DNA of 41,265 nucleotides from Desulfamplus magnetovallimortis (GTDB lineage Bacteria; Desulfobacterota; Desulfobacteria; Desulfobacterales; Desulfobacteraceae), in assembly GCF_900170035.1 (NCBI RefSeq), contig NZ_LT828545.1, positions 1 to 41,265 on the forward strand, given 5' to 3'. The stretch's first letter is position 1. Each line of letters begins with the position of its first letter. Under the pieces are notes generated by a model. That model was not told the DNA's origin. It ran no database searches and saw only the letters and a list, made by a program, of their open reading frames with translations. The translations under genes were made by a program, and so were the position numbers. Shown one piece after another: positions 1 through 41,265 of the stretch.

Positions 1-1
1 C

Positions 2-262
2 GGAAGTTTTAGGCCCAATGGATTTGGTTTATATGATATGCTTGGTAATGTATGGGAGTGGTGTCAGGATATATATGCGAGTGATGCCTATAGTAAACAT
101 GTCCGTAATAATCCTATATATGCAGAGAGCGGCTCCTACCGGGTGGTTCGTGGCGGCAGCTGGCTCGACAGACCCGCCCTCGTTCGCTGTGCCATCCGTT
201 ACTGGGGCACGCCGGTCAACACGAATGGCTACTTGGGTTTCCGTCTTTCCAGGAAAAATTAA
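2..262 (+). CDS. FGE-sulfatase/C-type-lectin-fold protein, C-terminal part (DGR target, 5' end outside window)
   Basis: This is the 3' end of a gene that begins before the window. The frame is open from base 2 and ends at a stop at 260-262. The visible residues are typical of the C-terminal formylglycine-generating-enzyme (FGE)-sulfatase fold: NGFGLYDMLGNVWEWCQD, then RGGSW, then RCA, then LGFRL. The last third is a variable repeat (128-252). True FGE enzymes carry two catalytic cysteines between GGS(W/Y) and RCA. Here that stretch has none and is occupied by residues the DGR can change, so a binding rather than enzymatic role is likely. The end is almost identical to those of the two caspase-FGE fusions at 14019 and 17314, but whether this protein also carries a caspase domain cannot be seen. 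It lies directly upstream of the DGR accessory genes, the usual place for a cis target. Confidence 0.85.
   Translation, partial: GSFRPNGFGLYDMLGNVWEWCQDIYASDAYSKHVRNNPIYAESGSYRVVRGGSWLDRPALVRCAIRYWGTPVNTNGYLGFRLSRKN
128..252 (+). repeat. DGR variable repeat VR1
   Basis: This 125-nt stretch aligns without gaps to the template repeat at 2337-2461. I count 18 mismatches, and every one is at an A in the template (changed to T, G or C); there is no mismatch at C, G or T. That is the signature of adenine-specific mutagenic retrohoming. Changed codons lie mainly in the RGGSW-to-LGFR loop region of the encoded C-type lectin fold. The last ~21 nt are identical to the TR and should contain the initiation-of-mutagenic-homing (IMH) site; similarity stops sharply after the final CCAG. 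Confidence 0.96.
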
Positions 263-347
263 CTTTTAGCTTTTTTACCTTTTTACCTTTTGGGGGCTTT
301 TGGTCGTGTAATTCAACATTAGTGTGGGGTTTACAAAATATATAGAC

Positions 348-364
348 TTCCGGCGAAGCCGGAA
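348..364 (+). other. Hairpin downstream of VR1 (DGR cruciform or terminator)
   Basis: A perfect 7-bp inverted repeat, TTCCGGC-GAA-GCCGGAA, begins 95 nt after the end of VR1, inside a ~110-nt 3' segment that is conserved behind all three VRs. VR2 has the same hairpin at exactly the same distance. DGR targets in phage BPP-1 need a hairpin/cruciform just downstream of the IMH, but there it is only a few bases away. The stem is followed by AAAAATTTTT, so intrinsic termination of the target gene is an equally good reading. Confidence 0.6.
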
Positions 365-402
365 AAATTTTTAAAAAATATTAAATATTTTAGGAGAGTT
401 TT

Positions 403-963
403 GTGGCAGTCAAAATACTTACTGTGCCCTTTGATAACGTAAACGAAACCTTCCATGATGATATATTAAACCAGTTTATGGCAGGCAATATTGTAAAACA
501 GGTTAAATATGACTTTTTTATGTCATGTGCAAATCCCTACTGGACTGTATTTATAGAGTATGAGCCACTTTTTGATACATATGAGAATGAAGCATTGGAA
601 GAGCTGAGTGCGGCTGAAAAAGAGCTATTAGAAAAACTGTTTGAATTTAGAAAAAAAATAGCTGAAAAAGATGGTTTGCCCTCTTTTATTGTAGCAACTA
701 ACAAGCAATTAAAAGATGTGGTAAAGAATCGTCCAATGACCATTGAACACCTTAAAATGATCAATGGTTTTGGAGCAAAAAAAGCAAAAAAATATGGCCA
801 TGCAATTATTAATATCGTGAAATCCTACTCTCCGGATAAGAAAACAAATATAAGAGTTGATAATAATAATGAAAAAGATAGCAAAAGTAGTATAAAAGAT
901 AAGCAGAATCCGGATACCCATATACAGAACCAGGATGAATTACCTTTTACACCTGACACATAA
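403..963 (+). CDS. HRDC-domain DGR accessory protein
   Basis: A protein of 186 aa with a GTG start, preceded by TAGGAGAG at 391-398. Residues ~67-145 match the HRDC (helicase and RNase D C-terminal) fold: a helical LEKLFEFRKKIAEKDGLP segment, then FIVATNKQLKDVVKNRPMT and the hairpin-like INGFGAKKAKKYG. HRDC domains bind nucleic acid. Stand-alone HRDC proteins are one of the two known accessory families of DGRs. The C-terminal ~40 residues are polar and probably disordered. It sits between the VR1 target gene and avd/RT, all on one strand, and is likely cotranscribed with them. An exact biochemical role is not established. Having both an HRDC and an Avd accessory in one cassette is notable. 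Confidence 0.85.
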   Translation: MAVKILTVPFDNVNETFHDDILNQFMAGNIVKQVKYDFFMSCANPYWTVFIEYEPLFDTYENEALEELSAAEKELLEKLFEFRKKIAEKDGLPSFIVATNKQLKDVVKNRPMTIEHLKMINGFGAKKAKKYGHAIINIVKSYSPDKKTNIRVDNNNEKDSKSSIKDKQNPDTHIQNQDELPFTPDT

Positions 964-996
964 TATAACAAAAAAAATCTCTTGATATTAAAACTT

Positions 997-1326
997 ATGA
1001 GTCCAAGATATCCCATATTTGAACACTGGTACAAAACTCTTGACTGGATACTGGGAGCAATTGAAAAATACCCTAAAAATGCAAGATTTTCAATTGCATC
1101 CAGAATAGGAAGTATATCACTTGATGCCATGGAACTGTTAATTGAGGCCATTTACACAAAAAATAGAAAACCGATTCTGGATCAATTCAATATGCAGCTT
1201 GAAAAACTTCGCATTTTTTTCAGGCTGTCCCATGACAGACGTTATATATCAACGGTACAGTACGGATATATTTCAAAGGCCATAGATACTGCCGGAAAAA
1301 TGGCAGGAGGCTGGAAAAAATCATGA
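997..1326 (+). CDS. avd: DGR accessory variability determinant Avd (four-helix bundle)
   Basis: A protein of 109 aa, taking the ATG at 997; an in-frame TTG at 982 would add five residues, and neither start has a clear ribosome binding site. The sequence has the Avd pattern: an N-terminal helix containing YKTLDWILGAIEKYPKNARF, then IASRIGSISLDAMELLIEAIY, then LEKLRIFFRLSHDRRYIS, and a C-terminal GKMAGGWKKS. Avd forms a positively charged pentamer of four-helix-bundle subunits that binds the reverse transcriptase and template RNA and is needed for cDNA synthesis in phage BPP-1. The stop codon overlaps the RT start (ATGA at 1323-1326), so the two proteins are probably translationally coupled. 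Confidence 0.9.
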   Translation: MSPRYPIFEHWYKTLDWILGAIEKYPKNARFSIASRIGSISLDAMELLIEAIYTKNRKPILDQFNMQLEKLRIFFRLSHDRRYISTVQYGYISKAIDTAGKMAGGWKKS

Positions 1327-2303
1327 GATCTTCCATGTTTGGTAAAACAATTTCCTTCTCCAATCTCCATGCTGCATATAAAAAAGCTGCATCAGGATGC
1401 CGGAAAAATAATGAACTTGCAAAATTTTACTACAATCTTGAAAAAGAGCTGATCAAACTCCAGGAAGAGTTGATATCTGGCAGATATCTTCCAGAAACAT
1501 ACAGATATTTCACAATATATGACCCCAAGGAAAGAACCATTGCTGTAGCACCCTTTCGGGACAGGGTCGTTCACCATGCCGTAGTGAATATTCTTGAACC
1601 TGTTTTTGAAAAACAGTTTGTTTTTGACTCATATGCCTGCAGAAAGGGAAAAGGTACCCATGCAGCAATTGAGCGGGCACAAAATTTTATCAGAAGACGT
1701 CCCTTTTATGTAAAAGCAGATATTTCAAAATATTTTGATAGTATTAATCACTCTATCCTTTTAAATCAAATTGTAAAAAAGATAAAAGACCAATACCTGA
1801 TAGATCTTATTGAAAAAATCATTGCAGCATCCCATACTCCAGGGAAAGGTCTGCCAATAGGAAATCTGACAAGCCAGTTTTTTGCAAATTTGTACCTTGA
1901 TGTATTTGATCATTACATGAAAGACCAATTGGGTATTAAGTGTTATATTAGATATATGGACGATTTTCTTCTATTTGGATGGTCAAATAAACAGGTAAAA
2001 GAAAGATTCACTTGGGCAGAACTCTTTCTTCAAGAAAAACTAAAGCTATCTTTAAAGACGAGGATCACCTATTATGGTAAAAGTAAACATGGAGTAACAT
2101 TTCTTGGTATGAGAATATACCCTGGCACTATCAGAGTCAAATCGGAAAATCGAAAAAGAAGTATAAAAAGAATTATTAATAAACAGAGTCTTTGGCAAAA
2201 AGGTGAAATAAATGACGAACAACTTACATCTTCCTTGGAAAGTGTAATGGCACATTTACAATATTTCAATAAAATCAGATGTGAATTGAAAATGAGTAAA
2301 TAG
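1323..2303 (+). CDS. DGR-type reverse transcriptase
   Basis: A protein of 326 aa. Reverse transcriptase motifs are in order: motif 1/2 region around residues 59-82 (YRYFTIYDPKERTIAVAPFRDR), catalytic Asp in VKADISKYFDSI (D133), motif 4 GLPIGNLTSQ (176-185), catalytic box YIRYMDDF (YMDD at 211-214), and the FLGMRI thumb-proximal motif. The LPIGNLTSQ and RYMDDF spellings and short length are typical of DGR enzymes; there is no maturase or endonuclease domain as in group II introns. It copies the template RNA while misreading adenines, giving mutated cDNA that replaces variable repeats. The ATG overlaps the avd stop, and the template repeat begins 33 nt after this gene ends. Confidence 0.96.
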   Translation: MRSSMFGKTISFSNLHAAYKKAASGCRKNNELAKFYYNLEKELIKLQEELISGRYLPETYRYFTIYDPKERTIAVAPFRDRVVHHAVVNILEPVFEKQFVFDSYACRKGKGTHAAIERAQNFIRRRPFYVKADISKYFDSINHSILLNQIVKKIKDQYLIDLIEKIIAASHTPGKGLPIGNLTSQFFANLYLDVFDHYMKDQLGIKCYIRYMDDFLLFGWSNKQVKERFTWAELFLQEKLKLSLKTRITYYGKSKHGVTFLGMRIYPGTIRVKSENRKRSIKRIINKQSLWQKGEINDEQLTSSLESVMAHLQYFNKIRCELKMSK

Positions 2304-2336
2304 ACAAAATCCCAGCAATGGGTGCCTGACCGTAAA

Positions 2337-2461
2337 AGCGGCTCCAACCGGGTGAATCGTGGCGGCAGCTGGAACAACAAACCCGCCAACGTTCGCTGTG
2401 CCAACCGTAACAGGAACACGCCGGACAACACGAATAACAACTTGGGTTTCCGTCTTTCCAG
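2337..2461 (+). other. DGR template repeat (TR)
   Basis: A non-coding 125-nt template, 33 nt downstream of the RT stop and on the same strand. Adenines are concentrated in AAC, AAT and AAA triplets in the frame used by the targets (for example AACAACAAACCCGCCAACG), which lets adenine mutagenesis change about 14-16 codons without producing ochre or amber stops from AAY. It is the parent of VR1 (128-252), VR2 (15861-15985) and VR3 (19414-19538). All three alignments are gap-free over the full length, and similarity to VR flanks ends abruptly on both sides. The short reading frame running through it is only the image of the target genes and has no start signals of its own. Confidence 0.96.
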
Positions 2462-2672
2462 CACAGAAAAACAAGCAGAATCCTTGATCTTTACGGAGGC
2501 TTGGACGGTCTATTTTTCTGTCCAGGTCTGGTATCCAGATGGTTTGCCTGTTCTCTTTATTTAAAATCTATTGATAAAAATAAGACAACAATTTCATAAC
2601 CATCAAAAAAAGCAGGATATAAAAGGGTTTTGTGCTTTTATGTAACAAAGTGCTTTTATATCCATTATTAAA

Positions 2673-2838
2673 CTCGAAATCGACATCCTGATGGCTTTTT
2701 CGGTAGTTATTACATTTGTCTGAACCAGGATAAAAAGGATGTTCAGGATAGATAATCCTGCCTTATCCTGTTAATCTTGGGCATCCTGATTCAGACATTG
2801 TTTACAAGGCTCACAAGATTATATGTGTAAACTTTGAG
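2673..2838 (-). repeat. MITE-like intergenic repeat, copy A
   Basis: 166 bp, bounded by a CTCGAAATCGACA-like left end and a degenerate right end (...ACTTTGAG). It carries the inner inverted pair GTCTGAACCAGGAT / ATCCTGATTCAGAC with CAGGAT/ATCCTG heptads between. It is inverted relative to most copies. The right end is eroded and the flanking bases do not form a convincing direct repeat. With the TR it accounts for most of the 2304-2859 spacer; I see nothing else coding there. Confidence 0.7.
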
Positions 2839-2859
2839 TATAAAAACTAAGGAGCATCC

Positions 2860-4452
2860 ATGACTGTTGATTTACCCAACCTTCCTACAGGCAAATCATC
2901 CTTTGAAAAAATTCGTACCAATGGAGATATTTATGTGGATAAGACCCGTCATATATTTCAAATGATAAATGATGGACAATATTACTTCATATCGAGACCA
3001 GGAAGGTTTGGAAAATCCCTTTTTATATCCACCCTGCGAAGCCTTTTTCAAGGGAGAAAGGAGCTGTTTGAAGGGCTGTGGATTTCAGAGAACAGAGTGT
3101 GGCAGTGGGAAAGTCACCCTGTAATATTGATAGATTTTAACCAGATCACCCTTAATAACAGCAGTGATTTTGAACGAGGGATTGCAATAAGCCTTGAAAA
3201 TACAGGTAAACAATATGGAATAACTCTTAAAGAGACTTTTATTAAGGAGCGCTTTAAAGAGTTGATTACAGGCCTTTATGACAAGACCGGAATGCCAGTT
3301 GTAATTCTTGTTGACGAGTATGACAAACCCATAATTGAACATCTTGGCAGAGGGGATGAAGCCCTTGAAACGGCAAAGGCCAACCGTGATATTCTGCGTT
3401 CCTTTTTTGGGGTTATCAAGGGCGGTGATGTTGCCGATGTTTTGCGATTTGTATTTATTACAGGTGTCTCCAAATTCAGCCGTGTCTCCATATTTTCAGA
3501 ACTTAATAATCTCACCGACCTTACCATGCACAAAAGATATGCCGAGATGTTCGGCTACACCCAGACCGAGCTTGAGAGCTGTTTTAAGGGGCATATCAAC
3601 CGATTTGCCAGAGATTATGGGAAAACACACGAGCATATCATTGAAAAGATGCAAGCCATGTATAATGGATATCGCTTTTCAGAAGCCAATGTTCATGTCT
3701 ATAACCCTTTTTCCGTCTTGAGGGCACTTGATGAGATGGCATTTAAAAAATACTGGTTTGAAACCGGTACTCCCACCTTTCTTGTTAATCTGCTCCGTGA
3801 AAAAAAATGGTACCCGCCTGTAATTGAAAACATGCACGCCACAGAATCTCTGTTCAGTGTTTATGAAATTGAAAGACTCCAGCCTGAAGCTCTGCTGTTC
3901 CAGACAGGTTACGTAACCATTAAAGAGATTAGAGGAAGCCTCTATACCTTTGATTATCCCAACAGAGAAGTAAAAACAGCATTTCTGGAAAACCTCTTTT
4001 TTTCATATACTGATGATGTTCAGGAAAGAGTGCTTTTTGCCCTGCTTGCTGAATATCTTGAAACTGAAGATTTAAATGGTTTTATTGACACCATGATCTC
4101 AATATACGAGTCCATACCCAATACCCTTGAGGGTAAACGGGATGAAGCCTATTTTCATACCATATTTTATCTTATGGTTTCAGCATCCGGAATAACAGCC
4201 AGAAGCGAAGTCTTGACATGCAAGGGAAGAATTGATCTTTTAATGGAATTTAAGGATAAAATTTACATTATTGAATTTAAATGCAACCAGAGTGCCGATG
4301 CTGCCATAAAACAGATTCGGGATAAAGGTTATGCTGTCCCCTACCTTAAAACAGGAAAAGATATCCATCTAATGGGCATTAACTTTGATTCTGAGAAACG
4401 CAATATATTGGATTGGAAGCATGAAGCATTCTTAAATAATTTAGATGGTTAA
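2860..4452 (+). CDS. AAA-ATPase-like / PD-(D/E)XK nuclease (PDDEXK_9) protein
   Basis: A protein of 530 aa with an ATG start behind AAGGAGCATCC. The N-terminal region belongs to the AAA-ATPase_like family: the P-loop is RPGRFGKS (residues 46-53) and the Walker B-like strand is VVILVDEYDKP (~146-156). The C-terminal end (about 450-475) has GRIDLLMEFKDKIYIIEFKCNQ, the D...ExK active-site pattern of the PDDEXK_9 nuclease family that usually completes these proteins. No signal peptide, so cytoplasmic. The family is often multicopy in anaerobes and its job is unknown; mobile-element or defence roles have been suggested. It is flanked by repeat-rich spacers and is not obviously in an operon. Confidence 0.85.
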   Translation: MTVDLPNLPTGKSSFEKIRTNGDIYVDKTRHIFQMINDGQYYFISRPGRFGKSLFISTLRSLFQGRKELFEGLWISENRVWQWESHPVILIDFNQITLNNSSDFERGIAISLENTGKQYGITLKETFIKERFKELITGLYDKTGMPVVILVDEYDKPIIEHLGRGDEALETAKANRDILRSFFGVIKGGDVADVLRFVFITGVSKFSRVSIFSELNNLTDLTMHKRYAEMFGYTQTELESCFKGHINRFARDYGKTHEHIIEKMQAMYNGYRFSEANVHVYNPFSVLRALDEMAFKKYWFETGTPTFLVNLLREKKWYPPVIENMHATESLFSVYEIERLQPEALLFQTGYVTIKEIRGSLYTFDYPNREVKTAFLENLFFSYTDDVQERVLFALLAEYLETEDLNGFIDTMISIYESIPNTLEGKRDEAYFHTIFYLMVSASGITARSEVLTCKGRIDLLMEFKDKIYIIEFKCNQSADAAIKQIRDKGYAVPYLKTGKDIHLMGINFDSEKRNILDWKHEAFLNNLDG

Positions 4453-4914
4453 GCCTATTAATCATAATGAATCTCATATTCTGCCCCCCTGTAAAACTTT
4501 CCTGTACACAAAATAGAACCAAGCCCGAAAATGTTGCGTTTCCATTAACAGAGACTTGCCACGCCTGACACATGCCCCAAACCTGTGATTACCCGACAGC
4601 TATACCTTGATAGTATAGGATTTTCCATCTTTATCCTTCAAAAGCAGGTGGTTATGGAAAAGTCCGCCCGAAGGGCGCTAAGTTCCAAGAAAACTATGGT
4701 CGTTTAGCTGAAGATCAACAGGTATATGAAAGCACCAATTATTTTTTGCAAAAATATGTCCAGTTAATCAAATCTTTTGAGTATAAGCAAATAGAGTAAG
4801 CGGACATGGCGGACGTTAAGCAATCCCCGAATATGAAAATTTGTACCAATTTTCACGGTAATAAAAACGTCGAATCTCTTGCAGCTTAAATATAATTAGG
4901 AAAGGATTTTGCCA
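4453..4914. other. Repeat-rich spacer without a clear gene
   Basis: About 460 bp. It contains a short dispersed motif around 4611-4690 (TAGTATAGGA, then CCGCCCGAAGGGCGCTAAGTT) that recurs at 26651-26716, a possible gene remnant (4689-4799), and at 4833-4868 an inverted copy of the 'ACCGTGAAAAT...ATTTTCATATTCGGGG' repeat that is tandem at 34401-34586. No complete gene is evident. Confidence 0.6.
4689..4799 (+). pseudogene. Possible gene remnant (unidentified C-terminus)
   Basis: A 36-codon open stretch with plausible coding character (ENYGRLAEDQQVYE... ending FEYKQIE, then TAA) and no start codon or ribosome binding site in frame. It follows directly after a GC-rich intergenic repeat. It could be the tail of a gene removed by rearrangement. 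I do not recognise the family, and chance cannot be excluded. Confidence 0.25.
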
Positions 4915-5502
4915 ATGAAAAAATTTATCGCAACTAAAATCTTTAGTGGTGTAATTCTTGTTGCAGCAGCATTGATGCTGGTATCAACAATTATGATTCC
5001 TCAAATATATGGAAAGGATCAGAAGCCGGATATCGAAACCAAAGATGTCGTTGTCACAGAGGGAAATCAGAACAATAGTGAAAAACCCAAAAAACTTATA
5101 AATATAGCAGCATGGCTTAATAAAGCTGATGGGAGATATGTGGAGGGCGATGAAGCTCTCTTGTTTTACCAGGTAAACAGAGACAGCTATGTTTCCATAT
5201 TTCTGTTTGAACCTTCGGGTGAGGTGGTACGCCTGTTTCCGAAAGAAAAAGAGCAGTTGAATTTTTCAGAAGGGGGAAGGGTTTATGATTTTAAGCTACC
5301 TTTAAAGGAAGGCTCACATATAAAGGAAGGCTCACATAGGATTAAGGTTGTTGCAACAATTGACCCATCCAATACATGGCAATCTGGCGTCAGCTATAAA
5401 TCAGACAACGTTATCCACACAGGTACAATGGTTGTAATACCAATGTCATCGCCTGTTATGTTTGCAGACCAATATGGAAGCCGTTTTTTTTACACTTCCT
5501 GA
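4915..5502 (+). CDS. Secreted DUF4384 protein
   Basis: A protein of 195 aa from the ATG at 4915, chosen because TAGGAAAGGA (4897-4906) is well spaced from it; a TTG two codons upstream is in frame. Residues ~1-35 form a signal peptide (KKFIATKIF then a long hydrophobic run). The rest is one DUF4384 domain: INIAAWLNKADGRYVEGDEALLFYQVNRDSYVSIF, then a PSGEVVRLFP strand. DUF4384 is a beta-rich domain often found beside or fused to caspase-like proteins in bacterial envelopes; its ligand is unknown. An 18-bp tandem duplication (about 5308-5340) repeats KEGSH in the domain. It starts the run of DUF4384/caspase genes. Confidence 0.75.
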   Translation: MKKFIATKIFSGVILVAAALMLVSTIMIPQIYGKDQKPDIETKDVVVTEGNQNNSEKPKKLINIAAWLNKADGRYVEGDEALLFYQVNRDSYVSIFLFEPSGEVVRLFPKEKEQLNFSEGGRVYDFKLPLKEGSHIKEGSHRIKVVATIDPSNTWQSGVSYKSDNVIHTGTMVVIPMSSPVMFADQYGSRFFYTS

Positions 5503-5587
5503 AGATCGTTTTGATGAAAAGGTTCTTGATTTTTAAAATGAAATTTTTCAATACATAAACTATATTACACCATGAAAGGAAAATAGA

Positions 5588-6970
5588 ATGAAAAAACAGA
5601 TCATGCTTATTTTTATAACACTTCTAACAATAAATGCTGTTGCAGTATCTCTATTTGCTTCCCAGAGCAAGGATATCAATGTGCTTCCGGTTAACCACTC
5701 CAATCCCTTTGCCATTGATGTCTGGATTGATAAAAGCGCCGTAAATACAGGAGATTTCATTACTGTATCTTTCAGGGCTTCTGTGAACTGTTACCTTGTT
5801 CTTGTTGATCATGGATCATCAGGGAATATGAGTATCATCTATCCCAATCAGTTTTCAGGGCCTGACAATTACATTCAGGCCGGAAGGGTATATACTTTCC
5901 CAGCATCTGATGCCGGTTTTAAATTCAGGATTTCCGGCCCGGCCGGAGAGGAGAGTATCCTTGCCTATGCATCATTGAGATCCAATACCGTGGCCGAACG
6001 CCTTGGCCTCACCCGTGGCATATCAGGCTTTAAATCTGTGAATCAGAAGCAGTTTAAGGATATAGTTGTTGAAGAGAGCAGAAACAGCTCAAGTGGTGAG
6101 TGGGCTACAGCAAGAAGAGATTTCATGGTAATCGGTGGTTCCCAGGGAAGCGGCACCATTTACCAGCAGCCCCAATCCATCCAGGCAGATGAGCTCAGAC
6201 CAAGCCCCAATGCATACAGTTCCATATTTCTCCTTTCAGTGGGAGTGAGTACAGGAGAGCTGAGGGGTTGCGAAAACGATGCCAGGGATTTTGCTCGGGT
6301 AATGGGAAGATCTCTTGGTGTTCCGACAGGAAATATTAAAATCATATCCGGTGAATCTGCAACATTAAACGGTATCCGCAAGGGATTTGAATGGGCAAGG
6401 CAGAATATGGACAGTAAGGATATGTTTATCTACTATTTCAGCGGCCATGGAAGTTACATTGCAGACAATAACGGCGATGAGGTAGATGGTTATGATGAAG
6501 TACTCCTTCCTTATGGTTTTAACGCAAATGACATAACCACCATGATCATTGATGATGAGCTTGGCCAGTGGCTCATGAAAATTCCTGGAAACAAAAAAGT
6601 GGCCATTATAGATGCCTGTCACAGTGGTACCATTACAAAAGCAGTAAATAACTGGAAAACAAAATCATATAAAGGCGGTGTTTTAGGGCAGGGAAAACCT
6701 TCGGCCTCCATAGTATCAAAAAGCGGACATGGCACAGGCGAATTTGGCCAGGCACTGCTTGCAGCCACTACAGATGCCCTGCAAGCCCTGGAGATAAACG
6801 GCAGGGGGCTTTTTACGTTTGAAATGATTAAGGCCATTGAGGGCGGGGCACCTGATCTCAACAGTGCTTTTAAAATGTCGAGGGCAAGGGTACTGGAGTT
6901 GTCTGCAAAACAGCAAGACCCTGTTATCACCGATCCGGCCGGCTTGTCATCAAAGATACTTTTTCGATGA
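5588..6970 (+). CDS. Secreted DUF4384-caspase (peptidase C14) protein
   Basis: A protein of 460 aa with an ATG start after GAAAGGAAAATAGA. A signal peptide spans residues 1-25 (cleavage near LFASQS). A DUF4384 domain follows at ~40-135 (AIDVWIDKSAVNTGDFITVSF, MSIIYPNQF), then a caspase-like domain at ~212-455. The catalytic His287 is in YYFSGHGS and Cys344 in IIDACHSG. The acidic motif DNNGDEVDGYDEVLLPYG between them is typical of metacaspases and may bind calcium. Such enzymes usually cleave after Arg/Lys, but specificity here is unknown. The order DUF4384-then-caspase is the reverse of the protein at 9068. Likely exported to the periplasm or cell surface and part of the same operon-like run as its neighbours. 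Confidence 0.9.
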   Translation: MKKQIMLIFITLLTINAVAVSLFASQSKDINVLPVNHSNPFAIDVWIDKSAVNTGDFITVSFRASVNCYLVLVDHGSSGNMSIIYPNQFSGPDNYIQAGRVYTFPASDAGFKFRISGPAGEESILAYASLRSNTVAERLGLTRGISGFKSVNQKQFKDIVVEESRNSSSGEWATARRDFMVIGGSQGSGTIYQQPQSIQADELRPSPNAYSSIFLLSVGVSTGELRGCENDARDFARVMGRSLGVPTGNIKIISGESATLNGIRKGFEWARQNMDSKDMFIYYFSGHGSYIADNNGDEVDGYDEVLLPYGFNANDITTMIIDDELGQWLMKIPGNKKVAIIDACHSGTITKAVNNWKTKSYKGGVLGQGKPSASIVSKSGHGTGEFGQALLAATTDALQALEINGRGLFTFEMIKAIEGGAPDLNSAFKMSRARVLELSAKQQDPVITDPAGLSSKILFR

Positions 6971-7088
6971 TGAAATCGGCCATATTCAGATAACCCCCCA
7001 TGATTGCTGACGCATGACAATGGTGCATTAAAGTCTCGATATATCAGCATGTTATGGAGGTTTTTAAATAAACAATGGAGGGCATAAA

Positions 7089-7619
7089 TTGAAAAAATTA
7101 ATTGCGGGCACAATCATGATCTGTGCCATATTGTTGTTTACATCCTGTGCTGGTCTAAGGGTTCAGGATAATCCAGGAGCATCATTTCAGATAAAGAATG
7201 TGGTGGATCAAACCCCGCCATTGAAGGTTGGAGATCCTGTGGTGGTAACGGTTACGGCAGACAGGGATTGCTATCTTCATGTTTACTATCTGTCGGGCAG
7301 CGGCAATATTCGCCAGATTTTTCCGGATAACCGAATGTCTGGAAATATGATAAGAGGCGGCACAAAGACCGTAATTCCACCCTATGGAAGCAACTATATG
7401 CTCACACTTATGCATCCTCCTGTACAGGAGAGTATTCTGAGCGTGGCCACCCTGGAACCATTAAACCCAATTCCGCAGCACTATATGGACTATTCAGGCG
7501 TTATTCCACGTATAAAAATGTCGCACAGGCAATTTGACAGGAGAATCGCAAAAAGTCTTGAAAAAATCCTGCCAACAACCTGGGCTGTGGACAGAACCTA
7601 CTTCACATATGGCCCTTAG
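7089..7619 (+). CDS. DUF4384 lipoprotein
   Basis: A protein of 176 aa with a TTG start, supported by ATGGAGGG (7075-7082) just upstream; no ATG fits. The N-terminus is a lipoprotein signal with lipobox LFTSC and lipidation at Cys20. The mature part is a single DUF4384 domain (IKNVVDQTPPLKVGDPVVVTV, DRDCYLHVYYLSGSGNIRQIFPDNRMSGN). It is the only clear lipoprotein in the run and could anchor a DUF4384/caspase assembly to the outer membrane; that role is inference. About 120 bp separate it from the preceding caspase gene. Confidence 0.8.
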   Translation: MKKLIAGTIMICAILLFTSCAGLRVQDNPGASFQIKNVVDQTPPLKVGDPVVVTVTADRDCYLHVYYLSGSGNIRQIFPDNRMSGNMIRGGTKTVIPPYGSNYMLTLMHPPVQESILSVATLEPLNPIPQHYMDYSGVIPRIKMSHRQFDRRIAKSLEKILPTTWAVDRTYFTYGP

Positions 7620-7690
7620 GAATGAGTAAACCGTCATGGCCAGAGTCCGGCCACCCCTGATCATGGAAATAATGTATCTATTTCCACGGT

Positions 7691-7834
7691 AAAAATCCTG
7701 AGTATCCTGTAAATCCTGGTTATCCTGATTCAGACAAATTCAATAAATGCCAAAAAGCCAACAAGATGTCGATTTTGAATTATTAATCCTGCCTTAACCT
7801 GTTAATCCTGTGCATCCTGATTCTGACAAAGTCA
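7691..7834 (+). repeat. Rearranged fragment of the MITE-like repeat
   Basis: The left part is the right half of the element (AATCCTGAGTATCCTG..., GATTCAGAC, ending GATGTCGATTTTGA at ~7779). It is followed by a second partial set of heptads (AATCCTGCCTTAACC..., CCTGATTCTGACAAA). No left terminal repeat is present. This looks like a chimaera of two truncated copies rather than a complete element. Confidence 0.6.
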
Positions 7835-7896
7835 CGGAAGAAAGATGACACACTTATAATTATTTTTAACCATTTATCTTAAAAAGGAAAATTAAA

Positions 7897-8970
7897 ATGA
7901 CTAAAAAAATTTCCATCACCTGTTTTTTTCTATTCACCCTTTGTTTTATATCTCTGATGCCTACTTTTGGAGCTGAGTCCAAAGATATTCAGGTACAGCA
8001 AAGCTTCCAGGCGATACAGAACCCTGAACCTGATTTTGGAATCACCGTATGGGTTGATCATGAAAGCAATACATATAACATTGGAGAATCCATTACCTTT
8101 TATTTTAAAAGCAACAGGGACTGCTATGTTCACCTTTTGGACATAGGAACAAGTGGTAAGGTGACATTAATATATCCTAATCAGTTTGCCACAGACAATT
8201 TTATAAAAGGGGGGCAAACATATAAACTTCCGGCTCCTGAAACTTTTCAGTTTGTGGCATCAGGTCCTGAGGGAACTGAGATGGTAAAGGCAATAGCAAC
8301 CCTTAAAAGGACAGATCTTGCAAATCTGCCCGGGGCAAGGAATGCAGGTGCTTTTAAAGCCTTTGACAAAGACGGCACTGTTGTTGCCAAGGATATTCAG
8401 GTGACATTGAACCAGACACCTCCAAAACAGTGGGCAGAGTATGGAAAGGTTATTAAAATTGTCAGAAAAAACAGCGGGCCTGTTCCTGTGTCAGAAACAG
8501 CTCCTGCACCCCAGCCACAGCAATCATATACAGCATTTGGAACAACCCTTTGGACCAGCAAACATACATACAGGGCAGGTGCGTCTGTAAGGTTCTTTTT
8601 TACTACAAACAGAGATGCCTATGTCACCCTTGTAAGTATAGGTACAAGTGGAGAGGTAAGGATTCTTTTTCCCAACCGTTTTTCCCAGAACAATTATTGC
8701 ACAGCCGGTACAACATATACAATTCCTGGGGAGAATGCACCAGAAAAGTATGTGGTTACAGGACCCTCCGGAACTGAGACTGTAAAAATTATTGCAGCTC
8801 AGAACCAGTTTTCTCTTTCAGCTTCTCCCTATGATTATACAAAATCTGCTTATCCGGCCCTTGCTAAAACTCCTGAACAGGTCACCAAGGATATTGAAGT
8901 TATCTCCACCAGTGAATCCACCGGCAGGTATTTTGATGAGGCAACCATGACGATTCAGATTATCCAGTAG
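7897..8970 (+). CDS. Secreted protein with two DUF4384 domains
   Basis: A protein of 357 aa with an ATG start behind AAAAAGGAAAATTAAA. Signal peptide ~1-25 (ending PTFGAES). Two DUF4384 domains lie in tandem: ~45-135 (FGITVWVDHESNTYNIGESITFYF, TLIYPNQF) and ~210-305 (FGTTLWTSKHTYRAGASVRFFF, RILFPNRF), joined by a Pro/Gln linker (PVSETAPAPQPQQS). Each domain shares the pattern of a Cys/Ala-Tyr-Val strand, then GTSGxVxxxxPNxF. It has no catalytic domain, so an adaptor or binding role within the caspase neighbourhood is plausible. The internal repeat suggests domain duplication. Confidence 0.82.
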   Translation: MTKKISITCFFLFTLCFISLMPTFGAESKDIQVQQSFQAIQNPEPDFGITVWVDHESNTYNIGESITFYFKSNRDCYVHLLDIGTSGKVTLIYPNQFATDNFIKGGQTYKLPAPETFQFVASGPEGTEMVKAIATLKRTDLANLPGARNAGAFKAFDKDGTVVAKDIQVTLNQTPPKQWAEYGKVIKIVRKNSGPVPVSETAPAPQPQQSYTAFGTTLWTSKHTYRAGASVRFFFTTNRDAYVTLVSIGTSGEVRILFPNRFSQNNYCTAGTTYTIPGENAPEKYVVTGPSGTETVKIIAAQNQFSLSASPYDYTKSAYPALAKTPEQVTKDIEVISTSESTGRYFDEATMTIQIIQ

Positions 8971-9067
8971 TGTTGATGGAGAGGAGGCAGAAGGTGAACT
9001 GAAAAGAATGAAAAGCAGAGGGGGCGAATCCCATATTCGCCCTGAAATCAATAGAGCCGGAGGGTGG

Positions 9068-10471
9068 ATGAAACGGATTTGCTGTTTGGTTATGCTTATA
9101 ATGGGCATACATACGGGAATAGAAATAGATAATTGTAATATTGCGTCTGCTGAGAATCGTGCCCTTCTTGTGGGGATAGGCAAATATCAGATTTCAGCGG
9201 TAAACCTTGAGGGCATTGATATTGATATTACCAATATGACGAAAATTGCTCAAAAGATGGGCTTTAAAAGGGAGCAGATCAAAATTGTCATGGATGAAGA
9301 TGCTACCCTGAACGGGATTGAGAAAGCATTTGAAGAGTGGCTCATCCAGGGGACTTCTGACTCAGACAAGGTGTTTGTCTATTACAGCGGGCATGGAGCA
9401 TATATAGAGGATAAAAACGGAGATGAGAAGGATCACCTTGATGAAATACTGGTACCTTACGATACTGTTGTAAACAGTGATGATCTGCTTCAAAATATAC
9501 TTGTTGATGACCATATTGGTGAGCTTGTACAAAAGATTCCTGCCGGACAGATTGTTTTTATGCTGGATTCCTGTCATAGCGGCACAGCCATAAAATCCCT
9601 TGCCAGCCAGGATAAATTCTTTCCATTGACTCTATCATCCAGAGTATTTGCTGAAAAAGGTGGAAATCTTGGGGAGAAGAGCTTTACAATAAAGGAGATA
9701 ACTGAAAAGTGCATACTTCTTGCGGCAGCTCAGGATGATGAAACTGCACAGGCTTCTAAGGAAGGAAGCCTTTTTACCCTTGGTGTGCTGAAGGCTTTCA
9801 GTGATTCAACAGGTTTCCTTACCCTTAAGGATATAGAGGATGTTTCCAGAAAGTATATTCTGAATAACCTGCCGCCGGAGAAGGTTCACAGGCCAAATCT
9901 CATGGGCAATGGTAAACTGAAAGATATCAATCTCATTGGCTGGTGTGGGCAGTCGCCCTCTACAGAAATTCCTTCATCATCTTCATCATCTTCATCGTCT
10001 TCATCATCTTCTTCATCTTCATCATTTGAAGCCATGAACGAGCTGATCAGCAGGAGACACTTCGCACTTGATATATGGGTAAAGTCAAATATACAAAAGC
10101 TTGGAGATATACAGGAGATTCGGTTTACTCCTCCCCAGAATGGCTATGTTAACATAATTGAAGTTGCTGAAGATGATGAGGCCATAACCGTACTCTTTCC
10201 AAACAGATATCATCCTGAAAATTATGTTAAAACAGGTGGTACCATTACAATACCTGACCAAGGGGACGGTTTTCGGCTAAGAGCAGTGGAAAAAGGCAAA
10301 ACCATGCTTGTGGTTGTCTTGACTGATGCAGATATAAACGGATACAGGGACGGCATGAAGGCCGGCAGTGCCATGTTCAGCGAATTGTCAAAAAAATCCA
10401 GATATAAAATCGAAGAAGCCGGTGCAAAGGGAAGATTGGGGGCAGGGTATCTGTTCGTTGAGATAAGGTAG
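9068..10471 (+). CDS. Secreted caspase-polySer-DUF4384 protein
   Basis: A protein of 467 aa from the ATG at 9068, preferred over an ATG 60 nt upstream because GGAGG precedes it closely and it begins a proper signal peptide (MKRICCLVMLIMG..., cleavage near ASAEN). Caspase-like domain at ~30-290: His109 in YYSGHGA, Cys169 in MLDSCHSGT, and the acidic motif DKNGDEKDHLDEILVPYD. A run of 17 serines (303-319), coded by TCA/TCT/TCG, forms a flexible linker to a C-terminal DUF4384 domain (~325-460; FALDIWVKSNIQKLGD, AITVLFPNRYHPEN). It ends 40 nt before the next start, so cotranscription is likely. Confidence 0.9.
   Translation: MKRICCLVMLIMGIHTGIEIDNCNIASAENRALLVGIGKYQISAVNLEGIDIDITNMTKIAQKMGFKREQIKIVMDEDATLNGIEKAFEEWLIQGTSDSDKVFVYYSGHGAYIEDKNGDEKDHLDEILVPYDTVVNSDDLLQNILVDDHIGELVQKIPAGQIVFMLDSCHSGTAIKSLASQDKFFPLTLSSRVFAEKGGNLGEKSFTIKEITEKCILLAAAQDDETAQASKEGSLFTLGVLKAFSDSTGFLTLKDIEDVSRKYILNNLPPEKVHRPNLMGNGKLKDINLIGWCGQSPSTEIPSSSSSSSSSSSSSSSSSFEAMNELISRRHFALDIWVKSNIQKLGDIQEIRFTPPQNGYVNIIEVAEDDEAITVLFPNRYHPENYVKTGGTITIPDQGDGFRLRAVEKGKTMLVVVLTDADINGYRDGMKAGSAMFSELSKKSRYKIEEAGAKGRLGAGYLFVEIR
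9974..10024 (+). repeat. Serine-codon microsatellite in caspase linker
   Basis: Seventeen consecutive serine codons made of TCA, TCT and one TCG, with a TCATCATCT-like sub-period. Length changes by slippage would usually stay in frame and change only the linker between caspase and DUF4384 domains. Confidence 0.85.
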
Positions 10472-10511
10472 TGCTTTGTCAAAGCTAAAAATTAGGGTGC
10501 AAGGAGCAACA

Positions 10512-12557
10512 ATGATTTATTACACCAGCCACAGAAGAAACTTTTTTTTTGGTATAAAAAATGACTATATAGTGATGTCAATTGCTATTTTTCTTTTTTT
10601 TAACATGATTTTGGTTTTCCCCATGAAAAATTCCGCAGCATCACAAAATGAGACCGCTATTTTAAGAGATATTCCCAAAGGTATGATTGGGCTGTATCAG
10701 GAGAATAGAAAAAAAGGTATTCCCAACTACATTACAGAGGATTTTATACTTTTATCCCACGCCATGGTAATAAACCAGTCAATCACAATGATGGAGCAGG
10801 ATCTTATTCTGCCGGCTTTCAAAGAACTTATGGATAGCCTGATCACCATATACAGGGAAAATGAAGCACAACAAGAAATTTTAAACTATCTTCTGGTGAT
10901 TCAAAATCTTCTTGACGGCAAGGGAGTACAAGATAAGGAAGAGATCAAACAATCTGGCAGGGAAACAGAGGATAATAATCCATCGGAAACACAAAAGATG
11001 AGTGCAAAAGGGACAACCTCCATTCCCCCTGAGGTGGAAAAGGAGCTTGAAAAAATACGTGCTGCCCAGGGCATATACTTTTCAGATATTATGCAGCAGA
11101 AGATGGATTATACCCAGTTCATGGTAAGGGGAAAATACACCATGACCCAAGAGCTTTCTGCATATTTCCAGGCTATGAAATATGCAGGAGTTGCACTTTT
11201 CCCGGTGGTTGCCAGTAAATCTACAGGTATCACCTCCTCCCAGGCCGATCTTTTAACATCCTGTGCCGTCTCCATGATAAAAACCATCAATTCAAGCGAT
11301 CAGCTACAAACAGCCTACCAGCAGCTCCTTGATACCCTGAAACTCATTTTCGGCCCCGTTGATGATCTTGTTTTTCAGGATTACCTCCATGTTATTGAAA
11401 ATTCCCTGCAATATGACAACAATAAAGAGTTAAATATTACAAATTTAAGGGAAAATCTTCTGAAACATGCCACTAAAAACAACAAAAAACCCTCAATTAT
11501 TTCAGGTATTGTGGATATTAACCGCCTGGAAAAAGGGCGAACCGCACAGGATGTCATGACCGGTTTTCGATTTATGCCCTCCCGCTATACTCCAGACAGT
11601 GCTGCCATGCAGCAGCTTGTGTTCCACAATGTAAAGGATTATCTCGGAGAGAAAAAACCCTTTACCATGGGAAGCATCAACGGAAAAGCGGTAAAGGCAT
11701 TTCCAATGGGTGCAGAGATTATGGCTCTTCTTGGCTCCACAGAAGCCGTAAAAATCCTAATAAAAAATGATGAAACCAATTATCAGAATTATGGAGATGC
11801 AGGAAAAAATGCTGAACAATTTCTTACATCCCCCACATCTGTTGTCAGTAATATACCATTCATAAATCTGGAGATAATCCGTAAATGGCTTGCTGCCCCT
11901 GAAGATTCCCTGAACAGTATTGATAAAACAGAGGTAATTGATGCAAAAAGACGCTTGAACAGTTCCCTGGGATTCTGGACATTTAACCGTTACATCAATA
12001 TGTTATATGCAAAACAGTCCTACACATCCATGGCAAAATCTTTTTCCATGACATTGGAGAGAGACTGGGCATGGCTGGCACCGGCAACATCACTTTATAT
12101 AAACCTTGAAAAGCAGATACTTGATCTGAAAAAAATAATAGAAGGGAAATCAGAATTCTCCGCAACCCTGGATCAATATGTTGTGATCCTTGGAGAATGC
12201 ATGGACATTGCCCAAAAAGAGACAGAAAACAAGCCGTTAAACGACAGGGATATAAATTTTCTCAACAACCTGGACAGACAGATTAAAAACATTACAAAAT
12301 TTTCTGATTCTCCCATTGTGGTGGATGTGCATACAGAACCAAACAGCGGCATGGTTTTAGAAGAGGCATTGGGATATCCAAAGGAAATTTTCAGGGAAAA
12401 AGGAGGGAAAAAGGCTCGTGGAGTACTTTTTAACTACTTTGAATTCAAATATCCCATGGAAAAAAGATTAAATGACAGCCAGTGGCAGAAATTGCTTGAA
12501 GCCCGTGATTTAAAGCTGATTCTCTCTCCTGCAAGCACAAGCATGGCAATGCCTTGA
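10512..12557 (+). CDS. DUF3160 family exported protein
   Basis: A protein of 681 aa from the ATG at 10512, chosen because AAGGAG (10501-10506) lies 5 nt upstream; a TTG at 10476 is also in frame. The N-terminus has a hydrophobic export signal or anchor (YIVMSIAIFLFFNMILVF). The long helical body resembles the DUF3160 family: GFRFMPSRYTPDS, WTFNRYINMLYAKQSY, SPIVVDVHTEPNSGMVLEEA and the C-terminal FNYFEFKYPMEKRLNDSQW block. DUF3160 proteins are large, predicted extracytoplasmic proteins of unknown function. It sits between a caspase gene and an OmpA-family gene on the same strand, which fits a shared envelope process. Confidence 0.7.
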   Translation: MIYYTSHRRNFFFGIKNDYIVMSIAIFLFFNMILVFPMKNSAASQNETAILRDIPKGMIGLYQENRKKGIPNYITEDFILLSHAMVINQSITMMEQDLILPAFKELMDSLITIYRENEAQQEILNYLLVIQNLLDGKGVQDKEEIKQSGRETEDNNPSETQKMSAKGTTSIPPEVEKELEKIRAAQGIYFSDIMQQKMDYTQFMVRGKYTMTQELSAYFQAMKYAGVALFPVVASKSTGITSSQADLLTSCAVSMIKTINSSDQLQTAYQQLLDTLKLIFGPVDDLVFQDYLHVIENSLQYDNNKELNITNLRENLLKHATKNNKKPSIISGIVDINRLEKGRTAQDVMTGFRFMPSRYTPDSAAMQQLVFHNVKDYLGEKKPFTMGSINGKAVKAFPMGAEIMALLGSTEAVKILIKNDETNYQNYGDAGKNAEQFLTSPTSVVSNIPFINLEIIRKWLAAPEDSLNSIDKTEVIDAKRRLNSSLGFWTFNRYINMLYAKQSYTSMAKSFSMTLERDWAWLAPATSLYINLEKQILDLKKIIEGKSEFSATLDQYVVILGECMDIAQKETENKPLNDRDINFLNNLDRQIKNITKFSDSPIVVDVHTEPNSGMVLEEALGYPKEIFREKGGKKARGVLFNYFEFKYPMEKRLNDSQWQKLLEARDLKLILSPASTSMAMP

Positions 12558-12578
12558 AATAATATTCACGGTTAAAGA

Positions 12579-12753
12579 CTCAAAATCGACATCTTATTGC
12601 TTTTTCAGCAGTTATTGCATTTGTCTGAATTAGGATAACCAGGATTAACAAGATGTTCAGGATAGATAACCCTGCCTTATCTTTGTTAATCCTGGGCATC
12701 CTGATTCAGACAGTCTTGACAAGGCTTAAAAGATCATAGGTGTCGATTTTGAG
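12579..12753 (-). repeat. MITE-like intergenic repeat, copy B (7-bp flanking repeat)
   Basis: 175 bp with perfect ends CTCAAAATCGACA / TGTCGATTTTGAG, inner inverted pair GTCTGAATTAGGAT / ATCCTGATTCAGAC, and CAGGAT/ATCCTG heptads. TTAAAGA occurs immediately on both sides (12572-12578 and 12754-12760), consistent with target duplication. The right copy of the duplication forms the start of the AAAGAAGGAG ribosome binding region of the OmpA-family gene. It is inverted relative to copies F-H. Confidence 0.85.
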
Positions 12754-12772
12754 TTAAAGAAGGAGAAAATCA

Positions 12773-13708
12773 TTGAAAAATATTAAGATTACGCTATTTG
12801 TTTTTTATTGCATATTTACAATTGCCATCTTCCCCTCAACTGTTTTCCCTGAATGCAGTGACATGAAAAATCTTTATCAACATGCCCTGAAACAAGATGA
12901 TTCAAGCCGGAAAATATCCATGCTGGAGAAAGTTAGGGTGGAGTGTCCTGGTAATTTTGTGGTATTCTATGAACTGGGCAAGGCCATCCACACGCTATGC
13001 ATGGAGAAAAATCTACCCCCTGAAGATGAACTCTGGGCAAAGGCAATTATCCAGTTTAAAGATGTACTCACAACTCTTGCCAATATTCAGAGCCTTGCAG
13101 AGCAGCAAAAAAAACTGAAAGCTGGAACCTGTGTCCATCTTGGCGAAATTTATGAAAGAGTAAACAATATTTATCTTGCAAAATTTTATTACAAAATGGC
13201 CATCTCAATAATCCCTTTTAAGATGGCTGAAGAGCGCCTGATTGACCTTGAATACCATCATAGTACAAAAGGATTGGATGAACAGGAGATCATGCTTGGT
13301 TTCAAAACAGCAAAAGCCTATGGCGTGGAACCAACTGTGGATATTCCCATCCATTTTGAGTATGATTCATCAATGTTAACCAGTACACCAGGCCAAGACG
13401 GGGCAGGCGGTGGGATTTCCGGTATTGAACAGGCGGGAAAACTTGGCAATGTTATTTCAGCACCAGGATTTTCTCAAAACAGCTTTCTTCTCATAGGTCA
13501 TACAGACATACACGGCTCTGATGCCTATAATGACAAGCTCTCACGGGAGCGTGCGGAAAGTGTAAAACGCTACCTTGTTGATAATTTCAATATCCCTTCT
13601 CACCGCATAACCACAAGGGGCGATGGCAAAAGAAATCTTAAAATACAGGGCTCTTCGGAAAAAATTGATGCAATTAACCGCAGGGTGGAGATTGTTATAA
13701 TAAATTAA
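12773..13708 (+). CDS. OmpA-family peptidoglycan-binding protein with TPR-like region
   Basis: A protein of 311 aa with a TTG start, supported by AAGGAG at 12760-12765; no ATG lies near. Signal peptide ~1-25 (ITLFVFYCIFTIAIFPSTVFPEC). Residues ~30-165 are helical and TPR-like (LYQHALKQDDSSRKISMLEKV..., LGEIYERVNNIYLAKFYYKMAI). The C-terminal ~115 residues are an OmpA domain: IPIHFEYDSSML, LLIGHTDIHGSDAYNDKLSRERAESVKRYL, ITTRGDGKRN and INRRVEIVI, with the Asp/Arg residues that grip diaminopimelate in peptidoglycan. It would tether a complex to the cell wall. A repeat insertion abuts its ribosome binding site. Confidence 0.88.
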   Translation: MKNIKITLFVFYCIFTIAIFPSTVFPECSDMKNLYQHALKQDDSSRKISMLEKVRVECPGNFVVFYELGKAIHTLCMEKNLPPEDELWAKAIIQFKDVLTTLANIQSLAEQQKKLKAGTCVHLGEIYERVNNIYLAKFYYKMAISIIPFKMAEERLIDLEYHHSTKGLDEQEIMLGFKTAKAYGVEPTVDIPIHFEYDSSMLTSTPGQDGAGGGISGIEQAGKLGNVISAPGFSQNSFLLIGHTDIHGSDAYNDKLSRERAESVKRYLVDNFNIPSHRITTRGDGKRNLKIQGSSEKIDAINRRVEIVIIN

Positions 13709-13730
13709 ATCCAGGGAAGGGATTAGATTA

Positions 13731-13991
13731 CTCAAAATCGATACCAATAACCTCTTGAGCCTTGTCAATATTGTCTGAATCAGGATGCCCAGGATGACCA
13801 GGATGCCCAGGATGACCAGGATGCCCAGGATGCCCAGGATGCCCAGGATGATAATGATTTACAGGATGATAATGATTTACAGGATAAAAATCCTGAGCAT
13901 CCTGTAAATCCTGGTTATCCTGATTCAGACAAATGCAATAAATAAATGCCGGGAAAAATGCCGGGAAAGCCAAGAAAATGTCTATTTTGAG
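13731..13991 (+). repeat. MITE-like intergenic repeat, copy C (expanded heptad array)
   Basis: 261 bp, the longest copy. The left end CTCAAAATCGATA and right end TGTCTATTTTGAG are slightly diverged. The centre is expanded: eight 9-bp units CAGGATGCC/CAGGATGAC/CAGGATGAT (13781-13852), then a duplicated AATGATTTACAGGAT block, then the usual palindromic AATCCTGAGCATCCTG arm. No flanking direct repeat is apparent. The right end lies 7 nt before AAGGAGG of the caspase-FGE gene at 14019, so its transcript would carry this palindrome in the 5' leader. Confidence 0.85.
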
Positions 13992-14018
13992 TGTAACAAA
14001 AGGAGGCAATTACAAAAA

Positions 14019-15995
14019 ATGAGACCAGGAAAAACTTCTAAAACAATTCTGTTTTTATCGTTAATTCTCTTTTTTACATCACTGTCCATTGCCTTTGCGG
14101 AAAAGCGGATAGCCCTTGTAATAGGCAATGCAGCTTATAAATCCTCACCTCTGGCAAACACTGTAAATGATGCTGTGGATATGGAAGCAAATCTGAAAAA
14201 ATGCAATTTTGATGTTATCAAAATCACCAATGCAGACCAGAAAACCATGGATAGTGCAATAGACCGTTTCTATAAGAATCTCAAAAAATCTGATACAGGT
14301 CTCTTTTACTTTTCAGGGCATGGAATGCAGGTGGATGGTGAGAATTATCTTATCCCCATTGGTGCAAATATAAAAAGCGAATCTGATGTAAAATATGAGG
14401 CGGTAAATGCAGGAAGGATCCTTGGCAGGATGAAGGATGCAGCAACTCCCCTTAATATAATGATACTGGATGCCTGCCGCGATAATCCCTATAAAAGCTT
14501 TTTCAGATCCTCATCAAGGGGACTTGCCCGCATGAATGCCCCAAAAGGTGCGATTGTGGCCTATGCAGCAGCACCAGGCTCTGTGGCTTCCGATGGCGTA
14601 GATAGGGGCAGAAACGGAGTTTTCACAAAACATTTTCTCAATAATATGATGAAACCCGGATGGGCCATTGAAAAGGTTTTAAAGCAGACACGTATAGCTG
14701 TATCAGAAGAGACAGGCGGTAAACAGATTCCGGAAGAGAGATCACTTTTGACAGGGGATTTCATCTTTCTTGCCGGTGGTTATTCTGTGGTTGAATCCCC
14801 AGTAACCACAACCACAACAGTCACCTCCGCAGCTACAGGTTCACTGAATGTAAAAACAGAACCGCCAGGTGCAACCATCTTTCTGGATGACAAAAAACAG
14901 GGACGAGCTCCTGTTACAATATCAGGTCTTGAATCAGGCAATTATAAAATAAAGGCTGAGCTTGATAACTACATCCCCCAGGAGAAGAAATTAAAAATCA
15001 ATAATAACCGCAAGGCAGTTATATCTTTTTTCCTTGATCCCCTCTCCACAAAGGCAAAAATCTTTGTAAACACCACTCCGCCGGACTCCCAGGTTCGTAT
15101 AATGAATATTGTGGATAAGTTTTATAATGGAATAGAGCTTGATAATGGCAGATATGAGATAGAAGTATCCAAAGATGGATATAAGATGAAGACCCAGTGG
15201 GTGGAGATACAAAATGGAGAGGATCTGGATTTGTATGTGGAGCTTGAAAAGGAAGAGAAGGTGGTTATCCATAACACATCCGCGTCTGTAGGCATGAATA
15301 CACCCGATGCCGGTGATATTTGGAAAGAACCTGTGACAGGCATGGAGTTTGTCTGGGTTCCTGGTGGATGTTACATGATGGGCAGTAATTCAGGAGAATC
15401 CGATGAAAAGCCTGTGCACGAGGTTTGCCTGGATGGTTTCTGGATGGGGAAATATGAGGTTACCCAGGGTCAGTGGCAAAAGATAATGGGCAATAACCCT
15501 TCATCTTTTAGAAAAGGCGATGATTATCCAGTGGAAACTGTTTCATGGAATGATGCTCAGCAGTTTATCAGCAAATTAAATAGTGCAGGCGCAAAGATTT
15601 TTAGTTTGCCAACAGAAGCCCAGTGGGAATATGCAGCAAGAAGCGGAGGTAAAAATCAGGAGTATTCAGGCAGTAATTCCATTGATTCCGTTGCATGGTA
15701 TGGGAGTAACAGTGGCGGAAGTACCCACCGTGTTGGAACTAAAGCTGCAAATGGTTTAGGCATATATGACATGAGTGGAAATGTCTGGGAGTGGTGTCAG
15801 GACATATATGCAAAGGATGCTTACAGTAAACATGTCCGTAATAATCCTATATATGCAGAGAGCGGCTCCAACCGGGTGTTTCGTGGCGGCAGCTGGATCA
15901 ACGTACCCGCCTACGTTCGCTGTGCCAGCCGTAACGGGGACACGCCGGACTTCACGGATAGCAGCTTGGGTTTCCGTCTTTCCAGGAAAAATTAA
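14019..15995 (+). CDS. Secreted caspase-PEGA-FGE fusion, DGR target (VR2)
   Basis: A protein of 658 aa with an ATG start after AAGGAGG. Signal peptide 1-27 (ending IAFAEKR). Caspase-like domain ~28-252 with His101 in FYFSGHGMQ and Cys153 in ILDACRDNP. Two PEGA domains follow, ~274-341 (GSLNVKTEPPGATIFLDDK) and ~345-410 (AKIFVNTTPPDSQVRI); PEGA are small surface-type beta domains. The FGE-sulfatase/C-type-lectin fold spans ~435-658 (GMEFVWVPGGCYMMGS, GKYEVTQGQWQKIMG, PTEAQWEYAAR, GNVWEWCQD). VR2 codes for residues 615-656 and replaces the region where real FGE carries its catalytic cysteines. I infer a protease whose diversified C-terminal tip recognises ligands. It is closely related to the gene at 17314, most strongly in the FGE half. 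Confidence 0.93.
   Translation: MRPGKTSKTILFLSLILFFTSLSIAFAEKRIALVIGNAAYKSSPLANTVNDAVDMEANLKKCNFDVIKITNADQKTMDSAIDRFYKNLKKSDTGLFYFSGHGMQVDGENYLIPIGANIKSESDVKYEAVNAGRILGRMKDAATPLNIMILDACRDNPYKSFFRSSSRGLARMNAPKGAIVAYAAAPGSVASDGVDRGRNGVFTKHFLNNMMKPGWAIEKVLKQTRIAVSEETGGKQIPEERSLLTGDFIFLAGGYSVVESPVTTTTTVTSAATGSLNVKTEPPGATIFLDDKKQGRAPVTISGLESGNYKIKAELDNYIPQEKKLKINNNRKAVISFFLDPLSTKAKIFVNTTPPDSQVRIMNIVDKFYNGIELDNGRYEIEVSKDGYKMKTQWVEIQNGEDLDLYVELEKEEKVVIHNTSASVGMNTPDAGDIWKEPVTGMEFVWVPGGCYMMGSNSGESDEKPVHEVCLDGFWMGKYEVTQGQWQKIMGNNPSSFRKGDDYPVETVSWNDAQQFISKLNSAGAKIFSLPTEAQWEYAARSGGKNQEYSGSNSIDSVAWYGSNSGGSTHRVGTKAANGLGIYDMSGNVWEWCQDIYAKDAYSKHVRNNPIYAESGSNRVFRGGSWINVPAYVRCASRNGDTPDFTDSSLGFRLSRKN
15861..15985 (+). 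repeat. DGR variable repeat VR2 (trans target)
   Basis: A gap-free 125-nt match to the TR at 2337-2461. I count 14 differences, all at template adenines and none at C, G or T. Because drift would also hit other bases, this implies recent or repeated retrohoming from the TR 13.4 kb away. The 3' ~21 nt are identical to the TR, so the homing start site appears intact. Confidence 0.95.
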
Positions 15996-16080
15996 CTTTT
16001 AGCTTTTTTACCTTTTTACCTTTTGGGGGTTTTTGGTCGCGGAGTTCAACAACATCCTTGGGTTTGTCAAATATATAGAC

Positions 16081-16097
16081 TTCCGGCGAAGCCGGAA
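16081..16097 (+). other. Hairpin downstream of VR2
   Basis: TTCCGGC-GAA-GCCGGAA, identical to the hairpin behind VR1 and at the same 95-nt distance from the end of the variable repeat. The corresponding element behind VR3 (19629-19639) is reduced to a 4-bp CGGC/GCCG stem. Confidence 0.6.
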
Positions 16098-16130
16098 ATT
16101 TTTTTTAAAAAAATGAGATATGTTTGGTTA

Positions 16131-16337
16131 CTCAAAAACGACACCTATGAGCTTTTGGACCTTGTCAATACTGTCTGAATCAGGATGCCCAGGATAACCA
16201 GGATTTACAGGATAAAAATCTTGAGCATCCTGTAAATCTCGGTTATCCTGATTCAGACAAATTCAATATTCAGACAAATTCAATATTCAGATAAATTCAA
16301 TAAATGCCAAAAAAGCCAACAAGATGTCGATTTTGAG
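16131..16337 (+). repeat. MITE-like intergenic repeat, copy D
   Basis: 207 bp from CTCAAAAACGACA to TGTCGATTTTGAG, with inner inverted GTCTGAATCAGGAT / ATCCTGATTCAGAC pair and a short local triplication of TTCAATATTCAGA near 16260. It fills most of the spacer between the caspase-FGE gene and the nuclease gene and runs almost to the nuclease start codon. Copy E has the same left flank (GGTTA) and right flank (AGCTTATGG), so the two arose by block duplication. Confidence 0.85.
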
Positions 16338-16342
16338 AGCTT

Positions 16343-17284
16343 ATGGGTAATGTGATGGAGAATAAAAAAAGCAATAGGGCAACATCAATCCGCTGGCACA
16401 AGCTTCTTGGTCGAATGCTTGAGGAACTTCTGACACCTCTGAATATCACGGTGTTGACAGATATCTCTGTGATGACAGATCCACCCGAGGCAGATATCCT
16501 TTTAATAAGGCGTGATTTGCCTAAGTGGACATATGATCAGCTTTGTCGCCTTCCTGACGGGATAAGGGACACAGGTGCAAATCATATTCTTGTTGAGTTC
16601 AAGTTTACGGAATCCTTTAACAGAAATACGCTGAATCAGGCACTGGCATATGATACTTTTTTCAGGCGATCCCAGCAGTCGCTTAAAGAAAAGGATATTC
16701 AGACATTTGTCTTATGCTCCAAAACACCATTAAAGGCATCACGGGAGGAGTTTGGATACACGGAAATTTACAAGTCTGCTATTTATCACAGTACCAACCC
16801 TATGCTTGACAGGCTTTTTCTGATTGTCATCAATGAGTTATCTGATGCGACCCATAACGATTTTGTGAGATGCTTTTCAAGCAGAAAAACGAAAAGGTGG
16901 CATGCATTCAAGAGAATAATAAAATCTGGGAGTCAACGTATTTCCATAGCATTTCTTTATTTTATAAGCGGCATAATAAAACTTATGAGCAGCAGGGAAA
17001 AGGAGAGCTTTATCATGGAACAACAAGAGATAACTCCTGATGTTGTCATGGAGATAGGAAAGGAACTTTACGAGGCAATGCTGGATGGGCTGAGCATTGA
17101 TGATTTTATGGAAAGGTTCAGCGCTGAAGAGGTGCTTTCAAGATACAAACCGGAAGCGGTGCTATCGAGGTACAAACCTGAAGAGCGCTTGTCAGGATTA
17201 AAACCTGAAGAGCGCCTGTCAGGATTAAGTCTGAAGGAAATTGAGGCTTATCTAAAAAAAATGAAAAATCAAAAAGAGAACTGA
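16343..17284 (+). CDS. Probable PD-(D/E)XK (Rpn-like) nuclease with short C-terminal repeats
   Basis: A protein of 313 aa; starts at ATG 16343 or at an in-frame ATG four codons on, neither with a strong ribosome binding site. Residues 48-87 (PPEADILLIRR, then NHILVEFKFTES) give the D51...E85-x-K87 pattern of PD-(D/E)XK nucleases. The tail has 9-residue repeats: AEEVLSRYKP, EAVLSRYKP, EERLSGLKP, EERLSGLSL. Such tails are common on Rpn/PDDEXK-transposase-related proteins. No signal peptide, so cytoplasmic. It lies 29 nt upstream of the next caspase-FGE gene and is duplicated with it; whether the pairing is functional is unknown. Confidence 0.65.
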   Translation: MGNVMENKKSNRATSIRWHKLLGRMLEELLTPLNITVLTDISVMTDPPEADILLIRRDLPKWTYDQLCRLPDGIRDTGANHILVEFKFTESFNRNTLNQALAYDTFFRRSQQSLKEKDIQTFVLCSKTPLKASREEFGYTEIYKSAIYHSTNPMLDRLFLIVINELSDATHNDFVRCFSSRKTKRWHAFKRIIKSGSQRISIAFLYFISGIIKLMSSREKESFIMEQQEITPDVVMEIGKELYEAMLDGLSIDDFMERFSAEEVLSRYKPEAVLSRYKPEERLSGLKPEERLSGLSLKEIEAYLKKMKNQKEN

Positions 17285-17313
17285 GACATCCTCATCCCTG
17301 AAGGTACATCAGC

Positions 17314-19548
17314 ATGAAATATTCTGAATATTTTAAGAAGACATTGCTCATATTCCTAATCCTGATCTTACAGGGAGTTTTTATTACCCGTAACCATAGT
17401 TTTGCATCATCTGATGAAGGGAATGGAAGGAGAGCCAGTCGTGTTGCCCTTGTTGTCGGCAATGGTGCATATGAATTGGCACCCCTTAAAAATCCTGTGA
17501 ATGATGCAGTTGATATGAGGAATGCGCTTGAAAAATCAGGTTTTACTGTCATTTTAAAGGTAAATGCTGACAAGGCTTCCATGCTTTTTGCACTTGATGA
17601 ATTCAGTTCACATTTAAGGCATTCCGAGGCTTCCCTTTTTTACTATGCCGGACATGGAATGCAGATAAACGGCAACAATTACCTTATCCCACTGAATGCT
17701 CATATAACATCGGAAACAGATGTTGAGTTTGCTGCTGTCAATGCAGGCAGGGTACTTGGCAAGATGGAAAATGCCGGTAATGCTGTTAACATTGTAATTC
17801 TTGATGCATGCAGGGCAAATCCTTTCAAGAGAAGTTTCAGGGTTTCAGAGAGGGGGCTTGCTCGCATGAAAGCACCTGTCGGCTCCATACTTGCTTATGC
17901 TACGGCACCTGGTTCTGTTGCAGCAGATGGTTCTGGACGAAACGGCCTTTATACTTCTAAATTAATTCATTACATGATGATTCAGGGCTTAAAGATTGAA
18001 GAAGTACTTAAGAAAACTCGTGCAGATGTGATGCTGGAGGCACGAAACCTTGGAACAGATCAGGTACCATGGGAATCATCTTCTTTGACCGGTGATTTTT
18101 ATTTTATTCCACCGCGTTCAGAAGGAAGTTCAAAACATGAATTGCCTGAACCTGTAAATTCAAGCATCACTGATTTTAATGAAAATGCTTCTGAAATAAC
18201 AAAAAGAGAAGGCGAAAGTTCATTAAAGGCAGAATTTCTTTTCTGGCAGTCCATCATGAACTCCCATAACAGGAGACTTTTTGAAGCATATATCAAAAAA
18301 TATCCTGAGGGAGATTTTGTAGATATCGCAAAAATCAAACTTGAAGATTACAGCACTGACGAACCAGAAGCTGAACCAGAGCCTGATCAACAATCACAAC
18401 GGGAAAAAGAACAGACCAGTAATAAACCAAATTCTGCACAACCGGATAATGAATCTCAATCAATACAGCTTATTTCTTCTGTACAGACAGGTGTCATATC
18501 TCCGATGAAAACAGATGATTTACAGGAAGCGCAATCTCAACAACAGCCTCAATCACAGCCGGAAATAGCTGTTGTCTCCTCTTCTGCAACAAAGGAGATT
18601 CCCAATGGCACACTCCATGTGGATACCATCCCAGAAGATTCCAGGATAAGGATTATGAATATTAAACCCAAATATTATTCCGGCATAGAGCTTGTACCCG
18701 GCAAATACCATATTGAGGTATCCAGAGCAGGATACCGCACCAGATATCAATGGAAAAACATTGAACCAGGTCAGGAACTTGTTGTTTCTTTGGAATTGGA
18801 AAAGCTGCCTTCTCCAACTGAAACTTCTGTTGAATTTGAGAAATTGTCGTCCACACCAGAAGCTGGTGATACCTGGAGAGAACCTGTGACAGGCATGGAG
18901 TTTGTCTGGGTTCCTGGTGGATGTTACATGATGGGCAGTAATTCAGGAGACTCCGATGAACAACCAGTGCACGAGGTTTGCCTGGATGGTTTCTGGATAG
19001 GGAAATATGAGGTTACCCAGGGTCAGTGGAAAAAGATAATGGGCAATAACCCTTCATCTTTTAGAAAAGGCGATGATTATCCAGTGGAAAAGGTTTCATG
19101 GTATGATGCTCAGCAATTTATCAGCAAATTAAATAAGGCAGGCGGAAAGGCTTTTAGCTTGCCAACAGAAGCCCAGTGGGAATATGCAGCAAGAAGCGGG
19201 GGTAAAAATCAGGAGTATTCAGGCAGTAATTCCATTGATTCCGTTGCATGGTATGGGAGTAACAGTGGCGGAAGTACCCACCGTGTTGGAACTAAAGCTG
19301 CAAATGGTTTAGGCATATATGACATGAGTGGAAATGTCTGGGAGTGGTGTCAGGACATATATGCAAAGGATGCTTACAGTAAACATGCTCGTAATAATCC
19401 TGTATATGCAGGAAGCGGCTCCGGCCGGGTGGTTCGTGGCGGCAGCTGGGGCAACGAACCCGCATACATTCGTTGTGCCGGCCGTGACTGGTTCGCGCCT
19501 GGCGACACGGATCGCGACCTGGGTTTCCGTCTTTTCAGGAAAAATTAA
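17314..19548 (+). CDS. Secreted caspase-PEGA-FGE fusion, DGR target (VR3)
   Basis: A protein of 744 aa. Signal peptide ~1-31 (LLIFLILILQGVFITRNHSFASS). Caspase-like domain ~42-272 with His114 in FYYAGHGMQ and Cys166 in ILDACRANP. A linker (~275-430) contains a TPR-like LFEAYIKKYPEGDFVDIAKIK unit and then an acidic, Gln/Ser-rich stretch. One PEGA domain lies at ~432-505 and the FGE/C-type-lectin fold at ~520-744. VR3 encodes residues 701-742. Compared with the protein at 14019 it has one PEGA fewer and a longer disordered linker, while the FGE halves are nearly identical. The ATG at 17314 is 29 nt after the upstream nuclease stop, with GAAGGT as a modest ribosome binding site. Confidence 0.93.
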   Translation: MKYSEYFKKTLLIFLILILQGVFITRNHSFASSDEGNGRRASRVALVVGNGAYELAPLKNPVNDAVDMRNALEKSGFTVILKVNADKASMLFALDEFSSHLRHSEASLFYYAGHGMQINGNNYLIPLNAHITSETDVEFAAVNAGRVLGKMENAGNAVNIVILDACRANPFKRSFRVSERGLARMKAPVGSILAYATAPGSVAADGSGRNGLYTSKLIHYMMIQGLKIEEVLKKTRADVMLEARNLGTDQVPWESSSLTGDFYFIPPRSEGSSKHELPEPVNSSITDFNENASEITKREGESSLKAEFLFWQSIMNSHNRRLFEAYIKKYPEGDFVDIAKIKLEDYSTDEPEAEPEPDQQSQREKEQTSNKPNSAQPDNESQSIQLISSVQTGVISPMKTDDLQEAQSQQQPQSQPEIAVVSSSATKEIPNGTLHVDTIPEDSRIRIMNIKPKYYSGIELVPGKYHIEVSRAGYRTRYQWKNIEPGQELVVSLELEKLPSPTETSVEFEKLSSTPEAGDTWREPVTGMEFVWVPGGCYMMGSNSGDSDEQPVHEVCLDGFWIGKYEVTQGQWKKIMGNNPSSFRKGDDYPVEKVSWYDAQQFISKLNKAGGKAFSLPTEAQWEYAARSGGKNQEYSGSNSIDSVAWYGSNSGGSTHRVGTKAANGLGIYDMSGNVWEWCQDIYAKDAYSKHARNNPVYAGSGSGRVVRGGSWGNEPAYIRCAGRDWFAPGDTDRDLGFRLFRKN
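19414..19538 (+). repeat. DGR variable repeat VR3 (diverged trans target)
   Basis: A gap-free 125-nt match to the TR with about 21 differences at template adenines plus 6 at other bases: three within CGCATACATTCGTTGT, one in CCTGGCG, and two in the 3' segment that is identical in TR, VR1 and VR2. The non-adenine changes mean ordinary drift has accumulated since the last homing event, or that homing now fails because the 3' site is altered. Confidence 0.9.
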
Positions 19549-19686
19549 TTTTTAGCTTTTTTACCTTTTAGGTACTTTTGGTCGTTTGGTTCGACATTGG
19601 CGTGATGTTTACGAAATATATAGACTAACGGCGAAGCCGGGAAATTTTTTTTATAAAAATGAGATATGAGCTGATTTGTTTGGTTA

Positions 19687-19876
19687 CTCAAAAACGACAC
19701 CTGTGAGCTTTTGACCCTTGTCAATACTGTCTGAATCAGGATGCCCAGGATAACCAGGATTTACAGGATAAAAATCTTGAGCATCCTGTAAATCTCGGTT
19801 ATCCTGATTCAGACAAATTCAATAATCAGATAAATTCAATAAATGCCAAAAAAACCAACAAGATGTCGATTTTGAG
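19687..19876 (+). repeat. MITE-like intergenic repeat, copy E
   Basis: 190 bp, nearly identical to copy D with the same flanks, but with only part of the TTCAATA/ATCAGATAAATTC local repeat. It lies between the second caspase-FGE gene and the broken nuclease copy. Confidence 0.85.
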
Positions 19877-19881
19877 AGCTT

Positions 19882-20513
19882 ATGGATAATGTGATGGAGA
19901 ATAAAAACAGGAATAAAACAACATCAATCCGCTGGCACAAGCTTCTTGGCCGAATGCTTGAGGAACTTCTGACGCCTTTGAATATTACGGTGTTGACAGA
20001 TATCTCTGTGATTATCACAGTAGCAATCCTATGCTTGACAGGCTTTTTTTGCTTGTCATCAATGAGTTATCAGATGCTCCCCATAACGATTTTGTGAAGT
20101 GCTTTTCAAGCAGAAAAAGGCAAAGGTGGCATGCATTCAAGCGAATAATAGAGTCTGGCCGGCAACGCATTTCCATTGCATTTCTTTATTTTATAAGCGG
20201 CATAATAAAACTTATGAACCGCAGGGAAAAGGAGAGTTTTATCATGGAACAACAAGAGATAACTCCTGATGTTGTCATGGAGATAGGAAAGGAACTTTAC
20301 GAGGCAATGCTTGATGGTCTGAGCCTTGATGATTTTATGGAAAGATTCAGTGCTGAAGAGGTGCTTTCCAGATATGAGCCTGAAGAGGTGCTTTCAAGAT
20401 ACAAACCGGAAGTGGTGCTATCGAGGTACAAACCTGAAGAAGTGCTTTCCAGATATAAACCGGAAGATATTGAGGCATATCTGCAAAAATTGAAAAATCA
20501 AAAAGAGAACTGA
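19882..20513 (+). pseudogene. Broken second copy of the PD-(D/E)XK-like nuclease gene
   Basis: The first ~130 bp match the start of the gene at 16343 (ENKNRNKTTSIRWHKLLGRMLEELL...TDIS). The sequence then jumps from the equivalent of 16473 to that of 16784, a 310-nt deletion that removes the D...ExK active site and shifts the frame. The remaining 3' part is open from 20031 to 20513 (LDRLFLLVINELSDAPHNDF...) and keeps the tail, with four RYKPE-type repeats. Since 310 is not a multiple of three, a full-length product is not possible; a separate 160-aa tail fragment could still be made from the ATG at 20031. Confidence 0.85.
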
Positions 20514-20565
20514 TACAGCCAAATCCTGGAAGGTAACAGATGTCGAGTCAGGAGGAGAAGAATAG

Positions 20566-22359
20566 ATGAGAAGTGCAATGATTGTCTTCTTTTTTGTTTG
20601 TGCAGTTATATACGCCATGCCCGGAGTATGCATTGCTGCCGGTCACGCACTTTTGATTGGTGTAAATGGTTCTGAGGGGACAAATTTGAACATTGCTCTA
20701 AAAGGCCCTTCCCATGATGTGGCTGCCTTAAAAAAACTGCTTGTTGAGCATTACGCTTTCCATGACAAAAATATCATCGCTCTTACAGGAAAAAGTGCTC
20801 TAAGGGCAACTATCCTAAAGGAGCTTGTAAAATTAAAGGAGAGAGCCTCAAAAGGAGATAATATATTTCTGTTTTTCAGCGGGCATGGAAGCAGTCCCTG
20901 TGATTTATCCCTTAACCTTCCATCATCTATCCAGGATGGCTGGGGAACAGGGTCGCCCTTTACAGGAGGACTTTTGCCATACGATTTTGATGAGACACGA
21001 CCTCTTGAAACAATGATCATGGGAAAAAGGGATCTGAGGCCAATTATTAGTGAATTGGATAAAAAATGTCATGTTTTTGCGGTGTTTGATGCATGTTATT
21101 CCCAGGATACAGTTCGTTCCCTTGAAAGTGAGAACAGGTCTGGAGTTGAAAACAGGTCATACTGCCGCGTAAAATACCGCAAGATTAAAATTCCTTCCTC
21201 TTCAAGAGGTTCAATGCTTGATGGAGATGAGGGGATTTCTCTTTCCCTTGAGCAGGGAGATATAAAAGATGATCATTTTGAAAATTCAGGGATATCTCCT
21301 TACAAAAACACAGTATATCTTGCCGCATCAGGGAGAAACGAAGAGGCTGAGGATATAACCAGCACACAGCCTCCCTTTGGTTTCATGACAGTTGACGGTA
21401 ATCCCCACGGAGTACTCACAAACAGCCTTTTAAAAGCCCTTGCATACAAAAAAAATGATGCCAACGGAGACGGCAAAAACGGAATCAGTTATGGAGAGCT
21501 GTTTGAATATGTGAGAATGGATATACACAGAAACCATTTCCGGCAGACACCCCAGAGTCTTTTGCCGGAAAATCCTTCACTTCTTCTTGATACTCCGGTA
21601 TTTAATACAGGCAATATTGCAACATCATCCCATCATAACGGTACAGGTAATGGTGAAAATTACCAGGAAGCTGCAATTCCAGATATTCATAGCATTTTAA
21701 GAATAAAGATTGAAAAGAGTGCAAGGGAGATCCTTGAGGATATTGAGTTGATAAAAAACATTGAACCTGTCCAAGATAAACCTGACATGATCGTCGTAAA
21801 AACAGGCACATTTTGGCAAATTGGTCTTCCCAGTGGAAGAATAGTCAAGGAGTATCCTGTTGCTGAAAAGGGGCGATTAATTAAAAGGATAGAGAGAGAG
21901 ACTCTGCTGTATGCCCTTAAAAATCCTTCTTTTTTTAATCGAGGTATAACTGTTTATGCAAAGCTTCTCACCGATTCGGCAACTCTTGTATCAGGAGAAT
22001 CAATTGGAATGGAGTGGCAGGCAGATCATAAATCACATATTTTTATAATCAATATTGATTCAGAAGGATTCATAAACGTATTGTATCCTTCAAAGGATAG
22101 CGAGTTTGAACCGCAGGCACCCAACGTGATTAAAAGGGTACCTTTTTTTGGCAGGGTTACTGAAAGTGGCATGGGATATGAACTTTTACAGGTGTACGCT
22201 TTCTTGGAAAAACCTTATGGTATGGAAAAATTCATGGATAAAAGCCTTGATCCAGTTGGGGATTCGGTTTTGTATGGTAATATGCTGAAGATGATCCGGC
22301 ATGGCATGGAGGTTGGCCTTGCAAGAACAACCATCTATTTTCAGACCTGTGGTGAGTAG
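20566..22359 (+). CDS. Secreted caspase-like protein with EF-hand-like insert and DUF4384-like C-terminus
   Basis: A protein of 597 aa with an ATG start after CAGGAGGAG. Signal peptide 1-25 (ending GVCIAAGH). Caspase-like domain ~26-345: His107 in LFFSGHGSS and Cys177 in VFDACYSQD. A calcium-loop-like segment, DANGDGKNGISYGE, lies at 298-311, near the end of the catalytic domain. After a linker, the C-terminal part (~465-560; ESIGMEWQADHKSHIFIINID, INVLYPS) resembles a diverged DUF4384. The caspase has a longer loop between His and Cys than its neighbours. It closes the one-directional caspase run; the next gene is convergent. Confidence 0.85.
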   Translation: MRSAMIVFFFVCAVIYAMPGVCIAAGHALLIGVNGSEGTNLNIALKGPSHDVAALKKLLVEHYAFHDKNIIALTGKSALRATILKELVKLKERASKGDNIFLFFSGHGSSPCDLSLNLPSSIQDGWGTGSPFTGGLLPYDFDETRPLETMIMGKRDLRPIISELDKKCHVFAVFDACYSQDTVRSLESENRSGVENRSYCRVKYRKIKIPSSSRGSMLDGDEGISLSLEQGDIKDDHFENSGISPYKNTVYLAASGRNEEAEDITSTQPPFGFMTVDGNPHGVLTNSLLKALAYKKNDANGDGKNGISYGELFEYVRMDIHRNHFRQTPQSLLPENPSLLLDTPVFNTGNIATSSHHNGTGNGENYQEAAIPDIHSILRIKIEKSAREILEDIELIKNIEPVQDKPDMIVVKTGTFWQIGLPSGRIVKEYPVAEKGRLIKRIERETLLYALKNPSFFNRGITVYAKLLTDSATLVSGESIGMEWQADHKSHIFIINIDSEGFINVLYPSKDSEFEPQAPNVIKRVPFFGRVTESGMGYELLQVYAFLEKPYGMEKFMDKSLDPVGDSVLYGNMLKMIRHGMEVGLARTTIYFQTCGE

Positions 22360-22381
22360 CAATAGATTCAATTTTTATTAA

Positions 22382-23173
22382 TCAATTAAGAATATGAGCT
22401 AAAAACTGCTTGCTGCGAGTCTCTTTCGGATTTGTAAATATCTCTTCCGGCGGCCCCTGTTCAATCCATTTACCTCCATCCATGATAAGTACCCTATGGG
22501 CAACATCCCTTGCAAAATGCATCTCGTGGGTTACAGCAAGAATGGTCATCCCCTCTTCTGCAAGTCTCTCCATTACGTCAACAACCTCTCCTACAAGTTC
22601 GGGGTCAAGGGCAGATGTAGGTTCATCAAAAAGCATGACATCTGGCTTCATGGCAAGGCTTCGGGCAATGGCAACCCGCTGCTGCTGCCCTCCTGATAAT
22701 CTTGATGGATGCTCGTCCTTTTTGTCAGAAAGACCCACCCACTCCAGAAGCTCCATGGCATACGGAATAGCTTCTGATTTGCTCTGTCCCAGTACAGTGA
22801 CAGGCCCTTCAATGACATTTTCAAGGGCAGTCATGTGTGGAAAAAGATTAAATGATTGAAAGCACATTCCTGTTTTTTTCCGGATTTGAAGAATTTTGCT
22901 CTCTTCTTCCTTTGTTGCCTTTCCTGCATTTACAGTGAGGCCATCAACTGTGATGGTTCCGGCCGTAGGGGTTTCCAGAAAATTGATACATCGCAGTAGG
23001 GTGCTTTTTCCTGAACCTGAAGGACCCAGGATGACAGCTACCTCTCCTGCCTTGACTTCAAGGTCAATCCCCTGAAGAACATGGAGATTCTGACCAAATA
23101 CCTTGTGCAGGTTTTTAATGCTGACCATTGTTTTCCGGCTCTCTTGACTGGTTGCTTTTTTAGGGTTCTCCAT
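22382..23173 (-). CDS. Polar amino-acid ABC transporter, ATP-binding protein
   Basis: A protein of 263 aa from the ATG at 23173, preferred because AAGAAGGATAAAGTC precedes it; an in-frame ATG nine codons upstream lacks this. Walker A is GPSGSGKS (50-57), signature [16 protein letters not shown], Walker [15 protein letters not shown] and switch His in VTHEMHFA, the HisP/GlnQ (PAAT) pattern. It energises uptake of polar amino acids at the inner membrane. It is the last gene of the three-gene unit that begins with the binding protein at 25159. Exact substrate is not readable from sequence. Confidence 0.92.
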
Positions 23174-23263
23174 GACTTTATCCTTCTTTTTCAGAGTCAA
23201 AATACTCTCATCTTTATTCTATCAGGGGCTCCACAAGATCATCTTTTGTATTCAGGGGGGAGA

Positions 23264-24127
23264 TCAGCTCATCCTCCTGTCACCCCTTGCCATGTAAGTC
23301 TCTATCCGTTCCTGTACATATTGCAGCAGCACGCACATTACCCAGTAAATAAGTGCAACCATGATTAGCATCTCCAGTGACTGGAAATAGCGCCTTCCGA
23401 TTTTGATTGCCCGGTAGCTTAACTCCCACACTCCCATGAGTGAAACAAGGGAAGAGTCTTTTATCATGGCAATAAATTCATTGGAAATCGGGGGTATAAT
23501 TACCCGAAGTGCCTGGGGAAAGATGATTCTTCTCATTGCCTGGCCATCTGTCATTCCAAGAGCTTTTGCAGCCTCCCTCTGGCCGATTGTGATGGATTGA
23601 ATACCTGCACGTACAGTTTCTGTCATGTAAGCGCCGTAACAGACTCCAAGGGCAAGGATACCTGCTGGAATTGCCGGCAGGGTCAATAGACTCTGAATGC
23701 CAGGAACACCAAGCTCTTCAATGGCTTTGCCAAGCTGGGGAAGGGCAAGATACCACATATAAACCTGTACCAGAAGCGGTGTGCCCCTTATTAATGATAC
23801 ATATGCTGTTGCAAGGCTGTTTGCCACAGGATTGCTGGAGAGTCTTCCAAGTGCCCCTATAACGGACAGAATGCAGGCAAGGGAAATTGCAAGAAAGGAT
23901 ACAAGAAGTGTAAAACCCATTCCGGTGAGTATGAATCCAAGCCACTTGATCATAAATTTGAAATCGAGCTTTATTAGAATAAAAAGCCCAATTGCAAGGA
24001 GTGTTAATACAATAAATGAGATGAGCATATTTTTTCTGAAACGGGTTTCACGATCTGCAACCTGTTTTAAAATTGCCTGCGCTTCAGGAGGAATTGAACT
24101 CTTATTCATTTTTGATGAATTATCCAT
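23264..24127 (-). CDS. Polar amino-acid ABC transporter, permease
   Basis: A protein of 287 aa from the ATG at 24127; a TTG ten codons upstream and an ATG six codons downstream are alternatives, and ribosome binding signals do not decide. It has several hydrophobic segments, the first at ~34-53 (MLISFIVLTLLAIGLFILI). The family EAA motif reads GQREAAKALGMTDGQAMRRIIFPQALRVIIPP, and an ISLIRGTPLLVQ-type motif lies upstream (YVSLIRGTPLLVQVYMWY), both typical of HisMQ/GlnP permeases. It is N-terminally longer than most relatives by ~30 residues. About 90 bp separate it from the ATPase gene. Confidence 0.9.
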   Translation of the reverse strand: MDNSSKMNKSSIPPEAQAILKQVADRETRFRKNMLISFIVLTLLAIGLFILIKLDFKFMIKWLGFILTGMGFTLLVSFLAISLACILSVIGALGRLSSNPVANSLATAYVSLIRGTPLLVQVYMWYLALPQLGKAIEELGVPGIQSLLTLPAIPAGILALGVCYGAYMTETVRAGIQSITIGQREAAKALGMTDGQAMRRIIFPQALRVIIPPISNEFIAMIKDSSLVSLMGVWELSYRAIKIGRRYFQSLEMLIMVALIYWVMCVLLQYVQERIETYMARGDRRMS

Positions 24128-24167
24128 AGGTAGATGCCGTCCTTGGAGAGTTTGCAAAAGAAATCCC

Positions 24168-24267
24168 TTTGGAATTGATTTTTAATAACTTGCCCTTTTA
24201 CATCACACCCCAGCCCCTCCTCATTACTGGAGAGGGGGGGAGTTTGGGTAAGTTGATTAAACCCAAT
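24168..24267 (-). repeat. Dispersed repeat family 2, copy 1
   Basis: A CT-rich hairpin element between permease and binding-protein genes. As read on the minus strand it runs GGGTTTAATCAACTTACCC, then CCCTCTCC...GGAGGGG, and ends AAGTTATTAAAAATCAATTCC. The centre forms a stem of CCCCTCTCCAG with GAGGAGGGGCTGGGG. Other copies are at 25255 and 34772. A hairpin here could lower readthrough from the binding-protein gene into the permease gene. Confidence 0.7.
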
Positions 24268-24301
24268 TACTTTGCATTTTTTACAAAGGGATTTGTGGGT
24301 T

Positions 24302-25159
24302 CTATCTCTTGGGAATAAGGTCTGTTTCGTAAAACTGCATGGACAACTTTACAAGTGTACCATCAGCATACATTGAGTCAATAATTTCATTGAGTTTTGA
24401 AATAAGTGATTCGCTGTTTGCACGGCTTTTATCAAGTGCAACACTGAGAGGCTCATAGTACATTGGGTCTCCAAGCATTTTTATGGGACATCCTGAACCG
24501 CATCCTGCTTTTATTGATTGTGCAAGGGTTTGACGGGATGTGAATACAGCATCAAGACGGGCACCATCACCAAGGGAGAGATCTTCAATGTGATTGGCAT
24601 CTGTGGGATATGTCTTCATATTTCCATCTTTTGGTTTCCATGCAAGGTATGTGATTTTTGTGTCTTCAATTTCAAGATCCTGCTGCAGAAAGCGCTCATT
24701 GGTTGTTTCTGATGCAACTCCGATAACCTTGTCGGCAAGATCATCAACGGTTTTAATTGTTGTGTTTTTGCTGTGAACTGCAAATTGAGCAGGGGAGCTA
24801 TAATAAGGAATTGTGAACAGAAGGGCATTTTTTCTCTCTTTTGTAGGAGTCATGGAGCCAACTGAAATGTCCCATCTTTTTCCCCATTTTCCGGCTGTTA
24901 TAAGATCCCAGTCAGGTGTTATGAATTCAGCTTTTACACCAAGGCGTTTTGCGATCTCCTTTGCTACACTGATGTCGAAACCTTCGAGTTCGCCTTTGTC
25001 ATTGAGAAAGCTTTGGGGGGCATAGTTTGCATCTGTTGATACTTTGATAACTCCTGCTGCAAGAATTTCATCCAGAACGCTTTCGCCTGCAATTACAGGT
25101 TGCAGAGAGAAAATCAGCATTGCGATTATCACAAGTCCTGAAAGTAGATTTTTTTTCAT
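24302..25159 (-). CDS. Polar amino-acid ABC transporter, periplasmic binding protein
   Basis: A protein of 285 aa with an ATG start directly after AAGGAGAAAAAA. Signal peptide 1-24 (LLSGLVIIAMLIFSLQPVIAGES). The mature protein is a family 3 solute-binding protein: GVIKVSTDANYAPQSF, LEGFDISVAKEIAKRLG, WDISVGSMTPTKERKNALLFTIPYY and the DAVFTSRQTLAQSI hinge region. It captures the amino acid in the periplasm for the permease and ATPase encoded downstream. Two cysteines in AGCGSGCPIK could form a disulfide. It is first in its unit. Confidence 0.92.
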   Translation of the reverse strand: MKKNLLSGLVIIAMLIFSLQPVIAGESVLDEILAAGVIKVSTDANYAPQSFLNDKGELEGFDISVAKEIAKRLGVKAEFITPDWDLITAGKWGKRWDISVGSMTPTKERKNALLFTIPYYSSPAQFAVHSKNTTIKTVDDLADKVIGVASETTNERFLQQDLEIEDTKITYLAWKPKDGNMKTYPTDANHIEDLSLGDGARLDAVFTSRQTLAQSIKAGCGSGCPIKMLGDPMYYEPLSVALDKSRANSESLISKLNEIIDSMYADGTLVKLSMQFYETDLIPKR

Positions 25160-25555
25160 TTTTTTCTCCTTAAAAATTGATTTTGGTGATAAACAGAGAT
25201 GGTCGGATGAATCTCGTCCACTCCCGATTGTGAAAACAGGGTGATTTTCACGTTAGTAATTGGGTTTTATTAACTTACCCAAACTCCCCCTCGCAAGTCT
25301 GTAAAATGTGGCTGGGGGGCAAGGTGAATGGAGAAGTTATTAAAAATCAATTCCTTAAAAGAACATGGCTTCTATGCAGCCACCACTAAATATGGAAATT
25401 TGTATCAATTTCCATGGTAATGTGTAAAGAACTTTTCTGGGAGTGTATGAGGGAATGCCGAATCACAAATGATTTTCCTTATCAAATGCTTTAGAGAAGT
25501 GTCAAGGGAAATGTTATCACTGACAGGGTAACATATTGATAATGTTGGTTTCTTT
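25160..25555. other. Spacer with repeats between nadK and the ABC transporter
   Basis: About 400 bp without a gene. It holds a dispersed family 2 element (25255-25356) and a GGAAATTTGTATCAATTTCC inverted motif near 25394-25413, related to the 34401-34586 array. The promoter of the binding-protein gene should lie here, but I could not pick convincing -35/-10 boxes. I see nothing in 25430-25555. Confidence 0.5.
25255..25356 (+). repeat. Dispersed repeat family 2, copy 2
   Basis: About 100 bp: GTAATTGGGTTTTATTAACTTACCC at the left (within the first 25 bases), AACTCCCCCTC, a variable centre, GGCTGGGGGGCAAGGTGAATGG, and AAGTTATTAAAAATCAATTCC at the right end. This uninterrupted copy gives the empty-site sequence for the insertion seen in copy 3 at 34772-35054. 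Confidence 0.75.
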
Positions 25556-26404
25556 TCATGCTCTTCCTCCACTCCATAAAAGCCTTGCCTTTAAAACATT
25601 ATAGTAGCTATCTTTTTTAAAATTGATCATTTTCACAGGATGTTCTCCCCTTGTAACCATAATTTTGTCGCTGGGACCTATGGAAATCCCCTCTTGACCA
25701 TCTAAGGTGAGCATGATATCGTCGGAGTCACCTTCAAGACAAAGTTCAATTGTGGATGAATCTGGAATTATAAGAGGGCGGTTGGTCAGGGTAAAAGGGC
25801 AGATGGGCGTCAGAATTATTCCCGGTACCATTGGGTGAATCACAGGGCCGCCGGCTGCAAGTGAGTAGGCAGTGGAGCCTGTAGGAGTCGCCACAATGAG
25901 GCCGTCAGCCTTGAATGTGGTAAGATATGAGCCATCTATGGATACTACGCAGTAAACCAGTCTGGAAAGCGCCCCTCGATTTAGTACAAGATCGTTTAGT
26001 ACACTTGACGATGCAATCTCTTTATCCTCCCTGCTTACAGATACTTTAAGGCGCATTCTCTCTTCAATATGAAAACGGCCATCCAAAAGTGCCTGAACAG
26101 CATCATAAAGGCAGTTTTCCAGGGTTTCGGCAAGAAAGCCTACCTCTCCGAACTTGATTCCCATGAGAGGGATATCATGGCTGCCTATAAGGCGGGCTGC
26201 ACTGAGAAATGTCCCGTCACCTCCGAGAACAATCATGCAGGAAATGGGTTTCGAAGGAAGTTTTTTTGAAAAACCGTCCGCATAAACCACGTTCACGCCC
26301 CTTTGTTGTAGCCATTGTGCAAGTTCATCGGCTTTTTGTCTGGCTTTTTCATCCTGCTTGACAAGCAAGGCTATATATTTTTTACTCATATTGGATTCAT
26401 TCAC
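25556..26404 (-). CDS. nadK: NAD kinase
   Basis: A protein of 282 aa. It phosphorylates NAD to NADP in the cytoplasm. The diagnostic motifs are present: GGDGT (61-65), NDLVLNRG (137-144; N137/D138 contact the nucleotide), TPTGSTAYSLAAGGP (173-187), and TLDGQ near the C-terminus. The length is normal. An in-frame ATG at 26389 is an alternative start; neither start has a strong ribosome binding site. In many bacteria nadK is adjacent to recN; here recN lies about 6 kb away beyond the liv genes. Confidence 0.94.
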   Translation of the reverse strand: MNESNMSKKYIALLVKQDEKARQKADELAQWLQQRGVNVVYADGFSKKLPSKPISCMIVLGGDGTFLSAARLIGSHDIPLMGIKFGEVGFLAETLENCLYDAVQALLDGRFHIEERMRLKVSVSREDKEIASSSVLNDLVLNRGALSRLVYCVVSIDGSYLTTFKADGLIVATPTGSTAYSLAAGGPVIHPMVPGIILTPICPFTLTNRPLIIPDSSTIELCLEGDSDDIMLTLDGQEGISIGPSDKIMVTRGEHPVKMINFKKDSYYNVLKARLLWSGGRA

Positions 26405-26475
26405 TTTATCAATAAACTCCCATGATTGCCAAGGCTCAAAAGAGCATAGGCGTTGGCTTTGAATATAATTTAATA

Positions 26476-26649
26476 TTCAAAATCGACACCTATGATCTTG
26501 TAAGCCTTGTCAACACTGTCTGAATCAGGATTCCCAAGATTAACAAGATAAGGCAAGATTTTCTATCCTGAGCATCCTATCCATCCTGGTTATCCTGGTT
26601 CAGACAACTGCAATAACTTCGGAAAAAGCAATAAGATGTCGATTTTGAG
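26476..26649 (+). repeat. MITE-like intergenic repeat, copy F (6-bp flanking repeat)
   Basis: 174 bp from TTCAAAATCGACA (one change from the usual first base) to TGTCGATTTTGAG, with the inner pair GTCTGAATCAGGAT / ATCCTGGTTCAGAC. TTAATA is repeated immediately outside both ends (26470-26475 and 26650-26655), as expected of target duplication. Very similar to copy H at 38282. Confidence 0.88.
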
Positions 26650-26737
26650 TTAATAGTATAGGAATTTCCATTTTTGGGAACAAAGAAGCCCGCCCGCAGG
26701 ACGCTAAGTTCATAAATATTATCATCTTGAATCATTC

Positions 26738-26857
26738 AAATCAATCGCAATAACCGTTTCCAAATCAATTGCAATAACCTCTTCCAAATCAATCGCAATA
26801 ACCTCTTCCAAATCAATCGCAATAACTTCTTCCAAATCAATTGCAATAACCTCTTCA
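26738..26857 (-). repeat. Five 24-bp tandem repeats, coding for an octapeptide on the minus strand
   Basis: Five direct copies of a 24-bp unit (AAATCAATCGCAATAACCTC then TTCC). On the minus strand, a small frame from an ATG at 26871 to a stop at 26722 reads five repeats of E-E-V-I-A-I-D-L (49 aa in all). There is no ribosome binding site, so it may be the tail of a lost gene or a mini-protein. Because 24 is a multiple of three, repeat-number change would preserve the frame. Confidence 0.8.
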
Positions 26858-26941
26858 GGAACCCCCATCATAAAAATGTTTGTAACTTGAAATGAAACAT
26901 GCCGAATTTATTTGAATTTATATGTTTTTCCCTGTTTTTTC

Positions 26942-26970
26942 TTGACTCTGTGACCCTGTAACAGTATAAA
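26942..26970 (+). promoter_or_regulatory. Sigma-70-type promoter for livK
   Basis: TTGACT (26942-26947), a 17-nt spacer, then TATAAA (26965-26970). Transcription would start near 26977, giving a ~120-nt leader before the livK ATG at 27098. This is one of the two best promoter matches I found in the window. Confidence 0.7.
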
Positions 26971-27097
26971 ACTTAAATTTAATGCACTTGAAAAATAAGG
27001 CATTTACTTCCTGCATGAACACCAGAGGATGTTGTCTTGTGCGTCCATGGAAGCCCCGTTTTATAAACCCAGTTTTTAATTTTTAAGGAGAGTATTC

Positions 27098-28213
27098 ATG
27101 AAACAGATTAAAAAGATGTTTGTTTTTGCAGTAGTTGCCCTGTTTGTCATGGCCGGAACAGCCATGGCATCTGATACCATTAAACTTGGCGTTGCCGGTG
27201 CACACAGCGGTGATCTTGCATCCTATGGCCTTCCCTCTGTCAAGGCTGCTGAGCTTGTTGTAAAAAAAATAAATGATGCCGGCGGCGTACTTGGAAAACA
27301 GGTTGAACTTCTTGTTGAAGATGATGTCTGCAAGCCTGAAGTTGCCGGTAATACTGCCACCAAGCTTGTATCAGATGGTGCAAACGTGGTTATGGGACAT
27401 ATTTGCAGTGGTGCCACAAAGGCCGCTCTTGGCATCTACAAAGATGCAGGCATTGTTGTAATGTCTCCATCTGCTACAAACCCAGATTTGACACTTTCCG
27501 GTGAATACCCCAATTTTTTCAGAACAATCGCCCATGATGCCGTGCAGGCACAACTTCAGGTGAAATATGCTACAGAAGTTCTCAAGACTAAAAGTGTTGC
27601 GATTCTGCATGACAAAGGAGACTACGGAAAAGGACAGGCAGAGCTTGCCCAGAAATATTTTACAGAAGCTGGTGTAAAAGTTGTTCTTTTTGAAGGGGTA
27701 ACTCCTGGTGCTGTTGATTACTCTGCAATTGTTACAAAGGTTAGAAAAGAGAAACCAGAACTTGTTGTGTGGGGTGGATATCATCCGGAAGCTTCCAAGA
27801 TTGTCACTCTTATGCGTAAAAAGAGAATGGACACCCTTTTTATGGGCGGTGATGGCGTTAAAGATGATACCTTTATAAAGGTTGCAGGGGAGTATGCAGA
27901 GGGCGTTTATGCAACAGGCCCTATGGATATATCCATGAATCCACTTGCTGTTCAGGCAAAAAAAGAGCATCAAGATGCCTATGGTTCAGATCCTGGTGCG
28001 TTCTTTGACAATGCCTATGCTGCCACGCTTGCTCTTCTCAATGCCGTTGAAAAGGCTGCTTCAACCGATTATGACGCCATTGTTAAAGCTCTTCAAAATG
28101 AATATGTTGACACAACTCTCGGCAAGATCAAATTTGATGAAAAAGGTGATGCAACCGGTATTGGTTTCTCTGTTTACAGAGTACAGGGCGGTACATTTGT
28201 AGAGCAGAAATAA
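27098..28213 (+). CDS. livK: Branched-chain amino-acid ABC transporter, binding protein
   Basis: A protein of 371 aa with an ATG start after AAGGAGAGTATTC. Signal peptide 1-24 (ending AGTAMASDT). Type I periplasmic binding fold of the LivJ/LivK family: IKLGVAGAHSGDLASYGLPS, LVSDGANVVMGHICSGATKAAL, SPSATNPDLT, FRTIAHDAVQAQ, and AILHDKGDYGKGQAELAQKYF. It delivers Leu/Ile/Val or related amides to the permease pair downstream. A 440-bp spacer with an inverted repeat separates it from livH, allowing higher expression of the binding protein. Confidence 0.94.
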   Translation: MKQIKKMFVFAVVALFVMAGTAMASDTIKLGVAGAHSGDLASYGLPSVKAAELVVKKINDAGGVLGKQVELLVEDDVCKPEVAGNTATKLVSDGANVVMGHICSGATKAALGIYKDAGIVVMSPSATNPDLTLSGEYPNFFRTIAHDAVQAQLQVKYATEVLKTKSVAILHDKGDYGKGQAELAQKYFTEAGVKVVLFEGVTPGAVDYSAIVTKVRKEKPELVVWGGYHPEASKIVTLMRKKRMDTLFMGGDGVKDDTFIKVAGEYAEGVYATGPMDISMNPLAVQAKKEHQDAYGSDPGAFFDNAYAATLALLNAVEKAASTDYDAIVKALQNEYVDTTLGKIKFDEKGDATGIGFSVYRVQGGTFVEQK

Positions 28214-28259
28214 ACTATCTGTGAAACCACTATCCTTGTTTTTTGATCTCCGGAGTGAC

Positions 28260-28362
28260 GCAATGCTGTTGACTTAAGCCACCACCCAACTCAGATGAGA
28301 TTGGAATCTTCAATGATTTCAGTAGCTCTCTTGCCTTTTAATACTTAAGGCAACAGCATTGC
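28260..28362. repeat. Long inverted repeat between livK and livH
   Basis: Arms of 19 nt (28260-28278 and 28344-28362; GCAATGCTGTTGACTTAAG against CTTAAGGCAACAGCATTGC) match at 18 of 19 positions across a 65-nt loop. CGGAGTGACG lies just outside each arm as a direct repeat (28251-28260 and 28363-28372, partly overlapping the arms). It may be a small mobile element or a transcript-processing or attenuation hairpin within the liv operon. Confidence 0.7.
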
Positions 28363-28553
28363 CGGAGTGACGGGGTATTGGAGAAAATTTATTCAAGTAA
28401 AACCATCAAGGGGCAAAACTTAAATGTTTAGCCCCTTTCCCTGCATAAAAATCCTTTCCTCAAATTTTTATAACGGTCATGGCAGACCTGTCTGCCACAA
28501 CGAAGCATGAAACCCCAGAGAGCCTTAAAAGGCATGGACTTTCATATAACGTA

Positions 28554-28628
28554 CATGGCTGATGACAGCCACAATCGAAGAGATGAAAGTCGTTTCAAAA
28601 ACATCTATTTATTGAGACTTTCATATAA
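28554..28628 (+). repeat. Dispersed ~75-bp repeat (inverted partner at 36777-36850)
   Basis: Starts CATGGCTGATGACAGCCACA and includes ATCGAAGAGATGAAAGTCG, ending GACTTTCATATAA. A closely matching inverted copy lies 8 kb downstream. The ends ATGAAAGTCG and GACTTTCAT are themselves complementary, so each copy can fold. It lies in the livK-livH spacer, just upstream of the chosen livH start. Confidence 0.75.
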
Positions 28629-28653
28629 AACAGGCTCCAGAACAGGATTAAAT

Positions 28654-29562
28654 ATGGATTTAGAATATTTTTCACAACTTTTCTTCGGCGGGTTGACCCG
28701 CGGAAGCATATATGCCCTTATTGCCCTTGGATACACAATGGTTTACGGTATAATAGAACTTATAAATTTTGCACATGGTGAAATCTATATGATCGGAGCT
28801 TTTACAGCATTGATTGTATCCAGTGTTTTGACTCTTTTTGGTATGCCGGTTTTGGCTGTTGTGGTTCTGGCCGGTATGGCAGCAGTGGTTTACTCATGTT
28901 CATATGGCTATACCATGGAGAAAATTGCCTACAAGCCCCTGCGAAATGCTCCAAGGCTTTCTGCTCTAATAAGTGCCATAGGAATGTCCCTTTTCCTTCA
29001 GAATTACGTTCTTCTTGCCCAGACATCAGACTTTCTTCCATTTCCAAGTCTTATTCCCGATTTTGAGTTCTGGGAACCCTATGCCCATATCCTGACTTCC
29101 CCTGAGCTTGTGATTCTTATTACAACAGTTGTAGTAATGATCCTGTTGACATTTCTCATCAAGTTTACAAAAATCGGTAAGGCCATGAGGGCTACATCCC
29201 AGGACAAAATGATGGCTTCGCTTCTTGGCATTAATGTGGATCGGGTAATTTCCGTTACTTTTGTGGTTGGCTCTGCCACTGCTGCAATTGGAGGGATTCT
29301 TATCGCATCTCACATTGGTCAGATTAATTTTTACATGGGCTTTATTGCCGGTATAAAAGCTTTTGTTGCAGCGGTACTGGGTGGAATCGGAAGCATTCCG
29401 GGAGCAGTATTAGGATCACTTGTGCTTGGCTGGACGGAAAGTTTTTTTACAGGCTATATATCAAGTGACTATGAAGATGTATTTGCGTTCCTGTTTCTTG
29501 TTCTTATTCTTATTTTTAGACCATCGGGAATCCTCGGCAGATCCCAGGCTCAAAAGGTTTAG
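28654..29562 (+). CDS. livH: Branched-chain amino-acid ABC transporter, permease LivH
   Basis: A protein of 302 aa from the ATG at 28654, which has AGGA upstream and begins where LivH family proteins normally begin (MDLEYFSQLFFGGLTRGSIYALIALGY). An in-frame ATG at 28507 would add 49 residues that fall inside a dispersed repeat, so I reject it. Multiple membrane segments; family motifs YGIIELINFAHGEIYMIGAF and AAVLGGIGSIPGAVLG. It pairs with LivM to form the inner-membrane channel. The livM start follows 3 nt after its stop. Confidence 0.93.
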   Translation: MDLEYFSQLFFGGLTRGSIYALIALGYTMVYGIIELINFAHGEIYMIGAFTALIVSSVLTLFGMPVLAVVVLAGMAAVVYSCSYGYTMEKIAYKPLRNAPRLSALISAIGMSLFLQNYVLLAQTSDFLPFPSLIPDFEFWEPYAHILTSPELVILITTVVVMILLTFLIKFTKIGKAMRATSQDKMMASLLGINVDRVISVTFVVGSATAAIGGILIASHIGQINFYMGFIAGIKAFVAAVLGGIGSIPGAVLGSLVLGWTESFFTGYISSDYEDVFAFLFLVLILIFRPSGILGRSQAQKV

Positions 29563-29565
29563 CAT

Positions 29566-30771
29566 ATGACAGTAAAAAATGAACTGATTAAATCAATTCT
29601 GGCATCCATATGGTTCATGTTTCTGACATTTCCCATCATGGTAATCAAGGTTAACACAGTTACAGATACTGTGGAGTGGCGTTGGTACAACATGGCTGTT
29701 GTGGGCATTGGTTCCTTCTTTATATCCATGCTGTGGCGTTATCTTATCAGGAAAAAGGAGGAGGGAAGCAAGAAGGAGAAAAAGGATACTGTCGGGCCTG
29801 TTCAAAGGATACTCCAGGATAAAAAATATTTCCTGCCAGGTATTGGAGCCGCTCTTCTCTTTACCATTTTTTTCCCCCATATTTTTTCCATGTACCAGAC
29901 AAATATCATGATTTCGGCATTGATATATGTAATGCTGGGTCTGGGGCTTAATATCGTTATAGGGCTTGCAGGCCTTCTGGATCTTGGCTATGTGGCTTTT
30001 TTTGCAGTGGGAGCTTACTCCTATGCTCTTCTCAATCTCCACTATGGCGTAACCTTCTGGATAGCGCTGCCCCTTGGAGGACTTATTGCAGCTTTTTTTG
30101 GCATTATCCTTGGTTACCCTGTTTTGAGGCTCCGTGGAGACTATCTTGCAATTGTGACCCTTGGCTTTGGAGAGATTATCAGGCTTGTTCTGGAAAACTG
30201 GAATGAATTCTCATTTGGTCCAAGCGGTATAGCCAATATACCCAAACCTGGCTTTTTTGGTTTTGAGCTATCATTGCAGGCCACCACAACCTTTACTTTC
30301 TATATTATAGTGCTACTTGTTCTTTTTACCATTTTTGTGATAAACCGTCTTCAGAATTCAAGAATCGGCAGGGCATGGAGTGCTTTGAAGGATGACGAGG
30401 TAGCATGTCAGGCCATGGGAATTGACAAGGCCAAAACAAAGCTGAGAGCATTTGCCCTTGGTGCAACCTGGGCAGGTATGGGAGGCGTTGTATTTGCAGC
30501 TAAAACCACCTTTATAAATCCTGCAAGTTTTACAATATGGGAATCTGTTATAATTCTCTGTACAGTTGTGCTTGGCGGAATGGGATCAATTGCAGGCGTT
30601 ATGTGCGGTGCTCTGCTGCTCATCCTTCTGCCTGAATATTTGAGAGATTTTGGTGAGTTCAGAATGATTACTTTTGGAACTGTGCTTGTTCTAATGATGG
30701 TATTCCGTCCAGGTGGAATCATTGAGAATGTCAGAAATACATATAAATTTGAAAAGTCCAGTCAATCATAA
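29566..30771 (+). CDS. livM: Branched-chain amino-acid ABC transporter, permease LivM
   Basis: A protein of 401 aa. The N-terminal ~100 residues have two membrane segments and a basic loop (RKKEEGSKKEKK), an extension seen in longer LivM proteins. The core has GLGLNIVIGLAGLLDLGYVAFFAVGAY, RLRGDYLAIVTLGFGEIIRL and the ATPase-contact motif around GRAWSALKDDEVACQAMGI. Tightly coupled to livH. Confidence 0.94.
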   Translation: MTVKNELIKSILASIWFMFLTFPIMVIKVNTVTDTVEWRWYNMAVVGIGSFFISMLWRYLIRKKEEGSKKEKKDTVGPVQRILQDKKYFLPGIGAALLFTIFFPHIFSMYQTNIMISALIYVMLGLGLNIVIGLAGLLDLGYVAFFAVGAYSYALLNLHYGVTFWIALPLGGLIAAFFGIILGYPVLRLRGDYLAIVTLGFGEIIRLVLENWNEFSFGPSGIANIPKPGFFGFELSLQATTTFTFYIIVLLVLFTIFVINRLQNSRIGRAWSALKDDEVACQAMGIDKAKTKLRAFALGATWAGMGGVVFAAKTTFINPASFTIWESVIILCTVVLGGMGSIAGVMCGALLLILLPEYLRDFGEFRMITFGTVLVLMMVFRPGGIIENVRNTYKFEKSSQS

Positions 30772-30886
30772 ACTTTTCATGAACAATAAAGGGCTTCGAT
30801 TTGAAAGGTGTTGCATTGTCATTGCATGATTGCAGGGTTACTCTCTTACGATTCTTCTTGTTTGACATAAGTATTTTTTACTTTTG

Positions 30887-30996
30887 GAGTCGCATCTAAG
30901 GACGCATAGAGTCATATGTAAAGACGCCTGGAGTCATATGTAAGTACGCCTGGAGTCATATGTAAGGATGTCTGGAGTCATATGTAAGGGTGCCCC
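30887..30996 (+). repeat. Five 22-bp tandem repeats between livM and livG
   Basis: Five direct units of exactly 22 bp beginning GAGTC; four contain GAGTCATATGTAA with the CATATG palindrome and a variable 3' half, and the first is GAGTCGCATCTAAGGACGCATA-like. 22 bp is close to two helical turns, so each palindrome would face the same side of DNA. It lies in the 277-bp gap within the liv operon, so it may be a protein-binding array or simply a minisatellite. Confidence 0.85.
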
Positions 30997-31048
30997 TGCT
31001 TTTTTGTATTTGGCAAAACACTATTTTCAGATCAGTTAAGATTTTTTT

Positions 31049-31846
31049 ATGAAACCAATTCTTGAAGTAAAAAATATGACAATGGATTTTGGGGGATTGC
31101 GAGCCATTGACAACCTTGATCTTTTTATTGACAAGGGAGAGATAGTGGCTCTGATTGGCCCCAATGGTGCAGGAAAGACAACTTTTTTTAACTGTATTAC
31201 CGGAATCTATACCCCGACCTCCGGGGATGTTTTTATTGATCCAGATGGAGATGGTAAAAAAGAGCGAATCAACAACCTTAAACCCAATCTTGTCACAAGA
31301 AGGGGCCTTGCCAGAACTTTCCAGAATATTCGCCTTTTTTCCTCCATGACGGTTCTTGAAAATGTCATGATTGGATGCCATGCTGTTACAAAGGCCGGTA
31401 TCCTTGGAGCCATTTTCAGAGGTCCTTCCACAAAGGCCGAGGAGAATCTTATAGTTGAGAAGAGCTATAATATTCTTGAAAAGATAGGTCTTGCAAAGTA
31501 TGTCAATGAGCTTGCCGTCAACCTTCCGTATGGTGCCCAAAGACGCCTTGAAATTGCACGGGCCATGGCAACAGAGCCTTTTCTTCTGCTTCTTGATGAG
31601 CCCGCAGCCGGCATGAATCCCCAGGAGACCCTTGAGCTTGATGCTCTTATAATGAAGCTTCGGGACAATGAGGGAATTTCCATCCTTCTGATTGAACATG
31701 ACATGAAGCTTGTCATGAGCCTTTCAGAGAGAATATATGTCGTGGATTACGGTAAAAAAATAGGGGAGGGGACACCGGAAGATATCAGGAGTAATCCTGT
31801 GGTTATCAAGGCATATCTTGGGGAGGAAATTGAAGAAGATGCTTAA
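31049..31846 (+). CDS. livG: Branched-chain amino-acid ABC transporter, ATP-binding protein LivG
   Basis: A protein of 265 aa. Walker A GPNGAGKTT follows EIVALI; the family LARTFQNIRLFSSMTVLENV and LPYGAQRRLEIARAMA (signature region) and Walker B LLLLDEPAAGMNP are present, with IEHDMKLVMSLSERIYVVDYGKKI typical of LivG. ATP hydrolysis here drives uptake through LivHM. Its last codons overlap the livF start. Confidence 0.94.
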   Translation: MKPILEVKNMTMDFGGLRAIDNLDLFIDKGEIVALIGPNGAGKTTFFNCITGIYTPTSGDVFIDPDGDGKKERINNLKPNLVTRRGLARTFQNIRLFSSMTVLENVMIGCHAVTKAGILGAIFRGPSTKAEENLIVEKSYNILEKIGLAKYVNELAVNLPYGAQRRLEIARAMATEPFLLLLDEPAAGMNPQETLELDALIMKLRDNEGISILLIEHDMKLVMSLSERIYVVDYGKKIGEGTPEDIRSNPVVIKAYLGEEIEEDA

Positions 31847-32546
31847 AATACGAAATATTCAGGCTTTTTACGGTAACATTCAGGCTCTCAGGGATATTGA
31901 GATGGATGTCAGGGAGGGGGAGATCATCTCTCTAATAGGAGCCAATGGTGCCGGAAAATCCACCACACTAATGACGATATGCGGTGTGGTTCCTGCCCGG
32001 CATGGAGAGATTTTTTTTGACGGAAAAAACATAACCAATATGCCGCCTGACAAAATTGTGGCTTTGGGTATCAATCAGGTTCCCGAGGGAAGACATATTT
32101 TCCCATTTCTGACGGTTATGGAGAATCTTGACATGGGTACTTTTCTCAGAAATGATACTGATGAGATCAAAAAGGATCTTGAGTATATTTTTGAGCTTTT
32201 CCCAAGGCTTGCCGAGCGACGCAGTCAGGCCGGAGGCACATTGAGTGGTGGAGAACAGCAGATGCTTGCCATATCAAGGGCCATCATGACAAGGCCAAGG
32301 CTTCTGCTTCTGGACGAGCCATCACTTGGCCTTGCACCCATTGTCACAAGACAGATTTTCGATATTATCCGGAAAATAAATAAAGAGAACAATACAACCA
32401 TTTTTCTGGTAGAGCAGAATGCCAATCTTGCCCTTCACATTGCAGACAGAGGATATGTCATGGAGAATGGTGCAATAACCATGACTGATACCGGCAAAAA
32501 TCTTCTCTCCAATGAAGATGTTAAAAAAGCATACCTGGGAATCTGA
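31839..32546 (+). CDS. livF: Branched-chain amino-acid ABC transporter, ATP-binding protein LivF
   Basis: A protein of 235 aa from the ATG at 31839, overlapping the livG stop by 8 nt; a TTG 21 nt upstream is in frame but would add residues not usual in LivF. Walker A GANGAGKSTT, NQVPEGRHIFPFLTVMENL (LivF hallmark), signature LSGGEQQMLAISRA and Walker B LLLLDEPSLGLAP. It completes the livKHMGF set. Confidence 0.94.
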   Translation: MLKIRNIQAFYGNIQALRDIEMDVREGEIISLIGANGAGKSTTLMTICGVVPARHGEIFFDGKNITNMPPDKIVALGINQVPEGRHIFPFLTVMENLDMGTFLRNDTDEIKKDLEYIFELFPRLAERRSQAGGTLSGGEQQMLAISRAIMTRPRLLLLDEPSLGLAPIVTRQIFDIIRKINKENNTTIFLVEQNANLALHIADRGYVMENGAITMTDTGKNLLSNEDVKKAYLGI

Positions 32547-32645
32547 TTAGTCTCTTTTATAATTAAGTGCTTTTGTGATATCCACCAAAACTAACAGTGG
32601 TCGCTATATTTTCATAATAAAATACTTTTCTGGAAATCTGAATAT

Positions 32646-34391
32646 ATGCTGGGTGAGCTGGCAATAAAAAATTTTGCAATTATTGATGATCTGCGAATAT
32701 CATTTTCAAATGGGCTTTCTGTACTTACAGGTGAAACAGGTGCAGGCAAGTCCATAATTATTGAGGCTGTTAACCTTCTTCTTGGGGGTAGAGCATCCAC
32801 TGATCTTGTTAGAACTGGTGAAAAACAGGCCGAGCTTGAAGCTTTTTTTCCCATTGAGCCGGACTCAAGTGCTGCAAAAATTATGAGAGCCTACGATCTT
32901 GATCCGTTTGAAGGGTTGATGATACGCAGAATCATTGCAGTTAATGGCCGCCATCGGATCTTTGTCAACTCAAGGCAGTCAACAATACAGTTTTTGAAGC
33001 AGGTTACCCGAAATCTTGCTTCAATATCCAGCCAACATGCACATCAGGGGCTTCTCAATGAGGAGAATCATCTTGATATTCTGGATACATTTGCAGGAAC
33101 ACACACTCTTCGCAATACTGTTCAGGAGCTTTACGGGGAACTTCTTCCACTGCTCAAAAACATTTATGAATTAAAAGCAGGCATTGAAAAAGCCATTGAA
33201 GATAATGAGTTTATAAGATACCAGATTGATGAGATTGAATCTGCCCAACTTAAACCAGATGAAGATGAAGCACTTGAGACAGAGAGAAATCGTCTGAAAA
33301 ACGGAACTGAAATATATGAGTCGCTTAATTCAGCAATGGATGAAATATATTCTAAGGATGGTTCCGTACTTGAGCGACTTGGAAAAATCAGGGCAGACTT
33401 TGAAAAGCACGGTGTTGTTGATAAGGCACTTTCTCGAATGGCTGAAACCCTGTCAAGATCCATGCTGGAACTTGAGGATTTTAACCATGAACTTCGTCGT
33501 CATTGTGACACAGTTGATCTGAACCCTGACATTCTTGAAGAGACTGAAGTAAGGCTTGATTTTATCCAGAAACTAAAAAGAAAATATGGCGGCCACAGTG
33601 CAACATTAGATGCTGTTTTTAAAAAGTACAAAGAGCTTAAATCCACCTTGTCAGGTACCGAAAACATGGCCGGACAGATTGAGCAGATGGAGGAAAAAGC
33701 AGAGGTATTATCTGCTGAAATTGGCAGAAAAGCCATTGAATTATCTGGTCAAAGGCAAAAAGCTGCACTTGAGCTTGCAACTCTTGCCGAAGGTGAACTT
33801 AAATCTCTTGAGATGGAAAATACACGTTTCAGGATCTCTGTAACTCAGGTCAAAAAGGAGACAAAGCCCGAAGATCCCCAGAAAGAGCTTTTCTTCGATC
33901 CCCTTGCATCACCTCTTTTAACTGTCAATGGGATGAAAATTTTTCAAAATGGCATTGACAGGGTCTCATTTCTTATGGCACCCAACTTAGGGGAGCAGCC
34001 AAGGCCGTTGAGTAGAATTGCCTCTGGTGGCGAGCTTTCAAGGGTGGTGCTTGCCCTCAAGGCAATTCTTACTGAAACCGAACCTGTGGGGACCCTTGTT
34101 TTTGATGAGGTGGATTCTGGTATTGGTGGTCGTACTGCCGACAAGGTTGGGATGAAGTTAAAACTGCTTTCAGAAAAGTATCAGCTTTTATGCATAACCC
34201 ATCTTACACAGATAGCAAGGTATGGAACACACCATTACAGGATAGAGAAAAAGGTTATAAACAATCGCACATCCACAGTAATAACTCCATTGAAAGAGAC
34301 AGGTGACCGCATTCGGGAAATTGCAAGGATGATGGGGGGTAGCAACATTTCACAAGCTACCCTTGACCATGCAGCAGAGATGCTTGAATGA
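32646..34391 (+). CDS. recN: DNA repair ATPase RecN
   Basis: A protein of 581 aa, close to the usual ~550-570. It is an SMC-like protein acting early in double-strand break repair. Walker A is GETGAGKS (29-36) after the N-terminal LAIKNFAIIDDLRISF; QHAHQGLLNEENHLDILD is a RecN hallmark. Coiled-coil arms run ~150-370, and the ATPase is completed by LSRIASGGELSRVVLALKAIL and Walker B GTLVFDEVDSGIGGRTAD. The ATG at 32646 gives the normal N-terminus. It may be transcribed with or just after the liv genes; no terminator is apparent in the ~100-bp gap. Confidence 0.96.
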   Translation: MLGELAIKNFAIIDDLRISFSNGLSVLTGETGAGKSIIIEAVNLLLGGRASTDLVRTGEKQAELEAFFPIEPDSSAAKIMRAYDLDPFEGLMIRRIIAVNGRHRIFVNSRQSTIQFLKQVTRNLASISSQHAHQGLLNEENHLDILDTFAGTHTLRNTVQELYGELLPLLKNIYELKAGIEKAIEDNEFIRYQIDEIESAQLKPDEDEALETERNRLKNGTEIYESLNSAMDEIYSKDGSVLERLGKIRADFEKHGVVDKALSRMAETLSRSMLELEDFNHELRRHCDTVDLNPDILEETEVRLDFIQKLKRKYGGHSATLDAVFKKYKELKSTLSGTENMAGQIEQMEEKAEVLSAEIGRKAIELSGQRQKAALELATLAEGELKSLEMENTRFRISVTQVKKETKPEDPQKELFFDPLASPLLTVNGMKIFQNGIDRVSFLMAPNLGEQPRPLSRIASGGELSRVVLALKAILTETEPVGTLVFDEVDSGIGGRTADKVGMKLKLLSEKYQLLCITHLTQIARYGTHHYRIEKKVINNRTSTVITPLKETGDRIREIARMMGGSNISQATLDHAAEMLE

Positions 34392-34400
34392 TTAAGTATT

Positions 34401-34586
34401 TTTACCGTGAAAATGGATATAAATTTTCATATTCGGGGGTGGCTGGATGACAGCCATGACCGTTTACCGTGAAAATAGATACAAATTTTCATATTCGGGG
34501 GTGACTGAATCACAGCCATGACCGTTTACCGTGAAAATGACTATCATTTTTATATTTGGGGATGATTGATACGCAATCAATCATGC
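34401..34586 (+). repeat. Three 62-bp tandem repeats with changing stem-loops
   Basis: Three units starting TTTACCGTGAAAAT at 34401, 34463 and 34525. Each has a TGAAAAT...ATTTTCA-type hairpin, then G-rich TTCGGGG, then a second small stem whose sequence differs but stays paired: GGCTG/CAGCC, GTGA/TCAC and TGATTGAT/ATCAATCA. It ends with CATGACCG or CATGCCCG. Single inverted copies of the first hairpin lie at 4833-4868, 7661-7691 and 25390-25424. It directly follows recN. Confidence 0.8.
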
Positions 34587-34643
34587 CCGTTTACTTCTTT
34601 TGTATAGACTTCCAGAAAAATATTTTTCCATCTTAACTTTGAA

Positions 34644-34665
34644 GGGCAACCACATAGGGTTGCCC
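34644..34665. repeat. Short GGGCAACC hairpin repeat
   Basis: A perfect 8-bp stem GGGCAACC-ACATAG-GGTTGCCC, followed by CCTACG. This form of palindrome is a widespread intergenic repeat in many bacteria and has no known specific role here. Confidence 0.6.
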
Positions 34666-34771
34666 CTACGTTGTGCTTGCAAATTTAATTATATGGAGAA
34701 CTATAGTTTTCCAAGCGTACTTCATATCATCCCAAAAATATACTATTCCAGATAATTACTCAAAATCGACA

Positions 34772-35054
34772 GATTAGTAATAGGGTTTAATTAACTTACC
34801 CAAACTCCCCTCTCCAGTCATGGAGAAGGGGTTGGGGGTTAGGTGAATGGGCAAGTTATTTACTCAAAAACGACACCTATGACCTTATGAGCCTTGTTAA
34901 TACTGTCTGAATCAGGATGCCCAGGATAACCAGGATTTACAGGATAAAAATCTTGAGCATCCTGTAAATCCTGGTTATCCTGATTCAGACAAATGCAATA
35001 AATGCCAAAAAAGCCAACAAGATGTCGATTTTGAGTATTTAAAATCAATTCCTT
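34772..35054 (+). repeat. Dispersed repeat family 2, copy 3, split by a MITE-like insertion
   Basis: The left portion (34772-34862: AGTAATAGGGTTTAATTAAC, TTACCCAAACTCCCCTCTCC, GGAGAAGGGGTTGGGGG, ending AAGTTATTTA) and right portion (35036-35054: TATTTAAAATCAATTCC) match the uninterrupted element at 25255-25356 when 34863-35041 is removed. The spacer 34392-35092 is thus almost entirely repeats; no gene is seen in it. Confidence 0.75.
34863..35035 (+). repeat. MITE-like intergenic repeat, copy G (nested, 6-bp target duplication)
   Basis: 173 bp from CTCAAAAACGACA to TGTCGATTTTGAG. TATTTA lies immediately on both sides (34857-34862 and 35036-35041). Removing the element and one TATTTA restores AAGTTATTTAAAATCAATTCC, matching the intact family 2 repeat at 25255 apart from one base. 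This is the clearest insertion footprint of the family in the window. Confidence 0.9.
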
Positions 35055-35092
35055 ATTGCTTTTTCAGAAGTTAGTAAGTTAAAACACAAGGG

Positions 35093-35983
35093 TTAGGATA
35101 ACTTCATTGCATGTTCTGCCATGGCATCCACAATTTCAGACCAGTATCTATTCAGTTGCGGCATGTCATGTCCCATGCCTTTTATGATTTTAAGCTTTGA
35201 ATCCGGCAGGGCTTCTGCTGTTGCCTTTCCTGCGGCCATAGGAATCATGGGGTCTTCATCACCATGTATGACAAGGGCAGGAACATTTACCTTGCCCAGA
35301 GATGATCCTCGGTCTTTCTGACTGAGGATGGCAAGATATTGTCTTATAACCCCATCTGGATAAAAAGATCTGTCATATGCTTCACAAGCCAGATTGCGAA
35401 GATACTCCTCATCAAGAGGTATTTTTTTACCGGAGATCAATGTCAGATATTTTATGCTGTGTTCAATGTATGCGCTTCGTTCTGCAGGTGCAGGGTTCAT
35501 CATGAACTCCATGACCTCCTGTGAAGGCATAAATTCCCTTCTGTTGCCAGGTGAGCTGTATATGGAAATCAGACTTAAGAGCCTATCAGTATAATTTATG
35601 GCAACGGTCTGGGCAATAAAGCCCCCCATGGACATGCCGCATATATGGGCTTTCTCTATTTTCAGAAAATCAAGAAGGCCCACTGCATCCTCTGCCATAT
35701 TTTCAATGCTATAGGGGACTTCCACACCCATTCCCATAAAAAGCCTTCCCGCTTTCTCCATTGCTTCTGACATTGTAATTCCTGTTATTTTTGTTGAAAA
35801 TCCTGAATCACGATTATCATAGCGAATAACGTGCAATCCCTTTTCTGCTATTTTTTCACATAATTCCTTTTGCCAGTGAATCATTTGACACCCAAGGCCG
35901 GTAATTAAAAGCAGTGTCGGAGAAGAGGGGTTTCCAAAGGTCTCAAACTCAATTTGCATGCCGTTGATATTTGCTGTTGTCAT
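35093..35983 (-). CDS. Alpha/beta hydrolase
   Basis: A protein of 296 aa from the ATG at 35983, which has AAAAGGAAAAAAG upstream; an ATG 11 codons earlier is in frame but lacks this. The alpha/beta hydrolase triad is readable: Ser118 in GMSMGGF, Asp244 in IHGDEDPMIP and His272 in GMGHDMP, with the oxyanion region LLITGLGCQMIHW and the RYDNRDSGFST strand. It resembles small-molecule esterase/lactonase-type hydrolases; the substrate is unknown. Monocistronic, facing a repeat-rich spacer. Confidence 0.88.
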   Translation of the reverse strand: MTTANINGMQIEFETFGNPSSPTLLLITGLGCQMIHWQKELCEKIAEKGLHVIRYDNRDSGFSTKITGITMSEAMEKAGRLFMGMGVEVPYSIENMAEDAVGLLDFLKIEKAHICGMSMGGFIAQTVAINYTDRLLSLISIYSSPGNRREFMPSQEVMEFMMNPAPAERSAYIEHSIKYLTLISGKKIPLDEEYLRNLACEAYDRSFYPDGVIRQYLAILSQKDRGSSLGKVNVPALVIHGDEDPMIPMAAGKATAEALPDSKLKIIKGMGHDMPQLNRYWSEIVDAMAEHAMKLS

Positions 35984-36044
35984 CTTTTTTCCTTTTTTGT
36001 GTGTATAATTTGGCATCTTTCATTTGTCGGATTACACTTTTTTT

Positions 36045-36120
36045 GAACCATGATTTTCATGATTAAGGGATTACCTTGATTTTTAATCGTGTCAAAACTT
36101 AAATCCTTTAATCATGGTTC
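36045..36120. repeat. Inverted repeat GAACCATGATT...AATCATGGTTC
   Basis: Perfect 11-bp outer arms (36045-36055 and 36110-36120), with further complementary TTAAGGGA/TCCTTTAA-like pairing inward. A palindromic intergenic element upstream of the hydrolase gene. Nothing else is seen in 35984-36253. Confidence 0.55.
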
Positions 36121-36253
36121 AGAATTTTTCCAAACGTGTAAACTAATTTTGAGTTGATATGAAGGATGTCTATAATTTTTTAGATAATAAAAATTGTAAT
36201 TGTATTGTGGGGGGGCAGACGTTAAAACCAAACCCTCTTTCGGGTTCTGATTT

Positions 36254-36703
36254 CTAAAATCTGCAAATCGTGTCTGTTATTTTTTTCATGGGTTTAAGTC
36301 GATTAATTTCAATTGATACGGAACGTATATGTTCATTGTCTTTAAGTACCACAACACATTCTCCGTTGCCTTTACCGAGAGCAAGGTAATCAATTAGTCT
36401 GATATCTTTGCAGTTGACAAATTTTTTTCTTTCAGGCCAGAAGTATAAGTGTATTCCATTATTATCTGTATCAAGACGGTAAAAATTATCAGGGTATGCA
36501 ATAAAAGAAAAAATAATCATAACAATGCAGGCTGCAATAATTCCCATCAGTGGATATGAATCTCCGCTTGAAAGATCGGATCTCCTGAAGTCAGGGTCAA
36601 TACAGGCTCTCCAGACAATGTAAGAGAAACATCCCCCGATGAAGAGGAGGAAGAGAGAGTTTTTTATTACATCCGTGGAAGAACAAAAGTGCAATGATTC
36701 CAT
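36254..36703 (-). CDS. Small two-TM membrane protein of unknown function
   Basis: A protein of 149 aa. Two membrane segments are visible, ~15-32 (SLFLLFIGGCFSYIVW) and ~52-69 (LMGIIAACIVMIIFSFIAY), followed by a soluble part with beta-strand character (NGIHLYFWPERKKFVNCKDIRLIDY, ECVVVLKDNEHIRSVSIEI), which resembles bacterial PH-like membrane proteins in layout. GGGGGATG ~13 nt upstream is a possible ribosome binding site. I do not recognise a named family. Confidence 0.6.
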   Translation of the reverse strand: MESLHFCSSTDVIKNSLFLLFIGGCFSYIVWRACIDPDFRRSDLSSGDSYPLMGIIAACIVMIIFSFIAYPDNFYRLDTDNNGIHLYFWPERKKFVNCKDIRLIDYLALGKGNGECVVVLKDNEHIRSVSIEINRLKPMKKITDTICRF

Positions 36704-37149
36704 TATAAAGTTTCATCCCCCAAATTACTCTTTTTTTAATATCACGTTCATGGCAGATGGGGCTGCCATGGCCCTTTATATGAAAGTCTCGGTAACATCC
36801 TGTTTTTAAAACGACTTTCATCTCTTCGATTGTGGCGGTCATCAGCCATGTTGGTTATTATGAAATATCACTTTATCGTGAAAATGGCTCTCGCTTTAAT
36901 GGTCTCGTGAGTCATATGTTCTCGATTTTATAACTACATATAGTGCTTCATTAAACTAAAACGGCGCATATATGGTATGCCAAACGAGAACTTACAACTC
37001 TTGAGTAATGGTCAAGGAGGCATTAAATTCGGCTATTAAAGAAGGTTTACTATTTTCAATATCCCTGAATAATGAGAAAGTGTAAAGTGATTTTTGATTG
37101 ATATGAATAACGTATTATTTGTAATAAGAACCTTAAAAATAGCAGGATA
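36704..37149. other. Spacer with one dispersed repeat
   Basis: About 446 bp between divergent genes. It contains the inverted copy of the 28554 repeat (36777-36850) and a degenerate GTGAAAATGG motif near 36880. The remainder, AT-rich, should contain the promoters of both flanking genes, but no convincing boxes were found. Confidence 0.5.
36777..36850 (-). repeat. Dispersed ~75-bp repeat (inverted partner of 28554-28628)
   Basis: Read on the minus strand it gives CATGGCTGATGACCGCCACA and ATCGAAGAGATGAAAGTCG, ending GACTTTCATATAA, matching the livK-livH spacer copy with a few changes in the centre. Confidence 0.75.
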
Positions 37150-38244
37150 ATGAGATGGATAAAGAGAAAAAAAGATGTTTTTGAGAAAAAGATGGTTGAT
37201 ATATTGAATCATGGGGCATTGAATCTTGCAATGTCTTTTGGTTATAGAATGGGTCTTTTTGCTGTAATGGAAGAGGCCGGAAAGCCATTGACACCCCTTG
37301 AAATTGCAGAAAAAGCAGGAGTTTCAGAAAGATATGTCCGAGAGTGGCTCGGCATCATGTGTACAGGAAGCATTGTTGATATAACTCATGAAGAAAATAG
37401 TCACCCACTCTATCATCTTCCTCCGGAGCACTCCTTCTTTTTAACAGGAAGAGAGGGCAACTCAAATATGTGCGTATATACACAGGAGATACCACTTTTA
37501 ACAGAGATTGTCATGGAGCGTATTGCTGAAGATTTTAAAAGGGGAGAAGGTGTGCCATTTTCTGCTTATCCAAGGTTTCAGGAGTTTATGGCCGAACTAT
37601 CCCATGCAAAACATCGAAGCACTCTGATTCAGAAATTTATTCCGACTGTTGATGATGGCAAATTGGCTGATCGGCTCAAAAGCGGCATAAAGGTGTGTGA
37701 TCTGGGATGTGGACAGGGAGTTGCACTCCATCTTATGGCATCTGCTTTTCCAGAATCTTTTTTTACCGGCATTGATAACCATTCAGAGGCAATTGAGGCA
37801 GCACGTTCACAAGGCAGACAGCAGGGGCTTGATAACATAGAATTTATACTTATTGATGCTGCCACCATCAAGGATAAAGACGAGTTGTCACAGAAGTTTG
37901 ATTATGTTGTTGCCTTTGATTCCATTCATGACCAGACAAGGCCGCTTCAGGCATTGCAGGGGGTAAAACATATGCTGGTACCTGGAGGGCTTTTTTCCAT
38001 GGTTGATATTGATGCCAGTAGCGATCATGCCGGAAATATTGCCCACTCAATGGCTCCTTTTCTTTATACAGTCAGTCTGATGCACTGTATGCCGGTGGGA
38101 CTTTGGGAAAATGGAGCAGGGCTTGGCATGATGTGGGGAAGGGAGAAGGCCATTGAACTGCTTTCCCTGGCAGGTTTTGATAAAATAGAGACCCCTGATA
38201 TGGATTTTGATCCTTTTAATGTGCATTATCTGTGCAGGGTTTGA
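37150..38244 (+). CDS. SAM-dependent methyltransferase with N-terminal winged helix
   Basis: A protein of 364 aa with an ATG start after AGCAGGATAATGAG. N-terminal ~15-95 is a winged-helix/dimerisation segment (LGLFAV-type MGLFAVMEEAGKPLTPLEIAEKAGVSERYVREWL). The Rossmann methyltransferase core begins at VCDLGCGQGVAL (182-193, SAM-binding motif I), with FTGIDNHSEAIEAAR (motif II) and DYVVAFDSIHDQ (motif IV). The arrangement matches the Rv2258c-like class of methyltransferases. Substrate unknown. A short 5' basic stretch (MRWIKRKK) is part of the chosen start. Confidence 0.85.
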   Translation: MRWIKRKKDVFEKKMVDILNHGALNLAMSFGYRMGLFAVMEEAGKPLTPLEIAEKAGVSERYVREWLGIMCTGSIVDITHEENSHPLYHLPPEHSFFLTGREGNSNMCVYTQEIPLLTEIVMERIAEDFKRGEGVPFSAYPRFQEFMAELSHAKHRSTLIQKFIPTVDDGKLADRLKSGIKVCDLGCGQGVALHLMASAFPESFFTGIDNHSEAIEAARSQGRQQGLDNIEFILIDAATIKDKDELSQKFDYVVAFDSIHDQTRPLQALQGVKHMLVPGGLFSMVDIDASSDHAGNIAHSMAPFLYTVSLMHCMPVGLWENGAGLGMMWGREKAIELLSLAGFDKIETPDMDFDPFNVHYLCRV

Positions 38245-38281
38245 TGGGGTGTATTATCTGACGATCATGTAATTTTATATT

Positions 38282-38456
38282 CTCAAAATCGACACCTATG
38301 ATCTTGTAAGCCTTGTCAACACTGTCTGAATCAGGATTCCCAAGATTAACAAAGATAAGTAAGGATTATCTATCCTGAGCATCCTATCCATCCTGGTTAT
38401 CCTGGTTCAGACAACTGCAATAACTTCGGAAAAAGCAATAAAATGTCGATTTTGAG
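38282..38456 (+). repeat. MITE-like intergenic repeat, copy H (6-bp flanking repeat)
   Basis: 175 bp with perfect 13-bp ends CTCAAAATCGACA / TGTCGATTTTGAG and the inner inverted GTCTGAATCAGGAT / ATCCTGGTTCAGAC pair. TATATT is repeated directly outside both ends (38276-38281 and 38457-38462). Nearly identical to copy F, 12 kb away, so both probably moved recently. Confidence 0.9.
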
Positions 38457-38485
38457 TATATTCATAATAAGGGTTGTGATTATCA

Positions 38486-38884
38486 ATGGCTTTTAAAAAA
38501 AATGCTGAAATCGTTTATAAGACCATAACTCTTTTGCTTGATATTGAGGAAAACTCTCCCAGGGACTTTTACGATGTGATTTCCTGGCTTCAGGATATTT
38601 ATCAGGAGATAAATAGCTCTATAGGGCAATCAACATTAATGGGAAGTCAGGCTATTAAATCATCCAGTTCTGTTGAGAATGTTGTCTCACCCCATGATTT
38701 TTTGGCTCTCAAATTCAGGGATCCTGAACTTGGACGAAGGATTATTATCACTCTTATGGAAATTGAGGCAAGGGACAGATGTGTTATCGGCTCTGTTTTT
38801 GAGATGGTTAAAGGCATATCTGGTAGAAGTGGGATCATGAGAAAAGATGTGCAGTATGCTGAAATTGTACCATTTCCAAAGTAA
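38486..38884 (+). CDS. Hypothetical protein
   Basis: A protein of 132 aa with an ATG start; AAGGG lies ~14 nt upstream, a weak ribosome binding site. It is predicted mostly helical (NAEIVYKTITLLLDIEENSPRDF, then FLALKFRDPELGRRIIITLMEIEARDR) with a Ser-rich linker in the middle and no signal peptide. I do not recognise the family. A recent repeat insertion (copy H) ends 30 bp before its start and likely altered its leader. Confidence 0.6.
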   Translation: MAFKKNAEIVYKTITLLLDIEENSPRDFYDVISWLQDIYQEINSSIGQSTLMGSQAIKSSSSVENVVSPHDFLALKFRDPELGRRIIITLMEIEARDRCVIGSVFEMVKGISGRSGIMRKDVQYAEIVPFPK

Positions 38885-38970
38885 GAACGATCTTTTAAAA
38901 GTGAAAATTGGTCATGAAGCATGCCCCATGAATAGCTCATTATGATCTATTGCTCTTGCAAGGTTTGATT

Positions 38971-39019
38971 GTCGGGTAAAACGCTTTAAATATTTGAAAT
39001 ATCTAAAAAAATACCCGAC
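38971..39019. terminator. Possible bidirectional hairpin between convergent genes
   Basis: GTCGGGTA (38971-38978) pairs with TACCCGAC (39012-39019) across an AT-rich loop. It lies between the convergent genes ending at 38884 and 39040. The loop is long for an intrinsic terminator and no clear U-tract follows on either strand, so the call is tentative. Confidence 0.35.
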
Positions 39020-39039
39020 GTTTTAAACTTGAAGAAAGA

Positions 39040-39654
39040 CTATTGCAGCAATTGATCAATGATACTATTTAGCTGGCCGATCATTCCGGAATAAAAATGA
39101 TCACATCCCTTGATAATCTCAAAATGTTCTGTTTGCCATTTTTCTATATGATTTTTTATATCTGGAAGCTTTGCATACTCATCTTTGTCACCGCAAATAA
39201 CAAAGCTGTCGCACGAGAATCCATTTATTTTGGTAAAATCCATGAAACTTACCGGAGGGGATACAAGTAACTGGTGAATAAGGCCGTTGAGAATTGTCTC
39301 TGTATGTGCATTGACCCAGGAACCGAATGAGTAGCCTGCAAGCGCAATGTCTGCAAAACCTCGACCTTTAATGAAATCATAGGCTGCTATGACATCATTG
39401 CACAGATCATTGAATGTGTCATAATTGCCCGTGCTGCCTCCGGTTCCACGGAAGTTAAACCGGAGCGTGGCATATCCTTTGGACTGATATGCTTGTTCAA
39501 TGGCCATTACAACGCTGTTATGCATGTTGCCGCCATACTCAGGATGGGGATGGGTTATAATTGCACCAAAATTACTGTCTGATGTTTTAAAAACGCCTTC
39601 AAGTCGTATGTCATTGAGTTCAATAATTATTTTTTCTGTCATTTTTCTATTCAT
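39040..39654 (-). CDS. Alpha/beta hydrolase (small, YcjY/DLH-like)
   Basis: A protein of 204 aa from the ATG at 39654; an in-frame ATG at 39642 is equally possible. The frame stays open upstream through the terminator and tRNA, so the longer version is rejected. The HPHPEYGGNMHN motif, LRFNFRGTGGSTG, nucleophile Ser109 in AGYSFGS, Asp156 in ICGDKDEY and His186 in KGCDHFYSG define a compact alpha/beta hydrolase of the kind often annotated as dienelactone-hydrolase-like. Cytoplasmic; substrate unknown. Confidence 0.85.
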   Translation of the reverse strand: MNRKMTEKIIIELNDIRLEGVFKTSDSNFGAIITHPHPEYGGNMHNSVVMAIEQAYQSKGYATLRFNFRGTGGSTGNYDTFNDLCNDVIAAYDFIKGRGFADIALAGYSFGSWVNAHTETILNGLIHQLLVSPPVSFMDFTKINGFSCDSFVICGDKDEYAKLPDIKNHIEKWQTEHFEIIKGCDHFYSGMIGQLNSIIDQLLQ

Positions 39655-39710
39655 GTTTGTTTGTGTAAACGGGCATGATTGCGTGCCAATCACTTCGAAA
39701 TATAAGAAAC

Positions 39711-39748
39711 AAAAAACCCCTGACAATTTAATATCGTCAGGGGTTTTT
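39711..39748 (-). terminator. Intrinsic terminator after tRNA-Met
   Basis: A 13-bp stem (AAAAACCCCTGAC, loop of 11 nt, GTCAGGGGTTTTT) with A/U tracts on both sides, so it can act in either direction. It lies 30 nt beyond the 3' end of the tRNA in the direction of its transcription. A second small perfect hairpin (CCGATAT-GAAA-ATATCGG, 39751-39768) sits between the tRNA and the terminator. Confidence 0.85.
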
Positions 39749-39778
39749 AACCGATATGAAAATATCGGGAATATTTTG

Positions 39779-39855
39779 TGGTAGCGATGCAGGGACTTGA
39801 ACCCCGGACTCTGCGGATATGAGCCGCATGCTCTAACCAACTGAGCTACATCGCC
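39779..39855 (-). tRNA. tRNA-Met (CAT)
   Basis: A 77-nt tRNA including an encoded CCA (39779-39781). Acceptor GGCGATG pairs with CATCGCT; D-arm GCTCAGTTGGTTAGAGC; anticodon arm ATGCGG-CTCATAT-CCGCAG with anticodon CAT; T-arm with GGTTCAAGTCC; discriminator A. The anticodon stem resembles elongator tRNA-Met of related bacteria, but tRNA-Ile(CAT, lysidine-modified) cannot be fully excluded by eye. Confidence 0.9.
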
Positions 39856-39868
39856 AAAAAACCCAGAC

Positions 39869-39897
39869 TTTATATAATTTTATTTTCATGCTGTCAA
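39869..39897 (-). promoter_or_regulatory. Consensus promoter of tRNA-Met
   Basis: On the minus strand: TTGACA (39897-39892), a 17-nt spacer, and TATAAA (39874-39869), followed by a GTCTGGG discriminator. It lies 13 nt upstream of the tRNA 5' end. A near-perfect sigma-70 promoter. Confidence 0.85.
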
Positions 39898-40018
39898 TAG
39901 TTGTTTTGTTTTTTATCTGGGATTCGTTCAAATTGCCTAAACTTTTATTATTGTCTGGGTCAAGAATCCAAAATTGTGTGACTTTACTTTTGTCTTTTAT
40001 CTATAAAAATTCCTGACT

Positions 40019-41265
40019 CTATTTTTTGTCTGATACTCTCTCAAATTGTGTGACAGTCATTGTAAATGTTTCGAGATTATCGGGAAAATCTGAAAATACC
40101 AGCATAAAAGGAATTGTTTTGCTGGGATTGACATGGGATTTCGTACCGATTGCAGCGTCTGTTCTTGTAAGAAGGTCTGTAATTGCTTTTGTATCAAGGG
40201 TTTTAAGCTTTTCTTCTGAAATAATATTTCCGCATAATATTGATGTGGTTTTGATTTTCTTTTTCTCCTTAGAAAGGAGGGTTCCTTCAAGTTTGATATT
40301 TTTGCACATAACATTTGATTGATTAAACACTTCGCCACTTATTACAAACAGTGTGCCTGAAGAGCTGTTAACAAGAAATTTAGATGTGATGCTCTTTTTA
40401 ATTGCAGTAAGTTTCACAGGTTCCGGAGCAGGTGGTTTGATGTATTTATCAATGTAGGGAATGCTGATATTGGAGATGTAGGGAATTTCAACTCCTGTCA
40501 TAATTGCACCAGCGTATCCTGCAATGGCAACTATAAATAAAAAGAGGGTCATTACAATAAGTTTTGCAGCACCTGAAAATCTTGGTTTTGATGGTTGATC
40601 ATTCTCATAGATAAGTCCCGGACGATTTTCAGATAATGTTCTGTTGTCAGGCGTGAAGTCAGATAACAGATCGCTTTCAGAAAGTGTCTCTGAAGAGTCT
40701 TTTTCCGAATCATCTTCAATTTCATCTGATTCACTATAAGTGCTTTTTTTCTCAAGAGATGGGGCGTAATCAATATCATCATCATGGTTACTTTGTGTAA
40801 AGTCAGTATCGTATTCTAAATCATTATCCATGGAAAAATCAAGATCCATGGCTGTACTGCTTTCAACCTTAATACTGTCTTCATCATGGCCAGATGGAGC
40901 CATGGCCTTATCCATAACAGAAAAATCCAGATCAAGATCAGAGTCATCTTCAAGAATTTCAAGTGTCTCTTCCATGCTTTCATCTGGTTTTGCATCAAAT
41001 GAAAAATCCAGGTCAAGATCAGAACTGTCGCCTTTTTTATTATCATCAGAAGCTGACGGAATATCGTCAATGGAAAAATCAAAATCCATATTATCCATAT
41101 TGCTCTTTGAAGAAGAACCAGATTGTGAATCATCTATATCTGTTGAGAAGTCCAGATCAAGTTCATTGCCATTTTCCGTATCAACTTCAATGTTTTGCTG
41201 ATTCTTTTTATTTAATTGTGGTGTTGGTTCGTCTATGGAGAAATCAAGCTCAAGCTCATCACCCT
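40019..41265 (-). CDS. Acidic-repeat membrane protein with DUF3426-like C-terminus (5' end outside window)
   Basis: The frame is open to the right edge of the window, so the N-terminus is missing; the ATG at 41098 is internal. The visible N-terminal ~240 residues are acidic and disordered, with repeated (L/M)(D/E)(L/F)DFS motifs (at least six, for example LELDFSID, LDLDFSTD, MDFDFSID, LDLDFSFD). A single membrane segment follows (AAKLIVMTLFLFIVAIAGYAGAIM). The C-terminal ~145 residues match the DUF3426 pattern (GTLFVISGEVFNQSNVMCKNIKLEGTLL, PFMLVFSDFPDN). DUF3426 proteins often start with an MJ0042-type zinc ribbon, which would lie outside the window. Function unknown. Confidence 0.78.
   Translation of the reverse strand, partial: GDELELDFSIDEPTPQLNKKNQQNIEVDTENGNELDLDFSTDIDDSQSGSSSKSNMDNMDFDFSIDDIPSASDDNKKGDSSDLDLDFSFDAKPDESMEETLEILEDDSDLDLDFSVMDKAMAPSGHDEDSIKVESSTAMDLDFSMDNDLEYDTDFTQSNHDDDIDYAPSLEKKSTYSESDEIEDDSEKDSSETLSESDLLSDFTPDNRTLSENRPGLIYENDQPSKPRFSGAAKLIVMTLFLFIVAIAGYAGAIMTGVEIPYISNISIPYIDKYIKPPAPEPVKLTAIKKSITSKFLVNSSSGTLFVISGEVFNQSNVMCKNIKLEGTLLSKEKKKIKTTSILCGNIISEEKLKTLDTKAITDLLTRTDAAIGTKSHVNPSKTIPFMLVFSDFPDNLETFTMTVTQFERVSDKK

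What the first reader, a model, noticed from the sequence alone, without database searches (positions are those of the whole stretch)
15861..19538. One TR serves three targets; two remote ones are tips of secreted caspase fusions
VR2 (14 differences, all at TR A) and VR3 (about 21 at TR A) end two genes that fuse a signal peptide, a caspase-like protease with intact His/Cys, PEGA domains and an FGE/C-type-lectin fold. A hypermutation engine thus appears to diversify the recognition end of exported proteases about 13.4-17 kb away. Links between DGRs and NTP-dependent or multicellularity-associated conflict systems are known; a secreted caspase version with several trans targets is, as far as I can tell, little described.
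Basis: partly seen in the sequence, partly recalled or inferred. Interest (0 to 1): 0.93.

Follow-up and report, generated by a model that had tools for sequence, protein, structure and literature searches.

The report
One hypermutation element diversifies exported caspases
A bacterial "mutation machine" (a diversity-generating retroelement) rewrites the binding tips of a small set of apparently exported caspase-like proteases, one of them 13 kb away and one more that seems to have dropped out; this is a clear new case of a known kind of system that shows how distant targets may be kept or retired.

Summary
Confirmed and corrected. The window, the start of a contig of a 6.7-Mb genome (order Desulfobacterales by inference), holds a DGR: Avd, RT, one TR and three VRs. 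VR1 (18 of 18 differences at TR adenines) and VR2 (14 of 14) equal the TR at all 90 non-A sites; VR3 has 21 of 27 at adenines plus 6 drift-type changes. VR2 and VR3 end genes with a signal-like N-terminus, an intact-dyad caspase and an FGE/C-type-lectin tip. The VR1 gene, cut by the contig start, is complemented by another contig end carrying caspase, PEGA and FGE, so probably all three targets are such fusions. Before VR1 and VR2 the genes differ at 46% of synonymous sites, the VRs at none of about 30: strong evidence that VR2, 13.4 kb away, was rewritten from this TR. A hairpin behind VR1 and VR2 is found nowhere else in the genome and is broken behind VR3, which looks retired. Two related genomes show the same plan. 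Caspase-type, remote and exported DGR targets are each published, so this is a variant of a known kind. What the proteases bind or cut, and whether homing goes on now, is unknown.

The parts
2..262 (+). 3' end of the VR1 (local) target gene; end of an FGE domain, cut by the contig start
   Evidence: FGE profile positions 169-253 here; the right end of contig C2 carries positions 4-169 of an FGE domain behind signal-like N-terminus, caspase and PEGA
128..251 (+). VR1
   Evidence: 18 of 18 differences from TR at TR adenines
348..364 (+). hairpin, 7-bp stem with GAA loop, 96 nt after VR1
   Evidence: only 2 matches at up to 1 mismatch in the held genome, both behind VRs; folding; gap
403..963 (+). 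HRDC-domain protein between VR1 gene and avd
   Evidence: PF00570 E 7e-18
982..1326 (+). avd accessory protein
   Evidence: NCBIfam NF033474 DivGenRetAVD 98.2 bits over cut-off 80; PF22296
1323..2303 (+). DGR reverse transcriptase (YMDD; GLPIGNLTSQ)
   Evidence: PF00078; aligned with 8 RTs of other loci
2337..2460 (+). TR (template repeat)
14019..15995 (+). VR2 target: signal-like N-terminus, caspase (14103-14762), PEGA (14838-15023), FGE/C-type lectin (15345-15980)
15861..15984 (+). VR2
   Evidence: 14 of 14 differences at TR adenines, 0 of 90 non-A
16081..16097 (+). hairpin identical to that behind VR1, 96 nt after VR2
17314..19548 (+). VR3 target: signal-like N-terminus, caspase (17440-18102), FGE/C-type lectin (18898-19536)
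19414..19537 (+). VR3
   Evidence: 21 of 27 differences at TR adenines, 6 of 90 non-A
19629..19639 (+). remnant of the hairpin (4-bp stem left)

Best explanation
It is a chromosomal DGR. Avd and the RT copy the TR RNA with errors at adenines, and the mutated cDNA replaces VR1 next door and, in trans, VR2 13.4 kb away; a hairpin 96 nt behind each VR probably marks it as a target. VR3 is related to VR2 by a tandem duplication that carried the FGE end and the following gene; it was mutagenised at some time, then stopped being rewritten, probably together with decay of its hairpin, and now drifts. The products are exported caspase-like proteases with a C-type-lectin (FGE-fold, not FGE-enzyme) tip whose face is diversified. 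Shown by sequence: TR/VR relation, target architecture, homogenised non-A sites at VR1 and VR2. Inferred: export, current activity, hairpin function, retirement of VR3, and that the tip binds a ligand that recruits or triggers the protease at or outside the cell envelope. The confidence below is for the DGR reading with VR2 as a trans target; the function of the proteases alone would be about 0.4.
For: A-restricted differences. VR1-VR2: 5' flank differs at 15 of 111 bases (pS 0.46), VR at 0 of 90 non-A sites (pS 0 over about 30 sites), A sites 19 of 34 (Fisher 1.5e-4 for 0/90 against 15/111). VR2-VR3: non-A 6 of 90 against 28 of 561 in the FGE body (p 0.45), A sites 18 of 34; 4 of the 6 non-A changes are synonymous. 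Of 19 A-bearing TR codons 12 are AAC or AAT, which cannot give stops; one (AAA) could. Hairpin only twice in the held 6.68 Mb. Avd equivalog. Best PDB match of the tip by sequence and by fold is the DGR variable protein TvpA, 2y3c; the caspase part matches MALT1.
Against: No population data, so present activity is not shown. The hairpin has a 3-nt loop and lies 96 nt from the VR, unlike the 4-nt GRNA loops at 4-34 bp of phage DGRs (PMC3240598, passages). Behind VR targets of other genomes a perfect stem of 7 bp or more was found in 8 of 21 cases, in none of the three of G083. The flanks of VR1 and VR2 are homologous anyway, so a shared hairpin is partly inheritance. In HSG16 the two VRs differ from the TR at 3 and 4 of 111 non-A sites, mostly near the ends. 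Export rests on hydropathy. Binding and protease activity are untested.
Confidence: 0.78

Rival explanations
1. VR2 and VR3 are only duplicates of the VR1 gene that drifted; the DGR does not reach them.
For: VR2 and VR3 genes share a duplicated block from about 15300 into the next gene; VR3 non-A changes fit ordinary drift.
Against: VR2 equals TR at 90 of 90 non-A sites while its flank differs from VR1's at 46% of synonymous sites; its differences are confined to TR adenines.
Confidence: 0.08
2. All three VRs are current targets; VR3 is just slower or receives partial tracts.
For: 21 of 34 A sites of VR3 differ from TR, more than at VR1 (18) or VR2 (14).
Against: Six non-A differences spread over TR 2387-2458 were not erased; hairpin stem cut from 7 to 4 bp; the strict finder misses VR3.
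Confidence: 0.25
3. The tips act in adhesion or kin recognition and the caspase part is structural or processes the protein itself.
For: Neighbours with hydrophobic N-termini (DUF4384 proteins, OmpA protein); C-type-lectin tips of other DGR targets bind ligands (established knowledge).
Against: GHG and D-A/S-C motifs are present in 7 of 7 caspase domains aligned.
Confidence: 0.3
4. It belongs to the published NTP-dependent conflict systems (MoxR-vWA or STAND) and the caspases are their effectors.
For: DGR targets in other genomes found here include NACHT-FGE, KAP-FGE and TIR-FGE proteins; published link (PMC10907252, PMC7159879, passages). A predicted AAA-ATPase with a PD-(D/E)XK domain, a different family, lies right behind the TR (2860-4452).
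Against: No MoxR, vWA or STAND domain among the 19 window proteins scanned with Pfam in their true frame; targets look exported. About a dozen further ORFs right of 22.4 kb were not scanned.
Confidence: 0.12

Closest known systems
Cyanobacterial DGR variable proteins with orthocaspase N-termini and remote targets (PMC7517822; sections 6 and 7 read)
   Same: Orthocaspase-like domain grafted to a C-terminal C-type lectin with a VR; dispersed paralogs; remote targets; some variable proteins with signal peptide or TM segment; one paralog with remnant TR-VR homology
   Different: Here another phylum, caspase-(PEGA)-FGE with signal-like N-terminus, probably in all targets of the element; the paper says most of its proteins are predicted cytosolic. 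Whether its orthocaspase targets are exported I did not see
Thiohalocapsa PB-PSB1 DGRs (PMC10907252; passages seen)
   Same: Trans targets recognised by a perfect match to a TR at all non-A sites; FGE-fold tips; one target with a caspase-like CHAT and a TIR domain; one target with a signal peptide
   Different: Those are tied to STAND or MoxR systems, which were not found among the window proteins scanned
Cellular DGR targets of the global survey (PMC8144416; passages seen)
   Same: Most clusters of cellular targets have an N-terminal TM segment or signal peptide, so export as such is not unusual
   Different: The words caspase and peptidase do not occur in its main text; remote targets were outside its method
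Treponema denticola TvpA, PDB 2y3c
   Same: FGE-type C-type-lectin fold with VR; best sequence and fold match
   Different: The solved chain of 294 residues matched only the tip, not the caspase part
BPP-1 DGR target hairpin (PMC3240598; passages seen)
   Same: GC-rich inverted repeat behind the VR
   Different: Loop 3 nt not 4; 96 nt not 4-34 bp from the VR

Membership tests
Diversity-generating retroelement | RT of DGR type with Avd nearby | tested here: met
   RVT_1 and NF033474 Avd over cut-off; alignment with RTs of other loci, most of them with TR/VR pairs
Diversity-generating retroelement | TR/VR pair with differences confined to TR adenines | tested here: met
   VR1 18 of 18, VR2 14 of 14; VR3 21 of 27
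Diversity-generating retroelement | Current mutagenic homing | not testable with these tools
   no reads or cultures
DGR with trans (remote) targets | Remote VR identical to TR at non-A sites | tested here: met
   met for VR2 (90 of 90); not met for VR3 (84 of 90)
DGR target hairpin as in phage DGRs | 7-10 bp GC-rich stem, 4-nt GRNA loop close behind VR | tested here: inconclusive
   7-bp stem, 3-nt GAA loop, 96 nt behind VR1 and VR2; broken at VR3
Orthocaspase (Peptidase_C14, HC dyad) | C14 domain with His and Cys | tested here: met
Orthocaspase (Peptidase_C14, HC dyad) | Proteolytic activity | not testable with these tools
   needs purified protein
Formylglycine-generating enzyme | Catalytic cysteines (human C336, C341) | tested here: not met
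   in the alignment to human FGE 2aft, a C336S mutant, the VR2 protein has Asn opposite 336 and a gap opposite 341; residue numbers counted by me; no Cys in these places in VR1 or VR3 either
Exported protein | N-terminal signal peptide | tested here: inconclusive
   hydrophobic N-terminal segment in both window targets and no later one above threshold; no dedicated predictor
NTP-dependent conflict systems (MoxR-vWA, STAND) | MoxR, vWA or STAND partner or fusion | tested here: inconclusive
   none among 19 window proteins scanned, which include one predicted AAA-ATPase of another family at 2860-4452; rest of window and genome not tested

The most novel reading that the evidence does not exclude
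One retroelement maintains a small repertoire of exported, antibody-like caspases: two loci kept in play (VR1, VR2) and one variant locked in (VR3) by losing the hairpin that marks targets, a genetic form of keeping a useful variant.
Probability: 0.3. Interest if true: 0.8.

Novelty: new variant of a known kind. Interest (0 to 1): 0.55.

Why it matters
It gives a natural side-by-side test of what makes a distant VR a live target: three related flanks in one genome, two with an intact hairpin and no drift, one with a broken hairpin and drift. It also places hypermutable binding tips on caspases that look exported, in sulfate reducers and (by weaker evidence) in planctomycete and acidobacterial records, so caspase targets of DGRs are not a cyanobacterial oddity.

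Tried and rejected
A single-sequence RT scan of genome contigs gave no relatives (37 stretches matched, none confirmed); the alignment query kept the best 80 of 569. A DNA search in the genus (10 genomes, own included) with 15300-16330 gave, in the rows listed, no FGE/VR match outside the own genome better than about 69-74% over short stretches; most rows are an interspersed repeat, and 40 of 603 candidates in the own genome were scored. PADLOC gave generic RT and caspase matches, and DpdF matches of the HRDC protein. Considered and rejected: FGE enzyme; drift-only origin of VR2; a second TR for VR3 (only one TR-like copy outside the VRs). Weaknesses of the relatives' survey: the caspase profile was built partly from the HSG16 proteins, so its two hits in L197 are circular; one of the 68 target ORFs (L197, 7 A sites) is probably spurious; in L137, L177 and one L167 target the reading frame ends oddly inside or behind the VR, so those genes may be broken or misassembled; only 16 of the 21 target ORFs were scanned with Pfam, and the FGE ORF beside the second RT of G083 (L100) never was.

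Full report
What is there. The window is the first 41 kb of a 286-kb contig (C6) of a 6.68-Mb genome, 97.3% complete. From left to right: the end of a gene with VR1, an HRDC protein, avd, RT and TR; then a predicted AAA-ATPase with a PD-(D/E)XK domain, DUF4384 proteins, two caspase-DUF4384 proteins, a DUF3160 protein and an OmpA protein; then the VR2 gene, a gene without Pfam match, the VR3 gene, a shortened copy of that gene, and a further caspase gene. Of ten proteins of this stretch tested for hydropathy, both VR targets included, eight have a hydrophobic segment starting within the first 17 residues; the caspase at 9008 has none and the DUF3160 protein has one at 29-36. Three genomes given as 'same order' have contigs of the same lengths as Desulfobacterales records (taxonomy of one), so the order of the host is inferred.

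TR and VRs. TR has 34 A in 124 bases. VR1 differs at 18, VR2 at 14, VR3 at 27 places; at TR A: 18, 14 and 21. The held genome gave no other copy. Twelve of 19 A-bearing codons are AAC or AAT.

Is VR2 reached in trans? The 111 coding bases before VR1 and VR2 differ at 15 places, 9 of them synonymous by count (pS 0.46), yet inside the VRs there is no synonymous difference over about 30 sites and no non-A difference in 90, with 19 amino-acid-changing differences, all at TR A. Copying of both from the same TR explains this; drift does not. The same logic was used for Thiohalocapsa (PMC10907252, passage).

VR3. Its non-A differences (6 of 90) match the divergence of the gene body from the VR2 gene (28 of 561, p 0.45), 4 of 6 are synonymous, and all six are changes of VR3, since VR1, VR2 and TR agree there. 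The hairpin TTCCGGC-GAA-GCCGGAA lies 96 nt behind VR1 and VR2 and nowhere else in the held genome at up to one mismatch; behind VR3 only 4 pairs are left. A block of 30 bases around the hairpin is identical between VR1 and VR2 in an otherwise diverged flank. I read VR3 as a retired target that kept its diversified sequence. Cause and effect between hairpin loss and retirement are not shown.

The local target. C2 ends, in the right orientation, inside a gene with signal-like N-terminus, caspase, PEGA and FGE profile positions 4-169 in the whole-genome search (4-142 in the Pfam scan); C6 starts with FGE positions 169-253 and VR1. By eye the ends share about 8 bases; no exact terminal overlap of 11 or more was found. 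So the VR1 target is probably a third caspase fusion. The part of the FGE domain on C2 differs from that of VR2 and VR3, and the VR3 gene has a different caspase part from VR2 (67% DNA identity over 296 aligned bases against about 95% in the FGE body), so the tip seems to move as a cassette between caspase genes.

Protein. The FGE tip matches TvpA best by sequence and by fold; the caspase part matches MALT1. The model has mean pLDDT 75.8, high in caspase and tip, low in the linkers; pTM 0.47, so the relative placing of the domains is not known. FGE catalytic cysteines are missing, and the place of one falls on a variable codon.

Relatives. Of 145 genomes searched, the own one included, 36 had an RT match at E 1e-20; I did not sort these into DGR and other RTs. 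Of 20 stretches fetched (chosen for RT or caspase-FGE, one of them the own C2 end), 13 gave a TR/VR pair. Their 21 VR target ORFs are listed; 16 were scanned with Pfam. Caspase-FGE: G083 2 of 3 and HSG16 2 of 2. The other 11 scanned: NACHT-type NTPase (two above a Pfam cut-off, one weak), one KAP, one TIR, five FGE or Mtd-type with no other domain over the cut-off, one without a match. G083 VRs: 0 of 70 non-A differences each over 99 bases; HSG16: 3 and 4 of 111, mostly near the ends of the compared stretch. In HSG16 (80% complete) the two hairpins are the only ones found. Among the best 80 named RT loci, 61 gave a TR/VR pair and 68 target ORFs; 8 ORFs in 6 loci hit the caspase profile, 6 in 5 loci not used to build it: Pirellulales, Kuenenia, Acidobacteria, a gammaproteobacterium (two) and Thermoguttaceae records. 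By eye three of these six have signal-like N-termini.

Literature. Searches over the open library led to cyanobacterial orthocaspase variable proteins (PMC7517822, two sections read), CHAT-TIR and FGE targets in Thiohalocapsa (PMC10907252, passages), FGE-fold tips in ternary conflict systems (PMC7159879, passages), DGRs with several VRs including one in Desulfobacter postgatei (PMC3521204, passage), exported cellular targets in general (PMC8144416, passages) and FGE-orthocaspase fusions (PMC6426788, PMC4933709, passages, in which I did not look for DGRs). In these I saw no description of caspase-PEGA-FGE DGR targets in Desulfobacterota, but subscription journals and supplements were not searched.

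Verdict. Observation sound, interpretation largely right but incomplete and somewhat oversold; a variant of a known kind with a useful natural experiment in it.

Noticed in passing
window 16128-16268, 19684-19824, 34860-35000 and elsewhere: A roughly 140-base interspersed repeat, partly matching its own reverse complement; most of the listed matches in the own genome to 15300-16330 fall in it, and it recurs in several sister species of the genus. Looks like a small non-coding mobile repeat.
   Followed up: partly
window 5588-6970, 9008-10471, 20566-22359: Three more caspase genes within 22 kb of the DGR, two with DUF4384; five of the nine Peptidase_C14 matches of the genome lie in this window.
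   Followed up: partly
window 2860-4452: Predicted AAA-ATPase with a PD-(D/E)XK domain directly behind the TR.
   Followed up: no
window 16343-17284 and 20031-20513: Duplicated gene without Pfam match behind both VR genes, with 27-base (9-residue) repeats near its end; the second copy is shorter.
   Followed up: no
window 34401-34524; 30885-30994; 26732-26856: Short tandem repeats with units of 62, 22 and 24 bases.
   Followed up: no
L137, L172, L177: Caspase plus C-type-lectin DGR targets with signal-like N-termini in acidobacterial, Pirellulales and Kuenenia records; the frames of L137 and L177 end oddly near the VR.
   Followed up: partly
G000:C10:111445-111945 and G000:C11:37136-37765: Further reverse transcriptases in the same genome, type not determined.
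   Followed up: no
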